This document shows, in pieces, positions 1 through 64,000 of a stretch of 64,000 bases of DNA; positions within the stretch are counted from its first letter, which is position 1; every line of letters begins with the position of its first letter. A program made the position numbers and the translations under genes. Below the pieces are notes generated by a model that searched no databases, was not told the origin of the DNA, and saw only the letters and a list, made by a program, of their open reading frames with translations. Source of the stretch: Sphingopyxis sp. HIX (GTDB taxonomy: Bacteria; Pseudomonadota; Alphaproteobacteria; Sphingomonadales; Sphingomonadaceae); assembly GCF_001468285.1 (NCBI RefSeq), contig NZ_LNSB01000001.1:1-64000 (forward strand), in the 5' to 3' direction.

Positions 1-250
1 GGTCGGTCCCCGCGCTGGTCCTCAGTTGCACGTCGAGCGGCGCGTCGGCCGCGCCCAGCCCGGCGCCGAGCTCGATCGATCCGCCGCTGCACGCCATCGT
101 CACCAGCGGCGACGCGGTGCCCGCCCGCGCGACCGCGACGGGGCGCGGCTGCTGTACCGGCGCCGGGGTCGGTACCGCGGCGCAGCTCGCGATCGCCAGC
201 GTCATCGGCAGCGCCGTGCCATAGCGCCACCAGGCGCGTCTCTTGCTCAT
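1..250 (-). CDS. Putative lipoprotein, N-terminal part only
   Basis: This is the first 83 codons of a gene that runs off the left edge. I see a basic N-terminus (MSKRRAWWRYG), a hydrophobic stretch (LPMTLAIAS) and an I-A-S-C lipobox at residues 20-23, then a proline- and alanine-rich linker. This fits a signal peptidase II substrate anchored to a membrane facing the periplasm. Its ATG overlaps the TGA of the upstream nitroreductase gene (ATGA), so it is probably the last gene of the operon and translationally coupled. No catalytic motif is visible in the part present, so I give no function. Confidence 0.6.
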   Translation of the reverse strand, partial: MSKRRAWWRYGTALPMTLAIASCAAVPTPAPVQQPRPVAVARAGTASPLVTMACSGGSIELGAGLGAADAPLDVQLRTSAGTD

Positions 251-948
251 CGGGAAAACCCCCGCCAGTCGATCACTTCATCGAGGCCAACGCGCGGCAC
301 CGGCCATTGGTTCACCGCCGCCGCCTCGTCGGCGTAACCGATCGCGAGTCCGGTGAAGAGGATCTGCCCGTCGTCAAGGCCCAGGGTCTGGCGGATCGTC
401 TCGCCGTACATCGCCCAGCATTCCTGCGGGCAGCTGGCGAGGCCATGCTCGACGAGCAGCAGCATCACCGACTGCAGCCACATCCCCATGTCGGACCATT
501 GCGGCGGCCCCATGATCCGCGAGCAGTGGAGGAACAGCATCACCGGCGCGCCGAAGCCGGTATAATTGTGCATGAACTGGCCGAGCCGGCCCTTCTTGTC
601 CTCGCGCGGGATGCCGAGCGCGGCGTAGAGCCCCTCGCCGACGCCAAAGCGCCTTGTCTCCCACGGGTCGGTCAGCCCCTTGGGATAGATGTCATATTCG
701 GGTTGGTAACCCTCGCGCCCCATCGCGATGCGCCCCGCGACGGCGTCCTTCACCGCCTGCCATGGCTCGCCCGCCAGCACCACCGCCTGCCACGGCTGGA
801 GGTTGCCGCCCGACGGCGCGCGCTGCGCGGCGGCGAAAATCGTCTCGAGCAGCGCGGGATCGACCGGCCGGTCGGCAAAGGCGCGCACCGAGCGGCGCTT
901 GTGGAGCGCTTCGGTCACCGAAGCTGCGGACGGGTCAGTCGCTGGCAT
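247..948 (-). CDS. Nitroreductase family protein
   Basis: A 233-residue protein of the FMN-dependent nitroreductase family, which reduces nitro compounds, quinones or similar electron acceptors with NAD(P)H. The N-terminal motif RRSVRAFADRPVD and the nearby PSGGNLQPW segment are the usual flavin phosphate-binding signatures. The length is typical, and I see no signal peptide or membrane span. The start overlaps the end of the RDD gene by 14 bases, and its stop overlaps the next gene as ATGA, placing it inside the MoxR-type operon. The physiological substrate cannot be told from sequence. Membership of the superfamily is secure; any narrower name would be a guess. Confidence 0.9.
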   Translation of the reverse strand: MPATDPSAASVTEALHKRRSVRAFADRPVDPALLETIFAAAQRAPSGGNLQPWQAVVLAGEPWQAVKDAVAGRIAMGREGYQPEYDIYPKGLTDPWETRRFGVGEGLYAALGIPREDKKGRLGQFMHNYTGFGAPVMLFLHCSRIMGPPQWSDMGMWLQSVMLLLVEHGLASCPQECWAMYGETIRQTLGLDDGQILFTGLAIGYADEAAAVNQWPVPRVGLDEVIDWRGFSR

Positions 949-1804
949 ATTTATCCTCTCGCCGCTTGCCGAACAGCAATTTGCGTTCGAGCCGCGCCTT
1001 CAATTGCCGGTAGTAGGACAGCAGGAAGACATCGTCCTCCTCTGCCACCGGTCGCCCGATCTTGGCGCGGATCGTGTCGGCGACCTCGCGCATGGCGCGC
1101 GGATCGCGGGCGCGCAAGACCCGCTCGAGCTCCTGCAGCTCGTAAATGCCGTAAACCGCGAGCTCGTTTTCGCTGAAAGCCATCGTCGCGGCGCCATCGG
1201 TCTCGGCGGCGATATCCTGGTCGAGCTTAGAGCGCTGCGCCATTACGACCCAGGTCCCGGCGATCAGGTCGCCCATCCGCATCCGGTCCTTGTTGAACAG
1301 CAGGAACAGGCTGAGCGTCAGCGACCATAATATGCCCGCGGCGACGGTCAGCCCCGACACGCGGTCCTCGCCCGCGCCGAACCCCAGCATCATCAGCGGC
1401 AGGAAAATCTCCAGCTCGCGGATCAGGTTGCGCGCGAACACCGCGTCGGCGGTCAGGCGCCCGCCGTCGCGCGCGACGACGCGGATGCCCATCAGCCTCT
1501 TGCCCGGCGTCGCGGCGCGCTGCCCCAGCTCGAACCCGATGAACCAGAAGGTGCGCAGGAAGAAGAAACCGAGCAGCCAGATGCTCTCGAACACATCCGA
1601 CCGGCTCGAATAGCCGAGCCAGCCGATCAGCAGCGTGAAGGCGAACAGCACGACCAGCATGATACCGAGATCGACGATCAGCGCGCCGAACCGCAGCCCC
1701 GAACTCGCGATCCTGAGCTCGAGGTCGACCCCCTCGGGGGTGATGAACTGGCGCAGCTTGCCCTGCCGCGCCAGCCGCTCGCGCGCGTTCGATGCGGCGC
1801 TCAT
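935..1804 (-). CDS. RDD family membrane protein
   Basis: A 289-residue membrane protein. The N-terminal third shows RDD-family features: a conserved arginine just before the first span (LRFGALIVDLGIM), a second hydrophobic block with the TPGKRLMGIRVV signature around residues 103-114, and a third span (TVAAGILWSLTLSLFLLF). A cytoplasmic tail of about 100 charged residues follows. RDD proteins have been tied to ion or small-molecule transport, but their role beside MoxR operons is unsettled. Its ATG overlaps the stop of the SpoIIM-like gene by 4 bases, so it is part of the same transcript. Confidence 0.88.
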   Translation of the reverse strand: MSAASNARERLARQGKLRQFITPEGVDLELRIASSGLRFGALIVDLGIMLVVLFAFTLLIGWLGYSSRSDVFESIWLLGFFFLRTFWFIGFELGQRAATPGKRLMGIRVVARDGGRLTADAVFARNLIRELEIFLPLMMLGFGAGEDRVSGLTVAAGILWSLTLSLFLLFNKDRMRMGDLIAGTWVVMAQRSKLDQDIAAETDGAATMAFSENELAVYGIYELQELERVLRARDPRAMREVADTIRAKIGRPVAEEDDVFLLSYYRQLKARLERKLLFGKRREDKYASD

Positions 1805-2841
1805 GCGGCCTCCTCGCGGCGCGGCAGGTAATAATAGGCGAGCCAGAAGAGCAGCATCGCGGTGCCGATCGCATAGCGCGTCACCGTGTCGGTGATCAGC
1901 TGGCGTCCGAAACCTTCGAGCAGCCCGGCGACCAGCAGCATGATGATCACCCCCACCATCACCTTGCCCGCAGTGCGCCCCGCGTCGGACGCCGCCTGCA
2001 AGCGGCTGCGCGCGCCCGGAAAGACCACCGCCGCGCCGATGCGCAGCCCCGCGGCGCCCGACAGCGCGGCGGCGAACAGCTCGGTGGTGCCGTGGATGAA
2101 CAGCCAGCCGGCGAAATCATAGCCCAGCCCCTTCGAGGTGAAGACCGCGACCATCGCGCCGATGTTGATGCCCTGGTAGAATTCCAGCATCATCGTCGGG
2201 ATACCGAAGGCAAAGCCCAGCGCGAAGGACATGATCGACACGCCGCTGTTGTGGGTGAACAGGAAGGAGGCGAAGACGTGCAGCGCGCCCTCCTCCTCGC
2301 CCGCCGCCGCCTTGCCGTGCCCCATCGTCGCTTGCAGGAACTCGACCGTCGCGCGCGGGTCGCGCCCGCCCGCCATGCTTTCGTCGACGAAGCTGTAATA
2401 CCATTGCGGATCGCTCGTCACGAGCGACCAGCTGGTCACCGCGCCGAGAATGATGATCAGCGCAATGATGACCGTTTCTTTCCACACGGCCTGCACCGCC
2501 AGCGGCCAGTCGCGCGCGAAGAAGCGCGCCAGCCGGTCGAGCCGCGACTGGCGCACGCCATAGATCAGGAAATAGCCGCGCATCGACAGCGCCTCGAGAT
2601 GATCGAGCAGCGCCTTGTCGAGGCTGGTCGCGCGCGCGATCGACAGCGACGACAGCGTCGCGCGATAGAGCACAGGCAGCTGGAGCAGTTCCTCGCTCGA
2701 CAGCCCCTTGGCGCCCCTCTTCTCGAGCCGCGTCAGCAAGGCGTCGAAAGCGATCCAGTCGGCCTCGCGCTCGGCGCGGAAGCGTATGGTCGAGAAAGCG
2801 GGCGCGTCGATCGCGGCGGCGGGGAGCGTCGGTACGATCAC
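1801..2841 (-). CDS. SpoIIM-like (stage II sporulation protein M family) membrane protein
   Basis: A 346-residue integral membrane protein with a soluble N-terminal part of about 110 residues followed by several spans (TVIIALIIILGAVTSW; a glycine-rich pair near residues 200-250; MVGVIIMLLVAGLL; AMLLFWLAYYYL). The hydrophobic core around FLFTHNSGVSIMSFALGFAFG and FIHGTTELFA resembles the SpoIIM/DUF95 family, which is widespread in non-sporulating bacteria next to RDD, DUF58 and MoxR genes. It overlaps both neighbours by 4 bases. The family is known from sporulation membrane remodelling in Bacillus, but its job in proteobacteria is unknown. Confidence 0.85.
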   Translation of the reverse strand: MIVPTLPAAAIDAPAFSTIRFRAEREADWIAFDALLTRLEKRGAKGLSSEELLQLPVLYRATLSSLSIARATSLDKALLDHLEALSMRGYFLIYGVRQSRLDRLARFFARDWPLAVQAVWKETVIIALIIILGAVTSWSLVTSDPQWYYSFVDESMAGGRDPRATVEFLQATMGHGKAAAGEEEGALHVFASFLFTHNSGVSIMSFALGFAFGIPTMMLEFYQGINIGAMVAVFTSKGLGYDFAGWLFIHGTTELFAAALSGAAGLRIGAAVVFPGARSRLQAASDAGRTAGKVMVGVIIMLLVAGLLEGFGRQLITDTVTRYAIGTAMLLFWLAYYYLPRREEAA

Positions 2842-4169
2842 AAGCTGCCCTCGCGCTTGATGCCGAGGTACGCGTCGATCACCCCGCCCGCCATCGCGTC
2901 GGCGGGCACTTCGAGCACGTCGGCGCCCAGCCGCTGCAACCGCGCGATCACCAGCTGGCGGTCGCGCAGCATCGCCGCCGCGACATTCGATCGCGTCACG
3001 TCGGCGGCGCTTTCGGGGCGGCGCTTCTCCTCGCTCTCCAGCTCCTCATCCTTCAGCACGACGAACAGCAACCGGTGCTTCTTCACCAGCCTTCCGGCGG
3101 CGCGGATCATCAGGTCGGCGCTCGTCGCATCGGTGAATTCGGTGAACAAGATGATCAGCGACCGGCGGTTGAGCTGCGCCGACAGCGTCGTCAGCGCCAG
3201 CGTGAAATTGCTCTCGACCGGGGCATAGTCGATCAGGCTCGCCGCGCGCTGGAGCGCCGGGAAATCCTGCGTGTGCATATAGGCCGGTGTCATCGCCTGC
3301 GGCTTGGCCGCGAAGGAGAAAAGGCTGATCCGGTCGTTCATCTTCAGCCCGACGTAGGCGAGCAGCAGCGCCGCCGACACCGCGCGGTCGACGCGCGGCA
3401 TGCCGTCCACCGGCTCGGCCATCGTCCGCCCGCCGTCGATCGCCAGCACAACGCGATTGTCGCGTTCGACTCGATATTCCTTGGCGAGCAATTTGACGTG
3501 CCGCGCGGTCGCGTTCCAGTCGATCGCGCGCCGGTCCATGCCCGGCTGATATTCGGCGAGCGCCTCATATTCGGCACCCTCGCCCCGAATGCGCTGTTGG
3601 CGCAGACCAAACCAGCTGTTGCGCTGGAACAACCGGCTGCCCTCCTCGATCACCGCGCGCAGGCTGGGGACCACCGCGATCGCGCCGTCGACGCCGAACT
3701 TGCGCTGTTTCCACACCAGCCCCAGCGGCCCGCGCCAGCGAATCCACGCGGCGTCGATCAAGGCCTTGCCGCGCCGGCTCGCCGACAGCGGCATCGTCCG
3801 GGCGAGCGTTCGCGCCCTCCCCGTGCCGGCGTCCACGGCGCGCATTGCGTCGGTCAGCCGCCCGCCGACCGCCAGCCTCTCGTCGACCGCCAGCGCGACC
3901 TCGGCGTGCCGCGGCACCCCGCGCTCGCTCGCCGCGGTCAGCCGGAGGTCGAACGGATCGCCCACCCCGACCTGGTGCGGATATTTCGCATCGAGCTTCA
4001 GGTGGCGCGGATGCGCGCCCGCAAGCGCGTCGATCAGAAGGCAGGCGACCAGGAAGGCGATCCAGCCGGGCGCGAACAGCCACAGCTCGGGCCGGATCAG
4101 CCCGAGCAGCAGCGCGACCGGCGCACCCGCCAGCAGCAGAAGGATCGCCCGCCGGGTCGGGTAGATCAA
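2838..4169 (-). CDS. DUF58 domain-containing protein
   Basis: A 443-residue protein with two N-terminal membrane spans (about residues 8-45) and a DUF58 region around the [18 protein letters not shown] motif, followed by a von Willebrand A-like fold ([11 protein letters not shown], then [10 protein letters not shown]). I take the TTG at 4169 as the start because it overlaps the TGA of the MoxR gene (TTGA). The longer reading that begins at 4385 lies wholly inside the MoxR gene. DUF58 proteins are the usual partners of MoxR AAA ATPases and probably present clients to them at the membrane. Confidence 0.88.
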
Positions 4170-5158
4170 CGCGGCACCTCCTCGCGTTCGAGCAGTGCGC
4201 TCACCACCTGCTCGACGCTGCGCCCCTCGATCTCGGCCGCCGCCGACAGGATCACGCGGTGGCGCAGCACCCCGGCAGCGAGGCGCTGGATATCGTCGGG
4301 GATCACATAGTCGCGCCCGTCGAGCGCCGCCGCGGCGCTCGCGGCACGCGCGAGCAGCGAGGCCGCGCGCGGGCTCGCGCCGCACTCTAAATCTGCGCTC
4401 TCGCGCGTCGCGCGCACCAGCCGCACGATATAATCGACGATCTCGTCGGCCAGCCGGACATTCGAGATGATGTCGATCGCCTCGCCGATCGCCTTGGCAT
4501 CGGCGACCTGCGCCACGCCGAAATCGCCGACCGCGGGGCTCTTGAAGCGCCCGCCATGCTCGGCGACGATCCGCCGTTCCTCCTCGATCGCCGGATAATC
4601 GACGACCAGCTTGAACAGGAAGCGGTCGAGCTGCGCCTCGGGCAGCGGATAGACGCCCTGCTGCTCGATCGGATTCTGCGTCGCCAGCACGGTGAAGCGC
4701 GGGCTCATCACATGCGGCTCGCCGTTGATCGTCACGCGCCGCTCCTGCATCGCCTCGAGCAACGCGGCCTGCGTCTTGGGCGGGGTGCGGTTGATTTCGT
4801 CGGCGAGCAGCAGCTCGGTGAAGATCGGCCCCTTGGTCAGCGTGAAGCTCGACGTCTGGAAGTTGAACAGGTTCGACCCCAGGATATCGCCCGGCATCAA
4901 ATCGGGGGTGAATTGGATGCGCCCGAAATCGAGCCCCGTCGCGCGCGCAAAGGCCTGTGCGAGCAGGGTCTTGGCGGTTCCCGGCGGGCCTTCGAGCAGC
5001 ACATGGCCGCCCGCGAGGAGCGCGATCGTCACCATCCGGGTCAGCGGCTGCTGGCCGAACACGGCCTTGGCGACCTCGGCGTCGATCGCGGCGCCCAGCG
5101 CTTGAACGCGCGCGACGCCCTGGGGCCCGTCGCCCTTGGCGAGTAGATCAGCTGTCAC
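4166..5158 (-). CDS. MoxR family AAA ATPase
   Basis: A 330-residue AAA_3 ATPase. Visible motifs are Walker A (GPPGTAKT near residue 58), Walker B with sensor region ([23 protein letters not shown]), and the [22 protein letters not shown] segment that is almost diagnostic for MoxR. The C-terminal lid ([12 protein letters not shown]) is present. MoxR ATPases act as chaperones that mature membrane or metal-containing complexes. The genes before and after it, DUF4350 and DUF58, are standard companions. It overlaps the DUF4350 stop by 11 bases and the DUF58 start by 4. Confidence 0.95.
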
Positions 5159-6386
5159 GGATTAAGTCCTTCCTGATGTCGTGCAGCGCCTGCGCGTCTG
5201 CAAGGAATTCATGCTTGTTGCGCGCGAGCGGCAGCCGCCGCGCGAGCGAGGAAAACAGGTTGCCGCCGGGCGGCAGATGTCGGTCGATCCAGCTATCGGT
5301 CGCCGCAGCATCGAGCCCCGCGGGCGCGTGCAGTCGGCGCGCGATCGCGGCGCGCAGGCTCGCAACATAGGAGTCGGCGCCCTCCAGCTCGCGATCGGCC
5401 TGCTTGATCAGGTCGGCGCTGTTCGCGATCAGCGCGGCTTTCGACACCGCGATCGCGCGCGCGGGTTTCAGCGCCGGGCCGAAGCGCGCCCATGCCTGCC
5501 ACAGCGCGAACAGCCCCGCCGCGATCAGGCACAGGGTGATGCCGATAAACGGCGGCACGAAGGCGAAGCGCAGCAGCGAGCGCCCGGCGCCCAGCCCGTT
5601 CAGCGTCACGTCGAAGGCGATGCTGTCGGCGTCGGCATCCTCGGCGATGCCGTCGATCAGCATCGCCGCGCCGCGCGCGCCATCGCGGCTGGCAAAGGCG
5701 AAATTGTTGATGAGGTCGGGGTCGGCGAGGATATAGACGTCGCGTTCGCGCGCCCGCGCCAGCACCGCGCCGCCGCCCGGCGCCGCGGCCAGCGTCTCGA
5801 TCGTGTCGCCCGACACCGTCTGGACGCCCTCGGGCAGCGACAGGCTGATCTCGCGCCCCGCGACCCATGCCGGGGCCTCCGCCGCCTGCCCCTTCGACGC
5901 CGCGATCGCGACCTTGCCAAAGGGCGCCTCGGGCAGCAGCTTCGCGGGCGGCGCGACCGGCGCGCCGACGCTGACCCAGCCGGGCTTGGTGTCGCTTCCC
6001 GGGATACGCATCGCCCGCCATTTGGGCAGCACGATCAGCACCGGTGCGCCCCCGGCGCTCGTCAGCAGTTCGGCGATTTCCTCGGCGCGCGTCTCGTGCG
6101 TCGGGGTCAGGACGATCAGCGGCTGATAATCGTCATAGGCATAGGTTTCGACGCCGCGCCGGATGTCGACGGTCGCCCCCGCGCGTTCGATCAGGTCGAC
6201 GATCCCGGCATAGCCCGGCGCGGCCTTCGACAGCGCATGGCCCTGGACGTTCTTGCCGGTGCTGAACTGCGGGCCGAGCGCGACCAGCGCCCACAGCGCG
6301 ATGAAGGCGATGATGCCGATCACCACGACGCCGGCCATCAGCCGCGGGTTGAAGGCGCTCTCGCCGTTCGCCGTGTCGCCGCTCAT
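5148..6386 (-). CDS. DUF4350 domain-containing membrane protein
   Basis: A 412-residue protein with an N-terminal span ([22 protein letters not shown]), a long extracytoplasmic or periplasmic segment carrying the DUF4350-like region, a second span near residues 275-300 ([20 protein letters not shown]) and a cytoplasmic tail. I chose the ATG at 6386 over an earlier in-frame start because it overlaps the TGA of the upstream gene (ATGA) and gives a sensible membrane N-terminus ([13 protein letters not shown]). In MoxR operons this protein usually lies between the DUF4129 and MoxR genes, as here. Its function is unknown. Confidence 0.85.
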
Positions 6387-7087
6387 GCCCGCGCCCAATT
6401 CTTCGGCACCGTCATCTCGGCATAGGCGGCGCGGCACTGCTCCCACGCGCCGGCGTCGATCGCGCGGCCGCCGAACAGGCTGATCTCGACCGCGCGCGCG
6501 ATGCGGCTGAACGCTTCGCGCGCGACCGCGGGCAGGTCGGTCGCTCCCGCCAGCTCGCGCGACGTCATCGCGGGCTTGACCAGCCCGGGGCGGCGGCCCT
6601 CGATATCCTCGACGCTGCGATAGAGCAGCAGGTGCGCCGCTTCGGCAAAGCGCCCCGCCGCCGCCAGCGCATCGGCTTCGGCGAGCAGCGCGCGCGCCGC
6701 GCCGGCCTCGGCCTGCCCGACCAGTTCCTCTTCATCCACCGCGCCGCGCTTGCGGCGCAGGCGCAGGTCGTCGACCCAGGTCGCGAAGGCGGGGACGAAC
6801 AGGTAAAGCAGCAGCAGCACCAGCGCGATGCCGGCGATCCACAGCAAGGGCTGCGCCGCGGGGGCGAGGAAGTCGAACAGGTTACGGATCCCGCGGCCGA
6901 TCGCCATCAGCCAGCCGGGAGTCTCGGGCACCGGCGGCGGGGGCGGGAAGGCGGTCTGGATCGTGTCGCCCGCCATCGTCTGGACATAGCCGGGATCGAC
7001 GAGTTCGGGGTCGACCAGCCAGCCTTCGCCGCCTTCGCGGGGCGTTTCGGCGGCGGCCGACGCCTGGGCGATCCACAGCGATATCAT
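6383..7087 (-). CDS. DUF4129 domain-containing protein
   Basis: A 234-residue protein that appears to be the first gene of the leftward MoxR operon. A signal-like N-terminus (MISLWIAQASAAAE) is followed by one clear membrane span (PLLWIAGIALVLLLLYLFVPAF, residues about 84-105) and a C-terminal DUF4129-like segment with the LLYRSVEDIEGRRPG and MTSREL motifs. DUF4129 modules are also found fused to transglutaminase domains, and the operon pairing with MoxR and DUF58 is well known. Its start faces away from the E1 dehydrogenase gene, leaving about 160 bases for two divergent promoters. I could not pick out convincing promoter boxes there. Confidence 0.82.
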   Translation of the reverse strand: MISLWIAQASAAAETPREGGEGWLVDPELVDPGYVQTMAGDTIQTAFPPPPPVPETPGWLMAIGRGIRNLFDFLAPAAQPLLWIAGIALVLLLLYLFVPAFATWVDDLRLRRKRGAVDEEELVGQAEAGAARALLAEADALAAAGRFAEAAHLLLYRSVEDIEGRRPGLVKPAMTSRELAGATDLPAVAREAFSRIARAVEISLFGGRAIDAGAWEQCRAAYAEMTVPKNWARA

Positions 7088-7251
7088 GTTGAAAAACTGG
7101 CCCAGCCCCGGATCGTCATCGCCGTTGGTGGTAGCGCGCCCGGCGGCGCAATGGCAAGAGATGCTTGCAAGCGCCAGCGCGCCATAATAGCGCGCCGCGG
7201 CGGGCGGGCCGATGGTTGCGCCTGCAACGAAGAGACGATGGGAGACACGGC

Positions 7252-9453
7252 GTGGACGCGGCTCAGGCGGTACATGAAAAATTCCTCGCCGCGCTGGCGG
7301 GCGGGCTGCTGCCCGACCGCGCCGACGCGCCCGATCCCGCGCTCGTCGGGCTTTCGCGCGCCGAGGCGACCGACATCTTCCTCTCGCAGCTGACCAGCCG
7401 CCAGATGGACCGGCTGTCGCGTCATCTCCAGGCGCGCGGCGAGGGCTTTTATACGATCGGCTCGTCGGGGCACGAGGGCAATGCCGCCGTCGCCGCGGCG
7501 CTCCGCGTTACCGACATGGCCTTCCTCCACTATCGCTCGAACGCCTTCCAGCTCCACCGCGCGCGCCAGCTTCCCGGCGAAAGCGCGACATGGGACATGC
7601 TGCTGAGCTTCGCCGCGTCGAGCGAGGACCCGATCTCGGGCGGCCGGCACAAGGTGATCGGATCGAAACCGCTCGCCATCCCGCCGCAGACCTCGACGAT
7701 CGCCTCGCACCTGCCCAAGGCGGTCGGCGCGGCCTTCTCGATCGGGATCGCGCGCCGGAACGGCATGAAGGACCTGCCGCTGCCCGACGATGCGGTGGTG
7801 CTCACCAGCTTCGGCGACGCCTCGGCGAATCATTCGACCGCGCAGGGCGCGTTCAATACCGCGGGCTGGGCGGCGTTCCAGGGCTCGCCGATGCCGCTCA
7901 TCTTCCTCTGCGAGGATAATGGCATCGGCATCTCGACGCGCACGCCGACGGGCTGGATCGAGGCGCAGTTCCGCCACCGCGCCGGGCTCCACTATATCCA
8001 GTGCGACGGCACCGACCTCGCCTCGGCCTATGCGGGGGCGAAGGAAGCCGCCGATTACGCCCGCCGCACGCGGAGGCCGGTGTTTCTCCATATGGCGACG
8101 GTGCGCCTCTACGGCCACGCCGGGTCGGACGTGCAGGGCGCCTATCTCCCCAAAGCGCTGATCGAATCGGACGAAGCGCGCGATCCCTTGCTCAAGGGCG
8201 CGGCGCTGATGGCAGGGCAGGGCTGGATGACCCCAGCCGAAATCGCAGAAACTTATGAGGACATCGGCGCCACCCTCGCGCGGCAGGCCGAGGCGGCGAT
8301 TCTACGCCCCAAGATCACGACGCCCGCGCATGTGATGGCGAGCCTCGTCCCGCCCAGGCGCGACGTGGTGCGCGCCAACACCCCCTCGGCCGAGGACCGC
8401 AAGGCGATGTTCGGCAGCGACGCGGGGCAGATGGACAAGCCGATGCACATGGCGCGCCTTTTGAGCTGGGCGCTCGCCGACCTGATGCTCGCGCACAAGG
8501 AAATCGCCGTCATGGGCGAGGATGTCGGACCCAAGGGCGGCGTCTACAACGTCACCGCGAAGCTGCATCAGCGCTTCGGCTCGTCGCGCGTGATCAACAC
8601 CCTGCTCGACGAGCAAGCGATCCTCGGGCTCGCGATCGGCATGGCGCATAACGGTTTCGTGCCGATGCCCGAGATCCAGTTCCTCGCTTATGTCCACAAT
8701 GCCGAGGACCAGATCCGCGGCGAGGCGGCGACGCTCAGCTTCTTCTCGAACGGCCAGTACACCAACCCCATGGTGATCCGCATCGCGGGGCTCGGCTATC
8801 AGAAGGGCTTCGGCGGCCATTTCCACAACGACAACAGCCTCGCGGTCTTCCGCGACATCCCCGGCGTCATCCTCGCCGTGCCGTCGAACGGGCGCGATGC
8901 CGTCGCGATGCTGCGCGAATGCGTGCGGCTGGCGCGCGAGGAACAGCGCGTGGTCGTCTTTGTCGAACCCATCGCGCTCTACATGACGCGCGACCTGCAC
9001 GAGGAGGGCGACGGCCTCTGGACCAGCGTCTATGAGGCGCCGGGCGAGGGCGCGCCGATCGGCTTCGGCGACGTCGGCGTCCATGGCGACGGGACGGATC
9101 TCGCGATCGTCACCTATGGCAACGGCACTTATCTCTCGCGCCAGGCCGAGAAATCGCTCGCCGCCGATGGGGTCAAGGCGCGCGTGATCGACCTGCGCTG
9201 GCTCGGCCCGGTCGATGAGGACAAGCTCGTCGCCGCGGTCGGCGATGCGAAGCGCATCCTGATCGTCGACGAATGCCGCATCACCGGCTCGCAGAGCGAG
9301 GCGCTGATGGCGACTTTCGTCGAACGCACCCCCGACAAGAAGGTCGCGCGGATCGCCGCCGACGACAGCTTCATCCCGCTCGGCCGCGCCGCGACGCTGA
9401 CGCTGCCGAGCCGCGACGGCATCTATGCTGCCGCGAAGGAGCTGCTCGCATGA
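7252..9453 (+). CDS. Fused alpha/beta 2-oxoacid dehydrogenase E1 (thiamine diphosphate-dependent)
   Basis: A 733-residue protein joining an E1 alpha-type domain (about 1-380) to an E1 beta-type, transketolase-like domain (about 395-733). The alpha half has the thiamine diphosphate motif beginning FGDASANHS and ending LCEDNGIG. The beta half has GEDVGPKGGVY and INTLLDEQAILGLAIG with the conserved glutamate. I place the start at GTG 7252, preceded by GGGAGA, because upstream in-frame codons give arginine-rich sequence. It would decarboxylate a 2-oxoacid, perhaps a branched-chain one. No E2 or E3 gene is in view. Instead the next gene overlaps as ATGA and encodes an acyltransferase. Confidence 0.9.
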   Translation: MDAAQAVHEKFLAALAGGLLPDRADAPDPALVGLSRAEATDIFLSQLTSRQMDRLSRHLQARGEGFYTIGSSGHEGNAAVAAALRVTDMAFLHYRSNAFQLHRARQLPGESATWDMLLSFAASSEDPISGGRHKVIGSKPLAIPPQTSTIASHLPKAVGAAFSIGIARRNGMKDLPLPDDAVVLTSFGDASANHSTAQGAFNTAGWAAFQGSPMPLIFLCEDNGIGISTRTPTGWIEAQFRHRAGLHYIQCDGTDLASAYAGAKEAADYARRTRRPVFLHMATVRLYGHAGSDVQGAYLPKALIESDEARDPLLKGAALMAGQGWMTPAEIAETYEDIGATLARQAEAAILRPKITTPAHVMASLVPPRRDVVRANTPSAEDRKAMFGSDAGQMDKPMHMARLLSWALADLMLAHKEIAVMGEDVGPKGGVYNVTAKLHQRFGSSRVINTLLDEQAILGLAIGMAHNGFVPMPEIQFLAYVHNAEDQIRGEAATLSFFSNGQYTNPMVIRIAGLGYQKGFGGHFHNDNSLAVFRDIPGVILAVPSNGRDAVAMLRECVRLAREEQRVVVFVEPIALYMTRDLHEEGDGLWTSVYEAPGEGAPIGFGDVGVHGDGTDLAIVTYGNGTYLSRQAEKSLAADGVKARVIDLRWLGPVDEDKLVAAVGDAKRILIVDECRITGSQSEALMATFVERTPDKKVARIAADDSFIPLGRAATLTLPSRDGIYAAAKELLA

Positions 9454-10496
9454 GCGCGAAGAAGACCGCGCTCGTCGTCGCGCCCGGCCGCGGCACCTAT
9501 GGCAAGGGCGAGCTCGGCAGCATCGCGCGGCTCCACGGCACGCGCTTCGCCGAGCTGATCGCGAACTTCGACGCGCAGCGCGCCGAGCGCAGCCAGCCGA
9601 CGGTGACCGAACTCGACGGCGCCGAGCGCTTCAGCGTCGCGACCCATATGCGCGGCGATGTCGCGGCACCGCTCATCTACACCGCCACCGCGCTCGACTG
9701 GCTCAGCATCGACCGCGAGAAATACGACATCGTCGCGGTCGCGGGCAATTCGATGGGCTGGTACAGCGCGCTCGCGCTCGGCGGCGCGGTGTCGGTCGCG
9801 GACGGCTTCCGCATTTCGAACGCGATGGGCCTCAACAGCCAGACCCATGGCCCCGGCGGGCAAATTCTGCTGCAGGTCGTCGACGAAGACTGGCGCCCCG
9901 TCCCCGGCCTTTGCGACCAACTGCTCGATCTCGTCGCAAATATCGATGCCCGCCCCGGCCACGACCTCGCGCTTTCGATCGATCTCGCCGGCATGCTCGT
10001 GCTCGCGGGCAATGAGGAAGGCCTTGCCGCCTTACTCGCCGGGGCCCCGCCAACCCCCGGCCGCGACCCGCTGCGCCTCGCCGGGCACGGTCCCTTCCAT
10101 ACCCCGCTGATGTTCGGCAGCTCGGACAAGGCCAAGGCCGAGCTCCCCGCCTCGCTCTTCTCCAGCCCCGCGATCCCGATGGTCGACGGCCGCGGCCATA
10201 TCTGGCGCCGCTTCGCGTCCGATCCCGCGCAGGTCTGGGACTACACCTTCGGCCACCAGATCCTCGCGCCCTACGACTTCGCGCTCTCGGTGCAGGTCGC
10301 GGTCAAGGAGTTCGCCCCCGACGTGATCATCCTGCCCGGCCCCGGCGACACATTGGGCGGCGCGATCGCGCAGTCGCTGATCGGGATCCAATGGCAGGGG
10401 ATCGCCGGCAAGGCCGACTTCATGGCGCGGCAGGCATCGGACCCGATCCTGCTCTCGATGGGCCGCGCCGAACAGCGCGCGCTCGTCGCGGCCTAA
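9450..10496 (+). CDS. ACP S-malonyltransferase-like acyltransferase
   Basis: A 348-residue protein resembling the FabD-type acyltransferase fold. The nucleophile elbow is GNSMGW (serine near residue 105), where FabD has GHSLG, and a likely catalytic histidine sits in GPFHTPLM. The Asn in place of His beside the serine is a departure from classical FabD. The start overlaps the E1 stop (ATGA), implying coupled translation and a joint role, perhaps moving an acyl group made by E1 onto a carrier. It is unlikely to be the housekeeping FabD, which normally sits with fabG and acpP. Confidence 0.75.
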   Translation: MSAKKTALVVAPGRGTYGKGELGSIARLHGTRFAELIANFDAQRAERSQPTVTELDGAERFSVATHMRGDVAAPLIYTATALDWLSIDREKYDIVAVAGNSMGWYSALALGGAVSVADGFRISNAMGLNSQTHGPGGQILLQVVDEDWRPVPGLCDQLLDLVANIDARPGHDLALSIDLAGMLVLAGNEEGLAALLAGAPPTPGRDPLRLAGHGPFHTPLMFGSSDKAKAELPASLFSSPAIPMVDGRGHIWRRFASDPAQVWDYTFGHQILAPYDFALSVQVAVKEFAPDVIILPGPGDTLGGAIAQSLIGIQWQGIAGKADFMARQASDPILLSMGRAEQRALVAA

Positions 10497-10509
10497 GGCA
10501 ACACCAGTT

Positions 10510-10541
10510 GGGGCCGGCGAAGGGGGACCCTCGCCGGCCCC
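10510..10541. terminator. Strong hairpin between convergent genes
   Basis: A perfect 11-bp stem, GGGGCCGGCGA pairing with TCGCCGGCCCC, around a 10-base loop. It lies 14 bases after the acyltransferase stop and before the convergent regulator gene. There is no T-run on either side, so it would be a weak intrinsic terminator at best; it could also be a transcript-end stabiliser. Confidence 0.5.
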
Positions 10542-10681
10542 GCCGGTGGTTGGAACGGCCTTGTGGGTGGCTCGGCCGCGCGATCGAACGGCAGCAACCC
10601 CCGGGGACCAACTCAGGGACACGCGCCGCTCATCCTCTCTATAGGATGCGTGCCGCACGTCCGGTCACGCCGCGCCGCCGA

Positions 10682-11320
10682 TCATGCTCCGCTTCGGACC
10701 ATATCGCCCGCCTCGGCGACGAAGCGCAGCCGCAGCAGTTCGGCGATACTCCCCGCCTCGGCGCGGCGCATGATGTTCGCGCGGTGCACCTCCACGGTGC
10801 GCGGGCTGAGCTCGAGCCTGCGGGCGATCGCCTTATTGCCCAGTCCCGCCGCGATCGCCTCGAGGATATCCTGCTCGCGCGGGGTCAGCGCCGCGAGCCG
10901 TGCCGCGGCCTCCCGCCGCCGCGCCTCGGCTTCGCGCCGCGCCCGCCATTCGCCCGTCGCCGCGTCGACCGCCGGCCGCACGGCGCGCGGATCGAGCGGC
11001 GCGGGCAGCAGGTCATAGGCGCCGCTGCGCAGGATCGTCCGCGATTCGGCGAGGTTCAGCCGCTCGGCCGCGACCAGCAGCACGATGTCCGTCCGCCCGC
11101 AAAGCCGCTCGAGCAAGGCCGCGCCGCCCGCGCCCCCCGGCTGTTCCCAGCGCATCAGCACGATGCCCCCCGCGGCCTCGGCCCCCGCCGCCAGATAATC
11201 CTCGCCGCTCGCAAAGCCGCGCACGACGCGGGACGCCCCCTCGACGAGCGCGCGGAAACAGGCGCTGCGCTCGATCGCGTCGGGCAATATCAGCTGAATC
11301 TGTCCCTGGTCCTCGCTCAC
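10682..11320 (-). CDS. LuxR/FixJ-type regulator with degenerate receiver domain
   Basis: About 212 residues. The C-terminal part is a clear LuxR-type helix-turn-helix (LTPREQDILEAIAAGLGNKAIARRLELSP, given in part, then RTVEVHRANIMRRA). The N-terminal 120 residues align with a FixJ receiver, but the phosphoacceptor aspartate is missing: the usual TDLRMP region reads MRWEQPG. The acidic pocket is reduced to LPD and the conserved lysine before proline is alanine (LPAPLDP). It is therefore likely phosphorylation-independent. No kinase gene is adjacent. The start is uncertain: GTG 11320 begins just before the first beta strand, while an in-frame TTG at 11398 would add 26 residues. Confidence 0.8.
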   Translation of the reverse strand: MSEDQGQIQLILPDAIERSACFRALVEGASRVVRGFASGEDYLAAGAEAAGGIVLMRWEQPGGAGGAALLERLCGRTDIVLLVAAERLNLAESRTILRSGAYDLLPAPLDPRAVRPAVDAATGEWRARREAEARRREAAARLAALTPREQDILEAIAAGLGNKAIARRLELSPRTVEVHRANIMRRAEAGSIAELLRLRFVAEAGDMVRSGA

Positions 11321-11490
11321 CCCTCCTAGCTGCCGCGCCCTGCCGCGGCCGGACAGCGCAGATACTTCCGCCCCGGCGCCAGATCGGAGAAGAGACAAAT
11401 CCGCACCGCCCCGATTTCCCGCTGGCGCGAGCGCGCGCAGTGATTAGTATGCTAATTAAATCCGGCGACATGGCCAAGAGGAGAGGCATT

Positions 11491-12996
11491 TTGCGCATCA
11501 TCACCGACGACCGGACGCTCGACGGCGCCGACCTCGCCGCGCGCGTCGATGCCGCCGCGGGCGCCTTCGCGGCGCGGGGGGTCGGGCCGGGCGACTGCGC
11601 CGCGCTGCTGCTGCGCAACGATATCGAATTTCTCGAGGCCAGCCTCGCGTGCCGCCGCCTCGGCGCCTATTGCGTGCCCGTCAACTGGCACTTCGCCCCC
11701 GACGAAATCCTTTACGTCGTGCGCGACTGCGGCGCGCGACTGCTCATCGCGCATGCCGACCTGCTCGCCGGCGTCGCCGACGCTCTGCCCTGCCCCGCGA
11801 TCGCCGTCGCCGTGCCGCCGGCGATCGCTTCGGCCTATCGCATTGCCGCCCCCGCGGCCGGCGGCGAAGATTGGGACGCCGTGCTCGCCGCCGCGACCCC
11901 CTGGACGCAGCCGTCGCCCCCCGCCGCCGAATCGCTCATTTACACCTCGGGCACCAGCGGCCATCCCAAGGGGGTCAAGCGCCGCCCCGCCACCGCGGAG
12001 CAAGCGGCGGCGAGCGACGCGATGCGGGCGCTGATCTACGGCATCTGTTCCGGCGCACGCGTGCTCGTCCCCGCGCCGCTCTATCACACCGCGCCCAATC
12101 TCTTCGCGCATCGCGCCGCCGCGCTCGCCGAGCTGCTCGTGCTGCCCGCGCGCTTCGACCCCGCGGGCCTGCTCGCCGACATCGAGCGCCACCGCATCAC
12201 GCATCTCTACGCCGTGCCCGCGATGTTCACCCGCCTGCTCGCGCTGCCCGAGGCGCAGCGCGCCGCGCACGACCTTTCGTCGCTGCAATTCGTCCTCCAC
12301 GCCGGCGGCCCCTGCGCGCCCGCGGTCAAGGCGGCGATGATCGACTGGCTCGGCCCGGTGATCGAGGAATATTATGGCTCGACCGAAGCGGGGCCGATCA
12401 CCCATGTGTCGAGCGCCGAATGGAGCGCGTTTCCCGGCACCGTCGGCCGCGCGATCCCGGGGGTCGAGATCGTCATCGTCGACGACGCCGGGCAGCGCCT
12501 GCCCGCAGGCGAGGTCGGCGAGGTCCAGTCGCGCAACCCGGGCTATCCCGATTTCACCTATCTCGGCCGCGACGCCGACCGCGCCGCGCTCGACCGGGAC
12601 GGCCTGCTCGCCTCGGGCGACCTCGGCTATCTCGACGCCGACGGCCGGCTCTTCCTCTGCGACCGCAAGCGCGACCTCGTGATCTCGGGCGGAGTGAACA
12701 TCTACCCGGCGGAGATCGAGGCGGCGCTGCAGACCGTCGCGGGCGTCGCCGACTGCGCGGTGTTCGGCATCCCCGACGAAGTGAACGGCGAGGCGCTGAT
12801 GGCGGTGGTCGAACCCGCAGCGGGCGCGGCGCTCACCGCCGAGGCGATTCGCGAGGGTCTGAGAAGGAGGCTCGCAGGCTACAAGATCCCGAAACGGATC
12901 GAACTCACCGACGCGCTCCCGCGCGAGGCGACGGGGAAGATCCGCAAGCGCCTGCTGCGCGATCCCCACTGGGCCGCGGCGGGGCGGAGCATTTGA
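11491..12996 (+). CDS. AMP-binding acyl-CoA ligase
   Basis: A 501-residue member of the ANL (acyl-CoA synthetase, NRPS adenylation, luciferase) family. Key motifs are the P-loop YTSGTSGHPKGVK, the adenine-binding YGSTEAG, the hinge region GDLGYLDADGRLFLCDRKRD with VISGGVNIYPAEIE, and the catalytic lysine in REATGKIRKR. It would activate a carboxylic acid to its CoA thioester through an adenylate. I favour the TTG at 11491 because GAGGAGAGG sits at the right distance; in-frame ATGs at 11449 and 11470 are alternatives but lack a ribosome-binding site. The substrate is unknown. It is divergent from the LuxR regulator, which may control it. Confidence 0.88.
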   Translation: MRIITDDRTLDGADLAARVDAAAGAFAARGVGPGDCAALLLRNDIEFLEASLACRRLGAYCVPVNWHFAPDEILYVVRDCGARLLIAHADLLAGVADALPCPAIAVAVPPAIASAYRIAAPAAGGEDWDAVLAAATPWTQPSPPAAESLIYTSGTSGHPKGVKRRPATAEQAAASDAMRALIYGICSGARVLVPAPLYHTAPNLFAHRAAALAELLVLPARFDPAGLLADIERHRITHLYAVPAMFTRLLALPEAQRAAHDLSSLQFVLHAGGPCAPAVKAAMIDWLGPVIEEYYGSTEAGPITHVSSAEWSAFPGTVGRAIPGVEIVIVDDAGQRLPAGEVGEVQSRNPGYPDFTYLGRDADRAALDRDGLLASGDLGYLDADGRLFLCDRKRDLVISGGVNIYPAEIEAALQTVAGVADCAVFGIPDEVNGEALMAVVEPAAGAALTAEAIREGLRRRLAGYKIPKRIELTDALPREATGKIRKRLLRDPHWAAAGRSI

Positions 12997-13008
12997 TCGG
13001 ATGGGTTT

Positions 13009-13033
13009 TGGTGACCCCTATGGGAATCGAACC
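13009..13033. repeat. Left attachment repeat: copy of tRNA-Glu 3' end
   Basis: Twenty-five bases that match the 3' end of the tRNA-Glu gene at 26296-26320 with one mismatch and in the same orientation. The rest of a tRNA is absent here: what follows cannot fold as one. This is the pattern left by tRNA-directed integration. It therefore marks the left end of the mobile element, and the intact tRNA marks the right end. Confidence 0.8.
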
Positions 13034-13035
13034 GC

Positions 13036-13061
13036 GGCGGGTCGGCTGTTGCCGATCCGCC
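13036..13061. repeat. Perfect 11-bp hairpin beside the left attachment repeat
   Basis: GGCGGGTCGGC pairs with GCCGATCCGCC (one G-T pair) around the loop TGTT, immediately inside the attachment repeat. No T-run follows, so I do not call it a terminator. It could insulate the element from the acyl-CoA ligase transcript or be part of the recombination site. Confidence 0.4.
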
Positions 13062-13101
13062 CACGAAGAATCACGAGTTCGCTACGATGTCGGTGATTTT
13101 T

Positions 13102-13125
13102 TGGTGACCCCTACGAGTGTAGAAC
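13102..13125. repeat. Second, degenerate copy of the attachment repeat
   Basis: TGGTGACCCCTACG is identical to the tRNA-Glu 3' end, then the match decays (20 of 24 bases overall). It lies 93 bases inside the first copy and nearer to the integrase. It may be a relic of an earlier insertion or the element's own attP-derived half site. Confidence 0.55.
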
Positions 13126-13223
13126 TTTTGTGTCAAGCAAGCTCAAGGCGTCCATAACTACACTGTAAAATCAGCGATTTATGTTGTAATGTGTTCGCGG
13201 TCGGTCGCCCTGATTTGCCTGAA

Positions 13224-13252
13224 TTCCCACCGAAATGTGGGAACGATTGTGG
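13224..13252. promoter_or_regulatory. Left arm site shared with the right end of the element
   Basis: TTCCCAC and GTGGGAA form a 7-bp inverted repeat with a 6-base loop. GAAATGTGGGAACG (13232-13245) recurs exactly at 26216-26229, each copy followed by TGTGG two bases later. Paired copies just inside both ends suggest arm-type binding sites for the integrase or its accessory factor. The site also lies within the leader of the integrase gene. Confidence 0.55.
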
Positions 13253-13279
13253 GATCATTTCAGGCAGGGAATAGAACCG

Positions 13280-14476
13280 ATGGCCCTCACGGCATTGAAG
13301 GTGAAGAACGCGAAGCCCGGTCGGCATGTCGATGGCCGAGGGCTTTGCCTGCTGGTGAAGCCAAGCGGCGCGCGGACATGGGTGCTGCGGATGCAGCGGC
13401 ATGGCAAGCGGCGCGACTATGGCTTGGGATCGGTGCTGGACGTGTCGCTGGCAGAGGCGCGCGATGCCGCATCGGCGCTACGCCGTCAGGTGCGCGAAGG
13501 CGTCGATCCGGTTGCGGAACGGCGCAAGTCGCGCAACGTCGTGCCGAGCTTCGAGACGGTGGCGCGCGACTGCTACGAGGCGTTGAAAGAGGGCTGGAAG
13601 AACCGCCGTCATGCCAACTGGATTTCCAGCCTTGAGAACCATGTCTTTCCGATCGTCGGCACCAAGCCGGTGAACGAGGTGGACAGCGCCGCCGTGGTCG
13701 AGGTGCTTTCGCCTATCTGGCTTGAGATACCCGATACGGCGCGGCGCATATTGCAGCGCATCGGCGCGGTGCTGGACTTCGCCCATATCAAGGGATGGCT
13801 CCCGGGCGAGGTATCGTTGCGCTCCGTCCGCAAGGGACTTCCCCGTCAGGTGGACAAGGGCGGGCATCTGGAAGCCATGCCCTATGCGGACGTGCCAATC
13901 CTCATGCAGAAGCTGGCGGCGGCTTCGCCCACGACCGGGCGCGATGCCTTGCGCTTCACGATATACAATGCCGTTCGCTCCAACGAGACGCGCTTTGCCG
14001 TCTGGACGGAGTTTGACTTGGACAAGGCGATATGGACCATTCCCGGCGAGCGCATGAAGGCGGGCGAAACCCATGTCGTGCCGCTGTCCGCGCCCGCCGT
14101 CGCCTTGCTCCGCAAGCGGTGGAACGAGCGCACCAGCGACACCGGGCTTGTATTCAGCAATGACGGCGAAAAGCCGATCAGCGACATGACCATGACCAAG
14201 CTGCTCCGCGATGACGGCATCAAGGGCGTGACCGTTCACGGCTTCCGCTCCGCCTTCACCGACTGGTCATCGGAGCGCACCCGCTTCCCCAAGGAGGTTG
14301 CGGACAAGGCGTTGGCGCATAAGCTGCCCAACAAGGTCGAGGCCGCTTATCGCCGCACGGACTTTTTCGAGAAGCGCCGGAACCTGATGGCGCGTTGGGC
14401 CGAGTATCTGGACCGCAAGGGGAAGGACGCCGCCGCCACTGCGTCTGAGCCTATCCCGCTCCGCGCTGCCGCCTGA
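13280..14476 (+). CDS. Tyrosine integrase, P4/DUF4102 type
   Basis: A 398-residue site-specific recombinase. The N-terminal Arm-DNA-binding domain (LTALKVKNAKPGRHVDGRGL) is of the DUF4102 type, followed by a SAM-like core-binding domain and the catalytic domain. Visible active-site residues are the arginine in AVRSNETR (about residue 231), the lysine in RMKAGETHVVPLS, H-G-F-R (about 319-322), LAHK, and the nucleophile Tyr near 357 in AAYRRTDFF. I start at ATG 13280 because the family N-terminus begins there. It sits just inside the left attachment repeats and is the obvious driver of insertion at tRNA-Glu. Confidence 0.93.
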   Translation: MALTALKVKNAKPGRHVDGRGLCLLVKPSGARTWVLRMQRHGKRRDYGLGSVLDVSLAEARDAASALRRQVREGVDPVAERRKSRNVVPSFETVARDCYEALKEGWKNRRHANWISSLENHVFPIVGTKPVNEVDSAAVVEVLSPIWLEIPDTARRILQRIGAVLDFAHIKGWLPGEVSLRSVRKGLPRQVDKGGHLEAMPYADVPILMQKLAAASPTTGRDALRFTIYNAVRSNETRFAVWTEFDLDKAIWTIPGERMKAGETHVVPLSAPAVALLRKRWNERTSDTGLVFSNDGEKPISDMTMTKLLRDDGIKGVTVHGFRSAFTDWSSERTRFPKEVADKALAHKLPNKVEAAYRRTDFFEKRRNLMARWAEYLDRKGKDAAATASEPIPLRAAA

Positions 14477-14645
14477 TGAGGTCATGCAGGCTGGCGGTGG
14501 TGATACGGGTGGCCTTGCCGAGCTTCACCGTCTCGACTTCACCGGCCGCGATCAGCTCGTAGAGCTTGGTCCGCCCGACGCCGATCATACGTGCGGCGTC
14601 ATTAACGCGGACGCAGATCGGAACGGGAGAAGGCGCGGTCTTCAC
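14451..14645 (-). CDS. Small helix-turn-helix protein, excisionase-like
   Basis: Sixty-four residues matching the MerR/excisionase-type winged helix (VNDAARMIGVGRTKLYELIAAGEVETVKLGKATRI). It begins with GTG overlapping the stop of the AlpA-like gene (GTGA) and runs 26 bases into the 3' end of the convergent integrase gene. Proteins of this shape act as recombination directionality factors or as DNA-binding regulators. The position opposite the integrase, with a shared 3' end, makes a role in excision likely. Confidence 0.82.
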   Translation of the reverse strand: MKTAPSPVPICVRVNDAARMIGVGRTKLYELIAAGEVETVKLGKATRITTASLHDLIRRQRGAG

Positions 14646-14875
14646 CGCGTAGCCCTTTCGCTATCGCTGGCACGATAGCCGCCCGGATCGGCAATCCAGC
14701 GATCGACGGCGGACTCATGCCAGCCAGCGCCGTTGATGCTGATCGGCAGTTGCCGGGGGAACGTCCCGTCTGCGATCTTGCGGTAGAGGGTGGAACGGGA
14801 AAGTCCGGTGCGCAGTAGCACCGTCTTGAGGCGGATGATTTTTTCGCGTTGGGACACGGGGCGCTTCTTCTCCAT
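14642..14875 (-). CDS. AlpA-like DNA-binding protein
   Basis: Seventy-seven residues of the AlpA/phage regulatory family: IIRLKTVLLRTGLSRSTLYRKI followed by PRQLPISINGAGWHESAVDRWI, the standard helix-turn-helix plus wing and C-terminal tryptophans. AlpA proteins activate integrase or excise cryptic elements. I start at ATG 14875, where the family N-terminus begins; a longer in-frame reading to 15109 has unlikely composition. It overlaps the downstream excisionase-like gene by 4 bases, so both are made from one leftward transcript. Confidence 0.85.
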   Translation of the reverse strand: MEKKRPVSQREKIIRLKTVLLRTGLSRSTLYRKIADGTFPRQLPISINGAGWHESAVDRWIADPGGYRASDSERATR

Positions 14876-14950
14876 GCTATGGTTGTCGATGGTGCCCCTT
14901 GGGTTGAAAGTTGGCGCTTCTGCGACATGGCGCAAGAGTGCCGAAAATGG

Positions 14951-15000
14951 TGTCGTAGGGCTCTGTCGTCCGCTGGCGTCCCCCGTCGTCTCCTGTCGTG
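14951..15000. promoter_or_regulatory. Helically phased GTCGT repeat array upstream of the alpA-like gene
   Basis: GTCGT occurs at 14952, 14965, 14985 and 14995, with the variant GGCGT at 14975. The last four units are spaced exactly 10 bp apart, one DNA turn, with a looser consensus CTGTCGTCC. It lies in the 450-base gene-free stretch (14876-15327) between the AlpA-like gene and the toxin operon. Phased direct repeats like this suit cooperative binding by a small winged-helix protein. Apart from this array and the toxin promoter I see nothing else in that stretch. Confidence 0.5.
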
Positions 15001-15276
15001 TGACAGCGTTGCGAACATTTTTTCCCATTGCGTCCCAGCCCGCGCGCTTTGGGGTCTGCCGTCCGCATCCGGCTCGGTATGACAGGCGCTTGCCTGCGAG
15101 TCGGACCAATTGTTGAAGCGACCGATTCTTGCATCATCGCGAATATTCCATCGACTGGTCCGCTCGCCACGGTGCACGCTGTATCGCCTTGGCCCGCCGC
15201 ACAAGAGGTGAGGCACTACAGTGCCGATCGCAGCAGATTTCGGCACTTCGGCACGTTTGAATGCCGATGCCCGATA

Positions 15277-15305
15277 TTGAAATATAACGCTAAGTGTTAT
15301 ATATG
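15277..15305 (+). promoter_or_regulatory. Promoter with embedded palindromic operator for the toxin operon
   Basis: A -35 box TTGAAA (15277-15282), a 17-base spacer and a -10 box TATATG (15300-15305). The spacer and the flanking bases form a 21-bp palindrome, ATATAAC to GTTATAT (15282-15302), with one mismatched pair around a central A. A repressor bound there would block RNA polymerase, as expected for autoregulation by the antitoxin encoded downstream. Confidence 0.65.
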
Positions 15306-15327
15306 CCGTCAAGCAGGAGAACCGGCC

Positions 15328-15717
15328 ATAACGCGCATTTTCAAGAATGGCTGGTTCGAGCGCTTTGTGCGGAAGGAGCGAATAGATGATTCGGCCCTTC
15401 GTGACGCCGTGCAGCGGGCCGAAAGCGGGCTGATTGACGCCGACCTTGGCGGCGGCGTCATCAAGCAGCGCGTGGCGCGTGCCGGTCAGGGCAAATCAGG
15501 CGGCTATCGCACGTTGATCCTGTTCCGGCACGGCGACCGCGCGATATTCGCTTTCGGGTTCGCCAAGAGCGCACAGGCGAACATATCGAAAGCCGACCTG
15601 GCGCTGTTGCGTGACGCTGCAACCGAAGCGCTGGAATGGAGCGGCGAGGAACTGGATCGGCTGGTGGCGTCGGGAACGCTGATGGAGATTGAAGATGGCA
15701 ACGACGACGAAGGATAA
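15328..15717 (+). CDS. RelE/HigB-family toxin with apparent ATA start
   Basis: About 129 residues. The body (KNGWFERFVRKERI, LIDADLGGGVIKQRVAR, GKSGGYRTLILFRHGDRAIF, GFAKSAQANI) matches the RelE/ParE superfamily toxins usually paired with a downstream XRE antitoxin. The family start is M-T-R-I-F-K, but here that position is ATA, not ATG, with AGCAGGAGAA seven bases before it. No ATG, GTG or TTG lies in frame between the promoter -10 box and this codon. Either ATA is used inefficiently or the toxin has lost its start. It overlaps the antitoxin gene by 23 bases. Confidence 0.72.
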   Translation: MTRIFKNGWFERFVRKERIDDSALRDAVQRAESGLIDADLGGGVIKQRVARAGQGKSGGYRTLILFRHGDRAIFAFGFAKSAQANISKADLALLRDAATEALEWSGEELDRLVASGTLMEIEDGNDDEG

Positions 15718-16027
15718 GGGCTATCGCAGCGAGATCGCGGGCGCGATCCACGAGATGATGAACGACGCGCACGACGCGGGCGTCATCTCGCGAGCAACGC
15801 TGCGCACGTTCGACGAGGCGTGCCTTGCTCCGGTCCCGGTGCTGGCGGGCGATGAAATCCGCGCGATCCGCGAACGCGAGCATGTCTCGCAGCCAGTGTT
15901 CGCCGCCTATCTCAACGTATCGCGCAATCTGGTGTCGGATTGGGAGCGCGGCGTGAAGCGTCCCGGTGGCCCCGCCTTGCGTTTGCTGTCCATCATCCAG
16001 CGCAAGGGCTTGCAGGGCGTGGCATGA
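15695..16027 (+). CDS. XRE-family antitoxin
   Basis: A 110-residue protein with a C-terminal Cro/XRE helix-turn-helix (IREREHVSQPVFAAYLNVSR, NLVSDWERGVKRPGG) typical of HigA/NadS antitoxins. The N-terminal part would wrap the toxin. I start at ATG 15695, seven bases after GGAG. It overlaps the toxin end by 23 bases and the next gene by 4 (ATGA). It probably represses the operon through the palindrome at 15282-15302. Confidence 0.86.
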   Translation: MATTTKDKGYRSEIAGAIHEMMNDAHDAGVISRATLRTFDEACLAPVPVLAGDEIRAIREREHVSQPVFAAYLNVSRNLVSDWERGVKRPGGPALRLLSIIQRKGLQGVA

Positions 16028-16941
16028 GCAATAGTTCGGAACTCGCCTCGATCATCGAGGGGACATTGAAAAGCATTTGGCCGACTGGCGATGCGTCCAT
16101 TCGAGACTATTTGACGCCGATGATTGCGGCCTTCGCGCAATCCGATTGCCGGGACGATCATTATCTCGACGAATTGCAAAGCGGGGACCTCTCGAAAGTC
16201 GCCGCCCGCATGTGGGAAGCCATGCTTTACGACCGCTTTCACGGCGTGGGTTGGGCCGCTTCTAATGCTGGGAAGGGACCGGACTTCTTGCTGAATGGAA
16301 ATGTTTACGTTGAAGCTGTGACTGCGCAGCCGGGCAATCCAGATAACGGGGGCTTGCCCAAAGAGTGGCAGGAACAAGCGGAAGGATCGGCTTGCATCGT
16401 CCCTATTGAGATGATGCTCTTGCGCTGGACTTCTGTTTTGAAAACCAAAAAGGACAAACATCTAAAGGACATTGAAGGTGGTCGAATTGACCCCAACCTG
16501 CCCTTTGTCATTGCGGTGAACTCCTGTCGGCTTGGTGGTGATACGCACGGCGTTGGTGGCGTGCCACTCGCCGCTATGGCCGTTTTGCCATTTGGCAATC
16601 CGACCGCGCATATTGACGCGCAAACCGGGGAAGCGATTGGTGGGTGGCACCTTGCATGGCAGGACTCAATCCTCAAACATAATGGAGAGTCTATTCCCAC
16701 GGATAGCTTTCTGAACGAAGAATATAGGTGCGTAAGTGCGCTGCTCGGCTGCTCAGGATTTTATGTCGCAGACGCCGACCGCGAAAAATTCTGCGGCCAG
16801 CCACCCTATTATATTGTGCATAATCCGATGGCGCAGAACCCGTTGCCCAAGCCGTGGCTGCCAAATTCAATCGAATTTGCCGTTACAAAGAACGAACCGG
16901 GCAATCTTGAATTGACGCGCCTTCCCGCTTCAGCAGGCTAA
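16024..16941 (+). CDS. Uncharacterised third protein of the toxin-antitoxin operon; possible nuclease fold
   Basis: A 305-residue soluble protein I do not recognise. It starts as ATGA over the antitoxin stop, so it is very likely co-translated with the antitoxin. Around residues 85-99 the sequence reads GPDFLLNGNVYVEAV: an aspartate, ten residues, then E-A-V. That resembles the core of PD-(D/E)xK nucleases with the lysine replaced. KTKKDKHLKDIEGG and several cysteines and tryptophans are notable, but there is no signal peptide or transmembrane span. Codon use is less GC-biased than core genes. The nuclease idea is a weak inference from one motif. Confidence 0.7.
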   Translation: MSNSSELASIIEGTLKSIWPTGDASIRDYLTPMIAAFAQSDCRDDHYLDELQSGDLSKVAARMWEAMLYDRFHGVGWAASNAGKGPDFLLNGNVYVEAVTAQPGNPDNGGLPKEWQEQAEGSACIVPIEMMLLRWTSVLKTKKDKHLKDIEGGRIDPNLPFVIAVNSCRLGGDTHGVGGVPLAAMAVLPFGNPTAHIDAQTGEAIGGWHLAWQDSILKHNGESIPTDSFLNEEYRCVSALLGCSGFYVADADREKFCGQPPYYIVHNPMAQNPLPKPWLPNSIEFAVTKNEPGNLELTRLPASAG

Positions 16942-17049
16942 GTGATTGCGCATATTCGGAACCTCTAGGCGATGATGCAGCGTGTCATTACGTCTCGTTT
17001 AATTTTTTCTGCTAGGCTATCTGCACCATAACACATCAGGTGCCGACGC

Positions 17050-18405
17050 ATGTTCCGTGCAAAAGAAATGTTGCCACGCGCAGTGGCGATCCTCTCGCTT
17101 CTCTGTTTTCAGCTTTGTATTTCTCCGGCGATCGCTGTTGCTCAGGGACGTCCTGCCTCACCAGATGATGCCCGCACTATATTCCAATCTGGGATGGCGA
17201 GCTATCGGGCCGGAAACTTGCCCGACGCCGCCGAGAAGTTTCAACGCGCGTGTGACCTCGACGGCGCAGCGGGATGTTACAATCTAGGCGTCATGTATAA
17301 CGATGGCGCTGGTGTTCCAAGAGACGCAAATCGAGCATTCGGGTTATTCACCCGCGCATGTGAAGGGGATTACCCAAGCGCGTGTAACAACTTAGCTGTC
17401 ATGTATCGCGAAGGTAGCAGCATCCCGAGAAATGAAAGCTATGCAGCGTCGTTATATATGCGGGCCTGCAACTTAGGAAACGTGCAGGGGTGTGCAAATC
17501 TAGGGGTTCTTTATGACAATGGTGCTGGCGTTTCTCAGGATAGAACGCGAGCCACTGACCTATATCGTATGACCTGCGAGCGCGGCAACGCGCTCGGATG
17601 CAATAATTTGGGACGCCTTTACGAACAGGGAGAGGCGTTGAACCGAGATTTTCCGCGCGCAGTATCGTTCTATTCTAAAGCATGTGAACTCGGCATGGAG
17701 GGTGGCTGCTTAAATTGGGGCACGCTCCTTGAACGAGGGCAAGGGGTCGTACAGGATGCGACGCGCGCGGCCAGCATATATTCGAATATCTGCGACAAAG
17801 GCTTTTCCCCCGGATGTAACAACCTCGGGGCGCTGTTCGAGAATGGAAAGGGCGTTGCCCGCGATCCCGCGCGCGCCGTCAACCTTTACGGCAAGGCTTG
17901 TGATGGCGGCCATGCAAGAGCGTGCAGCAATCTGGGCAGCATGTATGAACGCGGCGTAGGAGTGCCCCGCGATCCCATTGAAGCAACAAGACTTTACCGG
18001 CGCTCCTGCGATGGAGGGCAGTCGGACGGTTGCTACAATTTGGGGGTGGCATACCAGAACGGCGTTGGCGTCGCCGCGAAACCCTCCCACGCTGCGAGTC
18101 TATATCGCCAAGCCTGTGAGGGCGGCACTGATCTTGCCTGCTTCAATCTCGGGCTTCTTTATGAGGATGGGATGGGTGTTGCGCGTGATCCGAACGAAGC
18201 GGTTGAGCTATACTCGAAAGCGTGCCGTAACGGGCTTGCAATTGGCTGCCAGAATGTAGGGGTCATGTATTACAATGGGACCGGAGTTAAGCGTAATCCG
18301 CGTTTGGCATCGGACAATTTTCGCCGCGCGTTGGAAATAAATCCGGGATTAACAGAGGCACGGCAAAATCTCGCTCGGGTCGCCCGCGAGTTGGGTGACA
18401 AATAG
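17050..18405 (+). CDS. Secreted Sel1-like repeat protein rich in cysteine pairs
   Basis: A 451-residue protein. A hydrophobic signal peptide (AVAILSLLCFQLCISPAIAVA) precedes about ten tandem units of 36 residues of the Sel1/Hcp type. Each unit holds the pattern C-x7-C followed by NLG or a close variant (for example CDLDGAAGC, CEGDYPSAC, CNLGNVQGC). In Helicobacter Hcp proteins such pairs form a disulfide that clamps each alpha/alpha repeat, so a periplasmic or exported scaffold is likely. The cysteine spacing is the same in all ten units. The gene is AT-richer than the surrounding chromosome and stands alone between the TA operon and the RHH gene. Confidence 0.85.
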   Translation: MFRAKEMLPRAVAILSLLCFQLCISPAIAVAQGRPASPDDARTIFQSGMASYRAGNLPDAAEKFQRACDLDGAAGCYNLGVMYNDGAGVPRDANRAFGLFTRACEGDYPSACNNLAVMYREGSSIPRNESYAASLYMRACNLGNVQGCANLGVLYDNGAGVSQDRTRATDLYRMTCERGNALGCNNLGRLYEQGEALNRDFPRAVSFYSKACELGMEGGCLNWGTLLERGQGVVQDATRAASIYSNICDKGFSPGCNNLGALFENGKGVARDPARAVNLYGKACDGGHARACSNLGSMYERGVGVPRDPIEATRLYRRSCDGGQSDGCYNLGVAYQNGVGVAAKPSHAASLYRQACEGGTDLACFNLGLLYEDGMGVARDPNEAVELYSKACRNGLAIGCQNVGVMYYNGTGVKRNPRLASDNFRRALEINPGLTEARQNLARVARELGDK

Positions 18406-18420
18406 CGGGCTTCTTCATCC

Positions 18421-18609
18421 TTATTCAGTGGGCAGCTCCGGGTTTTCCCGGCGCTGCAACTCATTCTCCACCGCCTCGCGGATAAATAGCGCCAAGCGCC
18501 GGTTGCCGACAAGCGCCTCGATACGGCGGATCGTGTCGGCCGATAGCCTGATCGTCGTCGGCTTCATTCCAAGCGGCGGGCGTCCCATCGTCTCGTCGCT
18601 ATCGGTCAT
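18421..18609 (-). CDS. Ribbon-helix-helix (CopG/Arc-type) DNA-binding protein
   Basis: About 62 residues: a short acidic tail, then TTIRLSADTIRRIEALVGNRR and FIREAVENELQRREN, a typical ribbon strand plus two helices. I choose ATG 18609 because GGAG lies nine bases upstream; in-frame ATGs at 18618 and 18666 are possible, but the latter would fall inside the probable promoter. It is divergent from the Tat-secreted protein gene and faces the large inverted repeat at 18638-18690, the expected site for autoregulation. No toxin partner lies downstream on its strand. Confidence 0.72.
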   Translation of the reverse strand: MTDSDETMGRPPLGMKPTTIRLSADTIRRIEALVGNRRLALFIREAVENELQRRENPELPTE

Positions 18610-18637
18610 ATCTGTCATCTCCAAGCTAAACACGTTG

Positions 18638-18690
18638 ACGACACCGTTTATTTGAATATACGCCATCGTTTATCCGATAAACGGTGTCGT
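18638..18690. promoter_or_regulatory. Large composite operator between divergent genes
   Basis: A perfect 14-bp inverted repeat, ACGACACCGTTTAT (18638-18651) and ATAAACGGTGTCGT (18677-18690), separated by 25 bases. Nested inside its right half is a second palindrome, CGTTTATC-C-GATAAACG (18667-18683). The core CGTTTAT thus occurs three times. Ribbon-helix-helix repressors bind such repeated half sites, and the adjacent RHH gene supports that reading. Confidence 0.65.
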
Positions 18691-18825
18691 ATATTGCTGC
18701 AATGGCCCTTCCTTCATCTGGCCTATCGGCAATCCGGCAGCGCGAATCGCGCGGGAGTGTCGGGGCCGTGCCGCATCCGCCCGTCGCTCCCGCTCTACCG
18801 CCAAGGATGCGGAACGGAGGTGCAT

Positions 18826-19410
18826 ATGGGCCGTGTTGTCCCTACCACGTCGCGCCGTGCGCTCTTGGGCGCATTGACCGCCGCGCCCGTTGCGGCGCTT
18901 GCCGTGCCGTCGCCCTGGGGTGCGGTGCTAGCGTCGCTTCACGCGGACTATGGCGACGATCCCGCCGCGATCGTCCGAACTAAAGAGGGGCGAGCCTTGA
19001 GCCGCCGCCGCTATCATGTCGCAGAGGGATTCTTTCCCGCCGAGCATGAACGGGCGGATTGGCGCGGCTATCTGTATCGGGCCGGGATTACCGCCCAACT
19101 CGCTTTGTCCTCTCATTTGCTGGACATGGGCTTTGCCGATGACTGGTGCGCCCGTCATATCGGCCTGCGCGTCGCCAAGTCGCTCGCCTACGCCAATGCG
19201 ACGGGGTTGGGACATGACTGCCCCGACATGGCGCGGCTGGCGACAGTCCTCACGCCCTATTGGCGATGGAACCAAGTGCGCCTGTTTGGCGAGCCGGAAC
19301 CCGATGACGGTGGACTGACAGTCCCGCAGGTTCATGCGCTACTCCGCGCCCTGCTCGACCGTGTGCGAGACGTGACCGGCCATCCTCGCCCCCGAGGACG
19401 GCGCAGTTGA
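18826..19410 (+). CDS. Tat-secreted hypothetical protein
   Basis: A 194-residue protein with a twin-arginine signal (TSRRALLGALTAAPVAALAVP), so it is probably exported folded. The mature part is rich in Trp and Tyr and has no motif I recognise. The start at ATG 18826 is set by CGGAGGTG just upstream; earlier in-frame codons give arginine- and proline-rich sequence without a ribosome-binding site. It is followed after 10 bases by another envelope-type protein, suggesting a two-gene operon controlled from the operator at 18638-18690. Function unknown. Confidence 0.65.
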   Translation: MGRVVPTTSRRALLGALTAAPVAALAVPSPWGAVLASLHADYGDDPAAIVRTKEGRALSRRRYHVAEGFFPAEHERADWRGYLYRAGITAQLALSSHLLDMGFADDWCARHIGLRVAKSLAYANATGLGHDCPDMARLATVLTPYWRWNQVRLFGEPEPDDGGLTVPQVHALLRALLDRVRDVTGHPRPRGRRS

Positions 19411-19420
19411 TGCCATAGCC

Positions 19421-20008
19421 ATGACGGACCACCGGCACGGCAGGAAGAAGGTGGTCGGTCCCCTGCTGCTGTCGGCGCTGGCGCACATTGCGCTATTGGT
19501 GCCGCTCTCGATTCCCGGTTGCGCGATTTCGCAGCCGCCGGAGAAGCAAGCGGAACCGCCGAAAGAGATCGACGTTTTGATTGTCGATTTATTGGCTGAG
19601 CTTCCGCCTACGCCGAGCAAGCCACCGCGTCTCGTAGGCGAGATATGCGACCCCAACGCTCCCGCCGAATATCATTATTTCGATATAAAGCCCGGCCCAA
19701 CAATTGATCGGATACGTCAGGCCGCAGGCCCCCACTTTCGCGAGATAATCATGGCAACGGATTCCGTGACGGGAAAGCGATCACGCGCGTTGCGCGGTTG
19801 GTTCAGGCCGTTTGACGCCGTGCGCCTGCTGGCCGGGGACGCGGGCCTATGCGCCATCGATTTGAGGGAGGGCGTTGGCATCAATTACTGTCACGGATCG
19901 CGCGTCCTTTTCCGCAGATCGAACGAGGCGTGGATGCGGCAGGAATGGGAGCCGCCGGATTGCACGACACCAAAGCCCGGGCCGTTGCAGAAGCCAGCCG
20001 CCGCCTAG
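19421..20008 (+). CDS. Hypothetical single-span membrane protein
   Basis: A 195-residue protein with a basic N-terminus (MTDHRHGRKK), one hydrophobic span (VGPLLLSALAHIALLVPLSI) and a proline-rich stretch, an N-terminal layout like that of TonB-type proteins. The C-terminal part contains four cysteines and no TonB_C motif that I can see. It lies 10 bases downstream of the Tat-secreted protein gene. I cannot assign a function; envelope location is the only inference I would make. Confidence 0.6.
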   Translation: MTDHRHGRKKVVGPLLLSALAHIALLVPLSIPGCAISQPPEKQAEPPKEIDVLIVDLLAELPPTPSKPPRLVGEICDPNAPAEYHYFDIKPGPTIDRIRQAAGPHFREIIMATDSVTGKRSRALRGWFRPFDAVRLLAGDAGLCAIDLREGVGINYCHGSRVLFRRSNEAWMRQEWEPPDCTTPKPGPLQKPAAA

Positions 20009-20059
20009 TTATTGCGGATGGCGTTTGTCTCGCTTCCGCGCAATGATGACCGCAATATT

Positions 20060-20911
20060 ATGGCGATGGAGACGAACGGAATAATGGAAATAGATGATCG
20101 TGCGCGGAACGGCTCGGATCGCAGGATCGCATTGCTGATCGACGCGGACAATGTACCGCATAGCAAGATCGCCGACATGCTTGCGGAGCTTTCCAAATAC
20201 GGCACCGCCAACATTCGCCGCGCTTATGGCGATTGGGCCAGCGCGGGTCTCAAAAACTGGAAAGACAAGCTGCACGATTTTGCGATCCGGCCCATTCAGC
20301 AGTTCAGCTATTCGACCGGCAAAAACGCCACCGACATTGCGTTGGTGATCGACGCTATGGAATTGCTCTACACGCAGGAGTTGAATGCCTTCTGCCTCGC
20401 GTCGAGCGATGCGGATTTCACGCCATTGGTGATGCAACTCAAGGCCAACGGGCATGAGGTCTATGGTTTCGGCGAACGCAAGACGCCCGCGCCGTTCGTC
20501 AACGCCTGCACCGCCTTCCTCTATCTCGACACATTGGACGAGCCGCTTGTTGCCGCCGCACCAATGGAATCCGCGACAACGCCCAAAGCCAAGGCCAAAG
20601 CGGAGGATAAGGCAAAACCAGCACCCGCCGCAAAGCCAGCGGGCAAACCGCTGTCGCAAGATACCAAGATTGTCACCATATTGCGCGGCGCGGTCGAGGC
20701 CACAGCCCGCGAGGATGGTTGGGCCGCGATGTCAGCGGCGGGACTTGCCGCACGACGGCAAGCTCCGATCGACCCGCGCAATTATGGTGTGCGGAATTTT
20801 ACGGCGTTGTTTGAGGCAACGGGGCTGTTCGACATAGCTCGCGTCGAGAATGGACAGAGCTATGTCGCCGACAAGCGTAACAGGGACCGAACGCCACAAC
20901 CGAGCCGATAG
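20060..20911 (+). CDS. NYN-domain protein with C-terminal LOTUS/OST-HTH domain
   Basis: A 283-residue protein. The N-terminal NYN (PIN-like) nuclease domain shows the acidic positions in LLIDADN, KNATDIALVIDAM and SSDADFTPLV. A Lys/Ala/Pro-rich linker follows, and the last 75 residues (AVEATAREDGWAAMSAAGLA and YGVRNFTALFEATGLFDI) match the OST-HTH/LOTUS fold, which binds RNA. This LabA-like layout implies an RNA-directed endoribonuclease or RNA-processing role. The start is uncertain: ATG codons at 20060, 20066 and 20084 are all possible. It is cargo of the mobile element and stands next to the transfer genes. Confidence 0.85.
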   Translation: MAMETNGIMEIDDRARNGSDRRIALLIDADNVPHSKIADMLAELSKYGTANIRRAYGDWASAGLKNWKDKLHDFAIRPIQQFSYSTGKNATDIALVIDAMELLYTQELNAFCLASSDADFTPLVMQLKANGHEVYGFGERKTPAPFVNACTAFLYLDTLDEPLVAAAPMESATTPKAKAKAEDKAKPAPAAKPAGKPLSQDTKIVTILRGAVEATAREDGWAAMSAAGLAARRQAPIDPRNYGVRNFTALFEATGLFDIARVENGQSYVADKRNRDRTPQPSR

Positions 20912-20917
20912 GCGGGG

Positions 20918-21139
20918 TTAGTTATTCCTCGCCTCCTGTTCCGCCTCGAACGCGCGCTTGCCCTTGCGCTGCCACAAGACAAGCACGTTGCCGCGTTCCT
21001 CGCCTTGCAGTTTGTCCGCAACCGTGAGGAACGCACCGTAGAGGGTGGCGCGATCATCGTCGGTCAGATCGACCAGTCCCGCCTTGACGGCGAGCCCGCC
21101 CAATTCGATCAAATGCCGTGTGCGCTCGCGTCGTTTCAT
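20918..21139 (-). CDS. TraD-like conjugal transfer protein
   Basis: A small 73-residue protein (MKRRERTRHLIELGGLAVKAGL, residues given in part, then TDDDRATLYGAFL) like the short TraD proteins that accompany Ti-type TraA relaxases. I start at ATG 21139, where the family motif begins. It is downstream of the TraC-like gene in a leftward operon that is divergent from traA, the arrangement seen on Ti plasmids and related elements. It probably helps assemble the relaxosome. It should not be confused with the large TraD coupling protein of F plasmids. Confidence 0.72.
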   Translation of the reverse strand: MKRRERTRHLIELGGLAVKAGLVDLTDDDRATLYGAFLTVADKLQGEERGNVLVLWQRKGKRAFEAEQEARNN

Positions 21140-21176
21140 CACCCATTCCCGCGTGTCGGTTCTCGCCTTGCTTGCC

Positions 21177-21482
21177 TCAATGCGATGCCGCGCCGCCTTC
21201 GAGCGGTAGAGTGCTTTCCGGCTGCCTGTCAGGTCGCGGCGCAGGCTTGCGTTGTTTGCCGCGAAAGAACGCCGCGCCCGCCTTGCGCCAGCCCTCCTTT
21301 GTTGCCGCGTCTTTGTTCGCGACGGCATCAAGCAGCGCGCCCGCCAACAGATCGGCGTCGAGCGCATCCGCCCCGGTTGCCGCGACCAATTCGCCAAGCT
21401 GGCGCACGCGCCGTTCCTTGATGACCTTGGCCTTGTCGGCAAGGGCTTTGAGTTCCGAATCGAAGTCGCGGGGTTTACGCAT
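21177..21482 (-). CDS. TraC/DUF6437-like transfer accessory protein
   Basis: A 101-residue protein (RKPRDFDSELKALADKAKVIKE, in part, then GELVAATGADALDADLLAGALL and KEGWRKAGAAFF). I recall this family next to traD and traA in sphingomonad elements, but the DUF number is from memory and should be checked. I take the ATG at 21482, with GGAG six bases before it, over the ATG at 21494. The gene is divergent from traA across the proposed oriT, so its product is a good candidate for an oriT-binding relaxosome component. Confidence 0.68.
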   Translation of the reverse strand: MRKPRDFDSELKALADKAKVIKERRVRQLGELVAATGADALDADLLAGALLDAVANKDAATKEGWRKAGAAFFRGKQRKPAPRPDRQPESTLPLEGGAASH

Positions 21483-21597
21483 GACATTCTCCATTCTTTG
21501 CGGATGGAGTGATTCTAAAGTATTGCTTTGCGTAGCGCAGTAGCGTCGCCGGGACAGTCTGACACCGCCTAGTCCCTGCCGAGAATTTATTCGAGGA

Positions 21598-21628
21598 GGG
21601 CGCGCTTATACGTCGTGCCGACGTGCGC
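21598..21628. other. Candidate origin of transfer (oriT) with nick-site core
   Basis: GGGCGCGCTTATACGTCG closely resembles the Ti/RSF1010-family nick region, whose opposite strand reads TAAGTGCGCCCT; here it is TAAGCGCGCCCT. Next to it ACGTCG-TGC-CGACGT (21610-21624) forms a hairpin, with GCGC on both sides. The site lies between the divergent traC-like and traA genes, exactly where Ti-type elements keep oriT, and ends 26 bases before the relaxase start. Confidence 0.7.
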
Positions 21629-21653
21629 TTGGTGGCGTAGATGGATTGCCGCC

Positions 21654-24593
21654 ATGGCAATTTTTCACTTCTCCGCGAAAGTCATCGGGCGCGCCGCCGG
21701 ACGCAGCGCCGTCGCCGCTGCCGCCTATCGCGCAGGCGAGCGGCTGCACGATGAACGGCTCGACCGCGACCATGATTTCCGCGCCAAGTCCGGCGTCGAG
21801 CATAGCGAGATCATGTTGCCCGAAGGCGCGCCCGAACGCTTCTCGGATCGGGCAACCCTCTGGAACGAGGTCGAGGGATGCGAGAAGCGCAAGGACGCGC
21901 AGCTTGCTCGCGAGGTGGAATTTTCCATTCCGCGCGAGATGACCAAGGCCGATGGCATCGAGCTTGCCCGCGATTTCGTGCAGTCCGAATTTGTCGATCG
22001 CGGGATGATCGCGGATTTGAATGTGCATTGGGACATCGGTGCGGACGGCCAGCCCAAACCCCATGCCCATGTCATGCTCACCATGCGCGAGGTGGGTGAG
22101 GACGGTTTTGGGCAGAAGGTCCGCGAGTGGAACCGCACCGAACTTGTCGAGCAGTGGCGCGAGCGTTGGGCCAATCACGTCAACGCGCGGCTTGCCGAAC
22201 TCGATATAGACGCCCGCATCGATCACCGATCCTTGGAAGCGCAGGGCATCGACCTTGAGCCGCAAGACAAGATCGGCCCCGCAGCCTCGCGCATGGGTGA
22301 GCGCGGGCTTGAGTCCGAGCGCATCGAGGATCATCGCGCCGTCGCGCAGCGCAACGGCGAACGCATCATCGCGGAGCCGCGTGTCGCGCTCGACGCAATC
22401 ACCCACCATCAGGCGACGTTCACCAACCGCGACCTTGCGATGTTCGTGCATCACCACACCGACGGGAAGGATCAATACGACCGGGCGATGAGCGCTGTTC
22501 GCGGTTCGCCCGACTTGATCGAACTCGGCAAGGACGGGCGCGGCGAAGATCGCTTCACCAGCCGCGACATGATCGACACCGAACAGCGGTTGCAGCGCGC
22601 TTCGGAATTGATGGCGAAGCGCGAACGACATCGCGTGTCGGAGGGCGACCGGGAAAGCGCGCTTCGCGCGGCGGCGGCGCGCGGGCTGGACCTGTCAGGC
22701 GAGCAGCGCGCGGCGTTTGAACATGCGAGCGATGGCAGGGGTTTGAGTGTCGTCGTCGGTTACGCCGGGACCGGCAAGAGCGCGATGCTGGGCGTGGCGC
22801 GGGAGGCATGGGAAGAGGCCGGGTTCAATGTGCGCGGCGTCGCGCTGTCGGGCATCGCAGCCGAAGGGCTTGAGAATGGCTCTGGCATCGCCTCGCGCAC
22901 CATCGCCAGCATGGAACATGGTTGGTCGCAGGGGCGCGACATGCTCACGTCTCGCGATGTGCTGGTGATCGACGAGGCTGGCATGGTCGGCACCCGCCAG
23001 ATGGAGCGCGTATTGTCCCATGCCGCCGACGCCGGCGCCAAGGTCGTGCTGGTCGGCGACCCGCAGCAGTTGCAGGCCATCGAGGCGGGTGCGGCGTTCC
23101 GGGCGATCCACGAACGGCATGGCGGCGTCGAGATTACGGAGGTTCGCCGCCAGCATGAGGGCTGGCAGCAGGACGCTACCCGGCATCTTGCGACCGGCCG
23201 AACCGGCGAGGCGATCAACGCCTACGCCGATCACGGTATGGTTCACACCGCCGAGACGCGCGAACAGGCCCGGAGCGATCTTGTCGAGCGGTGGGATCGC
23301 GACCGGCAAGCGAACCCCGACGCCAGCCGGATCATCCTCACTCACACCAATGCCGAGGTGCGCGAACTCAACGAGGCCGCGCGCGACCGGATGCGCGCGG
23401 CGGGCGAACTGGGCGACGATGTTCGCGTGAAAACCGAACGCGGCGACCGTGCCTTCGCATCGGGCGACCGCATAATGTTCCTGCGTAATGAGCGCGGCCT
23501 TGAAGTGAAGAACGGCACGCTGGGCACCGTCGAACAGGTCAATCAACAGGGCATGACCGTTTGCACCGATGACGGGCGTTCCGTCGCATTCGACGTGAAG
23601 GATTATGCTCATGTCGATCATGGCTATGCAGCCACGATCCACAAGGCGCAGGGCATGACCGTCGACCGTGGCCATGTGCTGGCGACACCCGGCATGGACC
23701 GTCATAGCAGTTATGTCGGTATGACACGCCACCGCGATGGCTTGGCCCTTCACTATGGCCGCGACGACTTCAAGGACGATGCCCAGCTTGCCCGCACCCT
23801 GTCCCGCGAGCGCGCGAAAGACATGGCGAGCGATTATGCCCGCGTCGATCCGGCCAAGGAGTTCGCCGAGCGGCGCGGCATTGGCGAGCGCGTCGCGGAA
23901 ATCGCCCGCGCGGGTGCGGCGAAGGCGCGCGGGATCTTCGACGGGCTGCGCCTCTCGCTCCCCGGCCAGTCACGCGAGCAGGGCATGTTCGCGGGCTTCC
24001 GTCCGCCGGAACGGACGCGCGAACAGGCGCAGGCCCAGCCCTCCCATGCCACGGGCCAGCGCCGCGCCGTCGAACGCTATGCGCGCGCCGTCAGCGAGGT
24101 CGCCCGGATGCGCGACCGGGGCTTCCCGGTGCTGCCTCACCAGCACGACGCCTTAAACAGGGCAGGAGAGGCATTGGACGCGATCCGACCTCACGCCTCC
24201 ACCGACTTGCAGAACGCCCTCCAGCGCCAGCCGGAGCTTATCCACGAGGCCGCGGAGGGGCGCAGCCAGGCTGCGGTGCAGGCGATGAACAAGGAAGCGG
24301 AACTGCGGGCCGATCCGTTCCAGCGCGCCGATCGCTTTGTCGAGGGCTGGAAGCAGCTCCGGCAGGCGCAGGACGGTCTACGGCGCGACGGCGATTTCCG
24401 GGGTGCGAAGCGCGTCGGGCAGGAAATGGCGGGCATGGCGAAGAGCCTCGAACGCGACGCGCAGGTCGAATCGCTGCTGCGCGGGCGCAGCCGGGAATTG
24501 GGCATCGATGCGGCCACAGGCCGCAGTGTGGCGCGCGATCTCGCGGACTCGGTGCCGTTCGATCACGGCCGCAACCTTGGCATGAGCCGATAG
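21654..24593 (+). CDS. traA: Ti-type TraA relaxase-helicase
   Basis: A 979-residue mobilisation protein. Residues 1-230 are a MobA/MobL relaxase: N-terminal IFHFSAKVIGRAAGRSAVAAAAY with the HUH metal motif in KPHAHVM (about 135). Residues about 345-720 are a RecD-like superfamily 1 helicase with Walker A GYAGTGKS (about 370), Walker B VLVIDEAGMV, LVGDPQQLQAIEAG and HGYAATIHKAQGMTVDRG. The rest is charged and coiled-coil-like. It would nick oriT, stay bound to the strand and unwind DNA during transfer. I start at ATG 21654, where the family begins. No mating-pair or coupling genes are nearby, so transfer must rely on a helper. Confidence 0.95.
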   Translation: MAIFHFSAKVIGRAAGRSAVAAAAYRAGERLHDERLDRDHDFRAKSGVEHSEIMLPEGAPERFSDRATLWNEVEGCEKRKDAQLAREVEFSIPREMTKADGIELARDFVQSEFVDRGMIADLNVHWDIGADGQPKPHAHVMLTMREVGEDGFGQKVREWNRTELVEQWRERWANHVNARLAELDIDARIDHRSLEAQGIDLEPQDKIGPAASRMGERGLESERIEDHRAVAQRNGERIIAEPRVALDAITHHQATFTNRDLAMFVHHHTDGKDQYDRAMSAVRGSPDLIELGKDGRGEDRFTSRDMIDTEQRLQRASELMAKRERHRVSEGDRESALRAAAARGLDLSGEQRAAFEHASDGRGLSVVVGYAGTGKSAMLGVAREAWEEAGFNVRGVALSGIAAEGLENGSGIASRTIASMEHGWSQGRDMLTSRDVLVIDEAGMVGTRQMERVLSHAADAGAKVVLVGDPQQLQAIEAGAAFRAIHERHGGVEITEVRRQHEGWQQDATRHLATGRTGEAINAYADHGMVHTAETREQARSDLVERWDRDRQANPDASRIILTHTNAEVRELNEAARDRMRAAGELGDDVRVKTERGDRAFASGDRIMFLRNERGLEVKNGTLGTVEQVNQQGMTVCTDDGRSVAFDVKDYAHVDHGYAATIHKAQGMTVDRGHVLATPGMDRHSSYVGMTRHRDGLALHYGRDDFKDDAQLARTLSRERAKDMASDYARVDPAKEFAERRGIGERVAEIARAGAAKARGIFDGLRLSLPGQSREQGMFAGFRPPERTREQAQAQPSHATGQRRAVERYARAVSEVARMRDRGFPVLPHQHDALNRAGEALDAIRPHASTDLQNALQRQPELIHEAAEGRSQAAVQAMNKEAELRADPFQRADRFVEGWKQLRQAQDGLRRDGDFRGAKRVGQEMAGMAKSLERDAQVESLLRGRSRELGIDAATGRSVARDLADSVPFDHGRNLGMSR

Positions 24594-24602
24594 GAGGACA
24601 GC

Positions 24603-25307
24603 ATGAATAGTGACAGACAGCTACCCCGACTGCCCTATGACGAGCCGGACTCCGATCCGGCGACGCGGGCGTTCAACCGGCTAGAAGGCGAAATGGCGAT
24701 GATGCGCCGCGCGGTCGAGCATCTGGCGACCGAGAAAGCCGAAATCGACATTCCAGATTACAGCAAGACGCTGGGAGAGATGGCCAACCGGCTTGTCTCC
24801 ATCGAGCGCCAGCCCGCCTTGCAGATGACTCCGGAGGACTTCGAGGCGCGGATGACGGCGGCAGCGGCGCGAGCGCGACGCGACGACGAGGTCTTGATTG
24901 TGGCTGCGAAGCGGGAGCGTGGCGAGGCAATCCGCGATCTGCGGGCGATCATCGGCACGGCCAACTCCATCTACGAGCAAAAAAGACTTCGTTGGTGGTA
25001 TGTCGGCGGCGGCTTGCTCGCCGGGTGCCTCCTGTGGTCGGTGCTTCCCGGATTTGTCGCGCGCACCCTTCCGACAAGCTGGCACCTGCCGGAACGCATC
25101 GCCGCGCGCACCGTTCGTGAGCCGACCCTATGGGAAGCGGGGACTCGGATCATGCACGCTGATAGTCCGGCGGCGTGGCAGGCCATCGCCGAGGCCGCCG
25201 AGATGCGCCGTGATAACCGCGAGGTGATCGACGCTTGCTTGCAGCGGGCCACCAAGGTCAGGCAGCCGGTGCGGTGCACGATTAGAGTGAGGAACCGGCA
25301 ACTTTGA
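24603..25307 (+). CDS. DUF6118-like membrane protein of the transfer region
   Basis: A 234-residue protein with a predicted coiled N-terminal half (EGEMAMMRRAVEHLATEKAE), a single membrane span near residues 138-158 (WWYVGGGLLAGCLLWSVLPGFV) and a short C-terminal domain. A perfect AGGAGG sits just before the ATG and only nine bases separate it from traA, so the two are co-expressed. I recall this protein as a regular neighbour of traA in sphingomonad mobile elements (DUF6118, name from memory). It may link the relaxosome to the membrane or to a helper coupling protein; that is inference. Confidence 0.7.
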   Translation: MNSDRQLPRLPYDEPDSDPATRAFNRLEGEMAMMRRAVEHLATEKAEIDIPDYSKTLGEMANRLVSIERQPALQMTPEDFEARMTAAAARARRDDEVLIVAAKRERGEAIRDLRAIIGTANSIYEQKRLRWWYVGGGLLAGCLLWSVLPGFVARTLPTSWHLPERIAARTVREPTLWEAGTRIMHADSPAAWQAIAEAAEMRRDNREVIDACLQRATKVRQPVRCTIRVRNRQL

Positions 25308-25420
25308 GCAAACCGCGCGGGGCAGCCCGACGGAGCCTGCTGTCAGCAAACGGCCGATAACGGCTTTCCGACAACAAAATCTCGTTGCGCAAAAGCTGCT
25401 GTTCGTGACAGCATCGGTGG

Positions 25421-26023
25421 ATGCTAAAACTGCACTTTGCTCCCCTTACTCGCTCCGTCAGAATCCGATGGTTCTTGGAAGAGTTGGGGCTCGAATACGA
25501 GTTATTACGTTCAGAGTATAATCGAGACGGTAGCAGGGGATTCGCCCAGAATACCCCGTCAGGCCAATACCCATACATTGAAGACGGCGATGTCGCTCTT
25601 TCAGAGTCGGGGGCGATCGTCCAATATCTCTTGGAGCGGTATGGAAATGGGCAGCTCGAGCCGCCTATCGGATCAAAGGATCGTGCCGCCTATCTCTACT
25701 GGCTGCATTTTGCAGAAGGCACAGCCGCCAATGCCATCAATACGACCGTTTGGTTGACAGTCTACCGGGATGATGCGGATCGACATCAGGAAATCATCAG
25801 CGCGGTGCGTGACAGCGCAAACACGGTGTTTAACAAGGTTGAAGCAGCCCTCGCTACCCAGCCATATATTACCGGAAACGATTTTTCGGCTGCTGACATC
25901 ATGATGGGCTTTACACTGGGGTCCGCGAAGTGGCTTCAACTGCTCACCGATGCGCATCCCAAAACGCTTGAGTATGTTGACAGATTATTCGCCCGCCCGG
26001 CGTTGCAAAAGTCGCTTAGCTAA
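25421..26023 (+). CDS. Glutathione S-transferase family protein
   Basis: A 200-residue protein with the GST layout: a thioredoxin-like N-terminal domain (LKLHFAPLTRSVRIRWFLEELGLEYE) with the cis-proline and Ser region in GQYPYIEDGDVALSESGAI, then an all-helical C-terminal domain ending in the hydrophobic staple-type segment (GNDFSAADIMMGF). It would conjugate glutathione to an electrophile. It is the last gene before the right end of the mobile element and has AT-richer codon use than the GST at 48390, so it came with the element. The 113 bases before it show no clear promoter. Confidence 0.87.
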   Translation: MLKLHFAPLTRSVRIRWFLEELGLEYELLRSEYNRDGSRGFAQNTPSGQYPYIEDGDVALSESGAIVQYLLERYGNGQLEPPIGSKDRAAYLYWLHFAEGTAANAINTTVWLTVYRDDADRHQEIISAVRDSANTVFNKVEAALATQPYITGNDFSAADIMMGFTLGSAKWLQLLTDAHPKTLEYVDRLFARPALQKSLS

Positions 26024-26208
26024 ATTCGCCAATTTGGCTGCCTTGGTCTGCGATTGGCGATAATTCGATAGTCCAGATTTTACCATTTCCGGTGGGACGT
26101 GAGCCAAATAGTTGAGCATCATTCGCTATCCGAGCGGCCACTGGCCTAAAATAAAATTTGAAGCAGCGCTGTTTCCGTCCCGTCGCGTTCCGAATCATAT
26201 CATTTCGG

Positions 26209-26240
26209 CCCACGGGAAATGTGGGAACGTCTGTGGTGTC
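26209..26240. promoter_or_regulatory. Right arm site shared with the left end of the element
   Basis: CCCAC and GTGGG form a 5-bp inverted repeat around a 7-base loop, and GAAATGTGGGAACG (26216-26229) is identical to 13232-13245. A second TGTGG follows after two bases, giving a short direct repeat. It lies 67 bases inside the right attachment repeat. The 270 bases between the GST and the tRNA hold this site and no gene that I can support. Confidence 0.55.
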
Positions 26241-26295
26241 AGGTTTGGGCAATTTTGAAATTCTCGCGCAAAATCAACGCGATAAACCGCTTGAC

Positions 26296-26370
26296 TGGTG
26301 ACCCCTACGGGAATCGAACCCGTGTTTCAGCCGTGAGAGGGCCGCGTCCTGACCGCTAGACGAAGGGGCC
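26296..26370 (-). tRNA. tRNA-Glu (CUC)
   Basis: Read on the minus strand the 75 bases fold as a complete tRNA with encoded CCA. The acceptor is GGCCCCT with AGGGGTC, the D arm holds GTCTAGCGGTCAGGAC, the T arm holds GGTTCGATTCC, and the anticodon loop CUCUCAC gives anticodon CUC for glutamate GAG codons. Its 3' 25 bases (26296-26320) are duplicated at 13009-13033, making this gene the target and right end of the integrative element. Confidence 0.95.
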
Positions 26371-26387
26371 GCGCTAACGACCGCCGA

Positions 26388-26463
26388 TGGTGACCCCTAC
26401 GGGACTCGAACCCGTGTTTTCGCCGTGAAAGGGCGACGTCCTAGACCGCTAGACGAAGGGGCC
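26388..26463 (-). tRNA. tRNA-Glu (UUC)
   Basis: A second glutamate tRNA, 76 bases with encoded CCA, 17 bases upstream of the first in transcription order. The anticodon loop CUUUCAC gives UUC. Acceptor and T arms are nearly identical to the neighbour, so it offers the integrase an almost identical target. It appears undisturbed. Confidence 0.95.
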
Positions 26464-26543
26464 GTCGTTCGGTGAGCGGGCGCCTTAGACGGGCATATCT
26501 TTGCGGTCAACCCGTTCGCGCAATATTGGTGCGCGGGCCGGCC

Positions 26544-28310
26544 TCAATCGGCCCAGGCGGCGTCCTCGAGATGCAGCTCGGCCGCCGGCCGGCTGCCCCA
26601 ATCGTCGCGTTTGGCACGCCCCGCGAGCCATAATTTGCGGCCGCGCGCGTGGAGCAGCGTCTGCCCCAGCTCGGTCTCGGCGCTGCGGAAGGCGATCGCC
26701 TTGAAGCGCGCGCCGTCGTCGCCCGACACGATCAGCCGGACATGGTCGGTGCCGACGATCCCCGCCTCGACGATTCGCACCGGCCCGGTCGCGACGCGCG
26801 GTGCGGGCCAGCCGGCGCCATAGGGGCCCGCGCTCTCGATCGCCTCGCACCAGAGCGGCGAGATGCCGCGCGGCGCGAGCACCGCATCGATCAGCAGCGA
26901 GCGGTCGCCGCTCGCGCGCTCGACGTCGGCGGCGAGCCGCTCGTTGAGGAAAGCGCCGAGCGCGTCGAGCTTGTCCGCGTCGACGGTCAGACCCGCCGCC
27001 ATCGCATGCCCGCCGCCCGCGACGAGCAGCCCTGTCTCCTTCGCCGCGAGGATCGCCGCGCCCAGGTCGACGCCGCTGATCGAGCGCCCCGACCCCTTGC
27101 CGACACCGTCCTCGCCCACCGCGATGACGATCGCCGGGCGGTGCAATTTCTCCTTGAGCCGCCCCGCGACGATACCGATCACGCCGGGATGCCAGCCGCT
27201 GCCTGCGACGATCGCGACCGGCGCATTGCCCGCGCGCTCGCTCATGACCAGCGCCTCCTCGAGGACCCCCGCCTCGATCGCACGGCGCTCCTCGTTGAGG
27301 CGGTTGAGTTCCTGCGAAATCTCCGCCGCCTCGTCCGGGTCGCTGGTGGTGAGGAGCCGCACGCCCAGGTCCGACTTGCCTACGCGCCCGCCGGCGTTGA
27401 TCCGCGGCCCCAGCGCGAAGCCCATGTCGGTCGCGGTCGGCGCCTTGGTCAGCCGCGCGGCGTCCATCAGCGCCGCCAGCCCGATATTGCCGCGCCGCGC
27501 CATGATCTTGAGGCCCTGGGTCACCAGCGCGCGGTTGAAGCCGGTGAGCCGCGCGACGTCGGCGACGGTGCCCAGCGCAACGAGGTCGAGCAGTTCGATC
27601 AGCGCGGGCTCGGGCCGGTTCGCGAAAAAGCCGCGCGCCCGCAATTCGCGCAGCAGCGCGGCGCCGAGCAGGAAGGCGACGCCGACCGCCGCCAGATTGC
27701 CGTGCACCGCGGCGTCGGGCACCTCGTCGAGCCGGTTCGGGTTCACCACCGCAAAGGCGGCGGGCAGCGTGGTCGCGCATTGGTGATGGTCGACGATGAT
27801 CGTCTCGACCCCCGCGGCATTGGCCTCGGCGATCGCCTCGAACGCCTGCGCGCCGCAATCGACGGTGACGACCAGCTTCGACCCCGCCTCGCCGATCTTC
27901 ACCAGCGCCGCGCCCGAGGGGCCATAGCCCTCCATCAGCCGGTCGGGGATATAGGCGCCTACGGGCACGTCCAAGTCGCGCAGCAGCCGCACGAGCAACG
28001 CCGCCGAGGTCGCGCCGTCGACGTCATAATCGCCGAAGATGGTGATCGCCTCTTTCGCCTCGACCGCGTCGGCGAGGCGCGCGGCGGCGCTGTCCATGTC
28101 CTTGAACAGCGCCGGGTCGGGCATGAAGCCGCGCAGCGTCGGCACGCGCTGGCGCTCGAGGTCGCCCCGCGGCACCCCGCGCGCGAGCAGCAATTGCGTG
28201 ACGAGGTCGTCGGGCGCCAGATTCTCGGACGCCATATCGGCGCTCGCGCGGCGCCAATGCCACGGCTGCCCGGCGATCGAGCGCGTGATACCCAGAGCGG
28301 TGTCGGTCAT
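26544..28310 (-). CDS. recJ: Single-stranded-DNA-specific exonuclease RecJ
   Basis: A 588-residue 5'-3' exonuclease acting in recombination and mismatch repair. The DHH-family motifs are clear: TIFGDYDVDGATSAALL (near residue 92), VTVDCG, IIVDHHQ, NLAAVGVAF and, in the DHHA1 part, SGRSISGVDLGAAI with GGGHAMAAG. The C-terminal OB-like part is present and length is typical. Its ATG overlaps the stop of the PH-domain gene by 4 bases, so it is expressed with the two membrane proteins upstream, a pairing without obvious functional logic. Confidence 0.96.
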   Translation of the reverse strand: MTDTALGITRSIAGQPWHWRRASADMASENLAPDDLVTQLLLARGVPRGDLERQRVPTLRGFMPDPALFKDMDSAAARLADAVEAKEAITIFGDYDVDGATSAALLVRLLRDLDVPVGAYIPDRLMEGYGPSGAALVKIGEAGSKLVVTVDCGAQAFEAIAEANAAGVETIIVDHHQCATTLPAAFAVVNPNRLDEVPDAAVHGNLAAVGVAFLLGAALLRELRARGFFANRPEPALIELLDLVALGTVADVARLTGFNRALVTQGLKIMARRGNIGLAALMDAARLTKAPTATDMGFALGPRINAGGRVGKSDLGVRLLTTSDPDEAAEISQELNRLNEERRAIEAGVLEEALVMSERAGNAPVAIVAGSGWHPGVIGIVAGRLKEKLHRPAIVIAVGEDGVGKGSGRSISGVDLGAAILAAKETGLLVAGGGHAMAAGLTVDADKLDALGAFLNERLAADVERASGDRSLLIDAVLAPRGISPLWCEAIESAGPYGAGWPAPRVATGPVRIVEAGIVGTDHVRLIVSGDDGARFKAIAFRSAETELGQTLLHARGRKLWLAGRAKRDDWGSRPAAELHLEDAAWAD

Positions 28311-29875
28311 GCCCTTGCTTTGGCGGTCAGGATGCGCGCGCGCAACTCCTCTGCGACGCCGCGCGGGATGGCGGGGATCTCATGCGTCGCGAGCGAGCTC
28401 CCGCCGGGCACGCCGAACACCAAGGTCGCGAGGCCCAGCGGACGCAGGACGAAGTCGGTCTTGAGGTCGGCGCTCTGCACCGACGCATGCGGTAGCAAGG
28501 TCGTCTTGGGTTTCCACATCCCGCGCCGGATCGCGACGCGGTCGCCGAGGTCGACCCAGCGGTGGAAGCGCGCGCCGAACAGCGACCCGAGTGCGATCAG
28601 CCCCCCCGCGACCGGGCCCAGCCAGCCGAGCGGCTGCCCGAAGGACACGGCGGTCAGCCCGCCCAGCGTCGCGCCCACCGCGCCGACAAAACCGCCCAAG
28701 GCGACGATGCGGTGGCTGTGCTGCCAGTCGGCGTCGCTCGCGGGACGCGGAATCGCGATCTCGCCGAGCACCGGGTCGATCTCCGCCAGTTTCGCGAAGG
28801 GCACGACCTCATGGTCCTTCTCCTTGCCGCCGTCGCTGGCCAGGCTCTGGAGCCGAAGCTGGTGCCAGCCGAAACGCTGGCGCAGCCAGCCGGTGACGAG
28901 GATCGCCGCCTGCACACGGCGCACCGGGATCGCGACGTCGGTGCGCGTCGTCAGCCCGCGTGTGCGGCGCAGCGACTTGGGCTCGCGCGTCAGCCGAAAG
29001 CCCCAATTGGCGAAGACCATCGTCGCGATGCCGCTGATAAAGCCGATCAGCAGCAGCGAGAACAGCGCGCCGAGCCCCGCGATCCAGCGATGCGCGATCA
29101 CCCATTGGTCGAGGCCATATTGTCCCGCGAGGTCGATCCAGTCGGTGGGATCGAACATGTTGAAATCGAAGGGCAGCAGATCGTCGAAGAATTGCATCGT
29201 GGCGCCGACCACCGCAAGCGCGGCGAGCGAGAAGTTGAACAGCCCCGCGACCAGCAACCGGCGCGGCCCCATCGCGAAGAGCAGCCGGTCTTCCTCCTCG
29301 GCGAGAGGCGCGGCCACGGGCGCCGCTTCGCCCGCCGGAGCCGCTGCGGGCGCTGCGACCGCGCCGCTGCGATGCGCGCGGATCGTCGTGCGCAGCGCCT
29401 GCGCCGCTTCGAGCGAAATCGCGTCGAGATTGGCCTCATTCTCCTTGCCCGCGCCGCCCGCGCCGGTCTCGAACCCGACCTTGGCGATGCCCAGCGCGCG
29501 CGCGACCAGCCCCTGTTCGATGCCGACGTCCTGGATGCGGTCGAAGGGAATGGTGCGGTGCTGGCGCGACAGCACACCGCTCTCGATTACCACCTCGTCG
29601 TCGCCGACCAGAAAACGGAAGCGCAGCCAGTTTGCCCAGGCGAAGGCGAGCGAGATCAGGACGAAGGCGAGGATCGCGGGCACGATCCAGACCCAGTTGC
29701 CGGTAAAGCCCAGCGCCGCGACCGCGGGCAGGAAATTCAGGCTGCGCGGCCCCAGCTTGACGATCGCCAGCGCCAGCGTCGCGGGGTGCAGCCGCTGCCA
29801 GTCCGGCTCGGCGCCGGCGGGTGCGGGGGCGACCGGCGGGGCGGCGGCAGGATCGGCGGCGATGCTCTCGCTCAT
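28307..29875 (-). CDS. Bacterial PH-domain (YdbT-like) membrane protein
   Basis: A 522-residue protein with repeated bPH_2/DUF304 modules. Paired membrane spans occur near residues 45-80, 190-260 and 370-410, and the modules show segments such as VVIESGVLSRQHRTIPFDRIQDVGI and VAIRRGMWKPKTTLLPHASVQSADL (both quoted in part). The family is usually encoded beside a smaller YdbS-like partner, as here (4-base overlap). Role unknown; an envelope protein complex is the common inference. The Ala/Pro-rich N-terminus and a low-complexity loop near residues 160-200 are notable. Confidence 0.85.
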   Translation of the reverse strand: MSESIAADPAAAPPVAPAPAGAEPDWQRLHPATLALAIVKLGPRSLNFLPAVAALGFTGNWVWIVPAILAFVLISLAFAWANWLRFRFLVGDDEVVIESGVLSRQHRTIPFDRIQDVGIEQGLVARALGIAKVGFETGAGGAGKENEANLDAISLEAAQALRTTIRAHRSGAVAAPAAAPAGEAAPVAAPLAEEEDRLLFAMGPRRLLVAGLFNFSLAALAVVGATMQFFDDLLPFDFNMFDPTDWIDLAGQYGLDQWVIAHRWIAGLGALFSLLLIGFISGIATMVFANWGFRLTREPKSLRRTRGLTTRTDVAIPVRRVQAAILVTGWLRQRFGWHQLRLQSLASDGGKEKDHEVVPFAKLAEIDPVLGEIAIPRPASDADWQHSHRIVALGGFVGAVGATLGGLTAVSFGQPLGWLGPVAGGLIALGSLFGARFHRWVDLGDRVAIRRGMWKPKTTLLPHASVQSADLKTDFVLRPLGLATLVFGVPGGSSLATHEIPAIPRGVAEELRARILTAKARA

Positions 29876-30405
29876 GCGAAATCGGTCTGGATATGGCGGC
29901 GGATCGTCTCGCGCATCGCGGCGGCGAGGTCGGCGGGCAGGCCGGGCAGGGTGACCGTGCTGTTGTGCGTGCCCGATGTGTGGACGATCAGGTGCGACAG
30001 GCCGAACCAGCGCTCGACCGGCCCCTGCCCGACGTCGATATGCTGGACGCGCACGAAGGGCACGATCGTGTCGGTGCGGAACATCCAGCCGCGCGCGACG
30101 CGCAATTGCCCCTCGCCGATCCGGTAGCCCCAGCGCTGCATGCGCCGCGCCGGAAAGCTGACGATCATGACGATCGCGACCAGCCAGGCGAGCGCGGTGA
30201 TCAGCCCGTACGGCCCATCGAGGTGCCGGATCAGCAGCGCGTCGAACACGCTCGCCGCAATCGCGATCGGCACCAGGTTCATCGCGGTCGTCACGCGCAG
30301 CACATGGGTATAGCGCGGGTCGACGGGGTTCAGCCCCTCGCTCGTGTTGAGCGCATTGGGGTCGAAGGGGTCGGTCGGGTGCGCCGGGGCGTCGGTGTCG
30401 GTCAT
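29872..30405 (-). CDS. Bacterial PH-domain (YdbS-like) membrane protein
   Basis: A 177-residue protein with two membrane spans (AIAASVFDALLIRHL and ITALAWLVAIVMIVSFPA) followed by one bPH_2 module (YRIGEGQLRVARGWMFRTDTI, then PFVRVQHIDVGQGPVERWFGL). It is the first gene of the three-gene leftward unit that continues with the larger PH protein and recJ. The start at ATG 30405 gives the usual acidic N-terminus. The 24-base gap to the sulfatase gene upstream holds no visible terminator. Confidence 0.85.
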   Translation of the reverse strand: MTDTDAPAHPTDPFDPNALNTSEGLNPVDPRYTHVLRVTTAMNLVPIAIAASVFDALLIRHLDGPYGLITALAWLVAIVMIVSFPARRMQRWGYRIGEGQLRVARGWMFRTDTIVPFVRVQHIDVGQGPVERWFGLSHLIVHTSGTHNSTVTLPGLPADLAAAMRETIRRHIQTDFA

Positions 30406-30429
30406 GATCCTCCGTAGTCGGTCAGGGGC

Positions 30430-32391
30430 TTAGGGGACAACCACATTGAAACGCGGGTCGGCGGGCGGGTGCAGCGCGAACCACGACAGGAACGCCATCC
30501 GGTCGCCGTCGATCCTGATCGCGCCCGACTGCATCAGCGCCGGGAACTGCGCCTGCCCCAGCATGACATCGTCGAGCACCTTCCGGTCGATGGTGATCGT
30601 CGCGGTCGGCGCGGGCTCGGTGAAGCCATAGCGCGGGAATTCGACCCCGCCGCCGACGACCACAGCGACCGTCTCCTTGCTGTCGGGCAGCACGAACTGG
30701 AAGGTGCCCTTGAGGCTGCTTCCCTTCGCGGCATCGAAGCGCGTCGCAAGCGCGTCGAAGAAGACCGCGGTCGGGATCGCGCTGACGAAGCTGCGGCTCT
30801 GGCCGTTGCCCGACACGCTCTCGACCGCGTTGCCGCGCAGGCTCGCCGCCGCGGCCAGATAATAGTTCCGCCACGCGCCGGATTCGGCCTGATAACCGAG
30901 CTGGTCATAGGCCGAGGCGAGCGCGTTTCTCGCCTCCTTGTTGTCGGGTTCGGCGAACACCAGCTTGTTCAGCAGCTCGGCCGCCCAGCGATAGTCGCCC
31001 GCCGCGATCGCCTTTTTCCCCGCCGCCAGCAATTTCTCCGCGCCGCCCGCCAGTGCGACATATCTCGGCGCCGACTGCTCGGGCGGGATCGGGTTGAAAT
31101 TGGCCGGATTGCCGTCCCACCAGCCGAAATAGCGCTGATAGACCGCCTTCATGTCGTGGTTCAGCGTGCCATAATAGCCGCGCGTCGCGAAGTCGCGCGC
31201 CTGCACCGGCGCCTCGGCGGTCGCGTCCGCGAGCTCGTGCAGCGTCGCGCCGCGATTGGCGAGGAAGAGCGTGCGGTCGTGGACGTAGCGATAGGCGTCG
31301 CGCTGGTTCGCGAGCAACTCGCTGACCTCGCTGGCGCCCCACGTCGGCCAATGGTGCGACGCCATCGCCACCTCGGCCTTGCCGCCCCATTTGACCAAGG
31401 TCGCGTCGATCACCTTCGACCAGTGCAAAGCATCGCGCACCTGCGCCCCGCGCAGGGTCAGCACATTATGCAGCGTGTGGGTGACGACCTCGGTGGTGTG
31501 CAGCGCCCTATAGGCGGGGATATAGAAGACGAACTCCGACGGCGCTTCGGTCCCGCCCGCGTCGAGGAAGTCGAAGGCCAGCCCGTCGATCGTCAACGTG
31601 CCGCCCTTCTCCGACACCGTCTCGGTCGGCTCCATATAGCCGATCGTTCCCGACGACAGCTTGGGCCCCAGCCCGGTATCGACCTGCCCCGCGGGACCCG
31701 GCGCCAGGATCGACCCGAACATATAGAGCGCGCGCCGCCCCATCGCGGTGCCCGCAAGGACGTTCTCGGCGGTCGCTTCCTCCGAAAAGCCGTGCGGCGC
31801 GATGATCCGGATTTTCTGTTTCGCCACCTGCTCGGGGGTGACGATGCCGCCGACCCCGCCGAAATGGTCGCTATGGCTGTGGCTGAAGATCACCGCCTTG
31901 ATCGGCTTCCTGCCCTCCTTCGCCTCGACCGTGTCGGCGAACAGCTTCCACCCCGCCGCGGCGGCCTCCTCGGACAGCAGGGGATCGACGACGATCCACC
32001 CCGACTTGCCGCGGACGATCGTCATCACCGAGATGTCGTAGCCGCGCAGCTGCCAGATCTTGCCCGGCACGACTTCGAACAGCCCATGCACCGCATCGAG
32101 CCGCGCCTGCCGCCACAGCGAAGGATTCACCGTGTCGGGGGCCTGCGCTTCACTCAGAAATTCATAGGGCCGCCGGTCCCAGACCGTCTTGCCGTCCTTG
32201 CCCAGGATCACCCCTGCCGCAATCTCGCCAAGCTTGCCCCGCGTCGCATTGGCCATGTCGCGCGGATCGTCGAGCGGCAGGCGCTTCGCGAGCTCGGCCT
32301 GCGCGGTGCGCGTCGCCTCGCTCGCGGCGTCCTGCGCGGCTGCGGCGAACGGCAGGCAGCTGGCAAGCAGCACGGTGGTCAGTCGGCGCAT
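30430..32391 (-). CDS. Alkyl/aryl sulfatase, metallo-beta-lactamase fold (SdsA1-like)
   Basis: A 653-residue secreted enzyme. A signal peptide (MRRLTTVLLASCLPFAAAAQ) leads to a metallo-beta-lactamase domain with the zinc motif FSHSHSDHFGG (about 172-182) and further ligands downstream. Then comes the alkylsulfatase dimerisation domain (YQRYFGWWDGNPANFNPIPPE) and a C-terminal SCP2-like domain. Proteins of this layout release sulfate from alkyl sulfates such as detergents. Length and domain order match the family. It is followed within 24 bases by the PH-domain unit but probably has its own promoter in the 65 bases before it. Confidence 0.93.
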   Translation of the reverse strand: MRRLTTVLLASCLPFAAAAQDAASEATRTAQAELAKRLPLDDPRDMANATRGKLGEIAAGVILGKDGKTVWDRRPYEFLSEAQAPDTVNPSLWRQARLDAVHGLFEVVPGKIWQLRGYDISVMTIVRGKSGWIVVDPLLSEEAAAAGWKLFADTVEAKEGRKPIKAVIFSHSHSDHFGGVGGIVTPEQVAKQKIRIIAPHGFSEEATAENVLAGTAMGRRALYMFGSILAPGPAGQVDTGLGPKLSSGTIGYMEPTETVSEKGGTLTIDGLAFDFLDAGGTEAPSEFVFYIPAYRALHTTEVVTHTLHNVLTLRGAQVRDALHWSKVIDATLVKWGGKAEVAMASHHWPTWGASEVSELLANQRDAYRYVHDRTLFLANRGATLHELADATAEAPVQARDFATRGYYGTLNHDMKAVYQRYFGWWDGNPANFNPIPPEQSAPRYVALAGGAEKLLAAGKKAIAAGDYRWAAELLNKLVFAEPDNKEARNALASAYDQLGYQAESGAWRNYYLAAAASLRGNAVESVSGNGQSRSFVSAIPTAVFFDALATRFDAAKGSSLKGTFQFVLPDSKETVAVVVGGGVEFPRYGFTEPAPTATITIDRKVLDDVMLGQAQFPALMQSGAIRIDGDRMAFLSWFALHPPADPRFNVVVP

Positions 32392-32456
32392 GATATGTCT
32401 CCCCCTCTTCGGGAGCCAGCTTGCGCGCCGCGCCGCGGCTTGGCAAGCATCGCCGC

Positions 32457-32942
32457 ATGAGCGCCGCGCCGCACCTTCTGATCGTCTGGCACAGCCGCAC
32501 CGGCGGCAGCGAAGCGCTCGCGCGCGCCGCTGCCGAGGGCGCTGCGACGGCGCAGCTGCTCGCGGTAGGCGATGTGACGCCGGACGATCTGATCGCTGCC
32601 GGCGGCTACCTCTTTATCGGCCCCGAAAATCTCGCCGCGCTGTCGGGCGCGATGAAGGAGATGTTCGACCGCAACTATTATCCCTGCCTCGGCAGGCTCG
32701 AAGGCCGTCCCTATGCGACGATCATCTGCGCGGGCTCCGACGGCGAGGGTGCGCAGCGCCAGCTCGACCGCATCGCGACCGGCTGGCGGCTGAAGCGCGT
32801 CGCCGACCCCGCCATCGTCAACACCGCGGCGCAGACCCCCGAAGCGATCCTCGCCGCCAAGACGATCGCCGAAGGCCGCCTCGCCGAAGCCCGCGACCTC
32901 GGCGCCGCGCTGGCGGAGGGCATCGCGGCGGGGATATTCTGA
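32457..32942 (+). CDS. Flavodoxin-like NAD(P)H-dependent FMN reductase
   Basis: A 161-residue flavodoxin fold protein. The FMN phosphate-binding loop is HSRTGGSEALARAA near residues 12-25 and a second flavin loop is GPENLAALSGAMKEMFDR. The short length fits a single-domain quinone or FMN reductase. I start at ATG 32457, where the first beta strand (HLLIVWH) follows directly; an earlier in-frame ATG adds only basic residues. It is divergent from the sulfatase gene and ends 4 bases before the convergent hypothetical gene. Confidence 0.82.
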   Translation: MSAAPHLLIVWHSRTGGSEALARAAAEGAATAQLLAVGDVTPDDLIAAGGYLFIGPENLAALSGAMKEMFDRNYYPCLGRLEGRPYATIICAGSDGEGAQRQLDRIATGWRLKRVADPAIVNTAAQTPEAILAAKTIAEGRLAEARDLGAALAEGIAAGIF

Positions 32943-32946
32943 TCGC

Positions 32947-33699
32947 TCAGCCATCGGCGGGCGGACACCCCCGCCAATGATCGGCGAGCTTCGCCTTCCA
33001 GCTTACCTCGCCATAGCTGGTCCGGATCAGCCGCAGCCGGAAGTCGCGATATTCGCTATGGTTCGCCAGCGGCAGCCGCGCCTCGAGCAGCACCCCCGAC
33101 CGCGCATCGAACCACAAAGTCCCGCTCCCCGCCGCGCCCGATGCGCGATAGCGCACCGCCGGCCCGCCGAAATGCCGCGTGGACGTGGCGCCCGCCAGGG
33201 TCATTCGCCCACGATTGCTGAAGCTGAAACCGTCGCCGGCGCTCAGGATCAGCGGCAGGTCGAAGCCAAAATCAGCGCGCGCGCCCACGCCCTTCGGCGG
33301 ATAGGCCGCCATATCGGCAAAATCGAAATCATAGACGCGCCATGATGGCGCTGCCGTCAGCTCGTAGGTCGGCACAGCCTCGCGCGACCCGATCCGCGCC
33401 TGCAGCTTCGTGCCGCCCTCGGCGGTGGTCAGCCACGCAAAGGCCTGCTGCGTCAAGTCGCGCGTCAGCCGCCCGCCGGTCAGCGCCGTCGCCTGCCCGC
33501 TCGCCGGATCGATGTCGGCGGTCACATAAGCCGCGTTGGTGCAGCGCGACTTTTCCTTCACCACCGCGATGCGCCCCGGCGCCTCGGCAAAGACGTAAAT
33601 ATCCTCGGCCTCGCTGCCGTCGCCATTGGTGCGGCGATAATGAAACACCGGCCGCAGGTCGGCGGCGGGGGTGGCGAGGGCGAAGAGCAGCGACAGCAT
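32947..33699 (-). CDS. Secreted hypothetical protein (DUF3108-like region)
   Basis: A 250-residue protein with a signal peptide (MLSLLFALATPAADL) and a beta-rich body with two cysteines. The C-terminal half (SGTLWFDARSGVLLEARLPL) recalls DUF3108-type outer-envelope proteins, but I am not sure of the family. The ATG at 33699 is chosen because GGAG stands six bases before it. That ribosome-binding site is part of a 12-bp hairpin in the leader (33707-33738), which could control translation. No operon partner is evident. Confidence 0.6.
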   Translation of the reverse strand: MLSLLFALATPAADLRPVFHYRRTNGDGSEAEDIYVFAEAPGRIAVVKEKSRCTNAAYVTADIDPASGQATALTGGRLTRDLTQQAFAWLTTAEGGTKLQARIGSREAVPTYELTAAPSWRVYDFDFADMAAYPPKGVGARADFGFDLPLILSAGDGFSFSNRGRMTLAGATSTRHFGGPAVRYRASGAAGSGTLWFDARSGVLLEARLPLANHSEYRDFRLRLIRTSYGEVSWKAKLADHWRGCPPADG

Positions 33700-33706
33700 C
33701 GGAAAC

Positions 33707-33738
33707 TCCAACTGTATTGTGGTGGTAATACAGTTGGA
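33707..33738 (-). promoter_or_regulatory. Leader hairpin that would hide the ribosome-binding site
   Basis: TCCAACTGTATT (33707-33718) and AATACAGTTGGA (33727-33738) are perfect 12-bp inverted repeats with an 8-base spacer. On the minus-strand mRNA they form a stem whose 3' arm contains UUGGA of the UUGGAG Shine-Dalgarno, seven bases before the AUG at 33699. It may equally be a DNA operator, since its perfect symmetry also suits a dimeric repressor. Confidence 0.55.
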
Positions 33739-33802
33739 GGGTGGCGGTCAAGGTGCCGCGGTCGCGATGGTGGCTTTGGGGTGGGGAACTGCCCCCATGT
33801 TT

Positions 33803-33879
33803 GTCATCCCCGCGAAAGCGGGGACCCAGAGCGTCCGTAGGCTGACCCTACACTGGGTTCCCGCTTTCGCGGGAATGAC
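33803..33879. repeat. Intergenic inverted repeat, GTCATTCCCGCG type
   Basis: Arms of 27 bp (33803-33829 and 33853-33879) each beginning GTCAT[C/T]CCCGCGAAAGCGGG, itself a small hairpin, arranged head to head around 23 bases. The outline matches the repetitive extragenic palindromes common in many proteobacteria. It lies between two convergently arranged transcription ends and probably marks or stabilises the 3' end of mRNAs. Confidence 0.7.
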
Positions 33880-33923
33880 GAGGTAAGGAAAGGGCCGAAA
33901 CCGCCCAAAACCGGGCGCAACCC

Positions 33924-34904
33924 TCACCCCAGCCGGTGCTCGCCCTTCACCCAGCGCACGGTGCCCGACGAGGCGCGCATCACCACCGTTTCGGTCGTCA
34001 TCACCCCGTCGCGGCGGTGCTTGACGCCGCGCAGCAGCGACCCGTCGGTCACCCCCGTCGCGGCGAAGATCACATCGCCCTTGGCGAGGTCCTCGAGGTC
34101 GTAGACGCGGTCGAGATCCTCGACGCCCCATTTGGCGGCGCGCTTGCGTTCGTCGTCGTTGCGGAACAAGAGGCGGCCCTTGAACTGCCCGCCGACGCAG
34201 CGCAGCGCCGCGGCGGCCAGCACGCCCTCGGGCGCCCCGCCCGAACCCATATAGATGTCGATATTGGTCTCGGGGTTGGTGGTCGCGATCACCCCGGCGA
34301 CGTCGCCGTCGGGGATCAGCGCGACGCCGCAGCCGAGTGCGCGCAGTTCGGCGATCATCGCCTCGTGGCGCGGGCGGTCGAGCACGCACACCATGATCTC
34401 TTTGGCGCTGCACCCCTTCTCGCGCGCCACCGCCTCGACATTCTCGCGGATGCTGTTGCCGAAATTGACGATGTTCGGCGAGTAACCCGGGCCGACCGCC
34501 AGCTTGTCCATATAGACGTCGGGGGCGTTGAGCAGGCAGCCTTCCTCGGCGATCGCCAGCACCGCCAGCGCGTTGGGGCCAGCCTTGGCGGTGATCGTCG
34601 TGCCCTCCAGCGGGTCGACCGCGATGTCGATCTTCGGGCCCTTGCCGGGCGCGTTGCCGACCTTTTCGCCGATGAACAGCATCGGCGCTTCGTCGCGCTC
34701 GCCCTCGCCGATGACGATCGTGCCGTCCATATAGAGGTCGTTGAACGCGTCGCGCATCGCCTCGACCGCGGCGGCGTCGGCCGCCTTCTCGTCGCCGCGC
34801 CCGATCAGCTTGGCGGCGGCGATCGCCGCGGCTTCGGTGACGCGCACCATTTCGAGCACGAGCACCCGGTCGAGGTTGCTGCCGGTCTTCGTCATGTCGC
34901 TCAC
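33924..34904 (-). CDS. glpX: Class II fructose-1,6-bisphosphatase (GlpX)
   Basis: A 326-residue enzyme of gluconeogenesis that removes the 1-phosphate of fructose 1,6-bisphosphate. Family signatures are VIGEGERDEAPMLFIGE, DIAVDPLEGTT, the metal and phosphate residues in LDRPRHEAMI and the GSGGAPEGVLAAAALRC segment. The length matches GlpX. The ATG at 34904 gives MSDMTKTGSNLDRVL; a second ATG three codons in is possible. The homoserine dehydrogenase gene lies 1.5 kb upstream on the same strand, separated by other genes. Confidence 0.95.
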   Translation of the reverse strand: MSDMTKTGSNLDRVLVLEMVRVTEAAAIAAAKLIGRGDEKAADAAAVEAMRDAFNDLYMDGTIVIGEGERDEAPMLFIGEKVGNAPGKGPKIDIAVDPLEGTTITAKAGPNALAVLAIAEEGCLLNAPDVYMDKLAVGPGYSPNIVNFGNSIRENVEAVAREKGCSAKEIMVCVLDRPRHEAMIAELRALGCGVALIPDGDVAGVIATTNPETNIDIYMGSGGAPEGVLAAAALRCVGGQFKGRLLFRNDDERKRAAKWGVEDLDRVYDLEDLAKGDVIFAATGVTDGSLLRGVKHRRDGVMTTETVVMRASSGTVRWVKGEHRLG

Positions 34905-34949
34905 TCTCCGTCTTTACTTGTTCCGCCCCGTCGGCATGGTGGGCGCCAT

Positions 34950-35444
34950 ATGGTCGGTAACGCCGCTTGTCGAGGAACCATCGCGCGATTCGCCGCGGCT
35001 TTCGCCGCCGCCTGTGTCGTGATCGTGACGCCGGTTGCCGCGCAGGAGGCACCCGCCGCTCCACCGAAGGTATATGGCCCGCCCGCGCCGAAGCCGCCGC
35101 GCGATGCCGAAAGCGCGGCGGCCAAGGCGAAGGAGCTGGTAGACCCGATCAAGCGCTGCAAGCCCGGCGAGGACGGCGCGATCGAAGTGTGCGGCAGCGA
35201 CACCGACCGCCACCGCCTGTCGCCCGAACTGCGCGCGATCGCCGGCATCGGTACTTCGACCAAGGACAGCATCCCGCACCAACCGGTCAGCGCGATGACG
35301 CTCGACCGCCTGCCCTATAATTGGGTGTCGATCGGCGGGCGGATGAAGCCGGGCCCCGAATATAATCATCTCTACGAAATGGCGAAGCGCGCGACCGACC
35401 CCGACACCGGCGTGCCGCCGCCGCCCGCCGAGGAAGAACCCTAG
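34950..35444 (+). CDS. Secreted hypothetical protein
   Basis: A 164-residue protein with a signal peptide (TIARFAAAFAAACVVIVTPVAA, cut after AQ) and a Pro/Lys-rich mature N-terminus. A pair of cysteines, KRCKPGEDGAIEVCGSD, may form a disulfide. The C-terminus is proline-rich. No family comes to mind. I start at ATG 34950, because everything upstream in this frame is antisense to glpX. Its stop overlaps that of the convergent membrane protein gene (shared CTAG, 35441-35444). Confidence 0.65.
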   Translation: MVGNAACRGTIARFAAAFAAACVVIVTPVAAQEAPAAPPKVYGPPAPKPPRDAESAAAKAKELVDPIKRCKPGEDGAIEVCGSDTDRHRLSPELRAIAGIGTSTKDSIPHQPVSAMTLDRLPYNWVSIGGRMKPGPEYNHLYEMAKRATDPDTGVPPPPAEEEP

Positions 35445-36274
35445 GCGAAGACCTCGGCCGCCGACACGCCCGGCTGCGCCGCGCGGTAGAGACCGGCGGG
35501 GATCAATATCTGCGCCAGGAAATAGAGCGCGAACAGCAGCACCCAGCCGAGGCTCATCAGCATTTCGAGCGCGCCGCCCGGGGCATTGGTCATGATGATC
35601 GCGCCGTGCAGCCCCGCGAGCGCGGCGAAGAGCAGGGTGAAGACCAAGCCGTAGAGAAGATAGAAGCCATAGATGCGCCACTGCGCCGGCCGCGTCAGGC
35701 GCCACGATTCGACGAACGCCGACACCGGCTCCAGCTTGCCGCGCGCGCCCATGATTGCCCCTGCGAGGCACAGCCGCGCGCCGATCCAGCCGCCGACGAG
35801 CGAGAGGAGGAAGCGATAGACTTCGAGCGCAATGCCGACCCCGCCGGTGCCCCGCGCCACCGTCTCGAAGCCGATCAGGATCAGCGGCAGCACCGCGATC
35901 AGCCCGACGGCGACGGCCAGCACGCTGTTGGCGAGCAGATAGGCGAAGCCCGCGACCATCCCGTACATCAGCTCGCTGATATAGCCCTCGCGCATCTCGG
36001 TCAGGATCGCGTTCCACGTCGCCAGCATCGCGCCCGCGGCGATGACCGCGACGATGCCCAAGAGGTAGAGCGGCCCGGTGATCGACCCGCCGACGCGATA
36101 GGTCCAGGGGTCGGAAACGATCGCCATCAGCGTGCGCAGGCTGAAGATCGGCTCGCTCGACAGCAGCAGAAAGGGCACGGCGACGCCCAAGGCGGTATAG
36201 ACCAGCAGCGCCTGCCAATGCTCGCCCGCCAGCCGGCGCGCCTCGCCCAGCCCGCGCCCGATCCCGATGTCCAT
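35441..36274 (-). CDS. Polytopic membrane protein of unknown function
   Basis: A 277-residue protein with about six hydrophobic spans (for example LLVYTALGVAVPFLLL, LLGIVAVIAAGAMLAT, SVLAVAVGLIAVLPLILIGF and YGFYLLYGLVFTLLFAALAG). It looks like the glycerophosphoryl-type or DUF975-like membrane proteins found in alphaproteobacteria, but I cannot place it in a family with confidence. I take ATG 36274 as the start because it gives MDIGIGRGLGEARR, an amphipathic lead into the first span, and AAAGGGGGG lies upstream. It stands alone between an inverted repeat and the secreted protein gene. Confidence 0.68.
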   Translation of the reverse strand: MDIGIGRGLGEARRLAGEHWQALLVYTALGVAVPFLLLSSEPIFSLRTLMAIVSDPWTYRVGGSITGPLYLLGIVAVIAAGAMLATWNAILTEMREGYISELMYGMVAGFAYLLANSVLAVAVGLIAVLPLILIGFETVARGTGGVGIALEVYRFLLSLVGGWIGARLCLAGAIMGARGKLEPVSAFVESWRLTRPAQWRIYGFYLLYGLVFTLLFAALAGLHGAIIMTNAPGGALEMLMSLGWVLLFALYFLAQILIPAGLYRAAQPGVSAAEVFA

Positions 36275-36335
36275 GAAAACGCCCCCCTTTGTTCCCCGCA
36301 CCATGGGTAACAGGGGTGCGCGTTATTTCAAGGTC

Positions 36336-36401
36336 GTGTTCCCCGGCGAAAGCCGGGGCCCAGTTGTATCGCCATGGGCCCCGGCTTTCGCCGGGGAACA
36401 C
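36336..36401. repeat. Intergenic inverted repeat after hom
   Basis: GTGTTCCCCGGCGAAAGCC and its complement face each other at the ends of a 66-base unit whose arms of about 27 bases each contain a smaller CCCCGGC-GAAA-GCCGGGG hairpin. It begins at the stop codon of hom and probably serves as the transcript end. It has the same design as the 33803 repeat but a different sequence. Confidence 0.65.
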
Positions 36402-37720
36402 TACAACGCCAGGATCGGCATATGCATCGGCGCGCCGACGACATGGTCCGACGCCGCCAGCGTCGCCAGCGCCATGGCGATCGCGCGCGCGGGGCCTTCG
36501 TGCGTGACGATGGCGATCACCACGCCGTCCTGGTCGTCGGTGCCGCGCTGGATGAAGCTTTCGATCGACACCCCGGCGTCGCGCATCGCGGTCGCGATCT
36601 CGGCGAGCACGCCGATGCGGTCCTCGACCACCAGCCGGACATAATGTTTGCCGACGCGCGCGCCGGCGTCGGCCTTGGGCGCCTGGTCGAGCGCGTCGAC
36701 GGGCATCGCAAAGGCGGGGCCATATTCGTCGCGCGCGATGTCGATGATGTCCGCGACGATCGCCGACGCGGTCGGCCCCGCGCCCGCGCCCGCGCCCTCG
36801 AAGAACAGCCGCCCGACAAAATTGCCCTCGGCGACGACGGCGTTCAATGCGCCGGGAACATAAGCGAGCGGATGGTCGGCGGGGACGAGGCACGGCTGGA
36901 CATGCTGATAGAGCGCCTGTCCGTCGCGCTCGGCCATGCCGATCAGGCGGACGCGGTGGCCGAGCGCCTCGGCCTCGCGGATGTCGGCGGCGATCAGGTC
37001 GCGGATGCCGCCCGTCGCGACCGCGTCGATGTCGAGCCTGGTCCCGAAGCACAATGCCGCCAGGATCGACAATTTGTGCGCCGCGTCGATGCCATCGACG
37101 TCGAAGGTCGGGTCGGCCTCGGCATAGCCCTCGGCCTGCGCCGCGGCGAGCGCGTCGGCGAAACTCGCGCCGTTCCGCTCCATCTGCGTCAGGATATAAT
37201 TGCAGGTGCCGTTGAGGATGCCATAGACGCGCGCAATCTCGTTCGCCGACGCACCCTCGCGAATCGCCTTGATGACGGGGATGCCCCCCGCGACCGCGGC
37301 TTCATATTTCAGCGGCGTGTCCTTCGCCTCGGCGAGCCGCGCGAGGTCCAGCCCGTGATGCGCGATCATCGCCTTGTTCGCCGTGACCAGCGCCTTGCCC
37401 GCGCCGAGCGTGTGCCGCGCGAGCGTCAGCGCCATGCCGTCGGCACCGCCGATCATCTCGACGACGACGTCGACGTCGTCGGCATTGACCAGCGCTTCGA
37501 GGTCGTCTTCCCAGCGATAGGGCGAGAGATCGACCCCGCGGTCCTTGTGGCGGTCGCGCGCCGACAGCGCGACGATCTCGACCGCCCGCCCCGCGCGCCT
37601 TGCAATCAGCTCGCGGTTCGCCTGCAACAGCTTGACGACCCCGCCGCCGACGACGCCGAGCCCCGCGAGCGCGACGCGCAGCGGCGGACGGGGGGCAGCG
37701 GGGGCAGGGGAAGGCGACAT
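36401..37720 (-). CDS. hom: Homoserine dehydrogenase
   Basis: A 439-residue oxidoreductase reducing aspartate semialdehyde to homoserine in the threonine and methionine pathways. It has the Rossmann motif GLGVVGGGVVKLL near residue 17, the catalytic-domain signatures VTANKAMIAHHG, YEAAVAGGIPVIKAIREG and NGTCNYIL, and a C-terminal ACT domain (YVRLVVEDRIGVLAEIATAM) that normally confers threonine feedback. Length and domain order are standard for the monofunctional enzyme. Confidence 0.96.
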   Translation of the reverse strand: MSPSPAPAAPRPPLRVALAGLGVVGGGVVKLLQANRELIARRAGRAVEIVALSARDRHKDRGVDLSPYRWEDDLEALVNADDVDVVVEMIGGADGMALTLARHTLGAGKALVTANKAMIAHHGLDLARLAEAKDTPLKYEAAVAGGIPVIKAIREGASANEIARVYGILNGTCNYILTQMERNGASFADALAAAQAEGYAEADPTFDVDGIDAAHKLSILAALCFGTRLDIDAVATGGIRDLIAADIREAEALGHRVRLIGMAERDGQALYQHVQPCLVPADHPLAYVPGALNAVVAEGNFVGRLFFEGAGAGAGPTASAIVADIIDIARDEYGPAFAMPVDALDQAPKADAGARVGKHYVRLVVEDRIGVLAEIATAMRDAGVSIESFIQRGTDDQDGVVIAIVTHEGPARAIAMALATLAASDHVVGAPMHMPILAL

Positions 37721-37805
37721 GCAGGCACTCCTATATATGATGCCTGCGCCCCTATCGGCTTTTCGCGCTGAAACAAGCTGTCTGTTTCCGCTGCGCGGAA
37801 ACGCG

Positions 37806-37885
37806 CGGCACCGGCCCGCTCCCCCACCCGGCCTCCCTAGGTTACTATCGTTGGGGAGGTCGGGTGGGGGAGCGGGCCGGTGCCG
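37806..37885. repeat. Long intergenic inverted repeat
   Basis: Two arms of about 32 bp, CGGCACCGGCCCGCTCCCCC at the left end and its complement at the right end, with one mismatched pair and a 16-base loop. It lies in the 210 bases between hom and the secreted hypothetical gene. No T-run and no coding capacity are visible. It could block readthrough between these same-strand genes or be a mobile palindrome. Confidence 0.65.
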
Positions 37886-37931
37886 CCTTCGCCGTCAGGC
37901 GAAGAGAGATAACTGCGGCCCTAGCTCGGCT

Positions 37932-38813
37932 TTATCCCACCGGTGGCTTGCGCGTGCGCGTGCAGTCGCCGAGCGCGCCGAGCACGACCGCATAGTCCGA
38001 CGCCGCCTTGCGCTGGCCGGCGGCGTCGGTGCCCTTGAGCTTGCTCATCGGCAGCTGGCGCGGCAGCCCGCAGGCGAGGCGGTACCAGGCGAGCGTGTCG
38101 CGCGGCGGCACCGCGGCCGACCCGTCGACGATCTCGCCGAACGCCGCGGCCCAGCGCCGCGATCCGTCGGCGCTGGTCAGGATCGTCAGCGACATCGGCT
38201 CGCCCGTCGCGGTGTTGAAGAACAATTGCGTCTCGCCCTCGCCGGGGAGCGAGCCGGGGACGTGATATCCGTTGTCGACCCCGGTGATCGCCGGCGGCGC
38301 GCCGGGCTTGACCAGCTCGGTCAGGATCGCGCGCAGCCGCGCCTCGGCCGCGGGGTCCCACGGCAGCTGCGCGTCGGGCGCGACCAGCCGGACGCTGCCG
38401 GTGTTGCTGCTCCCCGCCGTGGCGCCGGCGACGGGCCGCGCGAAGAGCAGCAGCGGCTGCTTCTTCTTGAGCTTGACCGGCTTGCCGTTCGCGGCGTTGG
38501 GCAGGTCGACCAGGTAAGCGATGCGCGCGGCGAGCGGGCCGCTGCCGCGAATCAGGCTGATCACGTCGGCCTCGACATAGAATCGGCTGTGCCCCGCCGC
38601 GACGCCCGGCGCGCGTTCGGGCTTGAGCACGCTGGCCGAGGCGACGCGCGCATGGATCGCCATCGGCGCGGCGGTGGCGAGGTCGGCGACGTCGGCATAG
38701 CTGTACGGGCTGGCGGGCGTCGCCGCCGCCGGCGCCTGCATCGCCGAAACGGCCGGGATTCCAGCAGTTAAGCCCGTCAGGGCGGCGATTGCGGCGGGGA
38801 GGAGGATACGCAT
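37932..38813 (-). CDS. Secreted hypothetical protein
   Basis: A 293-residue protein with a signal peptide (MRILLPAAIAALTGLTAGIPAVSA). The mature protein is beta-rich and Ala/Pro-biased, has one cysteine pair near the C-terminus (RLACGLP and LGDCTR), and otherwise carries no motif I recognise. The ATG at 38813 is chosen because AAGGA lies six bases upstream and the signal peptide begins there. It is divergent from the TonB operon across 267 bases in which I find no Fur-box-like element. Confidence 0.65.
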   Translation of the reverse strand: MRILLPAAIAALTGLTAGIPAVSAMQAPAAATPASPYSYADVADLATAAPMAIHARVASASVLKPERAPGVAAGHSRFYVEADVISLIRGSGPLAARIAYLVDLPNAANGKPVKLKKKQPLLLFARPVAGATAGSSNTGSVRLVAPDAQLPWDPAAEARLRAILTELVKPGAPPAITGVDNGYHVPGSLPGEGETQLFFNTATGEPMSLTILTSADGSRRWAAAFGEIVDGSAAVPPRDTLAWYRLACGLPRQLPMSKLKGTDAAGQRKAASDYAVVLGALGDCTRTRKPPVG

Positions 38814-39080
38814 GCTTGGTCCTTTTTGCTCTGTCTCTGACACCGGTTGACCCGGCGGCGTGCCATCATGGCGCGCCCCACATTAACCGCTGATAAAGGG
38901 TTTGCGAACTCGCCGCCACCGCGATAGGACGTGCGACGAAGCGGCCGGTAAGAACAGAACAGCCGGTCGCTAGCCCGCCGGGTCTGCGGAACGCATCGGA
39001 AAACATCCGGGCATTTGGCAACTTCCCCCCGACGGTATGGATTGGTGTCAGGATGATCTAGCAAGGAGCGTCGTCCCTGA

Positions 39081-39737
39081 ATGGCTTATGGTGATAATGT
39101 CGACCCTAAAAACAGGGTAGTGGCAATCGTCTTGGTCGGTCTGTTCACCGCTGTTCTGGGCTATGGCCTGGTCAACGGCTTGAACATCAGCATCGTCAAG
39201 AAGCTTGCCGAGAAATTGGACGTGGTGGACGTCGAAGAGCCGCCGCCGCCCGAGGAGCCGCCGCCGCCGCCGCCGCCGGACAATGTCCTGCCGCCGCCGC
39301 CGCCGGTCGTGACTCCGCCGTCGCCGATTCCGCCGCCGGTGAGCACGAACACCGTGCAGTCGGTGCCGACTCCGCCGCGGCTTCCGCCGCCGCCGGTCTA
39401 CACGCCGCCCGCTCCGCCGGCGCCGCCGCCGGCTCCGGATCTCAGCGCACAGGGTACGCCGCGCGGCAACCCGGGCCGCTGGGCGACCAACGACGACTAT
39501 CCGGCCCGTGCCATGCGCGAGGAGCGTGAGGGGACGACCGGGTTCCGCGTGACCTATAACGCCGAAGGCCGCATCACGTCGTGCGACGTGACCGCATCGA
39601 GCGGCCATGCCGACCTCGATGCCGAGACCTGCAAGCTCATCACGCGCCGCGGCCGTTTCAACCCGGGCAAGGACCGTGCGGGCAACCCCACGGGCGGCCA
39701 ATACAGCAATCGTATCCGGTGGCAGATTCCGCGCTGA
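39081..39737 (+). CDS. tonB: TonB family energy transducer
   Basis: A 218-residue periplasm-spanning protein. One N-terminal span (VVAIVLVGLFTAVLGYGLV) is followed by a proline-rich rod (about residues 53-118, runs of PPPPP and PPAPPAPPP) and a C-terminal TonB domain (YPARAMREEREGTTGFRVTY, then SGHADLDAETCKL). It carries energy from ExbB/ExbD to outer-membrane receptors. It heads an operon with one exbB and two exbD genes. The repetitive CCGCCG stretch coding the rod is prone to slippage. Confidence 0.93.
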   Translation: MAYGDNVDPKNRVVAIVLVGLFTAVLGYGLVNGLNISIVKKLAEKLDVVDVEEPPPPEEPPPPPPPDNVLPPPPPVVTPPSPIPPPVSTNTVQSVPTPPRLPPPPVYTPPAPPAPPPAPDLSAQGTPRGNPGRWATNDDYPARAMREEREGTTGFRVTYNAEGRITSCDVTASSGHADLDAETCKLITRRGRFNPGKDRAGNPTGGQYSNRIRWQIPR

Positions 39738-39804
39738 TCGGCGCAGGGTTCGGCCTCCATATCCAAGTTTCTCGATTTTCGGACTTTGAGAGGGAATTTC
39801 CAGT

Positions 39805-40611
39805 ATGTTTAATCTGATCGCAAATGCAGCTGCTGCCGCTCCCGCGGCGGCCCACGACGCCGGCCTCAGCCTGATGCCCGCATCGATGTGCGTGAAGGAA
39901 GAGGGTCAGAGCCCCTATGGTCTCGTCCCCGCGCTCTGTGAAGGCGGCGTCGTCTCGCAGCTGACCTTCCTCATCCTGCTGATCATGTTCGTCGGCACGC
40001 TCTACATCCTGTTCACCAAGCTGTTCGAACAGAATAAGGTGATGAACCAGGGCAAGGCCGTCGACGCCAATTTCTGGCGCGCCCCGACCCTCGCCGAAGG
40101 TGCGGCGAAGCTCGAAAAGAACAGTGCCTATCGCCAGGTCGTCGAAGACGGTCTGCGCGCCAACGAAGAGCATAACAAGCTCACCGACCCCGTCGAAGCC
40201 CACGACTGGATGCACGGCACGCTCGAGCGTTCGCAGAACCACATCAACTCGAAGCTCAACGGCGGCCTCGCCTTCCTCGCGACCGTGGGTTCGACCGCGC
40301 CGTTCGTCGGCCTGTTCGGTACCGTTATCGGTATTCTGCGCGCCCTCGTGAAGATCGGTGCGTCGGGTCAGGCCTCGATCGACACCGTCGCCGGTCCGGT
40401 TGGTGAAGCGCTCATCATGACCGCCATCGGTCTGATCGTGGCGGTTCCCGCGGTGCTCGCGTTCAACTGGCTGCAGAGCCGCAACAAGGCGATCGCCCGC
40501 CGTCTGTCGACCTTCTCGAACGACGTTCTGGGCTCGATCATGTCGGGCGGCCAGGTGAAGCCGGTGACCCCGGCGGCCAAGGCCGCTGCCCCGGCCGCGC
40601 CGAAGAAGTAA
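39805..40611 (+). CDS. exbB: MotA/TolQ/ExbB proton channel protein
   Basis: A 268-residue inner-membrane channel subunit. Three spans are visible: residues about 52-72 (LTFLILLIMFVGTLYILF), 155-180 and 196-220. The family signature GLFGTVIGILRALVKIG followed by GPVGEALIMTAIGLIVAVPAVLAFNW is intact. The N-terminal extension with two cysteines (MCVKEEG and ALCEGG) is longer than in enteric ExbB, and the C-terminus ends in an Ala/Pro/Lys tail. With the ExbD proteins it uses the proton gradient to drive TonB. Confidence 0.94.
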   Translation: MFNLIANAAAAAPAAAHDAGLSLMPASMCVKEEGQSPYGLVPALCEGGVVSQLTFLILLIMFVGTLYILFTKLFEQNKVMNQGKAVDANFWRAPTLAEGAAKLEKNSAYRQVVEDGLRANEEHNKLTDPVEAHDWMHGTLERSQNHINSKLNGGLAFLATVGSTAPFVGLFGTVIGILRALVKIGASGQASIDTVAGPVGEALIMTAIGLIVAVPAVLAFNWLQSRNKAIARRLSTFSNDVLGSIMSGGQVKPVTPAAKAAAPAAPKK

Positions 40612-40705
40612 GATCGGCAATCCGGCGCCCGTCGCCGCCGCCTCCGGGCGGCGCTTCGGGGGCCGGATCGTCCCATGAAACAATTTGTGACAGGATGCTG
40701 ATCCT

Positions 40706-41227
40706 ATGTCGATGAGTGTAGGCGAAAGCGGTGGCGAAGACGCCCCGATGTCCGAAATCAACACGACGCCGCTCGTGGACATCATGCTTGTGTTGCTCAT
40801 CATCTTCCTCATCACGGTTCCCGTGGTGTTGGAAACGGTGAACCTCAAGCTGCCCGATGTGGCGTTCGAAGTGACGACGACGAAGCCCGAAAACGTGTTG
40901 CTCTCGGTCCGTTCTGCGGACACCGACGGCGACGGCGAACCCAATCCCGAAAGCACCGCATGCGAGGTCTATTGGGGCCAGACCCCGGTCGATTCGAAGG
41001 TGCTGCTGGAACGCGGGCAAAAGAAGCTCGAAGACCTGATCGCCGACATCGGCGGGGTCGAGAACATCACCGAGGAAAATTTCCCCGAAGTGCACGTCCG
41101 CGGCGACGTCAACACGCCGTACCAGTGCATCGGCGGGGTGATCTACACGATGCAGTTTGCCGGCTTCCAGAAGATCGGGTTCATTTCCGAACCGGCTCCT
41201 GGTTCGGGCACCGTGGGCCGCCTGTAA
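40706..41227 (+). CDS. exbD: ExbD/TolR family protein (first of two)
   Basis: A 173-residue protein with the ExbD N-terminus SEINTTPLVDIMLVLLIIFLIT, whose aspartate is the proton-carrying residue, then a periplasmic domain. It is longer than the second copy because of an inserted acidic loop (ADTDGDGEPNPE) and two cysteines. It lies 94 bases after exbB. Tandem exbD genes are usual in this group and in Xanthomonas, where the second is needed only for some substrates. Confidence 0.93.
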   Translation: MSMSVGESGGEDAPMSEINTTPLVDIMLVLLIIFLITVPVVLETVNLKLPDVAFEVTTTKPENVLLSVRSADTDGDGEPNPESTACEVYWGQTPVDSKVLLERGQKKLEDLIADIGGVENITEENFPEVHVRGDVNTPYQCIGGVIYTMQFAGFQKIGFISEPAPGSGTVGRL

Positions 41228-41259
41228 GGCACCCCGGCCAGTTATGAAGGAATAATCCT

Positions 41260-41685
41260 ATGTCCATGGCCGTTGGCGATCGGGACGAAAATGAACCGAT
41301 GATGGATATGAACACGACGCCGTTGATCGACGTCATGCTCGTGCTCCTCATCATGTTCATCATCACCATCCCGGTCCAGACCCACGCGGTGAAGATCGAC
41401 CTTCCGGTTCCGACCGATGCCGAAAGCAATGTCGATCCGGAAAAGAACAAGGTGATGATCGACCCCGCGGGGACGATCACTTGGAACGGCACGCCGGTCG
41501 ACCTGGCGCAGCTCGAAAATTATCTGCTCCAGACCAAGGCGCTGCCGGTCGAGCCCGAACTTCAGGTTCAGCCCGACCCCTATGCCCGCTACATCGTGGT
41601 CGACCGCGTGATGGCGGTGATCAAGCGCAGCGGCGTCGGCAAGCTCGGCTTCGTCGGCAACGAACAATATGCGCGCGTCTTCTGA
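41260..41685 (+). CDS. exbD: ExbD/TolR family protein (second of two)
   Basis: A 141-residue protein with the same membrane motif (MDMNTTPLIDVMLVLLIMFI) and a compact periplasmic domain (VMAVIKRSGVGKLGFVG). It is of standard ExbD length and lacks the acidic insert of the first copy. Thirty-two bases separate the two genes and a strong terminator follows, so tonB-exbB-exbD-exbD is one transcription unit. Confidence 0.93.
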   Translation: MSMAVGDRDENEPMMDMNTTPLIDVMLVLLIMFIITIPVQTHAVKIDLPVPTDAESNVDPEKNKVMIDPAGTITWNGTPVDLAQLENYLLQTKALPVEPELQVQPDPYARYIVVDRVMAVIKRSGVGKLGFVGNEQYARVF

Positions 41686-41711
41686 TCGCTGATCGGACCG
41701 CGTGAAAAGGC

Positions 41712-41748
41712 AAGGGCCGCGAAGCAATTCGCGGCCCTTTTCCTTTGC
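41712..41748 (+). terminator. Intrinsic terminator of the TonB operon
   Basis: A perfect 12-bp stem, AAGGGCCGCGAA with TTCGCGGCCCTT, around the loop GCAA, followed directly by TTTTCCTTT. It lies 27 bases after the last exbD gene. Confidence 0.9.
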
Positions 41749-41835
41749 GCGGTTTGGCTTTAAACGCGCACACTCTCTCCGCAGGACCCGCCTTCGCGCG
41801 CCGGTCCGCTCCACCAAAGCAAGAGGCTTCGAAGC

Positions 41836-43146
41836 ATGAAAATCGCCATGATCGGAACGGGCTATGTCGGCCTCGTCTCGGGTGCCTGTTTCTCCGATTT
41901 CGGCCATGACGTGGTGTGCGTCGACAAGGATGCGTCGAAGATCGACGCGCTCCACGCCGGGCGCATGCCGATCTACGAGCCCGGGCTCGACGCGCTCGTC
42001 GCCGCCAATGTCGCCGCGGGCCGCCTCTCCTTCACCACCGAACTCGCCCCCGCGGTCGCGGATGCCGACGCGGTGTTCATCGCGGTTGGCACCCCGTCGC
42101 GCCGCGGCGACGGCCACGCCGACCTCTCCTATGTCTTCGGCGCCGCCGAGGAGCTTGCTGCGACGCTCGATCACGACTGCGTGATCGTGACCAAGTCCAC
42201 CGTGCCCGTCGGCACCGGCGACGAGGTCGAGCGTATCCTGCAGGGTGGTGCGCAGGGCCGGACGCACAGCGTCGCCTCGAACCCGGAATTCCTGCGCGAG
42301 GGCGCCGCGATCGGCGACTTCAAGCGCCCCGACCGCATCGTCATCGGCGCCGAGGACGCGCGCGGCGAGGCGGTGCTGCGCGAAATCTATCGCCCGCTCT
42401 TCCTCAACGAAGCGCCGATCCTGGTCACCCGCCGCCGCACCGCGGAAATGATCAAATATGCTGCCAACGCCTTCCTCGCGACCAAGATCACCTTCATCAA
42501 CGAGATCGCCGACCTGTGCGAAGCCGTCGGGGCCGAAGTGCAGGACGTCGCGCGCGGCATCGGGCTCGACAATCGCATCGGCGCCAAATTCCTCCATGCG
42601 GGCCCCGGCTATGGCGGCAGCTGCTTCCCCAAGGACACGCTCGCGCTCTTGAAGACCGCCCAGGACAATGACGTGCCGCTCCGCCTCGTCGAGGCGACGG
42701 TGCAGGCCAACGACCTCCGCAAGCGCGCGATGGGGCGCAAGATCGTCACCGCGCTCGGCGGCAATGCGCGCGGCAAGACGGTCGCGCTACTCGGCCTGAC
42801 CTTCAAGCCGAACACCGACGACATGCGCGATTCGCCCAGCCTCGCGATCGTCCAGACCTTGCTCGACGCCGGCGCGCGCGTCACCGCCTACGACCCCGAA
42901 GGCATGGAGATCGCCGCGCCGATGATGCCCGAGGTCGAGATGAAGGCCAGCGCCTATGCCGCGGTCGAGGGCGCCGATGCCGTCGCGATCGTCACCGAAT
43001 GGGACGCGTTCCGCGCGCTCGACCTCGCGCGGCTCGGCGCGGGCATGACCGAAAAATTGCTCGTGGACCTCCGCAACATCTATCGCCGCGACGAAGTCGC
43101 GCGCCATGGTTTCCGCCATATCGCCATTGGCACCAGCGGCGAATAG
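41836..43146 (+). CDS. ugd: UDP-glucose 6-dehydrogenase
   Basis: A 436-residue enzyme oxidising UDP-glucose to UDP-glucuronate for surface polysaccharides. The NAD-binding loop GTGYVGLVSGACF, the KSTVPVGTGDEVE and SNPEFLREG segments, the catalytic region GPGYGGSCFPKD with its cysteine, and the C-terminal LTFKPNTDDMRDSPSL domain are all present. Length is standard. I see no other polysaccharide genes beside it, so it probably serves a locus elsewhere. Confidence 0.95.
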   Translation: MKIAMIGTGYVGLVSGACFSDFGHDVVCVDKDASKIDALHAGRMPIYEPGLDALVAANVAAGRLSFTTELAPAVADADAVFIAVGTPSRRGDGHADLSYVFGAAEELAATLDHDCVIVTKSTVPVGTGDEVERILQGGAQGRTHSVASNPEFLREGAAIGDFKRPDRIVIGAEDARGEAVLREIYRPLFLNEAPILVTRRRTAEMIKYAANAFLATKITFINEIADLCEAVGAEVQDVARGIGLDNRIGAKFLHAGPGYGGSCFPKDTLALLKTAQDNDVPLRLVEATVQANDLRKRAMGRKIVTALGGNARGKTVALLGLTFKPNTDDMRDSPSLAIVQTLLDAGARVTAYDPEGMEIAAPMMPEVEMKASAYAAVEGADAVAIVTEWDAFRALDLARLGAGMTEKLLVDLRNIYRRDEVARHGFRHIAIGTSGE

Positions 43147-43223
43147 GTACATCGTCGCGTCGGACGGAACGAATCCGCCGTCGCGGCATTGCGAGTCCGA
43201 CGAACTTTCCGGGGAGCACAGGA

Positions 43224-43799
43224 ATGACGATGCGTTCGACCATGGGCCGTAATCTCACCATCGGCGCGCTCGCGCTGTCGGCGCTCGCGCTCGGCGGCTG
43301 CGACACGCTCGGCAAGAAGAAGGACCCCGAGTCGAACCTGCCGCTCCCCGACGCCAGCGCGGCGCTGTTCGACGCGCGCGGAGCCGACCGCGGGCGCGTC
43401 GACATCTACCGCGACACCGACGGTCTCCGCCTCGAACTCGTCGCGCGCGGTTTCGCGGCAGGCACCTATGGCATGCACGTCCACGCCGTCGGCAAATGCG
43501 ACGCCCCCAAATATACGACCGCCGGCCCGCACTGGAACCCGACCAACGTCCAGCACGGCCGCGACAATCCGATGGGCGCGCATCATGGCGACATGCCCAA
43601 CCTCGTGATCGAACCCGACATGATCGGCCGCGCGACGTTGCGCCTCGTCGGCTCGCGGCTTTCGGGCGACGGTGCGCTGCTCGACGCCGACGGCGCCGCC
43701 TTCGTGATCCATGCCAAGCCCGACGATTACAAGACCGACCCCAGCGGCAACAGCGGCGACCGCATCGTCTGCGGCGTGATTACGCCGCGGGCGGGGTAG
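43224..43799 (+). CDS. sodC: Copper/zinc superoxide dismutase-like lipoprotein
   Basis: A 191-residue protein. The signal peptide ends in the lipobox LGGC at about residue 26, so it is anchored by a lipid. The SodC fold is shown by MHVHAVGKC (copper His pair and disulfide Cys), GPHWNP, HHGDMPNL and VIHAKPDDYKTDPSGNSGDRIVCGVI, quoted here in parts, which includes the final copper His, catalytic Arg and disulfide Cys. It would remove periplasmic superoxide. The ATG at 43224 follows GGGGAG. It lies 77 bases downstream of ugd. Confidence 0.92.
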   Translation: MTMRSTMGRNLTIGALALSALALGGCDTLGKKKDPESNLPLPDASAALFDARGADRGRVDIYRDTDGLRLELVARGFAAGTYGMHVHAVGKCDAPKYTTAGPHWNPTNVQHGRDNPMGAHHGDMPNLVIEPDMIGRATLRLVGSRLSGDGALLDADGAAFVIHAKPDDYKTDPSGNSGDRIVCGVITPRAG

Positions 43800-43836
43800 T
43801 ATAACGTAGCCCTCGTGCAGGCGGGGCGGGTACGGC

Positions 43837-45426
43837 TCAAACCCGCGCGCGTTCCTCGATCGTCGCCTCGGCCTGCGGCACCGCGCGATAGGCGTAGATC
43901 AGCAGCGCCAGCGCGATCGGCGCGACGGCGATCAGCGACAATATGCCCGTGCGCAGGTCGCCCACCGGCTTGCCGTCGACGATCGTGCCCGCCAAGTCCG
44001 AAATCTGCCCGACCATATAGGGCCCGAACGACAGCCCAACGAGCGTCGTGCCGAGGAAGAAGGCCGCCGTCGCGGTGCCACGCATGCGCGGCAGCACCAA
44101 GTCCTGCGTCGTCGCCGCCGCGGCGCCCAGCGCCGCCGCACCAAACATGCCGGCGAGGAAGTTCATCGTGTAAAACAGCACCGGATCGGGGGTCGTATAG
44201 CCGATCCAGATCGGGACGATTGGCGCAACGACGCCGAAGATGATCATCAGGATACGCCCTGCCGGATTCTTCGCGCGCAGCGCGTCGGCGATTCGCCCGC
44301 CGATGATTACCCCGATAAAGCCGCTGATCGCGCCATTGGCGCCCAGCACGAAGGCCAGCTCCTGCTTGGGCAGCCCCAGCACGATCTCGGCATAGGGCGC
44401 CGACCAGAAGGCGAGCGCATAGGCGGCGAGGCTGACCATGCCATAGCCCAGCGTCGTGCAGATGAAGGCCGGGGTACCCCAGATCAGGCGGAAGGTCGCG
44501 GGATCGCGCGCGCGCAAGGTGCAGGCCCACGAAAAGACCGCATAATAGCCGAGCCCGACGGCCGACCATTGCGGCAGATTGCCCGTCAGCGCGATCATCC
44601 ACCAGGCGAAGGCGGCGATCGCGGCGGCGAAACCGATGTTGATCGCGAGCGCGCTGATCCCGCGCTGCGCCGCGCCGATCAGCGTGAAGGGCGGCACGAT
44701 GGTCGACAGGTCGCGCGCGAACTCGCGGAAGGGCGTCGGCGAACAGGGGCTGGCGACGCCGTCCATCGCGCCGCGCACAGGCTCCTTCAGCGTCGCGACC
44801 CACAGCGCGACTAGCAGTCCGGGGATGCCGACCGCGAGGAAGGCCGCCTGCCAGCCGACCAGCCCCATCGGCCCGCCGCCCGGATAGGCCTGGTTCCACG
44901 CCTGCACGATCGAGGCGCCGATGAACAGCGACACGCCGCCGCCGAGGTACAGCCCCGACGAATAGATGGCGAGCGCAGTCGCCTTCTGACGCTTCGGAAA
45001 ATAGTCCGAAATCAGCGAATAAGCCGTGGGGCTCGCGGTCGCTTCGCCGATGCCGACCCCCATGCGCGCCGCGGTCAGCGTGAACTGGTTGCGCGCGAAA
45101 CCCGACAGGGCGGTCATCGCCGACCAGAGCGCGAGCCCGATCGACAGCAATTTCACCCGGCTCCAATTGTCGGCGAGGCGGCCGAGCGGGATGCCGAACA
45201 GCGCATAGAAGACCGCAAAGGCCGCGCCGCCCAGAAACCCCATGTCGCTGTCGGTCAGCTGCAGATGCGCCTTGATGTCGACCGCCAGGATGCTGATCAC
45301 CTGCCGGTCGATGAAGTTCAGGATATAGACGACGACCAGGACCGACAGCACGTACCAGCTATAGCCGGTGGCGCGGGGCTCGGACGCGCCCGCTGCCGAC
45401 ACGCTGTCCTTGTCGGTATCGACCAT
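43837..45426 (-). CDS. MFS transporter (spinster-like/ACS-type)
   Basis: A 529-residue transporter with twelve predicted spans. The first loop motif GRLADNWSRVKLLSIGLALW and the N-terminal FIDRQVISILAVDIKAHL stretch are typical of the MFS families related to spinster and anion:cation symporters in sphingomonads. A large extramembrane insert near residues 200-235 contains two cysteines. The substrate is unknown, probably an organic acid or lipid-like compound. It stands alone between convergent and divergent neighbours. Confidence 0.88.
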   Translation of the reverse strand: MVDTDKDSVSAAGASEPRATGYSWYVLSVLVVVYILNFIDRQVISILAVDIKAHLQLTDSDMGFLGGAAFAVFYALFGIPLGRLADNWSRVKLLSIGLALWSAMTALSGFARNQFTLTAARMGVGIGEATASPTAYSLISDYFPKRQKATALAIYSSGLYLGGGVSLFIGASIVQAWNQAYPGGGPMGLVGWQAAFLAVGIPGLLVALWVATLKEPVRGAMDGVASPCSPTPFREFARDLSTIVPPFTLIGAAQRGISALAINIGFAAAIAAFAWWMIALTGNLPQWSAVGLGYYAVFSWACTLRARDPATFRLIWGTPAFICTTLGYGMVSLAAYALAFWSAPYAEIVLGLPKQELAFVLGANGAISGFIGVIIGGRIADALRAKNPAGRILMIIFGVVAPIVPIWIGYTTPDPVLFYTMNFLAGMFGAAALGAAAATTQDLVLPRMRGTATAAFFLGTTLVGLSFGPYMVGQISDLAGTIVDGKPVGDLRTGILSLIAVAPIALALLIYAYRAVPQAEATIEERARV

Positions 45427-45533
45427 CTGGCAACCCTCTCCCTGACCCTCTATCGTTGGCCGCCATGGCTAGCAGAGCCGGAAAAAGGCGCAAGTTGAAA
45501 GTCGGTTCAACTTTGGGCGCGAGGAAGGACGAT

Positions 45534-46013
45534 ATGCGCAACGATAGCGATGTTCGGAAACCCGCGATCCTGTTCCTCTGCCTCGGCAATATCTGCCGTT
45601 CGCCGCTCGCGGAGGGCGCCGCGCGCGCGGCCTTCGCCGCCGCGGGGATCGAGGCGGCGCTCGATTCGGCGGGCACCGGCGACTGGCATGTCGGCCATCC
45701 ACCCGACCGCCGCGCGGTGGCCGAGGCGCGCCGCCGCGGCGTCGACATTTCGGACCTCCGCGCGCGCCAGCTCCGCGCATCGGACTTCGCCGATTTCGAC
45801 CTGATCCTCGCCGCCGACGACACCAACCTCCGCGACGCCCGCACGCTCCGCCCCGCGAATGCGAGGGCGGAACTCAAGCTGATGCTCGACCTCGTCCCCG
45901 GCCGCACCGGTCAGAGCGTCGCCGACCCCTATTATGGCGACGACGGCGGTTTTGCGGCAACGTGGGACGATGTCGCGGCGGTCGCCGCGGCACTCGTCGC
46001 GTCGAGGGGATAA
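45534..46013 (+). CDS. Low-molecular-weight protein-tyrosine phosphatase
   Basis: A 159-residue phosphatase. The P-loop FLCLGNICRSPLAEG begins near residue 13 with the nucleophile cysteine, and the general acid lies in ADPYYGDDGGF. The ATG at 45534 follows AGGAAGGA at ideal spacing; earlier in-frame codons add only a basic stretch. In other bacteria such enzymes dephosphorylate polysaccharide-assembly kinases or arginine sites, but no such kinase is nearby. Its 3' end overlaps the convergent thpR gene by 82 bases. Confidence 0.92.
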   Translation: MRNDSDVRKPAILFLCLGNICRSPLAEGAARAAFAAAGIEAALDSAGTGDWHVGHPPDRRAVAEARRRGVDISDLRARQLRASDFADFDLILAADDTNLRDARTLRPANARAELKLMLDLVPGRTGQSVADPYYGDDGGFAATWDDVAAVAAALVASRG

Positions 46014-46537
46014 CGTGCGACGGGGTGATAGCGCGAGCCGCCGTGCCCCATCTCGCTCTCGTAGAGCGTGACATGGCCGAAGGCGAAGTCCGTGCTCGCA
46101 AGGTCGCTGTGCAGCGCCAGGAAGGGCGCGACAGGTCCCGAACCGCGATTGAGCCGCGCCAGCGTGATATGCGGGACGAAGGCGCGCGTTTCGGGCTCGA
46201 CCCCGACGCGCGCGAGCAGTTGGTCGACCTTGCGGTACAGCGCGGCGAGCGGCGCCTGCGGCTCGACCCCCGCCCACACCATATGCGGGCGCCCCTGATG
46301 CTCGAACAGGCCGACCCCCGCGATGCGCGCGGTCACCGCCGCCGCGTGGAGTCCGCCGAGCGCCGCGGCGATATCCTCGGCGCGGTGGCGGTCGACCTCG
46401 CCGATGAAGCGCAAGGTGAGGTGGAGCTGGTCGTCGTCCTGCCAACGCGCGCCCGAAATGCCGTGCATCGCGGCGATCAGCGCGGCCCTTACGGAGTGCG
46501 GCGGGCGCAGCGCGACGAATAGGCGGTGGGTCGACAT
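45932..46537 (-). CDS. thpR: RNA 2',3'-cyclic phosphodiesterase (2'-5' RNA ligase family)
   Basis: A 201-residue protein of the 2H phosphoesterase family. Both HxTx motifs are present, HLTLRFIG near residue 40 and HITLARLNRG near 122, and the N-terminus (STHRLFVALRPP) is typical. It opens cyclic phosphates on RNA, with a reverse ligase activity known in vitro. The Ala/Thr-rich C-terminal tail overlaps the end of the phosphatase gene by 82 bases tail to tail, so convergent transcripts would form duplex RNA. I start at ATG 46537, where the family begins. Confidence 0.92.
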   Translation of the reverse strand: MSTHRLFVALRPPHSVRAALIAAMHGISGARWQDDDQLHLTLRFIGEVDRHRAEDIAAALGGLHAAAVTARIAGVGLFEHQGRPHMVWAGVEPQAPLAALYRKVDQLLARVGVEPETRAFVPHITLARLNRGSGPVAPFLALHSDLASTDFAFGHVTLYESEMGHGGSRYHPVARYPLDATSAAATAATSSHVAAKPPSSP

Positions 46538-46677
46538 GGTGGCGCCAGCATAAGCCCTTCTGGCGGCGCCGAAACCGCAAAGAAGCCCCTTTTCCGGTTT
46601 CGCTTGAAAGCAAGGGGAAAAATGCCGATATTGCGGGCTACGGCCGGTATGGGCTGGCCGGTTATGGAGTGAAAACA

Positions 46678-47406
46678 ATGGCTAATTGGAACGACCCCAA
46701 TATGGCGGCTTCCGGTTTTGGCGCCGGCGCGGACGCGAGGGACCAGGCCGTCGATGCCGGCCTGCGGTCGTACATGCTGTCGGTTTACAACTATATGGCG
46801 TCGGGCGTGCTGCTCACCGGCATCGTCGCGCTGCTCGCCTTCAACACGGGCGTGACGCTCTCGCTGGTGCAAAGCCCGCTGTGGTTCGTCGTCGCGCTGT
46901 CGCCGCTGGCTTTCGTGCTGGTACTCAGCTTCGGCATCAACAAGCTGTCGACCACCGCGATGCAGGCGATCTTCTGGACCTTCGCCGTGGTGATGGGCCT
47001 GTCGATGTCGACGATCTTCCTGCGCTTCGGCATGGGCTCGATCGCGCAGACCTTCTTCGCGACCGCGGCGGCCTTCATCGGGCTCAGCCTCTACGGCTAT
47101 ACGACCAAGAAGGATCTATCGGGTTTCGGCACCTTCCTGATCATGGGCGTCGTCGGCATCATCGTTGCAAGCGTGATCAACCTGTTCGTCCAGTCGAGCG
47201 CGCTGATGCTGGGCATCAGCATCATCGGCGTGCTCATCTTCGCGGGCCTCACCGCCTATGACACGCAGAAGATCAAGAGCATGTATTTCTATGTCCGCGG
47301 GTCGGACATGATGGGCAAGTCGGTGATCATGGGGGCGCTGAACCTCTATCTCGACTTCGTCAACATGTTCACCTTCCTGCTCAACCTCTTGGGCAGCCGC
47401 GACTGA
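46678..47406 (+). CDS. Bax inhibitor-1/YccA family membrane protein
   Basis: A 242-residue protein with seven predicted spans, the BI-1 layout. The C-terminal GLTAYDTQKIKSMYFY segment is the family signature, with the aspartate thought to act in calcium or proton leak. The N-terminus is a soluble acidic lead. ATG 46678 is chosen for the GGAGTGA upstream. It is monocistronic and ends in a clear terminator. Confidence 0.92.
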   Translation: MANWNDPNMAASGFGAGADARDQAVDAGLRSYMLSVYNYMASGVLLTGIVALLAFNTGVTLSLVQSPLWFVVALSPLAFVLVLSFGINKLSTTAMQAIFWTFAVVMGLSMSTIFLRFGMGSIAQTFFATAAAFIGLSLYGYTTKKDLSGFGTFLIMGVVGIIVASVINLFVQSSALMLGISIIGVLIFAGLTAYDTQKIKSMYFYVRGSDMMGKSVIMGALNLYLDFVNMFTFLLNLLGSRD

Positions 47407-47432
47407 GCGGACGGATGAACGACTGAACAAGG

Positions 47433-47467
47433 GAGCCCGGTGGAGCGATTCGCCGGGCTCTTTCTTT
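47433..47467 (+). terminator. Intrinsic terminator after the BI-1 gene
   Basis: An 8-bp stem, GAGCCCGG with CCGGGCTC, around a 12-base loop and followed by TTTCTTT. It lies 27 bases after the BI-1 stop and 19 bases before the next start. Confidence 0.85.
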
Positions 47468-47485
47468 GCGCGGAAGGGGGCGGGG

Positions 47486-48381
47486 ATGAAAGCGATCTGG
47501 GGCGCATATGCCGCCGCGGCGATGGGGCTGGCCACTCCGGCGATGGCCGCCGAAACCGCGCCCTGCAAGGTCGAACGTCCCGCCGAGGGCGACTGAAGGC
47601 GCACGCCGCGCGCCTCTTCCCTGCTGCCGACAGCGCCGCGATCGACGCGCTGCTCGCCTGCCTCGGCAATCCCGACCCGGCGGTGCGCGACGGCTTCGCT
47701 TTCACTCTGTGGAGCGAAGGCCTGCGCGGCGGGCACCTCTCGCCCGCGCTGCTGCGCCACGCCAACGCACGGCTACAGGCGGCACTCGCCGAGCCTGACG
47801 ACGCGGCCGGTTTCCGAAAGCCCTTCGCTGCGCTCGCACTGTCCGAAGTCGCGCGCGCCGACCGCATCGCGCCTTTCCTGACCGAGGCCGAGCTGCACGC
47901 ACTCGCCGCCTCGGCCGCCGCTTATCTCCGCGGCGTCACCGACTATCGCGGTTTCGTCGCGAGCGAAGGCTGGCGCCACGGCGTCGCGCATGGCGCCGAC
48001 CTGATGCTCCAGCTCGCGCTCAACCCGCGCCTGGGGCGCGCCGACGCCGAACTGCTGCTCGGCGCGGTTGCGGCGCAGGTCGCGCCGGCGGGGCCGGTCT
48101 ATTATGTGCATGGCGAGCCGGGTCGGCTGGCGCGGCCGATCCTCTATCTCGCGAAACGGCCCGACATCGACGACGACGCCTGGGCGGCGTGGTTCAAGAC
48201 GCTCCACCCCGATACATCGGTCCGCTGGCAGGACGCCCATGCCGGCGAGCCGGGCTTGGCGGCGGTGCACAACAGCAGCGCCTTCGCGCAGGCGGTCTAC
48301 GTCAGTGCATCGGAAACCGCGGACCCGCAGATCAAGCGCCTCGCCCCGCTCGCGGTCGAGCTGATCAAGACGCTGCCTTAG
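47486..48381 (+). pseudogene. DUF2785 protein gene with a -1 frameshift
   Basis: ATG 47486, preceded by GGAAGGGGG, opens a signal peptide (MKAIWGAYAAAAMGLATPAMAAE) that stops after 36 codons at TGA 47594. From about 47587 the next frame continues as a DUF2785-like helical domain (RLKAHAARLFPAADSAAID, LLACLGNPDPAVRDGFAF, EGWRHGVAHGADLML) to 48381. The join needs the reader to slip back one base near GAGGGC. This may be a real inactivating deletion, a sequencing error, or programmed slippage; no classic slippery heptamer is visible. The domain is intact, so the damage looks recent. Confidence 0.75.
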
Positions 48382-48389
48382 GGCTCGTC

Positions 48390-49031
48390 CTAGGCGGGCG
48401 CGGTCCCCGCCGCCTGCATCTCGGCGATCAGGCCGTTGTCGATTTCCTTCGCGCGCTTGTAGCCCGCGCGTTCGCGCAAGCCAGCGGCATAGGCTTCAAA
48501 CGCCGGGCGGCTCGGGATCGTCCCGAACTGCAGCCCCCAGTCGATCTGGCTGCCGACATAGACGTCCGCGGCGGTGAATTTGTCGCCCGCGACGAAGCTC
48601 TTGCCCGCGACCGCGGTCTCAAGCGCGTCGAGCGCCATCTCGAGCGAGCCGAAGCCGGCCATCCGCTGCTGGTCGGCGTCGGGGTCGATCCCGAAATGCT
48701 TGGCGGTGATCGCCTGCTCGACCGGCCCAGCGGCGAAGAACATCCAGCGATAATAATCGGCGCGCGCATCGGCATCGGGTGCGAGACCCGCATCGGGAAA
48801 GGCTTCGGCCAGATAGGCGCAGATCGCGGCGCATTCGGTGACGGTCTTGCCGTCGTGGACCACCGCGGGAACCTTGCCCATCGGGTTGATCGCCAGATAG
48901 GCCGCGTCCTTCATCGTCGTGCCATAGTCCATGATGTGCGTCTCATAGGGGGCGCCGACCTCTTCGAGCATCCAGCGGACGATCTGCCCGCGCGACATCG
49001 GGTTGGTGTAGAAAATCAGCTCGTCGGCCAT
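48390..49031 (-). CDS. Glutathione S-transferase
   Basis: A 213-residue GST. The N-terminal thioredoxin-like half (FYTNPMSRGQIVRWMLEEVGAPYE) has the Ser in the position typical of beta-like or Ser-GSTs. The cis-Pro region is GKVPAVVHDGKTVTECAAICAYLAEAF, quoted in part, and the helical C-terminal domain holds GDKFTAADVYVGSQ. ATG 49031 is preferred over an upstream in-frame start because the first beta strand follows directly (MADELIFY). Unlike the GST at 25421 it has the codon use of the core chromosome. Confidence 0.9.
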   Translation of the reverse strand: MADELIFYTNPMSRGQIVRWMLEEVGAPYETHIMDYGTTMKDAAYLAINPMGKVPAVVHDGKTVTECAAICAYLAEAFPDAGLAPDADARADYYRWMFFAAGPVEQAITAKHFGIDPDADQQRMAGFGSLEMALDALETAVAGKSFVAGDKFTAADVYVGSQIDWGLQFGTIPSRPAFEAYAAGLRERAGYKRAKEIDNGLIAEMQAAGTAPA

Positions 49032-49134
49032 CGTGCGTCTCCCATGATTGCGAATCGATGGATCGAACATAAGGGGAACATCAGGATCGGTCCAGCGGGC
49101 TTGTTTTGTCATACGGTCCGGCTAAGGCAAAGCG

Positions 49135-49896
49135 ATGAGCGACGAACGCATCTGGACCGCCGCCGTGCTGGTGATCGGCGACGAAATCCTCTCGGGCCGC
49201 ACGCAGGACAAGAATGTCACGCAGATCGCGACCTGGCTCGACGTGCAGGGGATCCGCCTGCGCGAGGTGCGCATCGTCCCCGATGTCGAGGAGGAGATCG
49301 TCGAGGCGCTCAACGCGATCCGCGCACGCTATGACTATGTCTTCACCACCGGCGGCATCGGCCCGACGCACGACGACATCACCGTCGACGCGGTGGCCAA
49401 GGCGCTCGGCGTCGGGGTGATCATCCATCCCGATGCGCGCGCGATCCTCGAGCGCTATTACACCGGGCGCGGGATCGAACGCACCGAGGCGCGGCTGCGC
49501 ATGGCGCGCACTCCCGACGGCGCCGAGCTGATTCCCAACCGCATGTCGGGCGCGCCGGGCATCCGCATCGGCAATCTCTTCGTCATGGCCGGGGTGCCGC
49601 ATATCACCGCGGGCATGCTCGACGCGCTGACCGGCGCGCTCGAGGGCGGTGCGCCGCTCGTCGCGCATACGATCGGCGCCTGGTCGCCCGAGAGCGAGGT
49701 CGCCGACCTTCTGCGCCAGGGCGAAAAGGATCACCCCGGCGTCGCGATCGGCAGCTATCCCTTTTTCCGCGACGGCAAGGTCGGCGCCAATTTCGTGATT
49801 CGCTCGACCGATGCGGCGCGCGTCGCGGCATGCGTCGCACAGGTGACCGCGGGGATCGAGGCCGCGGGCTATACGGTGACTGACGGCGGTATCTGA
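49135..49896 (+). CDS. CinA-type molybdopterin-binding domain protein
   Basis: A 253-residue protein equal to the N-terminal MoaB/CinA domain alone. It has VLVIGDEILSGRTQDKN at the start and the substrate-binding TTGGIGPTHDDITVDAVAKAL. The nicotinamide-nucleotide amidase half of full CinA is absent. Related stand-alone proteins act as ADP-ribose or FAD pyrophosphatases. The end overlaps the convergent MFS gene by 28 bases. Confidence 0.9.
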   Translation: MSDERIWTAAVLVIGDEILSGRTQDKNVTQIATWLDVQGIRLREVRIVPDVEEEIVEALNAIRARYDYVFTTGGIGPTHDDITVDAVAKALGVGVIIHPDARAILERYYTGRGIERTEARLRMARTPDGAELIPNRMSGAPGIRIGNLFVMAGVPHITAGMLDALTGALEGGAPLVAHTIGAWSPESEVADLLRQGEKDHPGVAIGSYPFFRDGKVGANFVIRSTDAARVAACVAQVTAGIEAAGYTVTDGGI

Positions 49897-51107
49897 TCGG
49901 CGTCGCGCGTCGCGCGCGGCAGCCGGCGCAGCATCGCGATCGCCAGCAGGCCGAAGATCGCCGCGACGATGAAGGCGGCGCCGGGGAAATGCACCGGCGC
50001 GCCGTCGGCGGTGAACCAGGCCATCGTCCCGGTCAGCAGGATCGGCGCGGCGAGCTGGCCCAGCCCCATCGCCATCGCCGAAATCCCCTGCACCTCGCCC
50101 TGCGTCTCGGCCGTGGCGCGGCGCGACATCATCGCCATCAGCGAGGGCTGGACCGGCGCCTGCAAGGCAACCGGGATCAGCAGCAGGAAGGCGCCCAGCG
50201 TCGAGGTGGTGAAGGCATAGCCGACATAGACCGCGACCGCGATCAGGATGCCCAAAGTCGCGGCGTCGCGCTCGCCGAAGCGCGCGACCGCCGGGCCGAC
50301 GACGAAGACCTGCCCCAGCGCGATCGCCACGCCGACCGCGGCTAGGCTGGCGCCGATCATCCCCGGCGACCATCCGAGCTGCGCGATGCAATAGAAGCTC
50401 CACGTCATCGGATAGACGAGGCTCGCGATCTGCCACAGCACCAGCACGCTCGCGACCCCGCCCATGCCGGGCAGGCCGCGCATCGTTTGCCACGCGCCCA
50501 GCGGATTGGCGCGCCGCCAGTCGAAGGCGCGCGTCCGGTCGGGGCGCAAAGTCTCGGGAAAGACGAAAATCCCGTAGAGCATGTTCGCCGCCGCGAGCAG
50601 CGCCGCGGCGACGAAGGGCGCACGCGGCCCGATCTCGCCCAGGAAGCCGCCGATCGCGGGTCCCGCGACGAAACCGACCCCGAAGGCGGCGCCGACGAAG
50701 CCGAAATTGCGCGCGCGCTGCTCGGGCTCGGTGATGTCGGCGATCGCCGCCTGCGCCGCGGCATAGCTGCCGCCGAAAATCCCCGACAGCGCTCGCGCGA
50801 CGAACAGCCATGGCAAGGTATCAACGATCGTCAGCAGCGCATAATCGACCGTCAGGCCGCCGAGCGACAAGAGCAGCACGCGCCGCCGCCCATAATGATC
50901 GGACAGATTGCCGAGCACTGGCGAGGCGAGGAAGGTCGCCACCGCCATCACCAGCCCGATCCACGCCCCGACCTCGATCGCGTGCGGCAGGTCGATGCGC
51001 CCGACCTCCATCACCAGCTGCGGCAGCACCGGCATGATGATGCCGAAACCGACCGCATCGACGAAGATGGTGGCGACGATGAAGGGAATGGTACGCGAAG
51101 CGGTCAC
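49869..51107 (-). CDS. Tet/TCR-type MFS drug transporter
   Basis: A 412-residue transporter with twelve spans. Motif A ([19 protein letters not shown]) and the N-terminal [18 protein letters not shown], together with [21 protein letters not shown], put it in the TetA-like drug:proton antiporter group. Tetracycline itself is only one option, since many chromosomal members export other compounds. No TetR-type regulator is adjacent. It converges on the CinA-type gene with a 28-base overlap. Confidence 0.9.
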
Positions 51108-51203
51108 GAAATCGTCCTGTTCCGGCGGGACAGCGGATGCGGCTTGCGCTGGCGCGTCGCCGCGACTAGCGGCACCGATCCCTCCCCCATGCGTTGTCGA
51201 TAG

Positions 51204-51980
51204 ATGAAACTCGAAATCTCCGCCTCCCTAAATTACCGGCTACCCGAACCGGTCGACCTGATGCTGCAGATCGAGGCCGCCGACGGCCATGGCCAACGCG
51301 TGCTCGACGCCTCGCTAGATCTCGGCCGGCCCGACCTGCTGGCGCGCGTGCCGACCGCGAACGGCATCTGCGATCCGATTTGGCTGCGCGAGGAAGGGCA
51401 TCTGCGCGTCGCCTATCGCGCGCTCGTCGCGATCGACCGCCCCGCCGCCGATCTGGCGGGCCTCGCCGCGGTGCCGCTGCACCGGCTGCCGGCCGAGGCG
51501 GTCCCCTATCTCAACGAATCGCGCTACTGTCCCTCGAACAAGTTCCACGCCTTCGTCGAGCGACGCTTCGGCGAGCTTGAAGGCGGCGCGAAGATCGCGC
51601 GGATGCGCGACTGGATCGAAAGCCGCTTCACCTATGTCGCGGGGACGAGCGATGCCGAGACCGGCGCGCTCGACAGCTTCGTCGAGCGGCGTGGCGTGTG
51701 CCGCGACTATGCGCATGTGATGATCGCGCTCGCGCGCGCCGCGCATATCCCCGCGCGCATGGCCAGCGCCTATGCGCTCGGCGTCGAGCCGCAGGATTTC
51801 CACGCCGTCGCCGAAGTCTATCTGGCGGGCGACTGGCACCCGGTCGACGCCACCGGTATGGCGACCGCCGACGCGATGGCGCGCATCTGCGTCGGCCGCG
51901 ACGCCGCCGACATCGCCTTCCTCACCGCCTATCGCGAGATTGAACTCGTCGGCCAGTCGGTTTCGGTGAAGGCGGGGTAG
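51204..51980 (+). CDS. Transglutaminase-like family protein
   Basis: A 258-residue protein with the bacterial transglutaminase/protease fold. The catalytic triad is visible as Cys in RRGVCRDYAHVMIAL (about residue 166), His in DFHAVAEVYL and Asp in WHPVDATGMA. An N-terminal beta domain precedes it. There is no signal peptide, so it is probably cytoplasmic. It is the last chromosomal gene before the tRNA-Gly island. Confidence 0.9.
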   Translation: MKLEISASLNYRLPEPVDLMLQIEAADGHGQRVLDASLDLGRPDLLARVPTANGICDPIWLREEGHLRVAYRALVAIDRPAADLAGLAAVPLHRLPAEAVPYLNESRYCPSNKFHAFVERRFGELEGGAKIARMRDWIESRFTYVAGTSDAETGALDSFVERRGVCRDYAHVMIALARAAHIPARMASAYALGVEPQDFHAVAEVYLAGDWHPVDATGMATADAMARICVGRDAADIAFLTAYREIELVGQSVSVKAG

Positions 51981-51985
51981 GTTCC

Positions 51986-52079
51986 GGCGTGGCAAAGCCA
52001 CGCCGTCAGTCCCTGCTGCGCAGGGCTGGCCGAACTTTCGCTGATCGAGATTTGGCGTGGCTAAATCGCCGCGAAAGTT
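51986..52079. repeat. Cluster of hairpins before tRNA-Gly
   Basis: Three nested or adjacent inverted repeats fill the 98 bases between the transglutaminase stop and the tRNA: GGCGTGGC-AAA-GCCACGCC (51986-52004), CCCTGC with GCAGGG, and AACTTTCG (52033-52040) with CGAAAGTT (52072-52079). The last arm touches the tRNA 3' end. It resembles a repetitive extragenic palindrome and may also end the tRNA transcript. Confidence 0.55.
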
Positions 52080-52152
52080 GGAGCGGGTGAAGGGAATCGA
52101 ACCCTCGTCGTAAGCTTGGGAAGCTTCTGCTCTACCATTGAGCTACACCCGC
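52079..52152 (-). tRNA. tRNA-Gly (CCC)
   Basis: A complete 74-base tRNA on the minus strand with encoded CCA. The acceptor is GCGGGTG with CACCCGC, the D arm is GCTCAATGGTAGAGC, the T arm holds GGTTCGATTCC, and the anticodon loop UUCCCAA gives CCC, reading GGG codons. An integrase gene begins the island on the 5' side of this tRNA, which is unusual because elements normally sit at the 3' side. Confidence 0.95.
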
Positions 52153-52161
52153 ATTTCAAGG

Positions 52162-52205
52162 GTTTAGCTGCATGTTGACCCAAAAGTTTACAGGGCGGTT
52201 TACAG
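52162..52205. promoter_or_regulatory. GTTTACAG direct repeats between tRNA-Gly and integrase
   Basis: GTTTACAG occurs at 52186-52193 and 52198-52205, 12 bp apart, with a related GGTTTAGC at about 52161. Short direct repeats beside an integrase gene are typical arm-type binding sites. The 148-base gap also has to contain the tRNA promoter, which I cannot place with confidence. Confidence 0.45.
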
Positions 52206-52300
52206 CGGTGGCCTCGAAGAGCGCCCGGCGAGTGCCACGTCGATGGTGCCGGCGTCAATATCCCAATTGCATTGGCGTGCGCTCCCAAGTGCAGAAAACA

Positions 52301-53395
52301 TCACACGGCTCCTCTGATACGCTCGCCAATCGCGCGCACGATCGCGCTCTGGTCGACATAGCTACGCCGAATGCCCGCGACTTGATCCGGTGCCCAGCCC
52401 ATGATCTCGGCCACCTCCTCGTTGGTCAGTCCAGCACGGAGCAGCTTCGTGCAGAATGTTCCACGCAGATCGTGTATGTGCATCGCTGCGGTCTTGCCGG
52501 TTTCCTGGTCGACGTGGACGATGCCGGCGTGGTCACGCACGCGATTGAAGCTCGTTCCAAATCCGTCGCCGCTCCAAGGCATGCCGCGGCTGTTCACCAA
52601 GACATTGTTCACGCCGGGCTTTCGCATCCGACGGCTGAGGTGTTCTAGGTGTGTGTCGAGCTCGGGAATGCGAGGGATCACCGCGAAGCGACGCTTACCC
52701 TTGCTGATTTTCGCGGCCTTCTTCTTGATCGCGTGAGTGAGTATTTCGTCCCAAGTCAGCGAGACAAGGTCTGCGCGACGAAGTCCGGTGAGGGCCGCCA
52801 ATTTCACTCCATCGGCAATGTGGGGCAGGCCGAGTTCGTCAGCGGCCTGAACAAACCGATCTATGTCATGATCGGACCAAATGATTTCCGCCCTGGCGCC
52901 GAGTTTGTAGAGCTTGGGGATGCGGGCGGCGACATTGATCGGGACTTGTCCTCGCAGCCGACCAAACTCCAGGAGGGCTCGTAGAACGGTCACGCCGATG
53001 TCGGCGCCGCGCGGCGTGTCGGCACGAGAATCTCTCCATGCGACGACCTTTGCCGTCATTCTCGGGTCGGCCCAGACGGTGAGCGGGGTATTGCCCCATT
53101 TTTCTTCGATGCGATCGAGTGCCGAGCCCCACGTTTTCTGGGTCGTTGTGGCCAATGAGGCCCAGTCGGGACTAGCGGGTCTCCAAGCTCGAATGAGTAG
53201 TCGAAGATTGGGTTCGGGTTCGATCGTGACCGGCTTGGAGGCAGCGATTAGTTCGCGGAGCTCGGCAACCGACAACGTCGGACGGTGCCAGCCGATCCGC
53301 CGTGCGATCTGCGGCCCACCGCGGTAAGCATAGACATACCAACAGGGTGGGCCGTCTTTGCGCGGCTTCTTGATGTAATGGACACCGGCGATCAC
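52301..53395 (-). CDS. Tyrosine recombinase/integrase of the tRNA-Gly island
   Basis: A 364-residue integrase. The catalytic residues are Arg in LTGLRRADLVSLTW, Lys in KISKGKRRFAVIP, His-x-x-Arg in MHIHDLRGTFC, a tryptophan at the second-histidine position (MGWAPDQVAG) and the nucleophile Tyr in IRRSYVDQS. It belongs to a different group from the integrase at 13280, since there is no DUF4102 arm domain. I start at GTG 53395 because it overlaps the stop of the small upstream gene (GTGA). It reads toward the tRNA and ends 149 bases short of it. Confidence 0.93.
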   Translation of the reverse strand: MIAGVHYIKKPRKDGPPCWYVYAYRGGPQIARRIGWHRPTLSVAELRELIAASKPVTIEPEPNLRLLIRAWRPASPDWASLATTTQKTWGSALDRIEEKWGNTPLTVWADPRMTAKVVAWRDSRADTPRGADIGVTVLRALLEFGRLRGQVPINVAARIPKLYKLGARAEIIWSDHDIDRFVQAADELGLPHIADGVKLAALTGLRRADLVSLTWDEILTHAIKKKAAKISKGKRRFAVIPRIPELDTHLEHLSRRMRKPGVNNVLVNSRGMPWSGDGFGTSFNRVRDHAGIVHVDQETGKTAAMHIHDLRGTFCTKLLRAGLTNEEVAEIMGWAPDQVAGIRRSYVDQSAIVRAIGERIRGAV

Positions 53396-53586
53396 AGCTG
53401 GCCTGCGGCATCCCACTTGTCGAACTCGTTCGCCGGTTCGCTGCGAGGTGTGTCGGCCGGCACGAGGCGAACTGTCCCATCAGGCAGGAGCTCGACGCCG
53501 CCTATGATCATGCCGGTCGACTTAACGGCGGAAATCGCTCGACGGACCACGGCACTACTGGCATACGCATTTTTAGTCGCACTCAT
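53392..53586 (-). CDS. Small protein coupled to the integrase
   Basis: Sixty-four residues (MSATKNAYASSAVVRRAISAV and a C-terminal FDKWDAAGQL). Similar short proteins with an F-D-x-W ending precede integrases in alphaproteobacterial islands, and it overlaps the integrase start by 4 bases. It may be a directionality factor or regulator, but it has no obvious helix-turn-helix. Its ATG lies beside the operator of the divergent regulator, so both directions are likely controlled together. Confidence 0.65.
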   Translation of the reverse strand: MSATKNAYASSAVVRRAISAVKSTGMIIGGVELLPDGTVRLVPADTPRSEPANEFDKWDAAGQL

Positions 53587-53612
53587 GTGTGCGTATATAC
53601 ACACAACGTTGT
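53587..53612. promoter_or_regulatory. Operator region between divergent integrase and regulator genes
   Basis: GTGTGCGTATATACACAC (53587-53604) is palindromic at 7 of 9 positions, and the perfect palindrome ACAACGTTGT (53603-53612) follows it directly. They fill most of the 44-base gap between divergent starts, so a bound repressor could shut both promoters, as in phage-type genetic switches. Confidence 0.55.
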
Positions 53613-53630
53613 CGATTGCAAGAGGGCATG

Positions 53631-54191
53631 ATGCGCGAACGAGTATTGCCAGAGAATCCATATCCATATGCCGACACCATCGCCGCCGACATGCTTAGAG
53701 CGGCGGTGCAGCGGGCAGGTGAGCAGCGCGGCTTATCGCTGCGACGTTTGGCCAAGGTGCTGGGCTACAAGCAAGCCACAGTCCTGAGCCACATGGCCAA
53801 TGGCCGCATACCGATCCCCTTGGAGCGCGCGACGGAAATCGCCGAGGCCGTTGACATGCCGGCAGCGGATTTCTTTCGCGCTGCGGTGGCTCAAAGAAAT
53901 CCGGCAGCAATGCGCCTCCTGGAGCCGCATGGGTCCGCGAGCCAGGAAGCAGGTGGGCACATGAATATGGCGACGCAGCTCGTCGAACTCGCCGGTAGCT
54001 CGCTTGACGACCTGAGTGAGGAGCAAAAGCAGGTGCTCCGAGAGGTGGCACTGGACAGAAATGCCGCCAGGAGATGGCTGTCGCCCGCCGAGATCCCGCT
54101 CATGCTGATGCTGCGACGGCTGCGACCGAGTCTCGGCCGCAACGGGCTGCAGCGCCACGAACTGTCGGCGATCGAGCGGGCCCTCTCGTAA
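53631..54191 (+). CDS. XRE-type helix-turn-helix regulator
   Basis: A 186-residue protein. Residues about 20-85 form a Cro/CI-like helix-turn-helix (RGLSLRRLAKVLGYKQATVL, SHMANGRIPIPLERATEIAEA). The C-terminal half is helical and acidic (SSLDDLSEEQKQVLREVAL), perhaps a dimerisation domain. ATG 53631 gives better spacing from AGAGGG than the adjacent ATG at 53628. It is divergent from the integrase pair and probably binds the palindromes at 53587-53612. It would be the immunity or switch regulator of the island. Confidence 0.82.
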   Translation: MRERVLPENPYPYADTIAADMLRAAVQRAGEQRGLSLRRLAKVLGYKQATVLSHMANGRIPIPLERATEIAEAVDMPAADFFRAAVAQRNPAAMRLLEPHGSASQEAGGHMNMATQLVELAGSSLDDLSEEQKQVLREVALDRNAARRWLSPAEIPLMLMLRRLRPSLGRNGLQRHELSAIERALS

Positions 54192-54196
54192 CCCAC

Positions 54197-54225
54197 TTGC
54201 ATGCGTGCTGATAAGCACGTATTAT
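54197..54225 (+). promoter_or_regulatory. Promoter with hairpin operator for a leaderless gene
   Basis: A -35 box TTGCAT (54197-54202), a 17-base spacer and a -10 box TATTAT (54220-54225). The spacer is the perfect inverted repeat CGTGCT-GATA-AGCACG (54204-54219). Six bases after the -10 box comes the ATG at 54232, where transcription itself should start, so the mRNA would be leaderless. Confidence 0.6.
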
Positions 54226-54231
54226 GTCCGT

Positions 54232-54699
54232 ATGAACGCACGCATCATCACGCCTGCGTCGCTACGAGGCGCCCATATCGATTTCCTGTCATCTGGCCGA
54301 TTTCCTCATGCTGTCACGCTGAACACCGACAGGGAGCTTACCGCGGCCAGACTTCGGTCGATTTTCGGCACCTTCTGTATGAATGTCGACCGCGTCACTC
54401 ACTCCAAGCAACGGGTCGATAAGATCCCCAGCCACCAGCGCTTTCTCGCGATCGCCTGGCCCGAGAACCTGACTACCAATGCCCATCTCCATGTGGCGGC
54501 AGATCTCAGAGCGTTCGAGGCGCGGGTCAGACGGGCCGATGCACCCACCCTCGAGCAGATATGGCATAAGGCCAGCCGCAGGGCAGGTAGCGTTTATGTA
54601 ACGCAAATGACCACGCAGGGATGGGCCGCATACATGACCAAGAAGGCTGAGCGGAGCGATCCGCTCTACTTCATCTCGACCGACTTCCACCCGAACTAG
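54232..54699 (+). CDS. Small HUH-endonuclease-like (Rep-type) protein
   Basis: A 155-residue protein. The metal-binding H-x-H is in NAHLHVAADL (His 85 and 87), preceded by a hydrophobic strand (RFLAIAWPENL). A candidate nucleophile Tyr 134 lies in AAYMTKKAERSD, a Y-x2-K-K arrangement, and the end FISTDFHPN resembles small Rep-like proteins of plasmids and phage satellites. HUH enzymes nick single-stranded DNA and start rolling-circle replication or transposition. There is no helicase domain. No ribosome-binding site precedes ATG 54232, consistent with a leaderless start; a GTG at 54205 lies inside the promoter. Confidence 0.65.
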   Translation: MNARIITPASLRGAHIDFLSSGRFPHAVTLNTDRELTAARLRSIFGTFCMNVDRVTHSKQRVDKIPSHQRFLAIAWPENLTTNAHLHVAADLRAFEARVRRADAPTLEQIWHKASRRAGSVYVTQMTTQGWAAYMTKKAERSDPLYFISTDFHPN

Positions 54700-54747
54700 A
54701 TCTTCATCTTCCATAGCCGCGGTGCCCCCTCTGGCAGCGGACCAAGG

Positions 54748-54984
54748 ATGCGACCGCCGGTCGTCCCCTCCTTACGCAGTTCCGTCTATATCGACTGCCA
54801 CCTCGCCCGCTCAGCAGGGCGGGCATTAGAAGAGATGTATCCAAGGGACACCGAGAAACCGCGGCAGTGGGAACAACGGGACCACCCACCATGGGAATAT
54901 GATCCCAATAGATTACCCACCCGCATCCATCAGCATGCTGGTTCAAAAGGTCTCTACACGATCAACAAGAGAGACCATGGATGA
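54748..54984 (+). CDS. Possible small protein coupled to the next gene
   Basis: A 78-residue reading frame in the 280-base gap after the HUH-like gene. Its TGA overlaps the ATG of the next gene (ATGA), which suggests translational coupling, and CCAAGG precedes its ATG. The product is charged, Trp- and Tyr-containing and without a recognisable motif. Coupling is the main support; homologues would be needed to confirm it. Confidence 0.35.
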   Translation: MRPPVVPSLRSSVYIDCHLARSAGRALEEMYPRDTEKPRQWEQRDHPPWEYDPNRLPTRIHQHAGSKGLYTINKRDHG

Positions 54985-55604
54985 ATATATATACCGCTCG
55001 CTTCCCCGAGATATCGGGTTACCTGACCATCATCGCTGATGCCGATATCAGGGCACGCCGTCTCGCCCTCGTCTGGTTCAGGCATCGCTTTCATCGCGAA
55101 CCCAGTGACATCGCGATCGATGCCAACAATACCGACTGGGAGCTCGGGGCACATACCCTCTCTCCTCGCGCCCGGCACGAAGGCATCGCTTATTGGCAGC
55201 GCGAACAAGGCTGGATTGTCGTCCCCCCGGATTTCGATGATCCTGGTGCCTACTATCGATCGCTACCGCGAGTCCTCTGCTACGAGTTCGTCACCAGTCG
55301 GGAAGACGCTCGGACGCTCATCTTTGCCCCGTCGAGGGCTAATGCAAATCTCGTCTTCGATACATGGAAGGAGCTTCACGGCCGGACGGAGGATCGTCTG
55401 TGGCGGGCAGAAGCAGGCATTATGCCGCCAACCACGCGCGATCGCCGAATGCGGCTGCGCACTGACCAGGCGCTCGGGTTCGTCGGCCTCGCTCGGTCTG
55501 GTATCGCGGGGTGGGAGGTCGTTCCGCCCTGGCACCCCTATGCCGGCGATTTCACGCAAGGCTCGTGGCAAGATTCCACTCGGTTTCCCGGCGACCTCAT
55601 CTGA
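54981..55604 (+). CDS. Uncharacterised protein between Rep-like gene and defence operon
   Basis: A 207-residue soluble protein that I do not recognise. It is Trp- and Arg-rich, with segments such as RALALVWFRHRF-like and WIVVPPDFDDPGAYY, and has no signal peptide, membrane span or zinc motif. It lies between mobile-element functions and the helicase operon and shares their strand. The 470 bases after it contain no good gene, so it probably belongs to the element rather than the helicase operon. It could be a packaging, immunity or defence accessory protein, but nothing in the sequence decides this. Confidence 0.6.
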   Translation: MNIYTARFPEISGYLTIIADADIRARRLALVWFRHRFHREPSDIAIDANNTDWELGAHTLSPRARHEGIAYWQREQGWIVVPPDFDDPGAYYRSLPRVLCYEFVTSREDARTLIFAPSRANANLVFDTWKELHGRTEDRLWRAEAGIMPPTTRDRRMRLRTDQALGFVGLARSGIAGWEVVPPWHPYAGDFTQGSWQDSTRFPGDLI

Positions 55605-55938
55605 AAAGTGGTCACGTTGTTTCCACCTTGTTTCCAGCTTTTCGATGAAAATGATCGTTCCATTCGTTCGAGACTAACACCTGTCCCTTCATAACAGGGG
55701 GATTTCTGCAACTGCTGGGGAAAGGACGATTCCGAGGCAAGGTTCCTTTGGAACCTTCGACGGCGCAAAGGGGTCTACATCCTTCCCGAGGCACAGCTGT
55801 TCGGCGGCACAAATTATCGAATGCCCGATGAGCATCGCCATGGCCCTGTTGGTAATCGGGGCACGATGCTGGTAGCACGCGATAGGACAGACTTGATATC
55901 ACACCAAGGGTCAAGTCTTGGCGGGGAGAGCTGAAGTC
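55605..55938. other. Intergenic region before the defence operon
   Basis: No convincing gene is present; a 100-codon minus-strand frame here has poor composition and no ribosome-binding site. The stretch contains an inverted repeat AGACTTGA (55889-55896) with TCAAGTCT (55911-55918), separated by 14 bases, which may be an operator for the operon. AT-rich TATTATAAG at 55944-55952 is a possible -10 region but I find no well-spaced -35. Confidence 0.4.
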
Positions 55939-56028
55939 ATGGATATTATAAGTTCGAATACCTCGACAGCGACGCCTCTCGCTGCCAAGCCAATCACAAT
56001 GACGACCTTCGGAGCGCGTCTAAAATGA
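55939..56028 (+). CDS. Possible 29-residue leader peptide upstream of the helicase operon
   Basis: ATG 55939 has a strong GGGGAGAG nine bases upstream and opens 29 codons (MDIISSNTSTATPL and onward, ending GARLK) that stop 46 bases before the helicase ATG. The helicase start itself has only a distant AAGGGG. A small frame with a better ribosome-binding site than the main gene may be a leader controlling the operon, or chance. Confidence 0.25.
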   Translation: MDIISSNTSTATPLAAKPITMTTFGARLK

Positions 56029-56074
56029 ACTAGAATGTGCGCAGAAATTCGCCAGAAGGGGCAGCATTGAATTC

Positions 56075-59000
56075 ATGAATGTCTTTGATCTCGATAATGA
56101 CCTTATCACACGCTACGAACAGTTTGCACGTTCGTTCACCGACATCCGCAGCCCCGATCTCAAGCAGCAGATCGACTCGATATATGACAGCAAGATATTT
56201 TGGCCCGAACCGCTAATCGGGCTCAATCCGCGCTATCGCGTGGGCGGGTCGGTAGCCACGATTGGCGGCGATCCAGAGCTAGCGAATGTATTCTCGCTCG
56301 GGTGGCCGCGCACGCCCATCACTCTGCATCGTCACCAGGAGCAGGCATTTCATAAGGCAAAGCTATCAAAGAACTATATAGTTACCACCGGCACTGGCTC
56401 GGGCAAGTCGCTGTGTTTCTTCGTGCCAATCATCGATCGGATCTTGCAAGCGCGCCGCGCAAGAGAAACGCGGCGGACACGAGCGATCATCATATACCCA
56501 ATGAATGCTCTTGCGAATTCGCAGCTCGAAGAACTCGACAAGTTCATCGGCGGAAGCGATCTGGCTGACAACCTCAAACCGACATTCAAACGCTACACCG
56601 GGCAGGAGAATGAATCAGAGCGCCGCGAGGTGGCTGCCAATCCACCAGATATCATTCTGACCAATTTTATGATGCTCGAGTTGCTCATGACGCGCCAGGA
56701 CGATCTCGATCGACAGGTCATCGACCACATGCGAGGGCTAGAATTTCTTGTCCTGGACGAGCTTCATACCTACCGCGGGCGGCAAGGCGCGGACGTCGCG
56801 ATGCTGGTGCGCCGCGTGCGCGAACGAATGGGCTCGTCCGACATGCTGTGCATCGGCACCTCGGCGACAATGTCGTCGGGTGAAGCGGATGGCGGTCGTG
56901 AGACTGTGGCCCGCGTTGGCACGATGTTGTTCGGCAGCTCGGTGTTGCCCGACGACGTAATTACCGAAACGCTTGACCGCGCGACCGAGTGGAGCGGCAG
57001 CGAATCGTCGTTTATTGCTGCGTTGGCCCAAGCGGTGACAAACCCAACCGCCGAGAGCGAGTGGCGCACCGATGCGCTAGCGGTATGGATCGAACTCAAC
57101 ATTGGGTTGGATGCCGATGAGACGTTGAAACGCCGCACGCCGCGAACGCTGACCGACGCGGCTGCGGATCTCGCAGAATTGACCGGACTTAAAGTCGCAC
57201 TCTGCGCTGAGGCGCTCCGTCGCCGGCTGGTCGCAATGAGCACCCCGGGGCCTGGCAGCGACAGCGCCTTCATGGCGTTCAAGCTGCACCGCTTCCTTGC
57301 GGGCGCCGGGCATGCACATGCGACCCTGGAGCCCGCGGGAGTGCGCCGCGTTCAACTCGCCGCCGAACAGTTCGATCGCGAGACGCCGCAAGCACGCCTC
57401 TATCCGCTCTTCTTCTGCCGCCAGTGCGGACAGGAAGTCCATAGCGTCTCGGTGACACGCTCGGGGCAAGTGCTCCCCCGTTCGATCGACCAGACCGCGA
57501 AGGATGAGGCCGATCATGACGGCAGTCGTCACGGCTTTATGGTCCCCGATGCCAGCGGCGATCTGAATTTCGACGGAGGCATCGAGGGCTATCCCGACGA
57601 TTGGATAGAGGAGAGCAAAAATGGCCGACGCCTGAAGTCGAGCCACCGGGACAAACACGAAGCAGATCGGCTCACGCTCGGCTCCGATGGCCAAGCTTCG
57701 ACCGAGGGTGTCACGGTGTGGTTCTTTCCAGGCCGCTTCCGCTTCTGTCCACATTGCGGTTATCAGCCGGCTGCGCAGGCGCGCGATATCAACAAACTTG
57801 CCAGCTTGTCGGCAGAGGGGCGCAGTTCGGCGACGACACTGATAACGGCAGCGGCGCTTGACTGGATGGAACAGCAGAATAGCCCAAGTGACCGGTATCG
57901 GCGCAAGCTGCTCGGTTTCACCGACAATCGCCAAGACGCGGCGCTTCAGTCTGGCCATTTCAATGACTTCGTTTTCGTAACGTTGCTGCGCTCAGCAATG
58001 CTGAAGGCGGTCCGACAAGCAGGCGTAGAAGGACTGGCCCACGAGCAGTTCGGGGACGCACTGCGCCAGGCACTCGGCTTCGATCCTGCGTTTGTCACGC
58101 GGAGAGAAGAATGGATGGCGAACCCGGAACCGAAAGGGTTCGCGGCGCTCGACGAGGCGAAGCGCGCCATTAATCAGGTGCTGGCCCACCGGCTGTGGAA
58201 TGATCTAAGGCGTGGCTGGCGCTACACTAATCCCAACCTCAACCAACTCGCTCTGATCGAGGTGCATTATCCTGGGGTTCCGATGCTTTCTTCCGATGAG
58301 GAGGAGTGTGGACGCCACCCGCATCTCGCTGCCGCGTCACCGGAGAAGCGAGCTGAATTATTTCGCGGCTTATTCGATACGATGCGGCAAGGATTGGCAA
58401 TTCAAGTTGATGCGCTGGACCGCACCGCATTGGAGCAAGTCGCGCAGCGGTCTCGCGAGCACGTGAAGGCGCCCTGGTCTATCTCCCGCGAGGAAGAGGA
58501 GCGCGATCTCGCAAGGCAGGGCACGCTTGTCGTTGGCAAACCCGACGGCCGGATAGATCCTGGCACGATCAAGGCTTCGGCGCAGAGTGCACTCGGTCGC
58601 GCGCTGGATAGGACCTTGAAACAAGGCGGACTCGGCGGCGTGCCGGCGAAAGAGCGCGAACCGTTGATCCAAGCGATGCTCGAGGCAGCCGAGGCGCACC
58701 AAATCGTGCGCCGTGTGGGCCAAGGCGGCTGGCGCCTCGCCCCCGGAGCAGTTCGGCTGCATCCGGGCGACGGCAATGCCGAAGCCGGTCAAGACAATCG
58801 TTTCTTCTCCGGTCTTTACGCCGACGTCGCGGAACGGCTGGCGGAGAGCGGAAGACTACCCTTCGCTTTCGAAGGGCGTGAGCATACTGCGCAGGTGGAC
58901 ATCAAAACGCGCCAATGGCGGGAAGATCGTTTCCGCTATGGCGAGCCTGACAAGAAACGTATCAACGAGCAGCGTCATGAGATGATCGAGGGGGGCGAGC

Positions 59001-61144
59001 GCACCGATTTCTTGCCGCTCATGTTCTGTTCTCCAACGATGGAGCTGGGTGTCGATATCTCGCAGCTCAACCTCGTGTTCTTGCGCAACGCACCTCCCAC
59101 CCCTGCCAATTACGCTCAGCGAGCGGGGCGCGCCGGCCGGAGTGGACAGGCGGCGCTGGTTGTGACCTATTGTGCTGCACAGAGCCCGCACGACCAATAT
59201 TATTTCCAACGGCGTGAGGCGCTGGTGGCGGGTGTCGTAAAGGCGCCCGCAATCGATCTGGTCAATCCTGACCTGCTGGCAAGTCATGTCCAGGCGGAGT
59301 GGCTGGCGAGCGTCACCGAGCCGATCGGCACCGCCATTCCAGATAATTTGCAGATGGACGAGGAGGGGCATCCGATCGCGGGCTGTCTGCAGCCGGCGCT
59401 CGCCGCAGCTACCGGCAACGATACTGCGCGGGCACGAGCGATTGCAGTAGTGCGGTCTGCGCTGCCCAAAGAACCGCCGGAGGAGCTTGCAGATGCCGCG
59501 GGTTTCGTAAATGCGCTCTGGGCCGGTGCCCACACCGCCTTTGATACGGCATTCGAACGCTGGCGCACACTCTACCGCTCCGCAGTTGCTGAACGCCAGG
59601 CAGCCAATGCGATCGCCGAACGCACCGGCCTTTCTGCAAAGGATCGTGCTGAAGCCCGCAGTCGCTATCTCGCGGCCGATCGCCAAGTGCAGCTGCTCGA
59701 GACCGGCACCAGTTCGTCGGGCTCTGACTTCTACACCTATCGCTATCTCGCGACCGAAGGCTTCCTGCCTGGCTACAATTTCCCACGACTACCGCTCTAT
59801 GCCTTTATCGATCAACAGAAAGCGTCGGCGGTTCTGCAGCGGCCGCGCTTCCTTGCGATAGCGGAGTTCGGACCCAATGCGCTCGTCTACCACGAGGGCA
59901 AGGCCTATCGCTGCCACCGTGCCAAGTTGCCGGCAGGATCGCTCGACGATCAACAACGGCTCGCGACCCAAACCTTCACTTGCTGTCAGAAATGCGGCGC
60001 AGCGCACGAAGAGGTGACGCAGGAGCGTTGCGCGGTGTGCGGCGATCCGCTGAGTAGCGAGGGGCGGATCGCCGAACTCTTTCGGGTGGAGAACGTCGAT
60101 GCACAACCTGGCGCACGGATCACCGCCAATGACGAGGATCGTCAACGCCGCGGGTTTGAAATACGAACAGTATTTCGCTGGCGCAAAACGGGTTCTGGCG
60201 ATCAACAGCTATCGCTGATCGGTGATGGCGCCCCCCTTTTGGAAGCGCGCTACGGTCCGCAGACGCGCCTGTCACGGGTAAACCTCGGCCTGCGCCGGCG
60301 GGCAGAACCCAATCATTTCGGCTTCGACATCGACACCGTGACGGGACGCTGGCTAAAAAATGAAGCCAAGGGTGAGGAAGAAGGGGCGGATCCGGTCAAG
60401 GGCACGCGCCGCCAGACCATCGTCCCGATGGTTGAAGATACCAAAAATGCCCTTCTCGTTCGCTTCGACGACGGCCTCGCCCTCTCCGCGGCGCAAATGG
60501 CTACCCTCCAGCATGTATTGGTCCGAGCCATCGAGGCCGAGCATGTCTTGGAAGCAGGCGAGCTGCTCGGCGAACCGCTACCCACTCGTGATGAACGCAA
60601 CGCACTTCTTCTCTACGAAGCATCCGAAGGAGGTGCCGGGGTGCTAAAGCGGCTCGTGGAAGACGCCGGGTGCTGGCAGCGGCTTGCCGAAGTAGCGTTG
60701 GAATTGATGCATCTGCATCGCGAGGACGGCGTATTGGTCGATGACCCGACGGCCGAACCCTGTGTAGCCGGCTGCTATCGCTGCATCCTCTCCTATTACA
60801 ACCAACCCGACCACCTGCTGATCGACCGTCGCGACACGGATGTGCATGCCGTTCTGGATCGCATGACGCGAAGCGAGATCGGCGCTACAACGCACAGCGA
60901 TGCGGGATCGTGGCCGAAAGCGCTGGCAGCGTGGAACGTCCCCGTCCCGTCCGTCGAAACGATCGACGGCACCCCTTATCCTTTGTGTTGGCCGGACATG
61001 ATGGTGATGGCAGTGACCGGCGCGCCGCCATCTTCTTTGATCGCGCGGTGCCTTGACTGGGGGCGTGACCTGATCGAATTGCCAGCCGTGCCGCCTCCGG
61101 CCATCCCGCCGGCGCTCGCCAAAGCACTCGGAATTTTCGTATGA
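56075..61144 (+). CDS. Giant DEAD/DEAH helicase with DUF1998-like C-terminus (DISARM/Druantia-type)
   Basis: A 1689-residue protein. The N-terminal helicase half has Walker A TGTGSGKSLCFF (about 105-114), a DE-L-H box in VLDELHTYRGRQGADVAML (about 227) and GTSATMSSGE. Motif VI, APPTPANYAQRAGRAGRSGQ, comes late (about 1010), after a long insert. Zinc-type cysteine clusters occur near 445 (FFCRQCGQE), 560 (FCPHCGYQ), 1305-1325 (CCQKCG and CAVCGDPL) and 1563-1572 (CVAGCYRC). The C-terminus (LLLYEASEGGAGVLKRL, then CYRCILSYYN) is DUF1998-like. DISARM splits these parts into DrmA and DrmB; Druantia DruE joins them. The stop overlaps the next gene by 4 bases. Confidence 0.9.
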   Translation: MNVFDLDNDLITRYEQFARSFTDIRSPDLKQQIDSIYDSKIFWPEPLIGLNPRYRVGGSVATIGGDPELANVFSLGWPRTPITLHRHQEQAFHKAKLSKNYIVTTGTGSGKSLCFFVPIIDRILQARRARETRRTRAIIIYPMNALANSQLEELDKFIGGSDLADNLKPTFKRYTGQENESERREVAANPPDIILTNFMMLELLMTRQDDLDRQVIDHMRGLEFLVLDELHTYRGRQGADVAMLVRRVRERMGSSDMLCIGTSATMSSGEADGGRETVARVGTMLFGSSVLPDDVITETLDRATEWSGSESSFIAALAQAVTNPTAESEWRTDALAVWIELNIGLDADETLKRRTPRTLTDAAADLAELTGLKVALCAEALRRRLVAMSTPGPGSDSAFMAFKLHRFLAGAGHAHATLEPAGVRRVQLAAEQFDRETPQARLYPLFFCRQCGQEVHSVSVTRSGQVLPRSIDQTAKDEADHDGSRHGFMVPDASGDLNFDGGIEGYPDDWIEESKNGRRLKSSHRDKHEADRLTLGSDGQASTEGVTVWFFPGRFRFCPHCGYQPAAQARDINKLASLSAEGRSSATTLITAAALDWMEQQNSPSDRYRRKLLGFTDNRQDAALQSGHFNDFVFVTLLRSAMLKAVRQAGVEGLAHEQFGDALRQALGFDPAFVTRREEWMANPEPKGFAALDEAKRAINQVLAHRLWNDLRRGWRYTNPNLNQLALIEVHYPGVPMLSSDEEECGRHPHLAAASPEKRAELFRGLFDTMRQGLAIQVDALDRTALEQVAQRSREHVKAPWSISREEEERDLARQGTLVVGKPDGRIDPGTIKASAQSALGRALDRTLKQGGLGGVPAKEREPLIQAMLEAAEAHQIVRRVGQGGWRLAPGAVRLHPGDGNAEAGQDNRFFSGLYADVAERLAESGRLPFAFEGREHTAQVDIKTRQWREDRFRYGEPDKKRINEQRHEMIEGGERTDFLPLMFCSPTMELGVDISQLNLVFLRNAPPTPANYAQRAGRAGRSGQAALVVTYCAAQSPHDQYYFQRREALVAGVVKAPAIDLVNPDLLASHVQAEWLASVTEPIGTAIPDNLQMDEEGHPIAGCLQPALAAATGNDTARARAIAVVRSALPKEPPEELADAAGFVNALWAGAHTAFDTAFERWRTLYRSAVAERQAANAIAERTGLSAKDRAEARSRYLAADRQVQLLETGTSSSGSDFYTYRYLATEGFLPGYNFPRLPLYAFIDQQKASAVLQRPRFLAIAEFGPNALVYHEGKAYRCHRAKLPAGSLDDQQRLATQTFTCCQKCGAAHEEVTQERCAVCGDPLSSEGRIAELFRVENVDAQPGARITANDEDRQRRGFEIRTVFRWRKTGSGDQQLSLIGDGAPLLEARYGPQTRLSRVNLGLRRRAEPNHFGFDIDTVTGRWLKNEAKGEEEGADPVKGTRRQTIVPMVEDTKNALLVRFDDGLALSAAQMATLQHVLVRAIEAEHVLEAGELLGEPLPTRDERNALLLYEASEGGAGVLKRLVEDAGCWQRLAEVALELMHLHREDGVLVDDPTAEPCVAGCYRCILSYYNQPDHLLIDRRDTDVHAVLDRMTRSEIGATTHSDAGSWPKALAAWNVPVPSVETIDGTPYPLCWPDMMVMAVTGAPPSSLIARCLDWGRDLIELPAVPPPAIPPALAKALGIFV

Positions 61145-63900
61145 CCCCCTCGCAACTTCAAACCGGGGACCTGGTGACTGCGCGGGGACGCGAGTGGATC
61201 GTGGTGAGCAAGCCAGGCGAAGGTCTTGTCCGCGTGCGACCGCTTTCAGGGTCGGAAGAGGATGCAATCACATTTGCACCGGCTCTCGAAGCCGTGCCGA
61301 TGTCTAGCGCGGCGTTCGCGTTGCCGGCTGCCGAGCAAAGCGACACACAGGACGCAGCCCGTCTGCTGGCCGATGCCTTGCGGCTGTCACTCCGCCGCGG
61401 TGCCGGGCCGTTCCGCAGCGCCGCCCACCTTGGTGTCGAACCCCGCGCTTACCAACTGGTGCCGCTCCTGATGGCGCTTCGGCAAGAGGTGAAGCGGCTC
61501 CTCATTGCGGACGACGTAGGCATCGGCAAAACGGTCGAGGCCGGCATGATCCTGCGCGAGATCATGGATCGTGGCGAAGTCGATCGCTTCACCGTGCTCT
61601 GCCCTCCTCATCTGGTCGAGCAATGGGTCGAGGAGTTAGCGACCAAGTTCGACATCGACGCTGTCGCAGTAACTTCGGCGCGCGCGCGTTCGCTTGAGCG
61701 GGGGTTGGCGGTCTCGGAGAGCATCTTCACCGCCTATTCGGCGACCGTCGTCAGTCTCGATTACATAAAGGCCGAGGGGCGCCGCGCGGAGTTTGCGCGG
61801 GCATGCCCTCCGTTCGTAATCGTCGACGAGGCGCACACTTGCGTTGGCGGGGGCGAAGGCGGAACGCAGCAGCGCTATGCGTTGCTCCGCGAACTGGCCG
61901 ATGACCCGACCCGGCATCTTCTGTTGCTCACAGCAACGCCGCATAGCGGCGATCAGGAAGCCTATCAGCGACTCCTTGGGTTGCTCGATCCCACGCTCGC
62001 CGTGCCCGACACAGGTGAAGCCTGGCGCAGACGACTGGCCCGGCATTTCGTTCAGCGGCGCCGGCCCGACATTCAGGACGGCTGGGGCGAGGCTCGTGCC
62101 TTCGCCAAAGCGCAAACCGCCGAGCTCCCCTACCAACTGACAGGGGCGCATCAGCGTTTTCAGGAAGACGTGCTCGATTACTGTGTCGGCGTCGCCACCC
62201 GCGCCGACGGCGAGCGAGCCCGCCGATTGGCATTCTGGGGCACTCTGGCCTTGATGCGCTGCGTAGGCTCTTCCCCGGCGGCGGCGGCGAGTGCGCTTCG
62301 CAACCGATTGGGCGGCATGGCTGAAGAAGACGTGCTCGAACCGATGCTCCTCGATGAGGACGAAGGCACATTCAGCGACACCGACGTTGAGCCTGCTACC
62401 GCAATCGACGCGGAAGAACGTGCCGCGCTGGATGCCTTGATCGTCCAAGCCGATGCGCTTGCCGCGGCGCCGGAGAATGATCCCAAAATGCGCGCCTTGA
62501 TCAAGGAAGCGAAGGCCCTGATTGCCAAGGGCGCGCGGCCGGTGGTCTTTTGCCGTTTCATCTCGACCGCCGATGCGGTCGGCGAGGCGCTCAGGTCAGC
62601 GTTCAAAAAGCACGACGTTCAGGTCGTGACGGGGCGGCGGACGCCCGAGGAACGACGTGCTCGCGTCGAAGCGATGGTGGATAGCGATCAACGAATCCTG
62701 GTCGCCACCGACTGCCTATCCGAAGGCATCAACCTCCAGATGCTGTTCGATGCCGTCATCCACTACGACCTCAATTGGAACCCGACCCGCCATCAGCAGC
62801 GCGAAGGACGGGTCGACCGCTTCGGCCAACAATCGCCGACGGTTTGGGCGGTCATGATGTTTGGCGAGAATTCGATGATCGACGGCGCGGTTATCGAGGT
62901 CATCACCAACAAGGCAAAGCGCATTCGCGAGGCGACGGGGGTCACCGTGCCGGTGCCCGAAGACAGCGCCAGCGTTACCAGCGCGCTGATGCAGGCAATG
63001 CTGCTCCGATCGAACAGTCCGCGCGCGCAGGGAGCCTTCGATTTCGGCGGCGCTACGACCGACGTGGAGACGATATGGCGCGATGCCGAGGAAAATATGA
63101 AGCGGAGCCGCGCAATCTTTGCCCAGAATGCCCTGAAACCCGAGGAGGTGCTCCCCGAATGGCAGCGTCTTCGCGCCCTCAACGGCGGCCCTGCCGAGGT
63201 CGAGCGGTTTACACGCCGCGCGCTGTCGCGCCTCAACGCCGCACTGGGGCAGGACGGGAATTATTGGCGTCTGCATTATGACCGCCTCCCGCAACGTGTG
63301 GGCGAGCGGCTTGCCGCACGCGGCCTTACCGGCGCCCGCGCGATCAGCTTCGCCGACATGCCGCCGCCCGATGTCGCGCACGTCGGGCGCGTCCATCCCC
63401 TCGTCGCGATGCTGGCCGAGACGATGGCGGAAGGCGCGCTCGATCCCGGCGGAGTCGATGGCGAAGCTCCGCTGGGGCGCGCCGGCGCGTGGCGGACGCG
63501 CGGCGTTGCTAAGCTCACCACGGTGCTGCTCCTGCGACTGCGCTTCACGCTGGTGACCAGCGGACGGCGCACGCTGCTGGCCGAAGAAGCGACCGCGCTG
63601 GCGTTCGATCCCGATGGAGAGGCAGTAAGCGGCGCGGATGCGTTGGCGCTGCTCGAACTGGAGGCTTCGGGCAACCTCGATCCCTCCGTCATCGCGCGTC
63701 AGGTGGAAGCCGCGCGCGGACGCGTCGCGGGCTATCAATCCGCGATCCGCGCCTATGCCGACGAACGCGCGGCAGCGCTCCGCGAGGACCACGACCGGGT
63801 GAAGGCCGCGACCCGCGGCGAAGGCGCGACGACCGAGGTCGCACCCGTGCTGCCCGCCGACGTGATCGGTCTCTATGTCCTCGTGCCGGAGGCGAACTGA
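61141..63900 (+). CDS. SNF2-family helicase, DrmD-like
   Basis: A 919-residue superfamily 2 helicase. A small N-terminal SH3-like region (LQTGDLVTARGREWIVV) precedes the SNF2 core: Walker A ADDVGIGKTVEAGMI (about 123-137), DEAH in VIVDEAHTCVG (about 226), LLTATPHSGD, VVFCRFISTADAV, and motif VI HQQREGRVDRFGQ (about 550). The C-terminal 300 residues are helical. Architecture and length match DrmD of class 1 DISARM and related stand-alone SNF2 helicases. It starts as ATGA over the upstream helicase stop and its own stop overlaps the next start by one base, so the three genes are made together. Confidence 0.88.
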   Translation: MTPSQLQTGDLVTARGREWIVVSKPGEGLVRVRPLSGSEEDAITFAPALEAVPMSSAAFALPAAEQSDTQDAARLLADALRLSLRRGAGPFRSAAHLGVEPRAYQLVPLLMALRQEVKRLLIADDVGIGKTVEAGMILREIMDRGEVDRFTVLCPPHLVEQWVEELATKFDIDAVAVTSARARSLERGLAVSESIFTAYSATVVSLDYIKAEGRRAEFARACPPFVIVDEAHTCVGGGEGGTQQRYALLRELADDPTRHLLLLTATPHSGDQEAYQRLLGLLDPTLAVPDTGEAWRRRLARHFVQRRRPDIQDGWGEARAFAKAQTAELPYQLTGAHQRFQEDVLDYCVGVATRADGERARRLAFWGTLALMRCVGSSPAAAASALRNRLGGMAEEDVLEPMLLDEDEGTFSDTDVEPATAIDAEERAALDALIVQADALAAAPENDPKMRALIKEAKALIAKGARPVVFCRFISTADAVGEALRSAFKKHDVQVVTGRRTPEERRARVEAMVDSDQRILVATDCLSEGINLQMLFDAVIHYDLNWNPTRHQQREGRVDRFGQQSPTVWAVMMFGENSMIDGAVIEVITNKAKRIREATGVTVPVPEDSASVTSALMQAMLLRSNSPRAQGAFDFGGATTDVETIWRDAEENMKRSRAIFAQNALKPEEVLPEWQRLRALNGGPAEVERFTRRALSRLNAALGQDGNYWRLHYDRLPQRVGERLAARGLTGARAISFADMPPPDVAHVGRVHPLVAMLAETMAEGALDPGGVDGEAPLGRAGAWRTRGVAKLTTVLLLRLRFTLVTSGRRTLLAEEATALAFDPDGEAVSGADALALLELEASGNLDPSVIARQVEAARGRVAGYQSAIRAYADERAAALREDHDRVKAATRGEGATTEVAPVLPADVIGLYVLVPEAN

Positions 63901-64000
63901 TGGCCCGGCATTTGAGGAAGGCGGCCGAACTCGGCCTCGACGCGATCACCATTGAAGGCGGGCTGATCGCGCCTGAACAGGTCGCTGCCATCGCAGGCGC
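63900..64000 (+). CDS. Third gene of the defence operon, N-terminus only; possibly a DNA methyltransferase
   Basis: Thirty-three codons (MARHLRKAAELGLDAITIEG, then GLIAPEQVAAIAG) before the right edge. The ATG overlaps the TGA of the DrmD-like gene by one base. The I-x-I-E-G-G-L-I-x-P beginning recalls the N-terminus of large Eco57I-type adenine methyltransferases that follow such helicases, but no catalytic motif is in view. The methyltransferase call is inference from context and a short resemblance only. Confidence 0.45.
   Translation, partial: MARHLRKAAELGLDAITIEGGLIAPEQVAAIAG

Follow-up and report, generated by a model that had tools for sequence, protein, structure and literature searches.

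The window (the whole stretch of 64,000 nucleotides that was analysed) holds at 56075-64000 two complete helicase genes and the start of a third gene, as listed among its open reading frames. Reading the contig past position 64000 showed that they belong to an operon of five genes, all on the + strand, which reaches beyond the right edge of the window. The genes encode, in order, a YprA helicase, an SNF2 helicase, a PglX-like adenine methyltransferase, an LmuB-like SMC ATPase, and an HNH_2 endonuclease (Table 1). Genes 1 and 2 overlap by 4 nt, and genes 2 and 3 by 1 nt. The initial annotation had described three overlapping genes, with a 1689-aa DEAD/DUF1998 helicase and a full SNF2 helicase, and both the open reading frames and Pfam bore this out.

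Table 1. Features of the operon and of the island that carries it
Feature	Position	Strand	Basis
Gene 1, YprA/DruE-like SF2 helicase with MZB (DUF1998) domain, 1689 aa	56075-61144	+	ORF, PADLOC, Pfam
Degenerate Vsr-type domain, C-terminus of gene 1, last 135 residues and stop	60737-61144	+	hhalign, Pfam
Gene 2, BrxHII/RapA/DrmD-like SNF2 helicase, 919 aa	61141-63900	+	ORF, PADLOC, Pfam, NCBIfam
Gene 3, Eco57I/PglX/DrmMI-like N6-adenine methyltransferase, 1500 aa	63900-68402 (window part 63900-64000)	+	
Gene 4, LmuB-like SMC/Rad50-type ATPase, 644 aa, outside the window	contig 68380-70314	+	
Gene 5, HNH_2 endonuclease, 258 aa, outside the window	contig 70318-71094	+	Pfam HNH_2
tRNA-Gly (ccc), likely integration target	52079-52152	-	ARAGORN
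Att-like direct repeat of 47 bp, left copy, within the 5' part of tRNA-Gly	52107-52153		exact copy at the right end
Right 47-bp repeat copy, outside the window, adjoining tRNA-Thr	contig 84911-84957		
Tyrosine recombinase (integrase), 371 aa	52301-53416	-	Pfam Phage_integrase 7.9e-15; PHROG integrase 2.5e-29

Pfam placed a DEAD domain at 86-268 of gene 1, Helicase_C at 950-1024, and MZB, a DUF1998-type zinc domain, at 1478-1571. Gene 2 contained SNF2-rel_dom (107-304) and Helicase_C (450-562), and gene 3 matched Eco57I and N6_Mtase above cut-off, as well as NCBIfam BREX-2 PglX at 4.7e-18, below the cut-off of that family. In PADLOC, gene 1 gave a partial match to DruE1 (275.6 bits) and gene 2 matched DrmD with 261.4 bits, consistent with the DruE-like helicase beside a DrmD-like SNF2 helicase of the initial annotation. 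The highest PADLOC score for gene 2 was a full-length match to DpdE PDLC02853 (598.7 bits), and BrxHI and BrxHII matched at 2.9e-64 and 1e-56. The NCBIfam models scored 311 bits for DrmD, below the cut-off of 610, 205.7 for DpdE, well under the cut-off of 500, and 2.3e-35 for RapA, below its cut-off.

Twelve relatives of gene 1 aligned at 36-65% identity and 12 of gene 2 at 41-74%, and a match to gene 1, partial in some cases, was present in 110 of the 114 loci holding gene 2 (gene 2 had retrieved 98 of these loci and gene 1 another 15, the last being the window itself). In the close relative Sphingopyxis terrae (L016), whose fetched contig cuts off the helicase start, the SNF2 protein is 83% identical. 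The pairing of the two genes is therefore not due to chance. In other loci, UvrD-like, GmrSD, AAA_15/DUF3696, Schlafen-type, HD, or reverse-transcriptase genes occupy the slot that follows the methyltransferase.

The operon sits on a 32.8-kb integrase island at tRNA-Gly; an island had been rightly proposed at the outset. A search for the empty integration site found four relatives with the right flank, without the left flank beside it, and it is therefore the integrase and the 47-bp repeat that define the ends of the island.

Vsr-type domain and HNH gene

Intact relatives of gene 1 carry the C-terminal pattern DF.Y ... (V/I)DG..H, which is missing from the window's gene and from the rest of its clade. 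In the window, the C-terminal end of gene 1 has neither of the two acidic residues and no H of this pattern, and it gave no Pfam DUF559 or Vsr match up to E 0.1. Up to the same value, Pfam DUF559 matched 15 of 15 chosen intact C-termini vs 0 of 15 chosen lost ones. Comparison of profiles by hhalign matched the window's group to the intact Vsr domain at 97.5%, and a PDB profile search with the intact domain returned weak matches to endonuclease-like proteins (best 0.036). Judged by its sequence, the nuclease domain usually fused to the YprA helicase is degenerate in the window, and its active site is lost.

We then related the state of this domain to the presence of HNH in 111 loci. From 168 loci, the duplicates L035 and L119, L186, nine of 12 loci on viral contigs, and five loci without the helicase C-terminus were removed, leaving 151; of these, we set aside 11 in which genes 2 and 3 were not found downstream (some on cut contigs), as well as 29 in which the sequence following the methyltransferase was too short. 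Vsr states (lost, intact, or partly intact) were assigned by sequence pattern, with L173 read by eye as partly intact, and L061, L076, and L092, in which HNH lies just past the end of the fetched sequence, were scored as HNH-bearing. An HNH gene followed in 79 of 81 lost-Vsr loci, in 5 of 27 intact loci, and in none of the 3 partly intact loci. The lost-Vsr loci with HNH come from several classes. The lost-Vsr loci with no HNH nearby are L006, whose plasmid contains no HNH homologue, and L160, whose genome holds one some 32 kb farther along, on the same strand (distance by hand), which was left out of the count. A search of whole genomes or records (E up to 1e-8) for 28 loci with intact (25) or partly intact (3) Vsr found no HNH homologue on the ARMADA contig and three matches elsewhere. 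L051, with intact Vsr and no HNH nearby, has a weak HNH homologue elsewhere in its genome.

The active-site motifs of genes 1-3 were retained in 77-80 of the 81 lost-Vsr loci, and hence these operons are not simply decaying. Intact Vsr and HNH occur together in a beta-proteobacterial clade (L059, L060, L061, L068, and L076). HNH is therefore not strictly a replacement, and a strict nuclease swap, with HNH only where Vsr is lost, is ruled out by these five loci. In a tree of 147 rows, all lost-Vsr rows except L010 fell inside one clade of 90; a first, smaller tree had shown two groups plus L010. These trees carry FastTree support only, have long branches flagged, and hold only relatives of the window's gene 1. 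On the tree, the link between Vsr and HNH amounts to one independent pair, with states as they stood before revision of L061 and L076. Because the Vsr losses lie almost all in one clade, we infer a replacement of Vsr by HNH rather than observe it.

Gene 5 matched Pfam HNH_2 at 7e-13. The H, N, and D residues were conserved in an alignment of 18 sequences, and 67 of the 79 HNH frames matched a strict HNH pattern. Among 44 measured HNH loci without the LmuB-like gene, 20 had no more than 250 nt between the HNH frame and that of the methyltransferase. The HNH_2 enzyme, encoded last in the operon, is most likely the cutter.

LmuB-like ATPase and methyltransferase extension

Gene 4 matched PADLOC LmuB at 1.8e-15, 24 of 25 relatives matched one LmuB model, and a fold search with a relative of gene 4 returned an LmuB-like fold. 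The LmuB-like protein contains a CPTCG motif. Against the PDB, the gene 4 profile gave unspecific matches to coiled coils, among which the LmuB-type chain 9ny5_D stood at 5e-4.

The product of gene 3 carries a C-terminal extension, of about 165 aa in the window's operon. Scored by length (at least 145 residues), an extension of 145-221 residues was present in all 40 loci that have the LmuB-like gene vs 1 of 67 without it, the tail length being unset for L154, L168, L170, and L180. All 20 independent tree contrasts pointed in the same direction, and a single direction was obtained in 197 of 200 random pairings. The LmuB-like gene underwent at least 22 changes on the tree. L032 and L039 are close to each other but carry different cassettes, one with a 282-aa frame where the other has the extension and the LmuB-like gene. 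Five intact-Vsr loci have the LmuB-like gene without HNH, and 46 loci have HNH without LmuB; since both arrangements occur, the modules are separable.

A predicted structure of the extension, from L018, had a pLDDT of 91.3. Its three highest VIA matches were Lamassu chains (Z 6.7, 6.7, and 6.2, over 121-132 of 177 residues), and the next rows were unrelated winged helices (Z 5.8, aligned over 67-81 residues). All these Z values are under 8, and with rows within 1 of each other the two kinds of match count as tied. The Lamassu PDB entries among the search rows were 9ny5, 9hqu, and 9uxh, and Foldseek gave E 0.67 for the model vs Lamassu. The extension is very divergent, with 29% mean column identity in an alignment of 29 rows, one of which (L064) is the wrong stretch of a split methyltransferase. 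None of the 29 extension sequences matched a PADLOC Lamassu subunit up to E 1, in a database that may lack an LmuC model. The extension profile met only unlikely matches in the PDB, ETV6 fusions (best 6e-5). In a first set it found 41 loci, many of them its own training rows, and missed L074 and L115; in a second set it found only L146 of nine loci with the LmuB-like gene. The predicted fold of the extension thus matches Lamassu chains best, but only moderately. The extension may resemble the Lamassu small subunit LmuC, and we infer that the LmuB-like ATPase docks through it.

Interpretation and comparison with known systems

Taken together, we think it probable that the operon is an anti-phage variant of ARMADA Type I on a tRNA-Gly island, which has lost Vsr, uses HNH as its cutter, and has an LmuB-like ATPase docked on its methyltransferase. 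The PglX-like methyltransferase, to go by its family, would mark host DNA as self; it would also report missing self-marks. The LmuB-like unit would sense phage DNA ends or structures, docking on the methyltransferase through the LmuC-like C-terminal extension. The YprA helicase and the SNF2 translocase would track unmarked DNA, and the HNH enzyme would cut it. For a broader proposal the chances seem evenly balanced, namely that this is a chimera of ARMADA and Lamassu, in which an LmuC-like domain fused to the methyltransferase was repeatedly gained or lost, and an LmuB-type SMC gene with it. A Lamassu sensor unit would then be exchanged as a cassette, with the methyltransferase core on one side and the HNH gene on the other, and an SMC sensor would be part of a methylation-based defence.

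The tie in Z with generic winged helices, the Foldseek value, the divergence of the extension, and the failure of its profile in most LmuB-bearing loci of the second set would all suit an ordinary winged-helix domain for DNA binding or specificity, one that accompanies the SMC gene without being a homologue of LmuC. We regard this as a serious but unlikely alternative, against which stand the three top VIA rows, all Lamassu chains and covering most of the model, and the accompanying gene, which is LmuB-like by profile and by fold. We also find it rather unlikely that the operon is a plain ARMADA Type I with hitch-hikers, HNH and the LmuB-like gene being independent defence genes and the unneeded nuclease domain having decayed by drift. 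The varied content of the slot behind the methyltransferase and the loss of Vsr in about one event agree with such an account, but HNH follows in nearly all lost-Vsr loci across several classes, its frame often lies close behind the methyltransferase even where LmuB is missing, and the LmuB-like gene is accompanied, in every contrast, by a core gene that is extended in frame.

The initial annotation had proposed a hybrid of DISARM and Druantia, or a little-described class, and the profile matches to DruE and DrmD speak for a hybrid. It is nevertheless highly improbable, since the DruE match is partial, the NCBIfam DrmD match is below cut-off, and no DrmB, DrmC, or DruF/G/H/M appears among the profile matches listed for the five genes (in PADLOC, the best 25 for genes 1-3); the three-gene core, moreover, is a described class of its own, in the order of ARMADA Type I according to the main text of PMC12458937. 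Least credible of all is a Dpd-type system, as the full-length PDLC02853 match of gene 2 is set against the sub-threshold NCBIfam DpdE score, and for the other four genes the best PADLOC score is never to a Dpd protein. Hybrid and Dpd membership were both rejected on missing genes and sub-threshold profiles. The view that the operon is neither canonical DISARM nor canonical Druantia held. Of the genes to be looked for to the right of position 64000, the adenine methyltransferase was found, whereas a PLD nuclease and DruM/F/G were not among the matches listed. Placement in one defined subtype, which had been named as the refuting outcome, applies by the literature to the three-gene core; it does not extend to gene 4 or gene 5, on which PMC12458937 is silent in its main text.

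If our reading is true, the LmuB-LmuC sensor module of Lamassu could be plugged into another defence family by way of a single domain fused to that family's methyltransferase, and the natural cassette series, with its many changes of the LmuB-like gene, would be a direct test bed for the role of the SMC unit. In some ARMADA I lineages, moreover, HNH is retained although the nuclease fused to the helicase looks dead, and a single-residue mutation can therefore test what cuts DNA in ARMADA.

Among known systems, the BREX-related Type-1 BR offers a parallel: where its helicase has no fused nuclease, other nucleases including HNH lie nearby and are called compensatory (PMC12839542). Its core, however, is a DUF499 ATPase, and the word YprA is absent from that paper. 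DISARM class 1 shares the SNF2 helicase, the adenine methylase, and a YprA-type helicase with the window, but has a separate DrmB and the PLD nuclease DrmC (PMC12458937), whereas MZB is fused to the helicase in the window. Druantia III (DruE) shares the long YprA helicase with DUF1998; Druantia sets combine DruE with DruH or DruM/F/G (PMC13192584), whereas DruH was not among the matches listed for the window's operon, which has a methylase and an SNF2 helicase. Lamassu (LmuACB) pairs a small subunit with an SMC-like ATPase of about 650 aa, which in many cases has a CPxCG motif, and HNH is listed as an LmuA effector type (PMC10586767). In the window's operon, by contrast, the putative LmuC-like part is fused to the ARMADA methyltransferase as its extension, and LmuA was not among the best 25 of 45 PADLOC families for gene 3 or the 3 families for gene 5.

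ARMADA was described as a missing link between DISARM and Druantia, and integrase islands that lie in tRNA genes were found to carry it (Bell et al., bioRxiv 2025, PMC12458937). The same paper names WP_108720193.1 as a reference protein of ARMADA I and WP_000937974.1 as one of ARMADA II. Type II shares three of its four protein families with the window operon, but there the SNF2 helicase comes first, and a GajB-like helicase with a fused RelE comes last, after the YprA gene (PMC12458937); the window operon is without a GajB-RelE gene, and genes 4 and 5 are the SMC-like ATPase and HNH_2. The C-terminal Vsr nuclease is predicted active in Types I and II (PMC12458937), whereas the domain in the window is degenerate. 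In the main text of PMC12458937, HNH occurs a single time, in a reference, SMC and Lamassu do not occur, and no mention of a methylase extension was found. Likewise, an ARMADA I operon accompanied by HNH or LmuB, or with an extended methylase, did not turn up in the literature searched (including that main text, PMC13192584, PMC11090510, PMC12839542, and PMC10586767), although supplements may list such genes. The degenerate Vsr with HNH, and the linkage of LmuB with the extension, are thus two features absent from the main text of PMC12458937. ARMADA Type I has a YprA helicase, then a BrxHII/RapA-like helicase, then a PglX-like methylase (PMC12458937), and the window's core matches it gene for gene (YprA/MZB helicase, BrxHII/RapA-like SNF2 helicase, PglX-like methyltransferase), in the same order and all on the + strand, with the HNH and LmuB-like genes following this core. 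As the first three genes in their order are those of ARMADA Type I, the operon is assigned by sequence to this already known class.

Operon layout, class and genomic island

We followed the operon past the right edge of the window, which covers positions 1-64000 of a contig of 304,085 bases, and found five genes, all on the + strand, whose neighbours overlap or lie 3 nt apart. The initial annotation had described three overlapping genes with the third starting at the edge, and this was borne out; the adenine methyltransferase that it proposed to look for right of 64000 is indeed present, as gene 3.

Features of the operon and the repeats bounding its island (contig coordinates)
Feature	Position	Strand	Description
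Left repeat copy	52107-52153		47 bp; in 5' part of tRNA-Gly
Gene 1	56075-61144	+	complete frame
Gene 2	61141-63900	+	complete frame; 4-nt overlap with gene 1
Gene 3	63900-68402	+	1500 aa; Eco57I/N6_Mtase methyltransferase; 1-nt overlap with gene 2
Gene 4	68380-70314	+	644 aa; TTG start; PADLOC LmuB match 1.8e-15
Gene 5	70318-71094	+	258 aa; HNH_2
Right repeat copy	84911-84957		47 bp, exact; beside tRNA-Thr

Gene 1 combines DEAD, Helicase_C and MZB/DUF1998 domains, and its top PADLOC profiles were DruE models, matched in part. Among the PADLOC matches listed, gene 2 matched DpdE, DrmD and BrxHI/HII models; the NCBIfam models of DrmD, DpdE and RapA matched it as well, each below cut-off. The closest profiles of gene 3 among the matches listed were DrmMI, type IIG and PglX, and gene 4 had no Pfam match. 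Judged by gene families and their order, the core in the window fits ARMADA Type I. This three-gene class is already known from the preprint PMC12458937, so the earlier idea of a little-described class no longer applies to the core. The experiments in that preprint concern ARMADA Type II: it protected E. coli, the cells were not killed, and all four genes were required (PMC12458937). None of the additions to the ARMADA I core, namely the HNH gene, the LmuB-like gene and the methylase extension, was found in the accessible text of the literature searched.

The two repeat copies bound an island of about 32.8 kb, and an integrase adjoins the left copy. An empty integration site was not found: in four relatives with the right flank, no left flank was detected beside it. 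The stretch between integrase and operon (53589-55604) encodes an HTH regulator along with two proteins of unknown family. After the operon, still inside the att-like repeats, further cargo at contig 73153-80000 comprises three tandem Abhydrolase_10 hydrolase genes, a TetR regulator gene and the gene of a TonB-dependent receptor (plug domain). Gene 1 homologues (E up to 1e-60) occurred in 14 of 398 genomes sampled from the phylum, a count that includes the genome of the window.

Related loci also carry neighbouring genes. EVE-domain/DUF2357 or McrB/McrC-type gene pairs follow ARMADA I in loci L012 (19800-25356), L126 (26073-29982) and L013 (21561-25498); McrBC has been associated with a DISARM-like system (PMC11090510). 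On L126, a Nocardioides plasmid, a gene annotated as DISARM drmA and one of the DrmB family (3685-9581) lie upstream of the ARMADA I operon. A variable slot after the methyltransferase holds UvrD-like, GmrSD_N, AAA_15/DUF3696 or Schlafen-AlbA_2 genes (for example L005 19329-22028, L019 16057-18069, L081 16550-17995 and L095 18112-20166), and accessory defence genes may be sought there.

The fused nuclease domain and the HNH gene

In ARMADA Types I and II, the YprA C-terminus is a predicted active Vsr-type nuclease (PMC12458937). Relatives of gene 1 from plasmids were aligned, and a set of 168 loci was assembled. Intact copies carry DF.Y followed by (V/I)DG..H; all 15 chosen intact C-termini matched Pfam DUF559, and three of them matched Vsr weakly (best 0.022), while neither family was matched by any of 15 chosen lost C-termini. 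The window's gene 1 is without both acidic residues and the histidine of this pattern. Compared as profiles, two groups of lost C-termini remained alignable to the intact domain (hhalign 99.2% for one, 97.5% for the window's group). Judged from its sequence, the fused nuclease of gene 1 is a decayed one. Helicase, ATPase and methylase motifs were kept in 77-80 of the 81 lost loci, so that decay is limited to the nuclease domain as far as tested.

The helicase C-terminus was held by 151 loci, and we counted the 111 with genes 2 and 3 downstream plus either an HNH gene or at least 4 kb past gene 3. The HNH gene was present in 79 of 81 lost, 5 of 27 intact and none of 3 partly intact loci. It was missing from two lost loci, L160 and L006; in the latter, IS21 genes come after the methylase. 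All five intact loci with HNH belong to one beta-proteobacterial clade, outside which the count was 0 of 21. Whole searches of 28 genomes or records whose copy is intact or partly intact yielded three HNH homologues (2.9e-16 to 3.7e-22), all on contigs other than the ARMADA contig. In the tree, one clade of 90 rows contains every lost copy except L010, and the association therefore amounts to one independent pair. HNH may have arrived while the nuclease was still active, which would have decayed later; such an order would fit the beta-proteobacterial clade. Compensatory nucleases in BREX-related systems where the fused one is missing offer a precedent (PMC12839542).

The LmuB-like gene and the methyltransferase extension

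The extension, defined by length, reached 145-221 residues past the common core end in all 40 determinable loci with an LmuB-like gene, and 66 of 67 methylases from loci without the gene had at most 41. The exception, L162 (methyltransferase 8377-13848), has a 457-residue tail and no LmuB-like gene. In three loci with the gene (L154, L168, L170) the methylase was too divergent for this measure; after a common model point, 666 residues follow in L168 and 701 in L170, compared with 498 in L180, which is without the gene. A sequence profile of the extension matched no locus without the LmuB-like gene. In the first set it missed L074 and L115, and in the second it exceeded 20 bits only in L146, of nine loci with the gene.

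On the tree (FastTree only), the LmuB-like gene changed state at least 22 times, and the extension accompanied it in 20 independent pairs (sign test p about 2e-6). In random pairings, all 20 agreed in 197 of 200, and 19 with one tie in the other 3. The close pair L032/L039 has a replaced cassette between a methylase stretch (301 nt at 92% identity) and the HNH gene (768 nt at 93% identity). This cassette is a 282-aa frame in one of the two loci, and in the other it comprises the extension and the LmuB-like gene.

Proposed mechanism and likeness to Lamassu

The gene-level statements rest on data; function, docking and cutting we infer. Most likely, methylation would mark self, and the LmuB-like unit would dock on the methylase and sense features of phage DNA. 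The two helicases would then track unmarked DNA, which HNH would cut.

The extension was modelled from a 29-row alignment with L018 as first row (pLDDT 91.3). Foldseek returned nothing significant for this model, the first match being 9ny5_C (LmuABC; E 0.67). With VIA-align, three Lamassu entries, 9ny5_C (Z 6.7, rmsd 4.3, 126 aligned), 9hqu_D (Z 6.7, rmsd 4.0, 121 aligned) and 9uxh_D (Z 6.2, rmsd 4.8, 132 aligned), ranked over winged helices (Z 5.8, 71-81 aligned) and MukE/MukF chains (5.0), where rows within 1 count as tied, winged helices included, and a Z below 8 may reflect no more than a common arrangement. Since 9ny5_D is a DUF3732 protein, taken as LmuB, the matched chains (164-171 residues) are by their size probably LmuC, the middle component of Lamassu (PMC10586767). 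A common DUF3732 protein sequence makes 9ny5 and 9uxh likely one system.

In VIA-align, a modelled gene 4 relative (pLDDT 88) matched 9a6c best (YydD-YydB model, Z 31.2), followed by LmuB-type chains (Z 26.4 to 21.6) and Rad50/SMC heads (about 21); rmsd is large in these matches, which involve coiled coils. One LmuB profile was matched by 24 of 25 gene 4 relatives. Gene 4 of this operon carries CPTCG, and 27 of 48 family frames show a CxxC in the corresponding region. According to PMC10586767, LmuB has about 650 aa and in many cases a CPxCG zinc hook.
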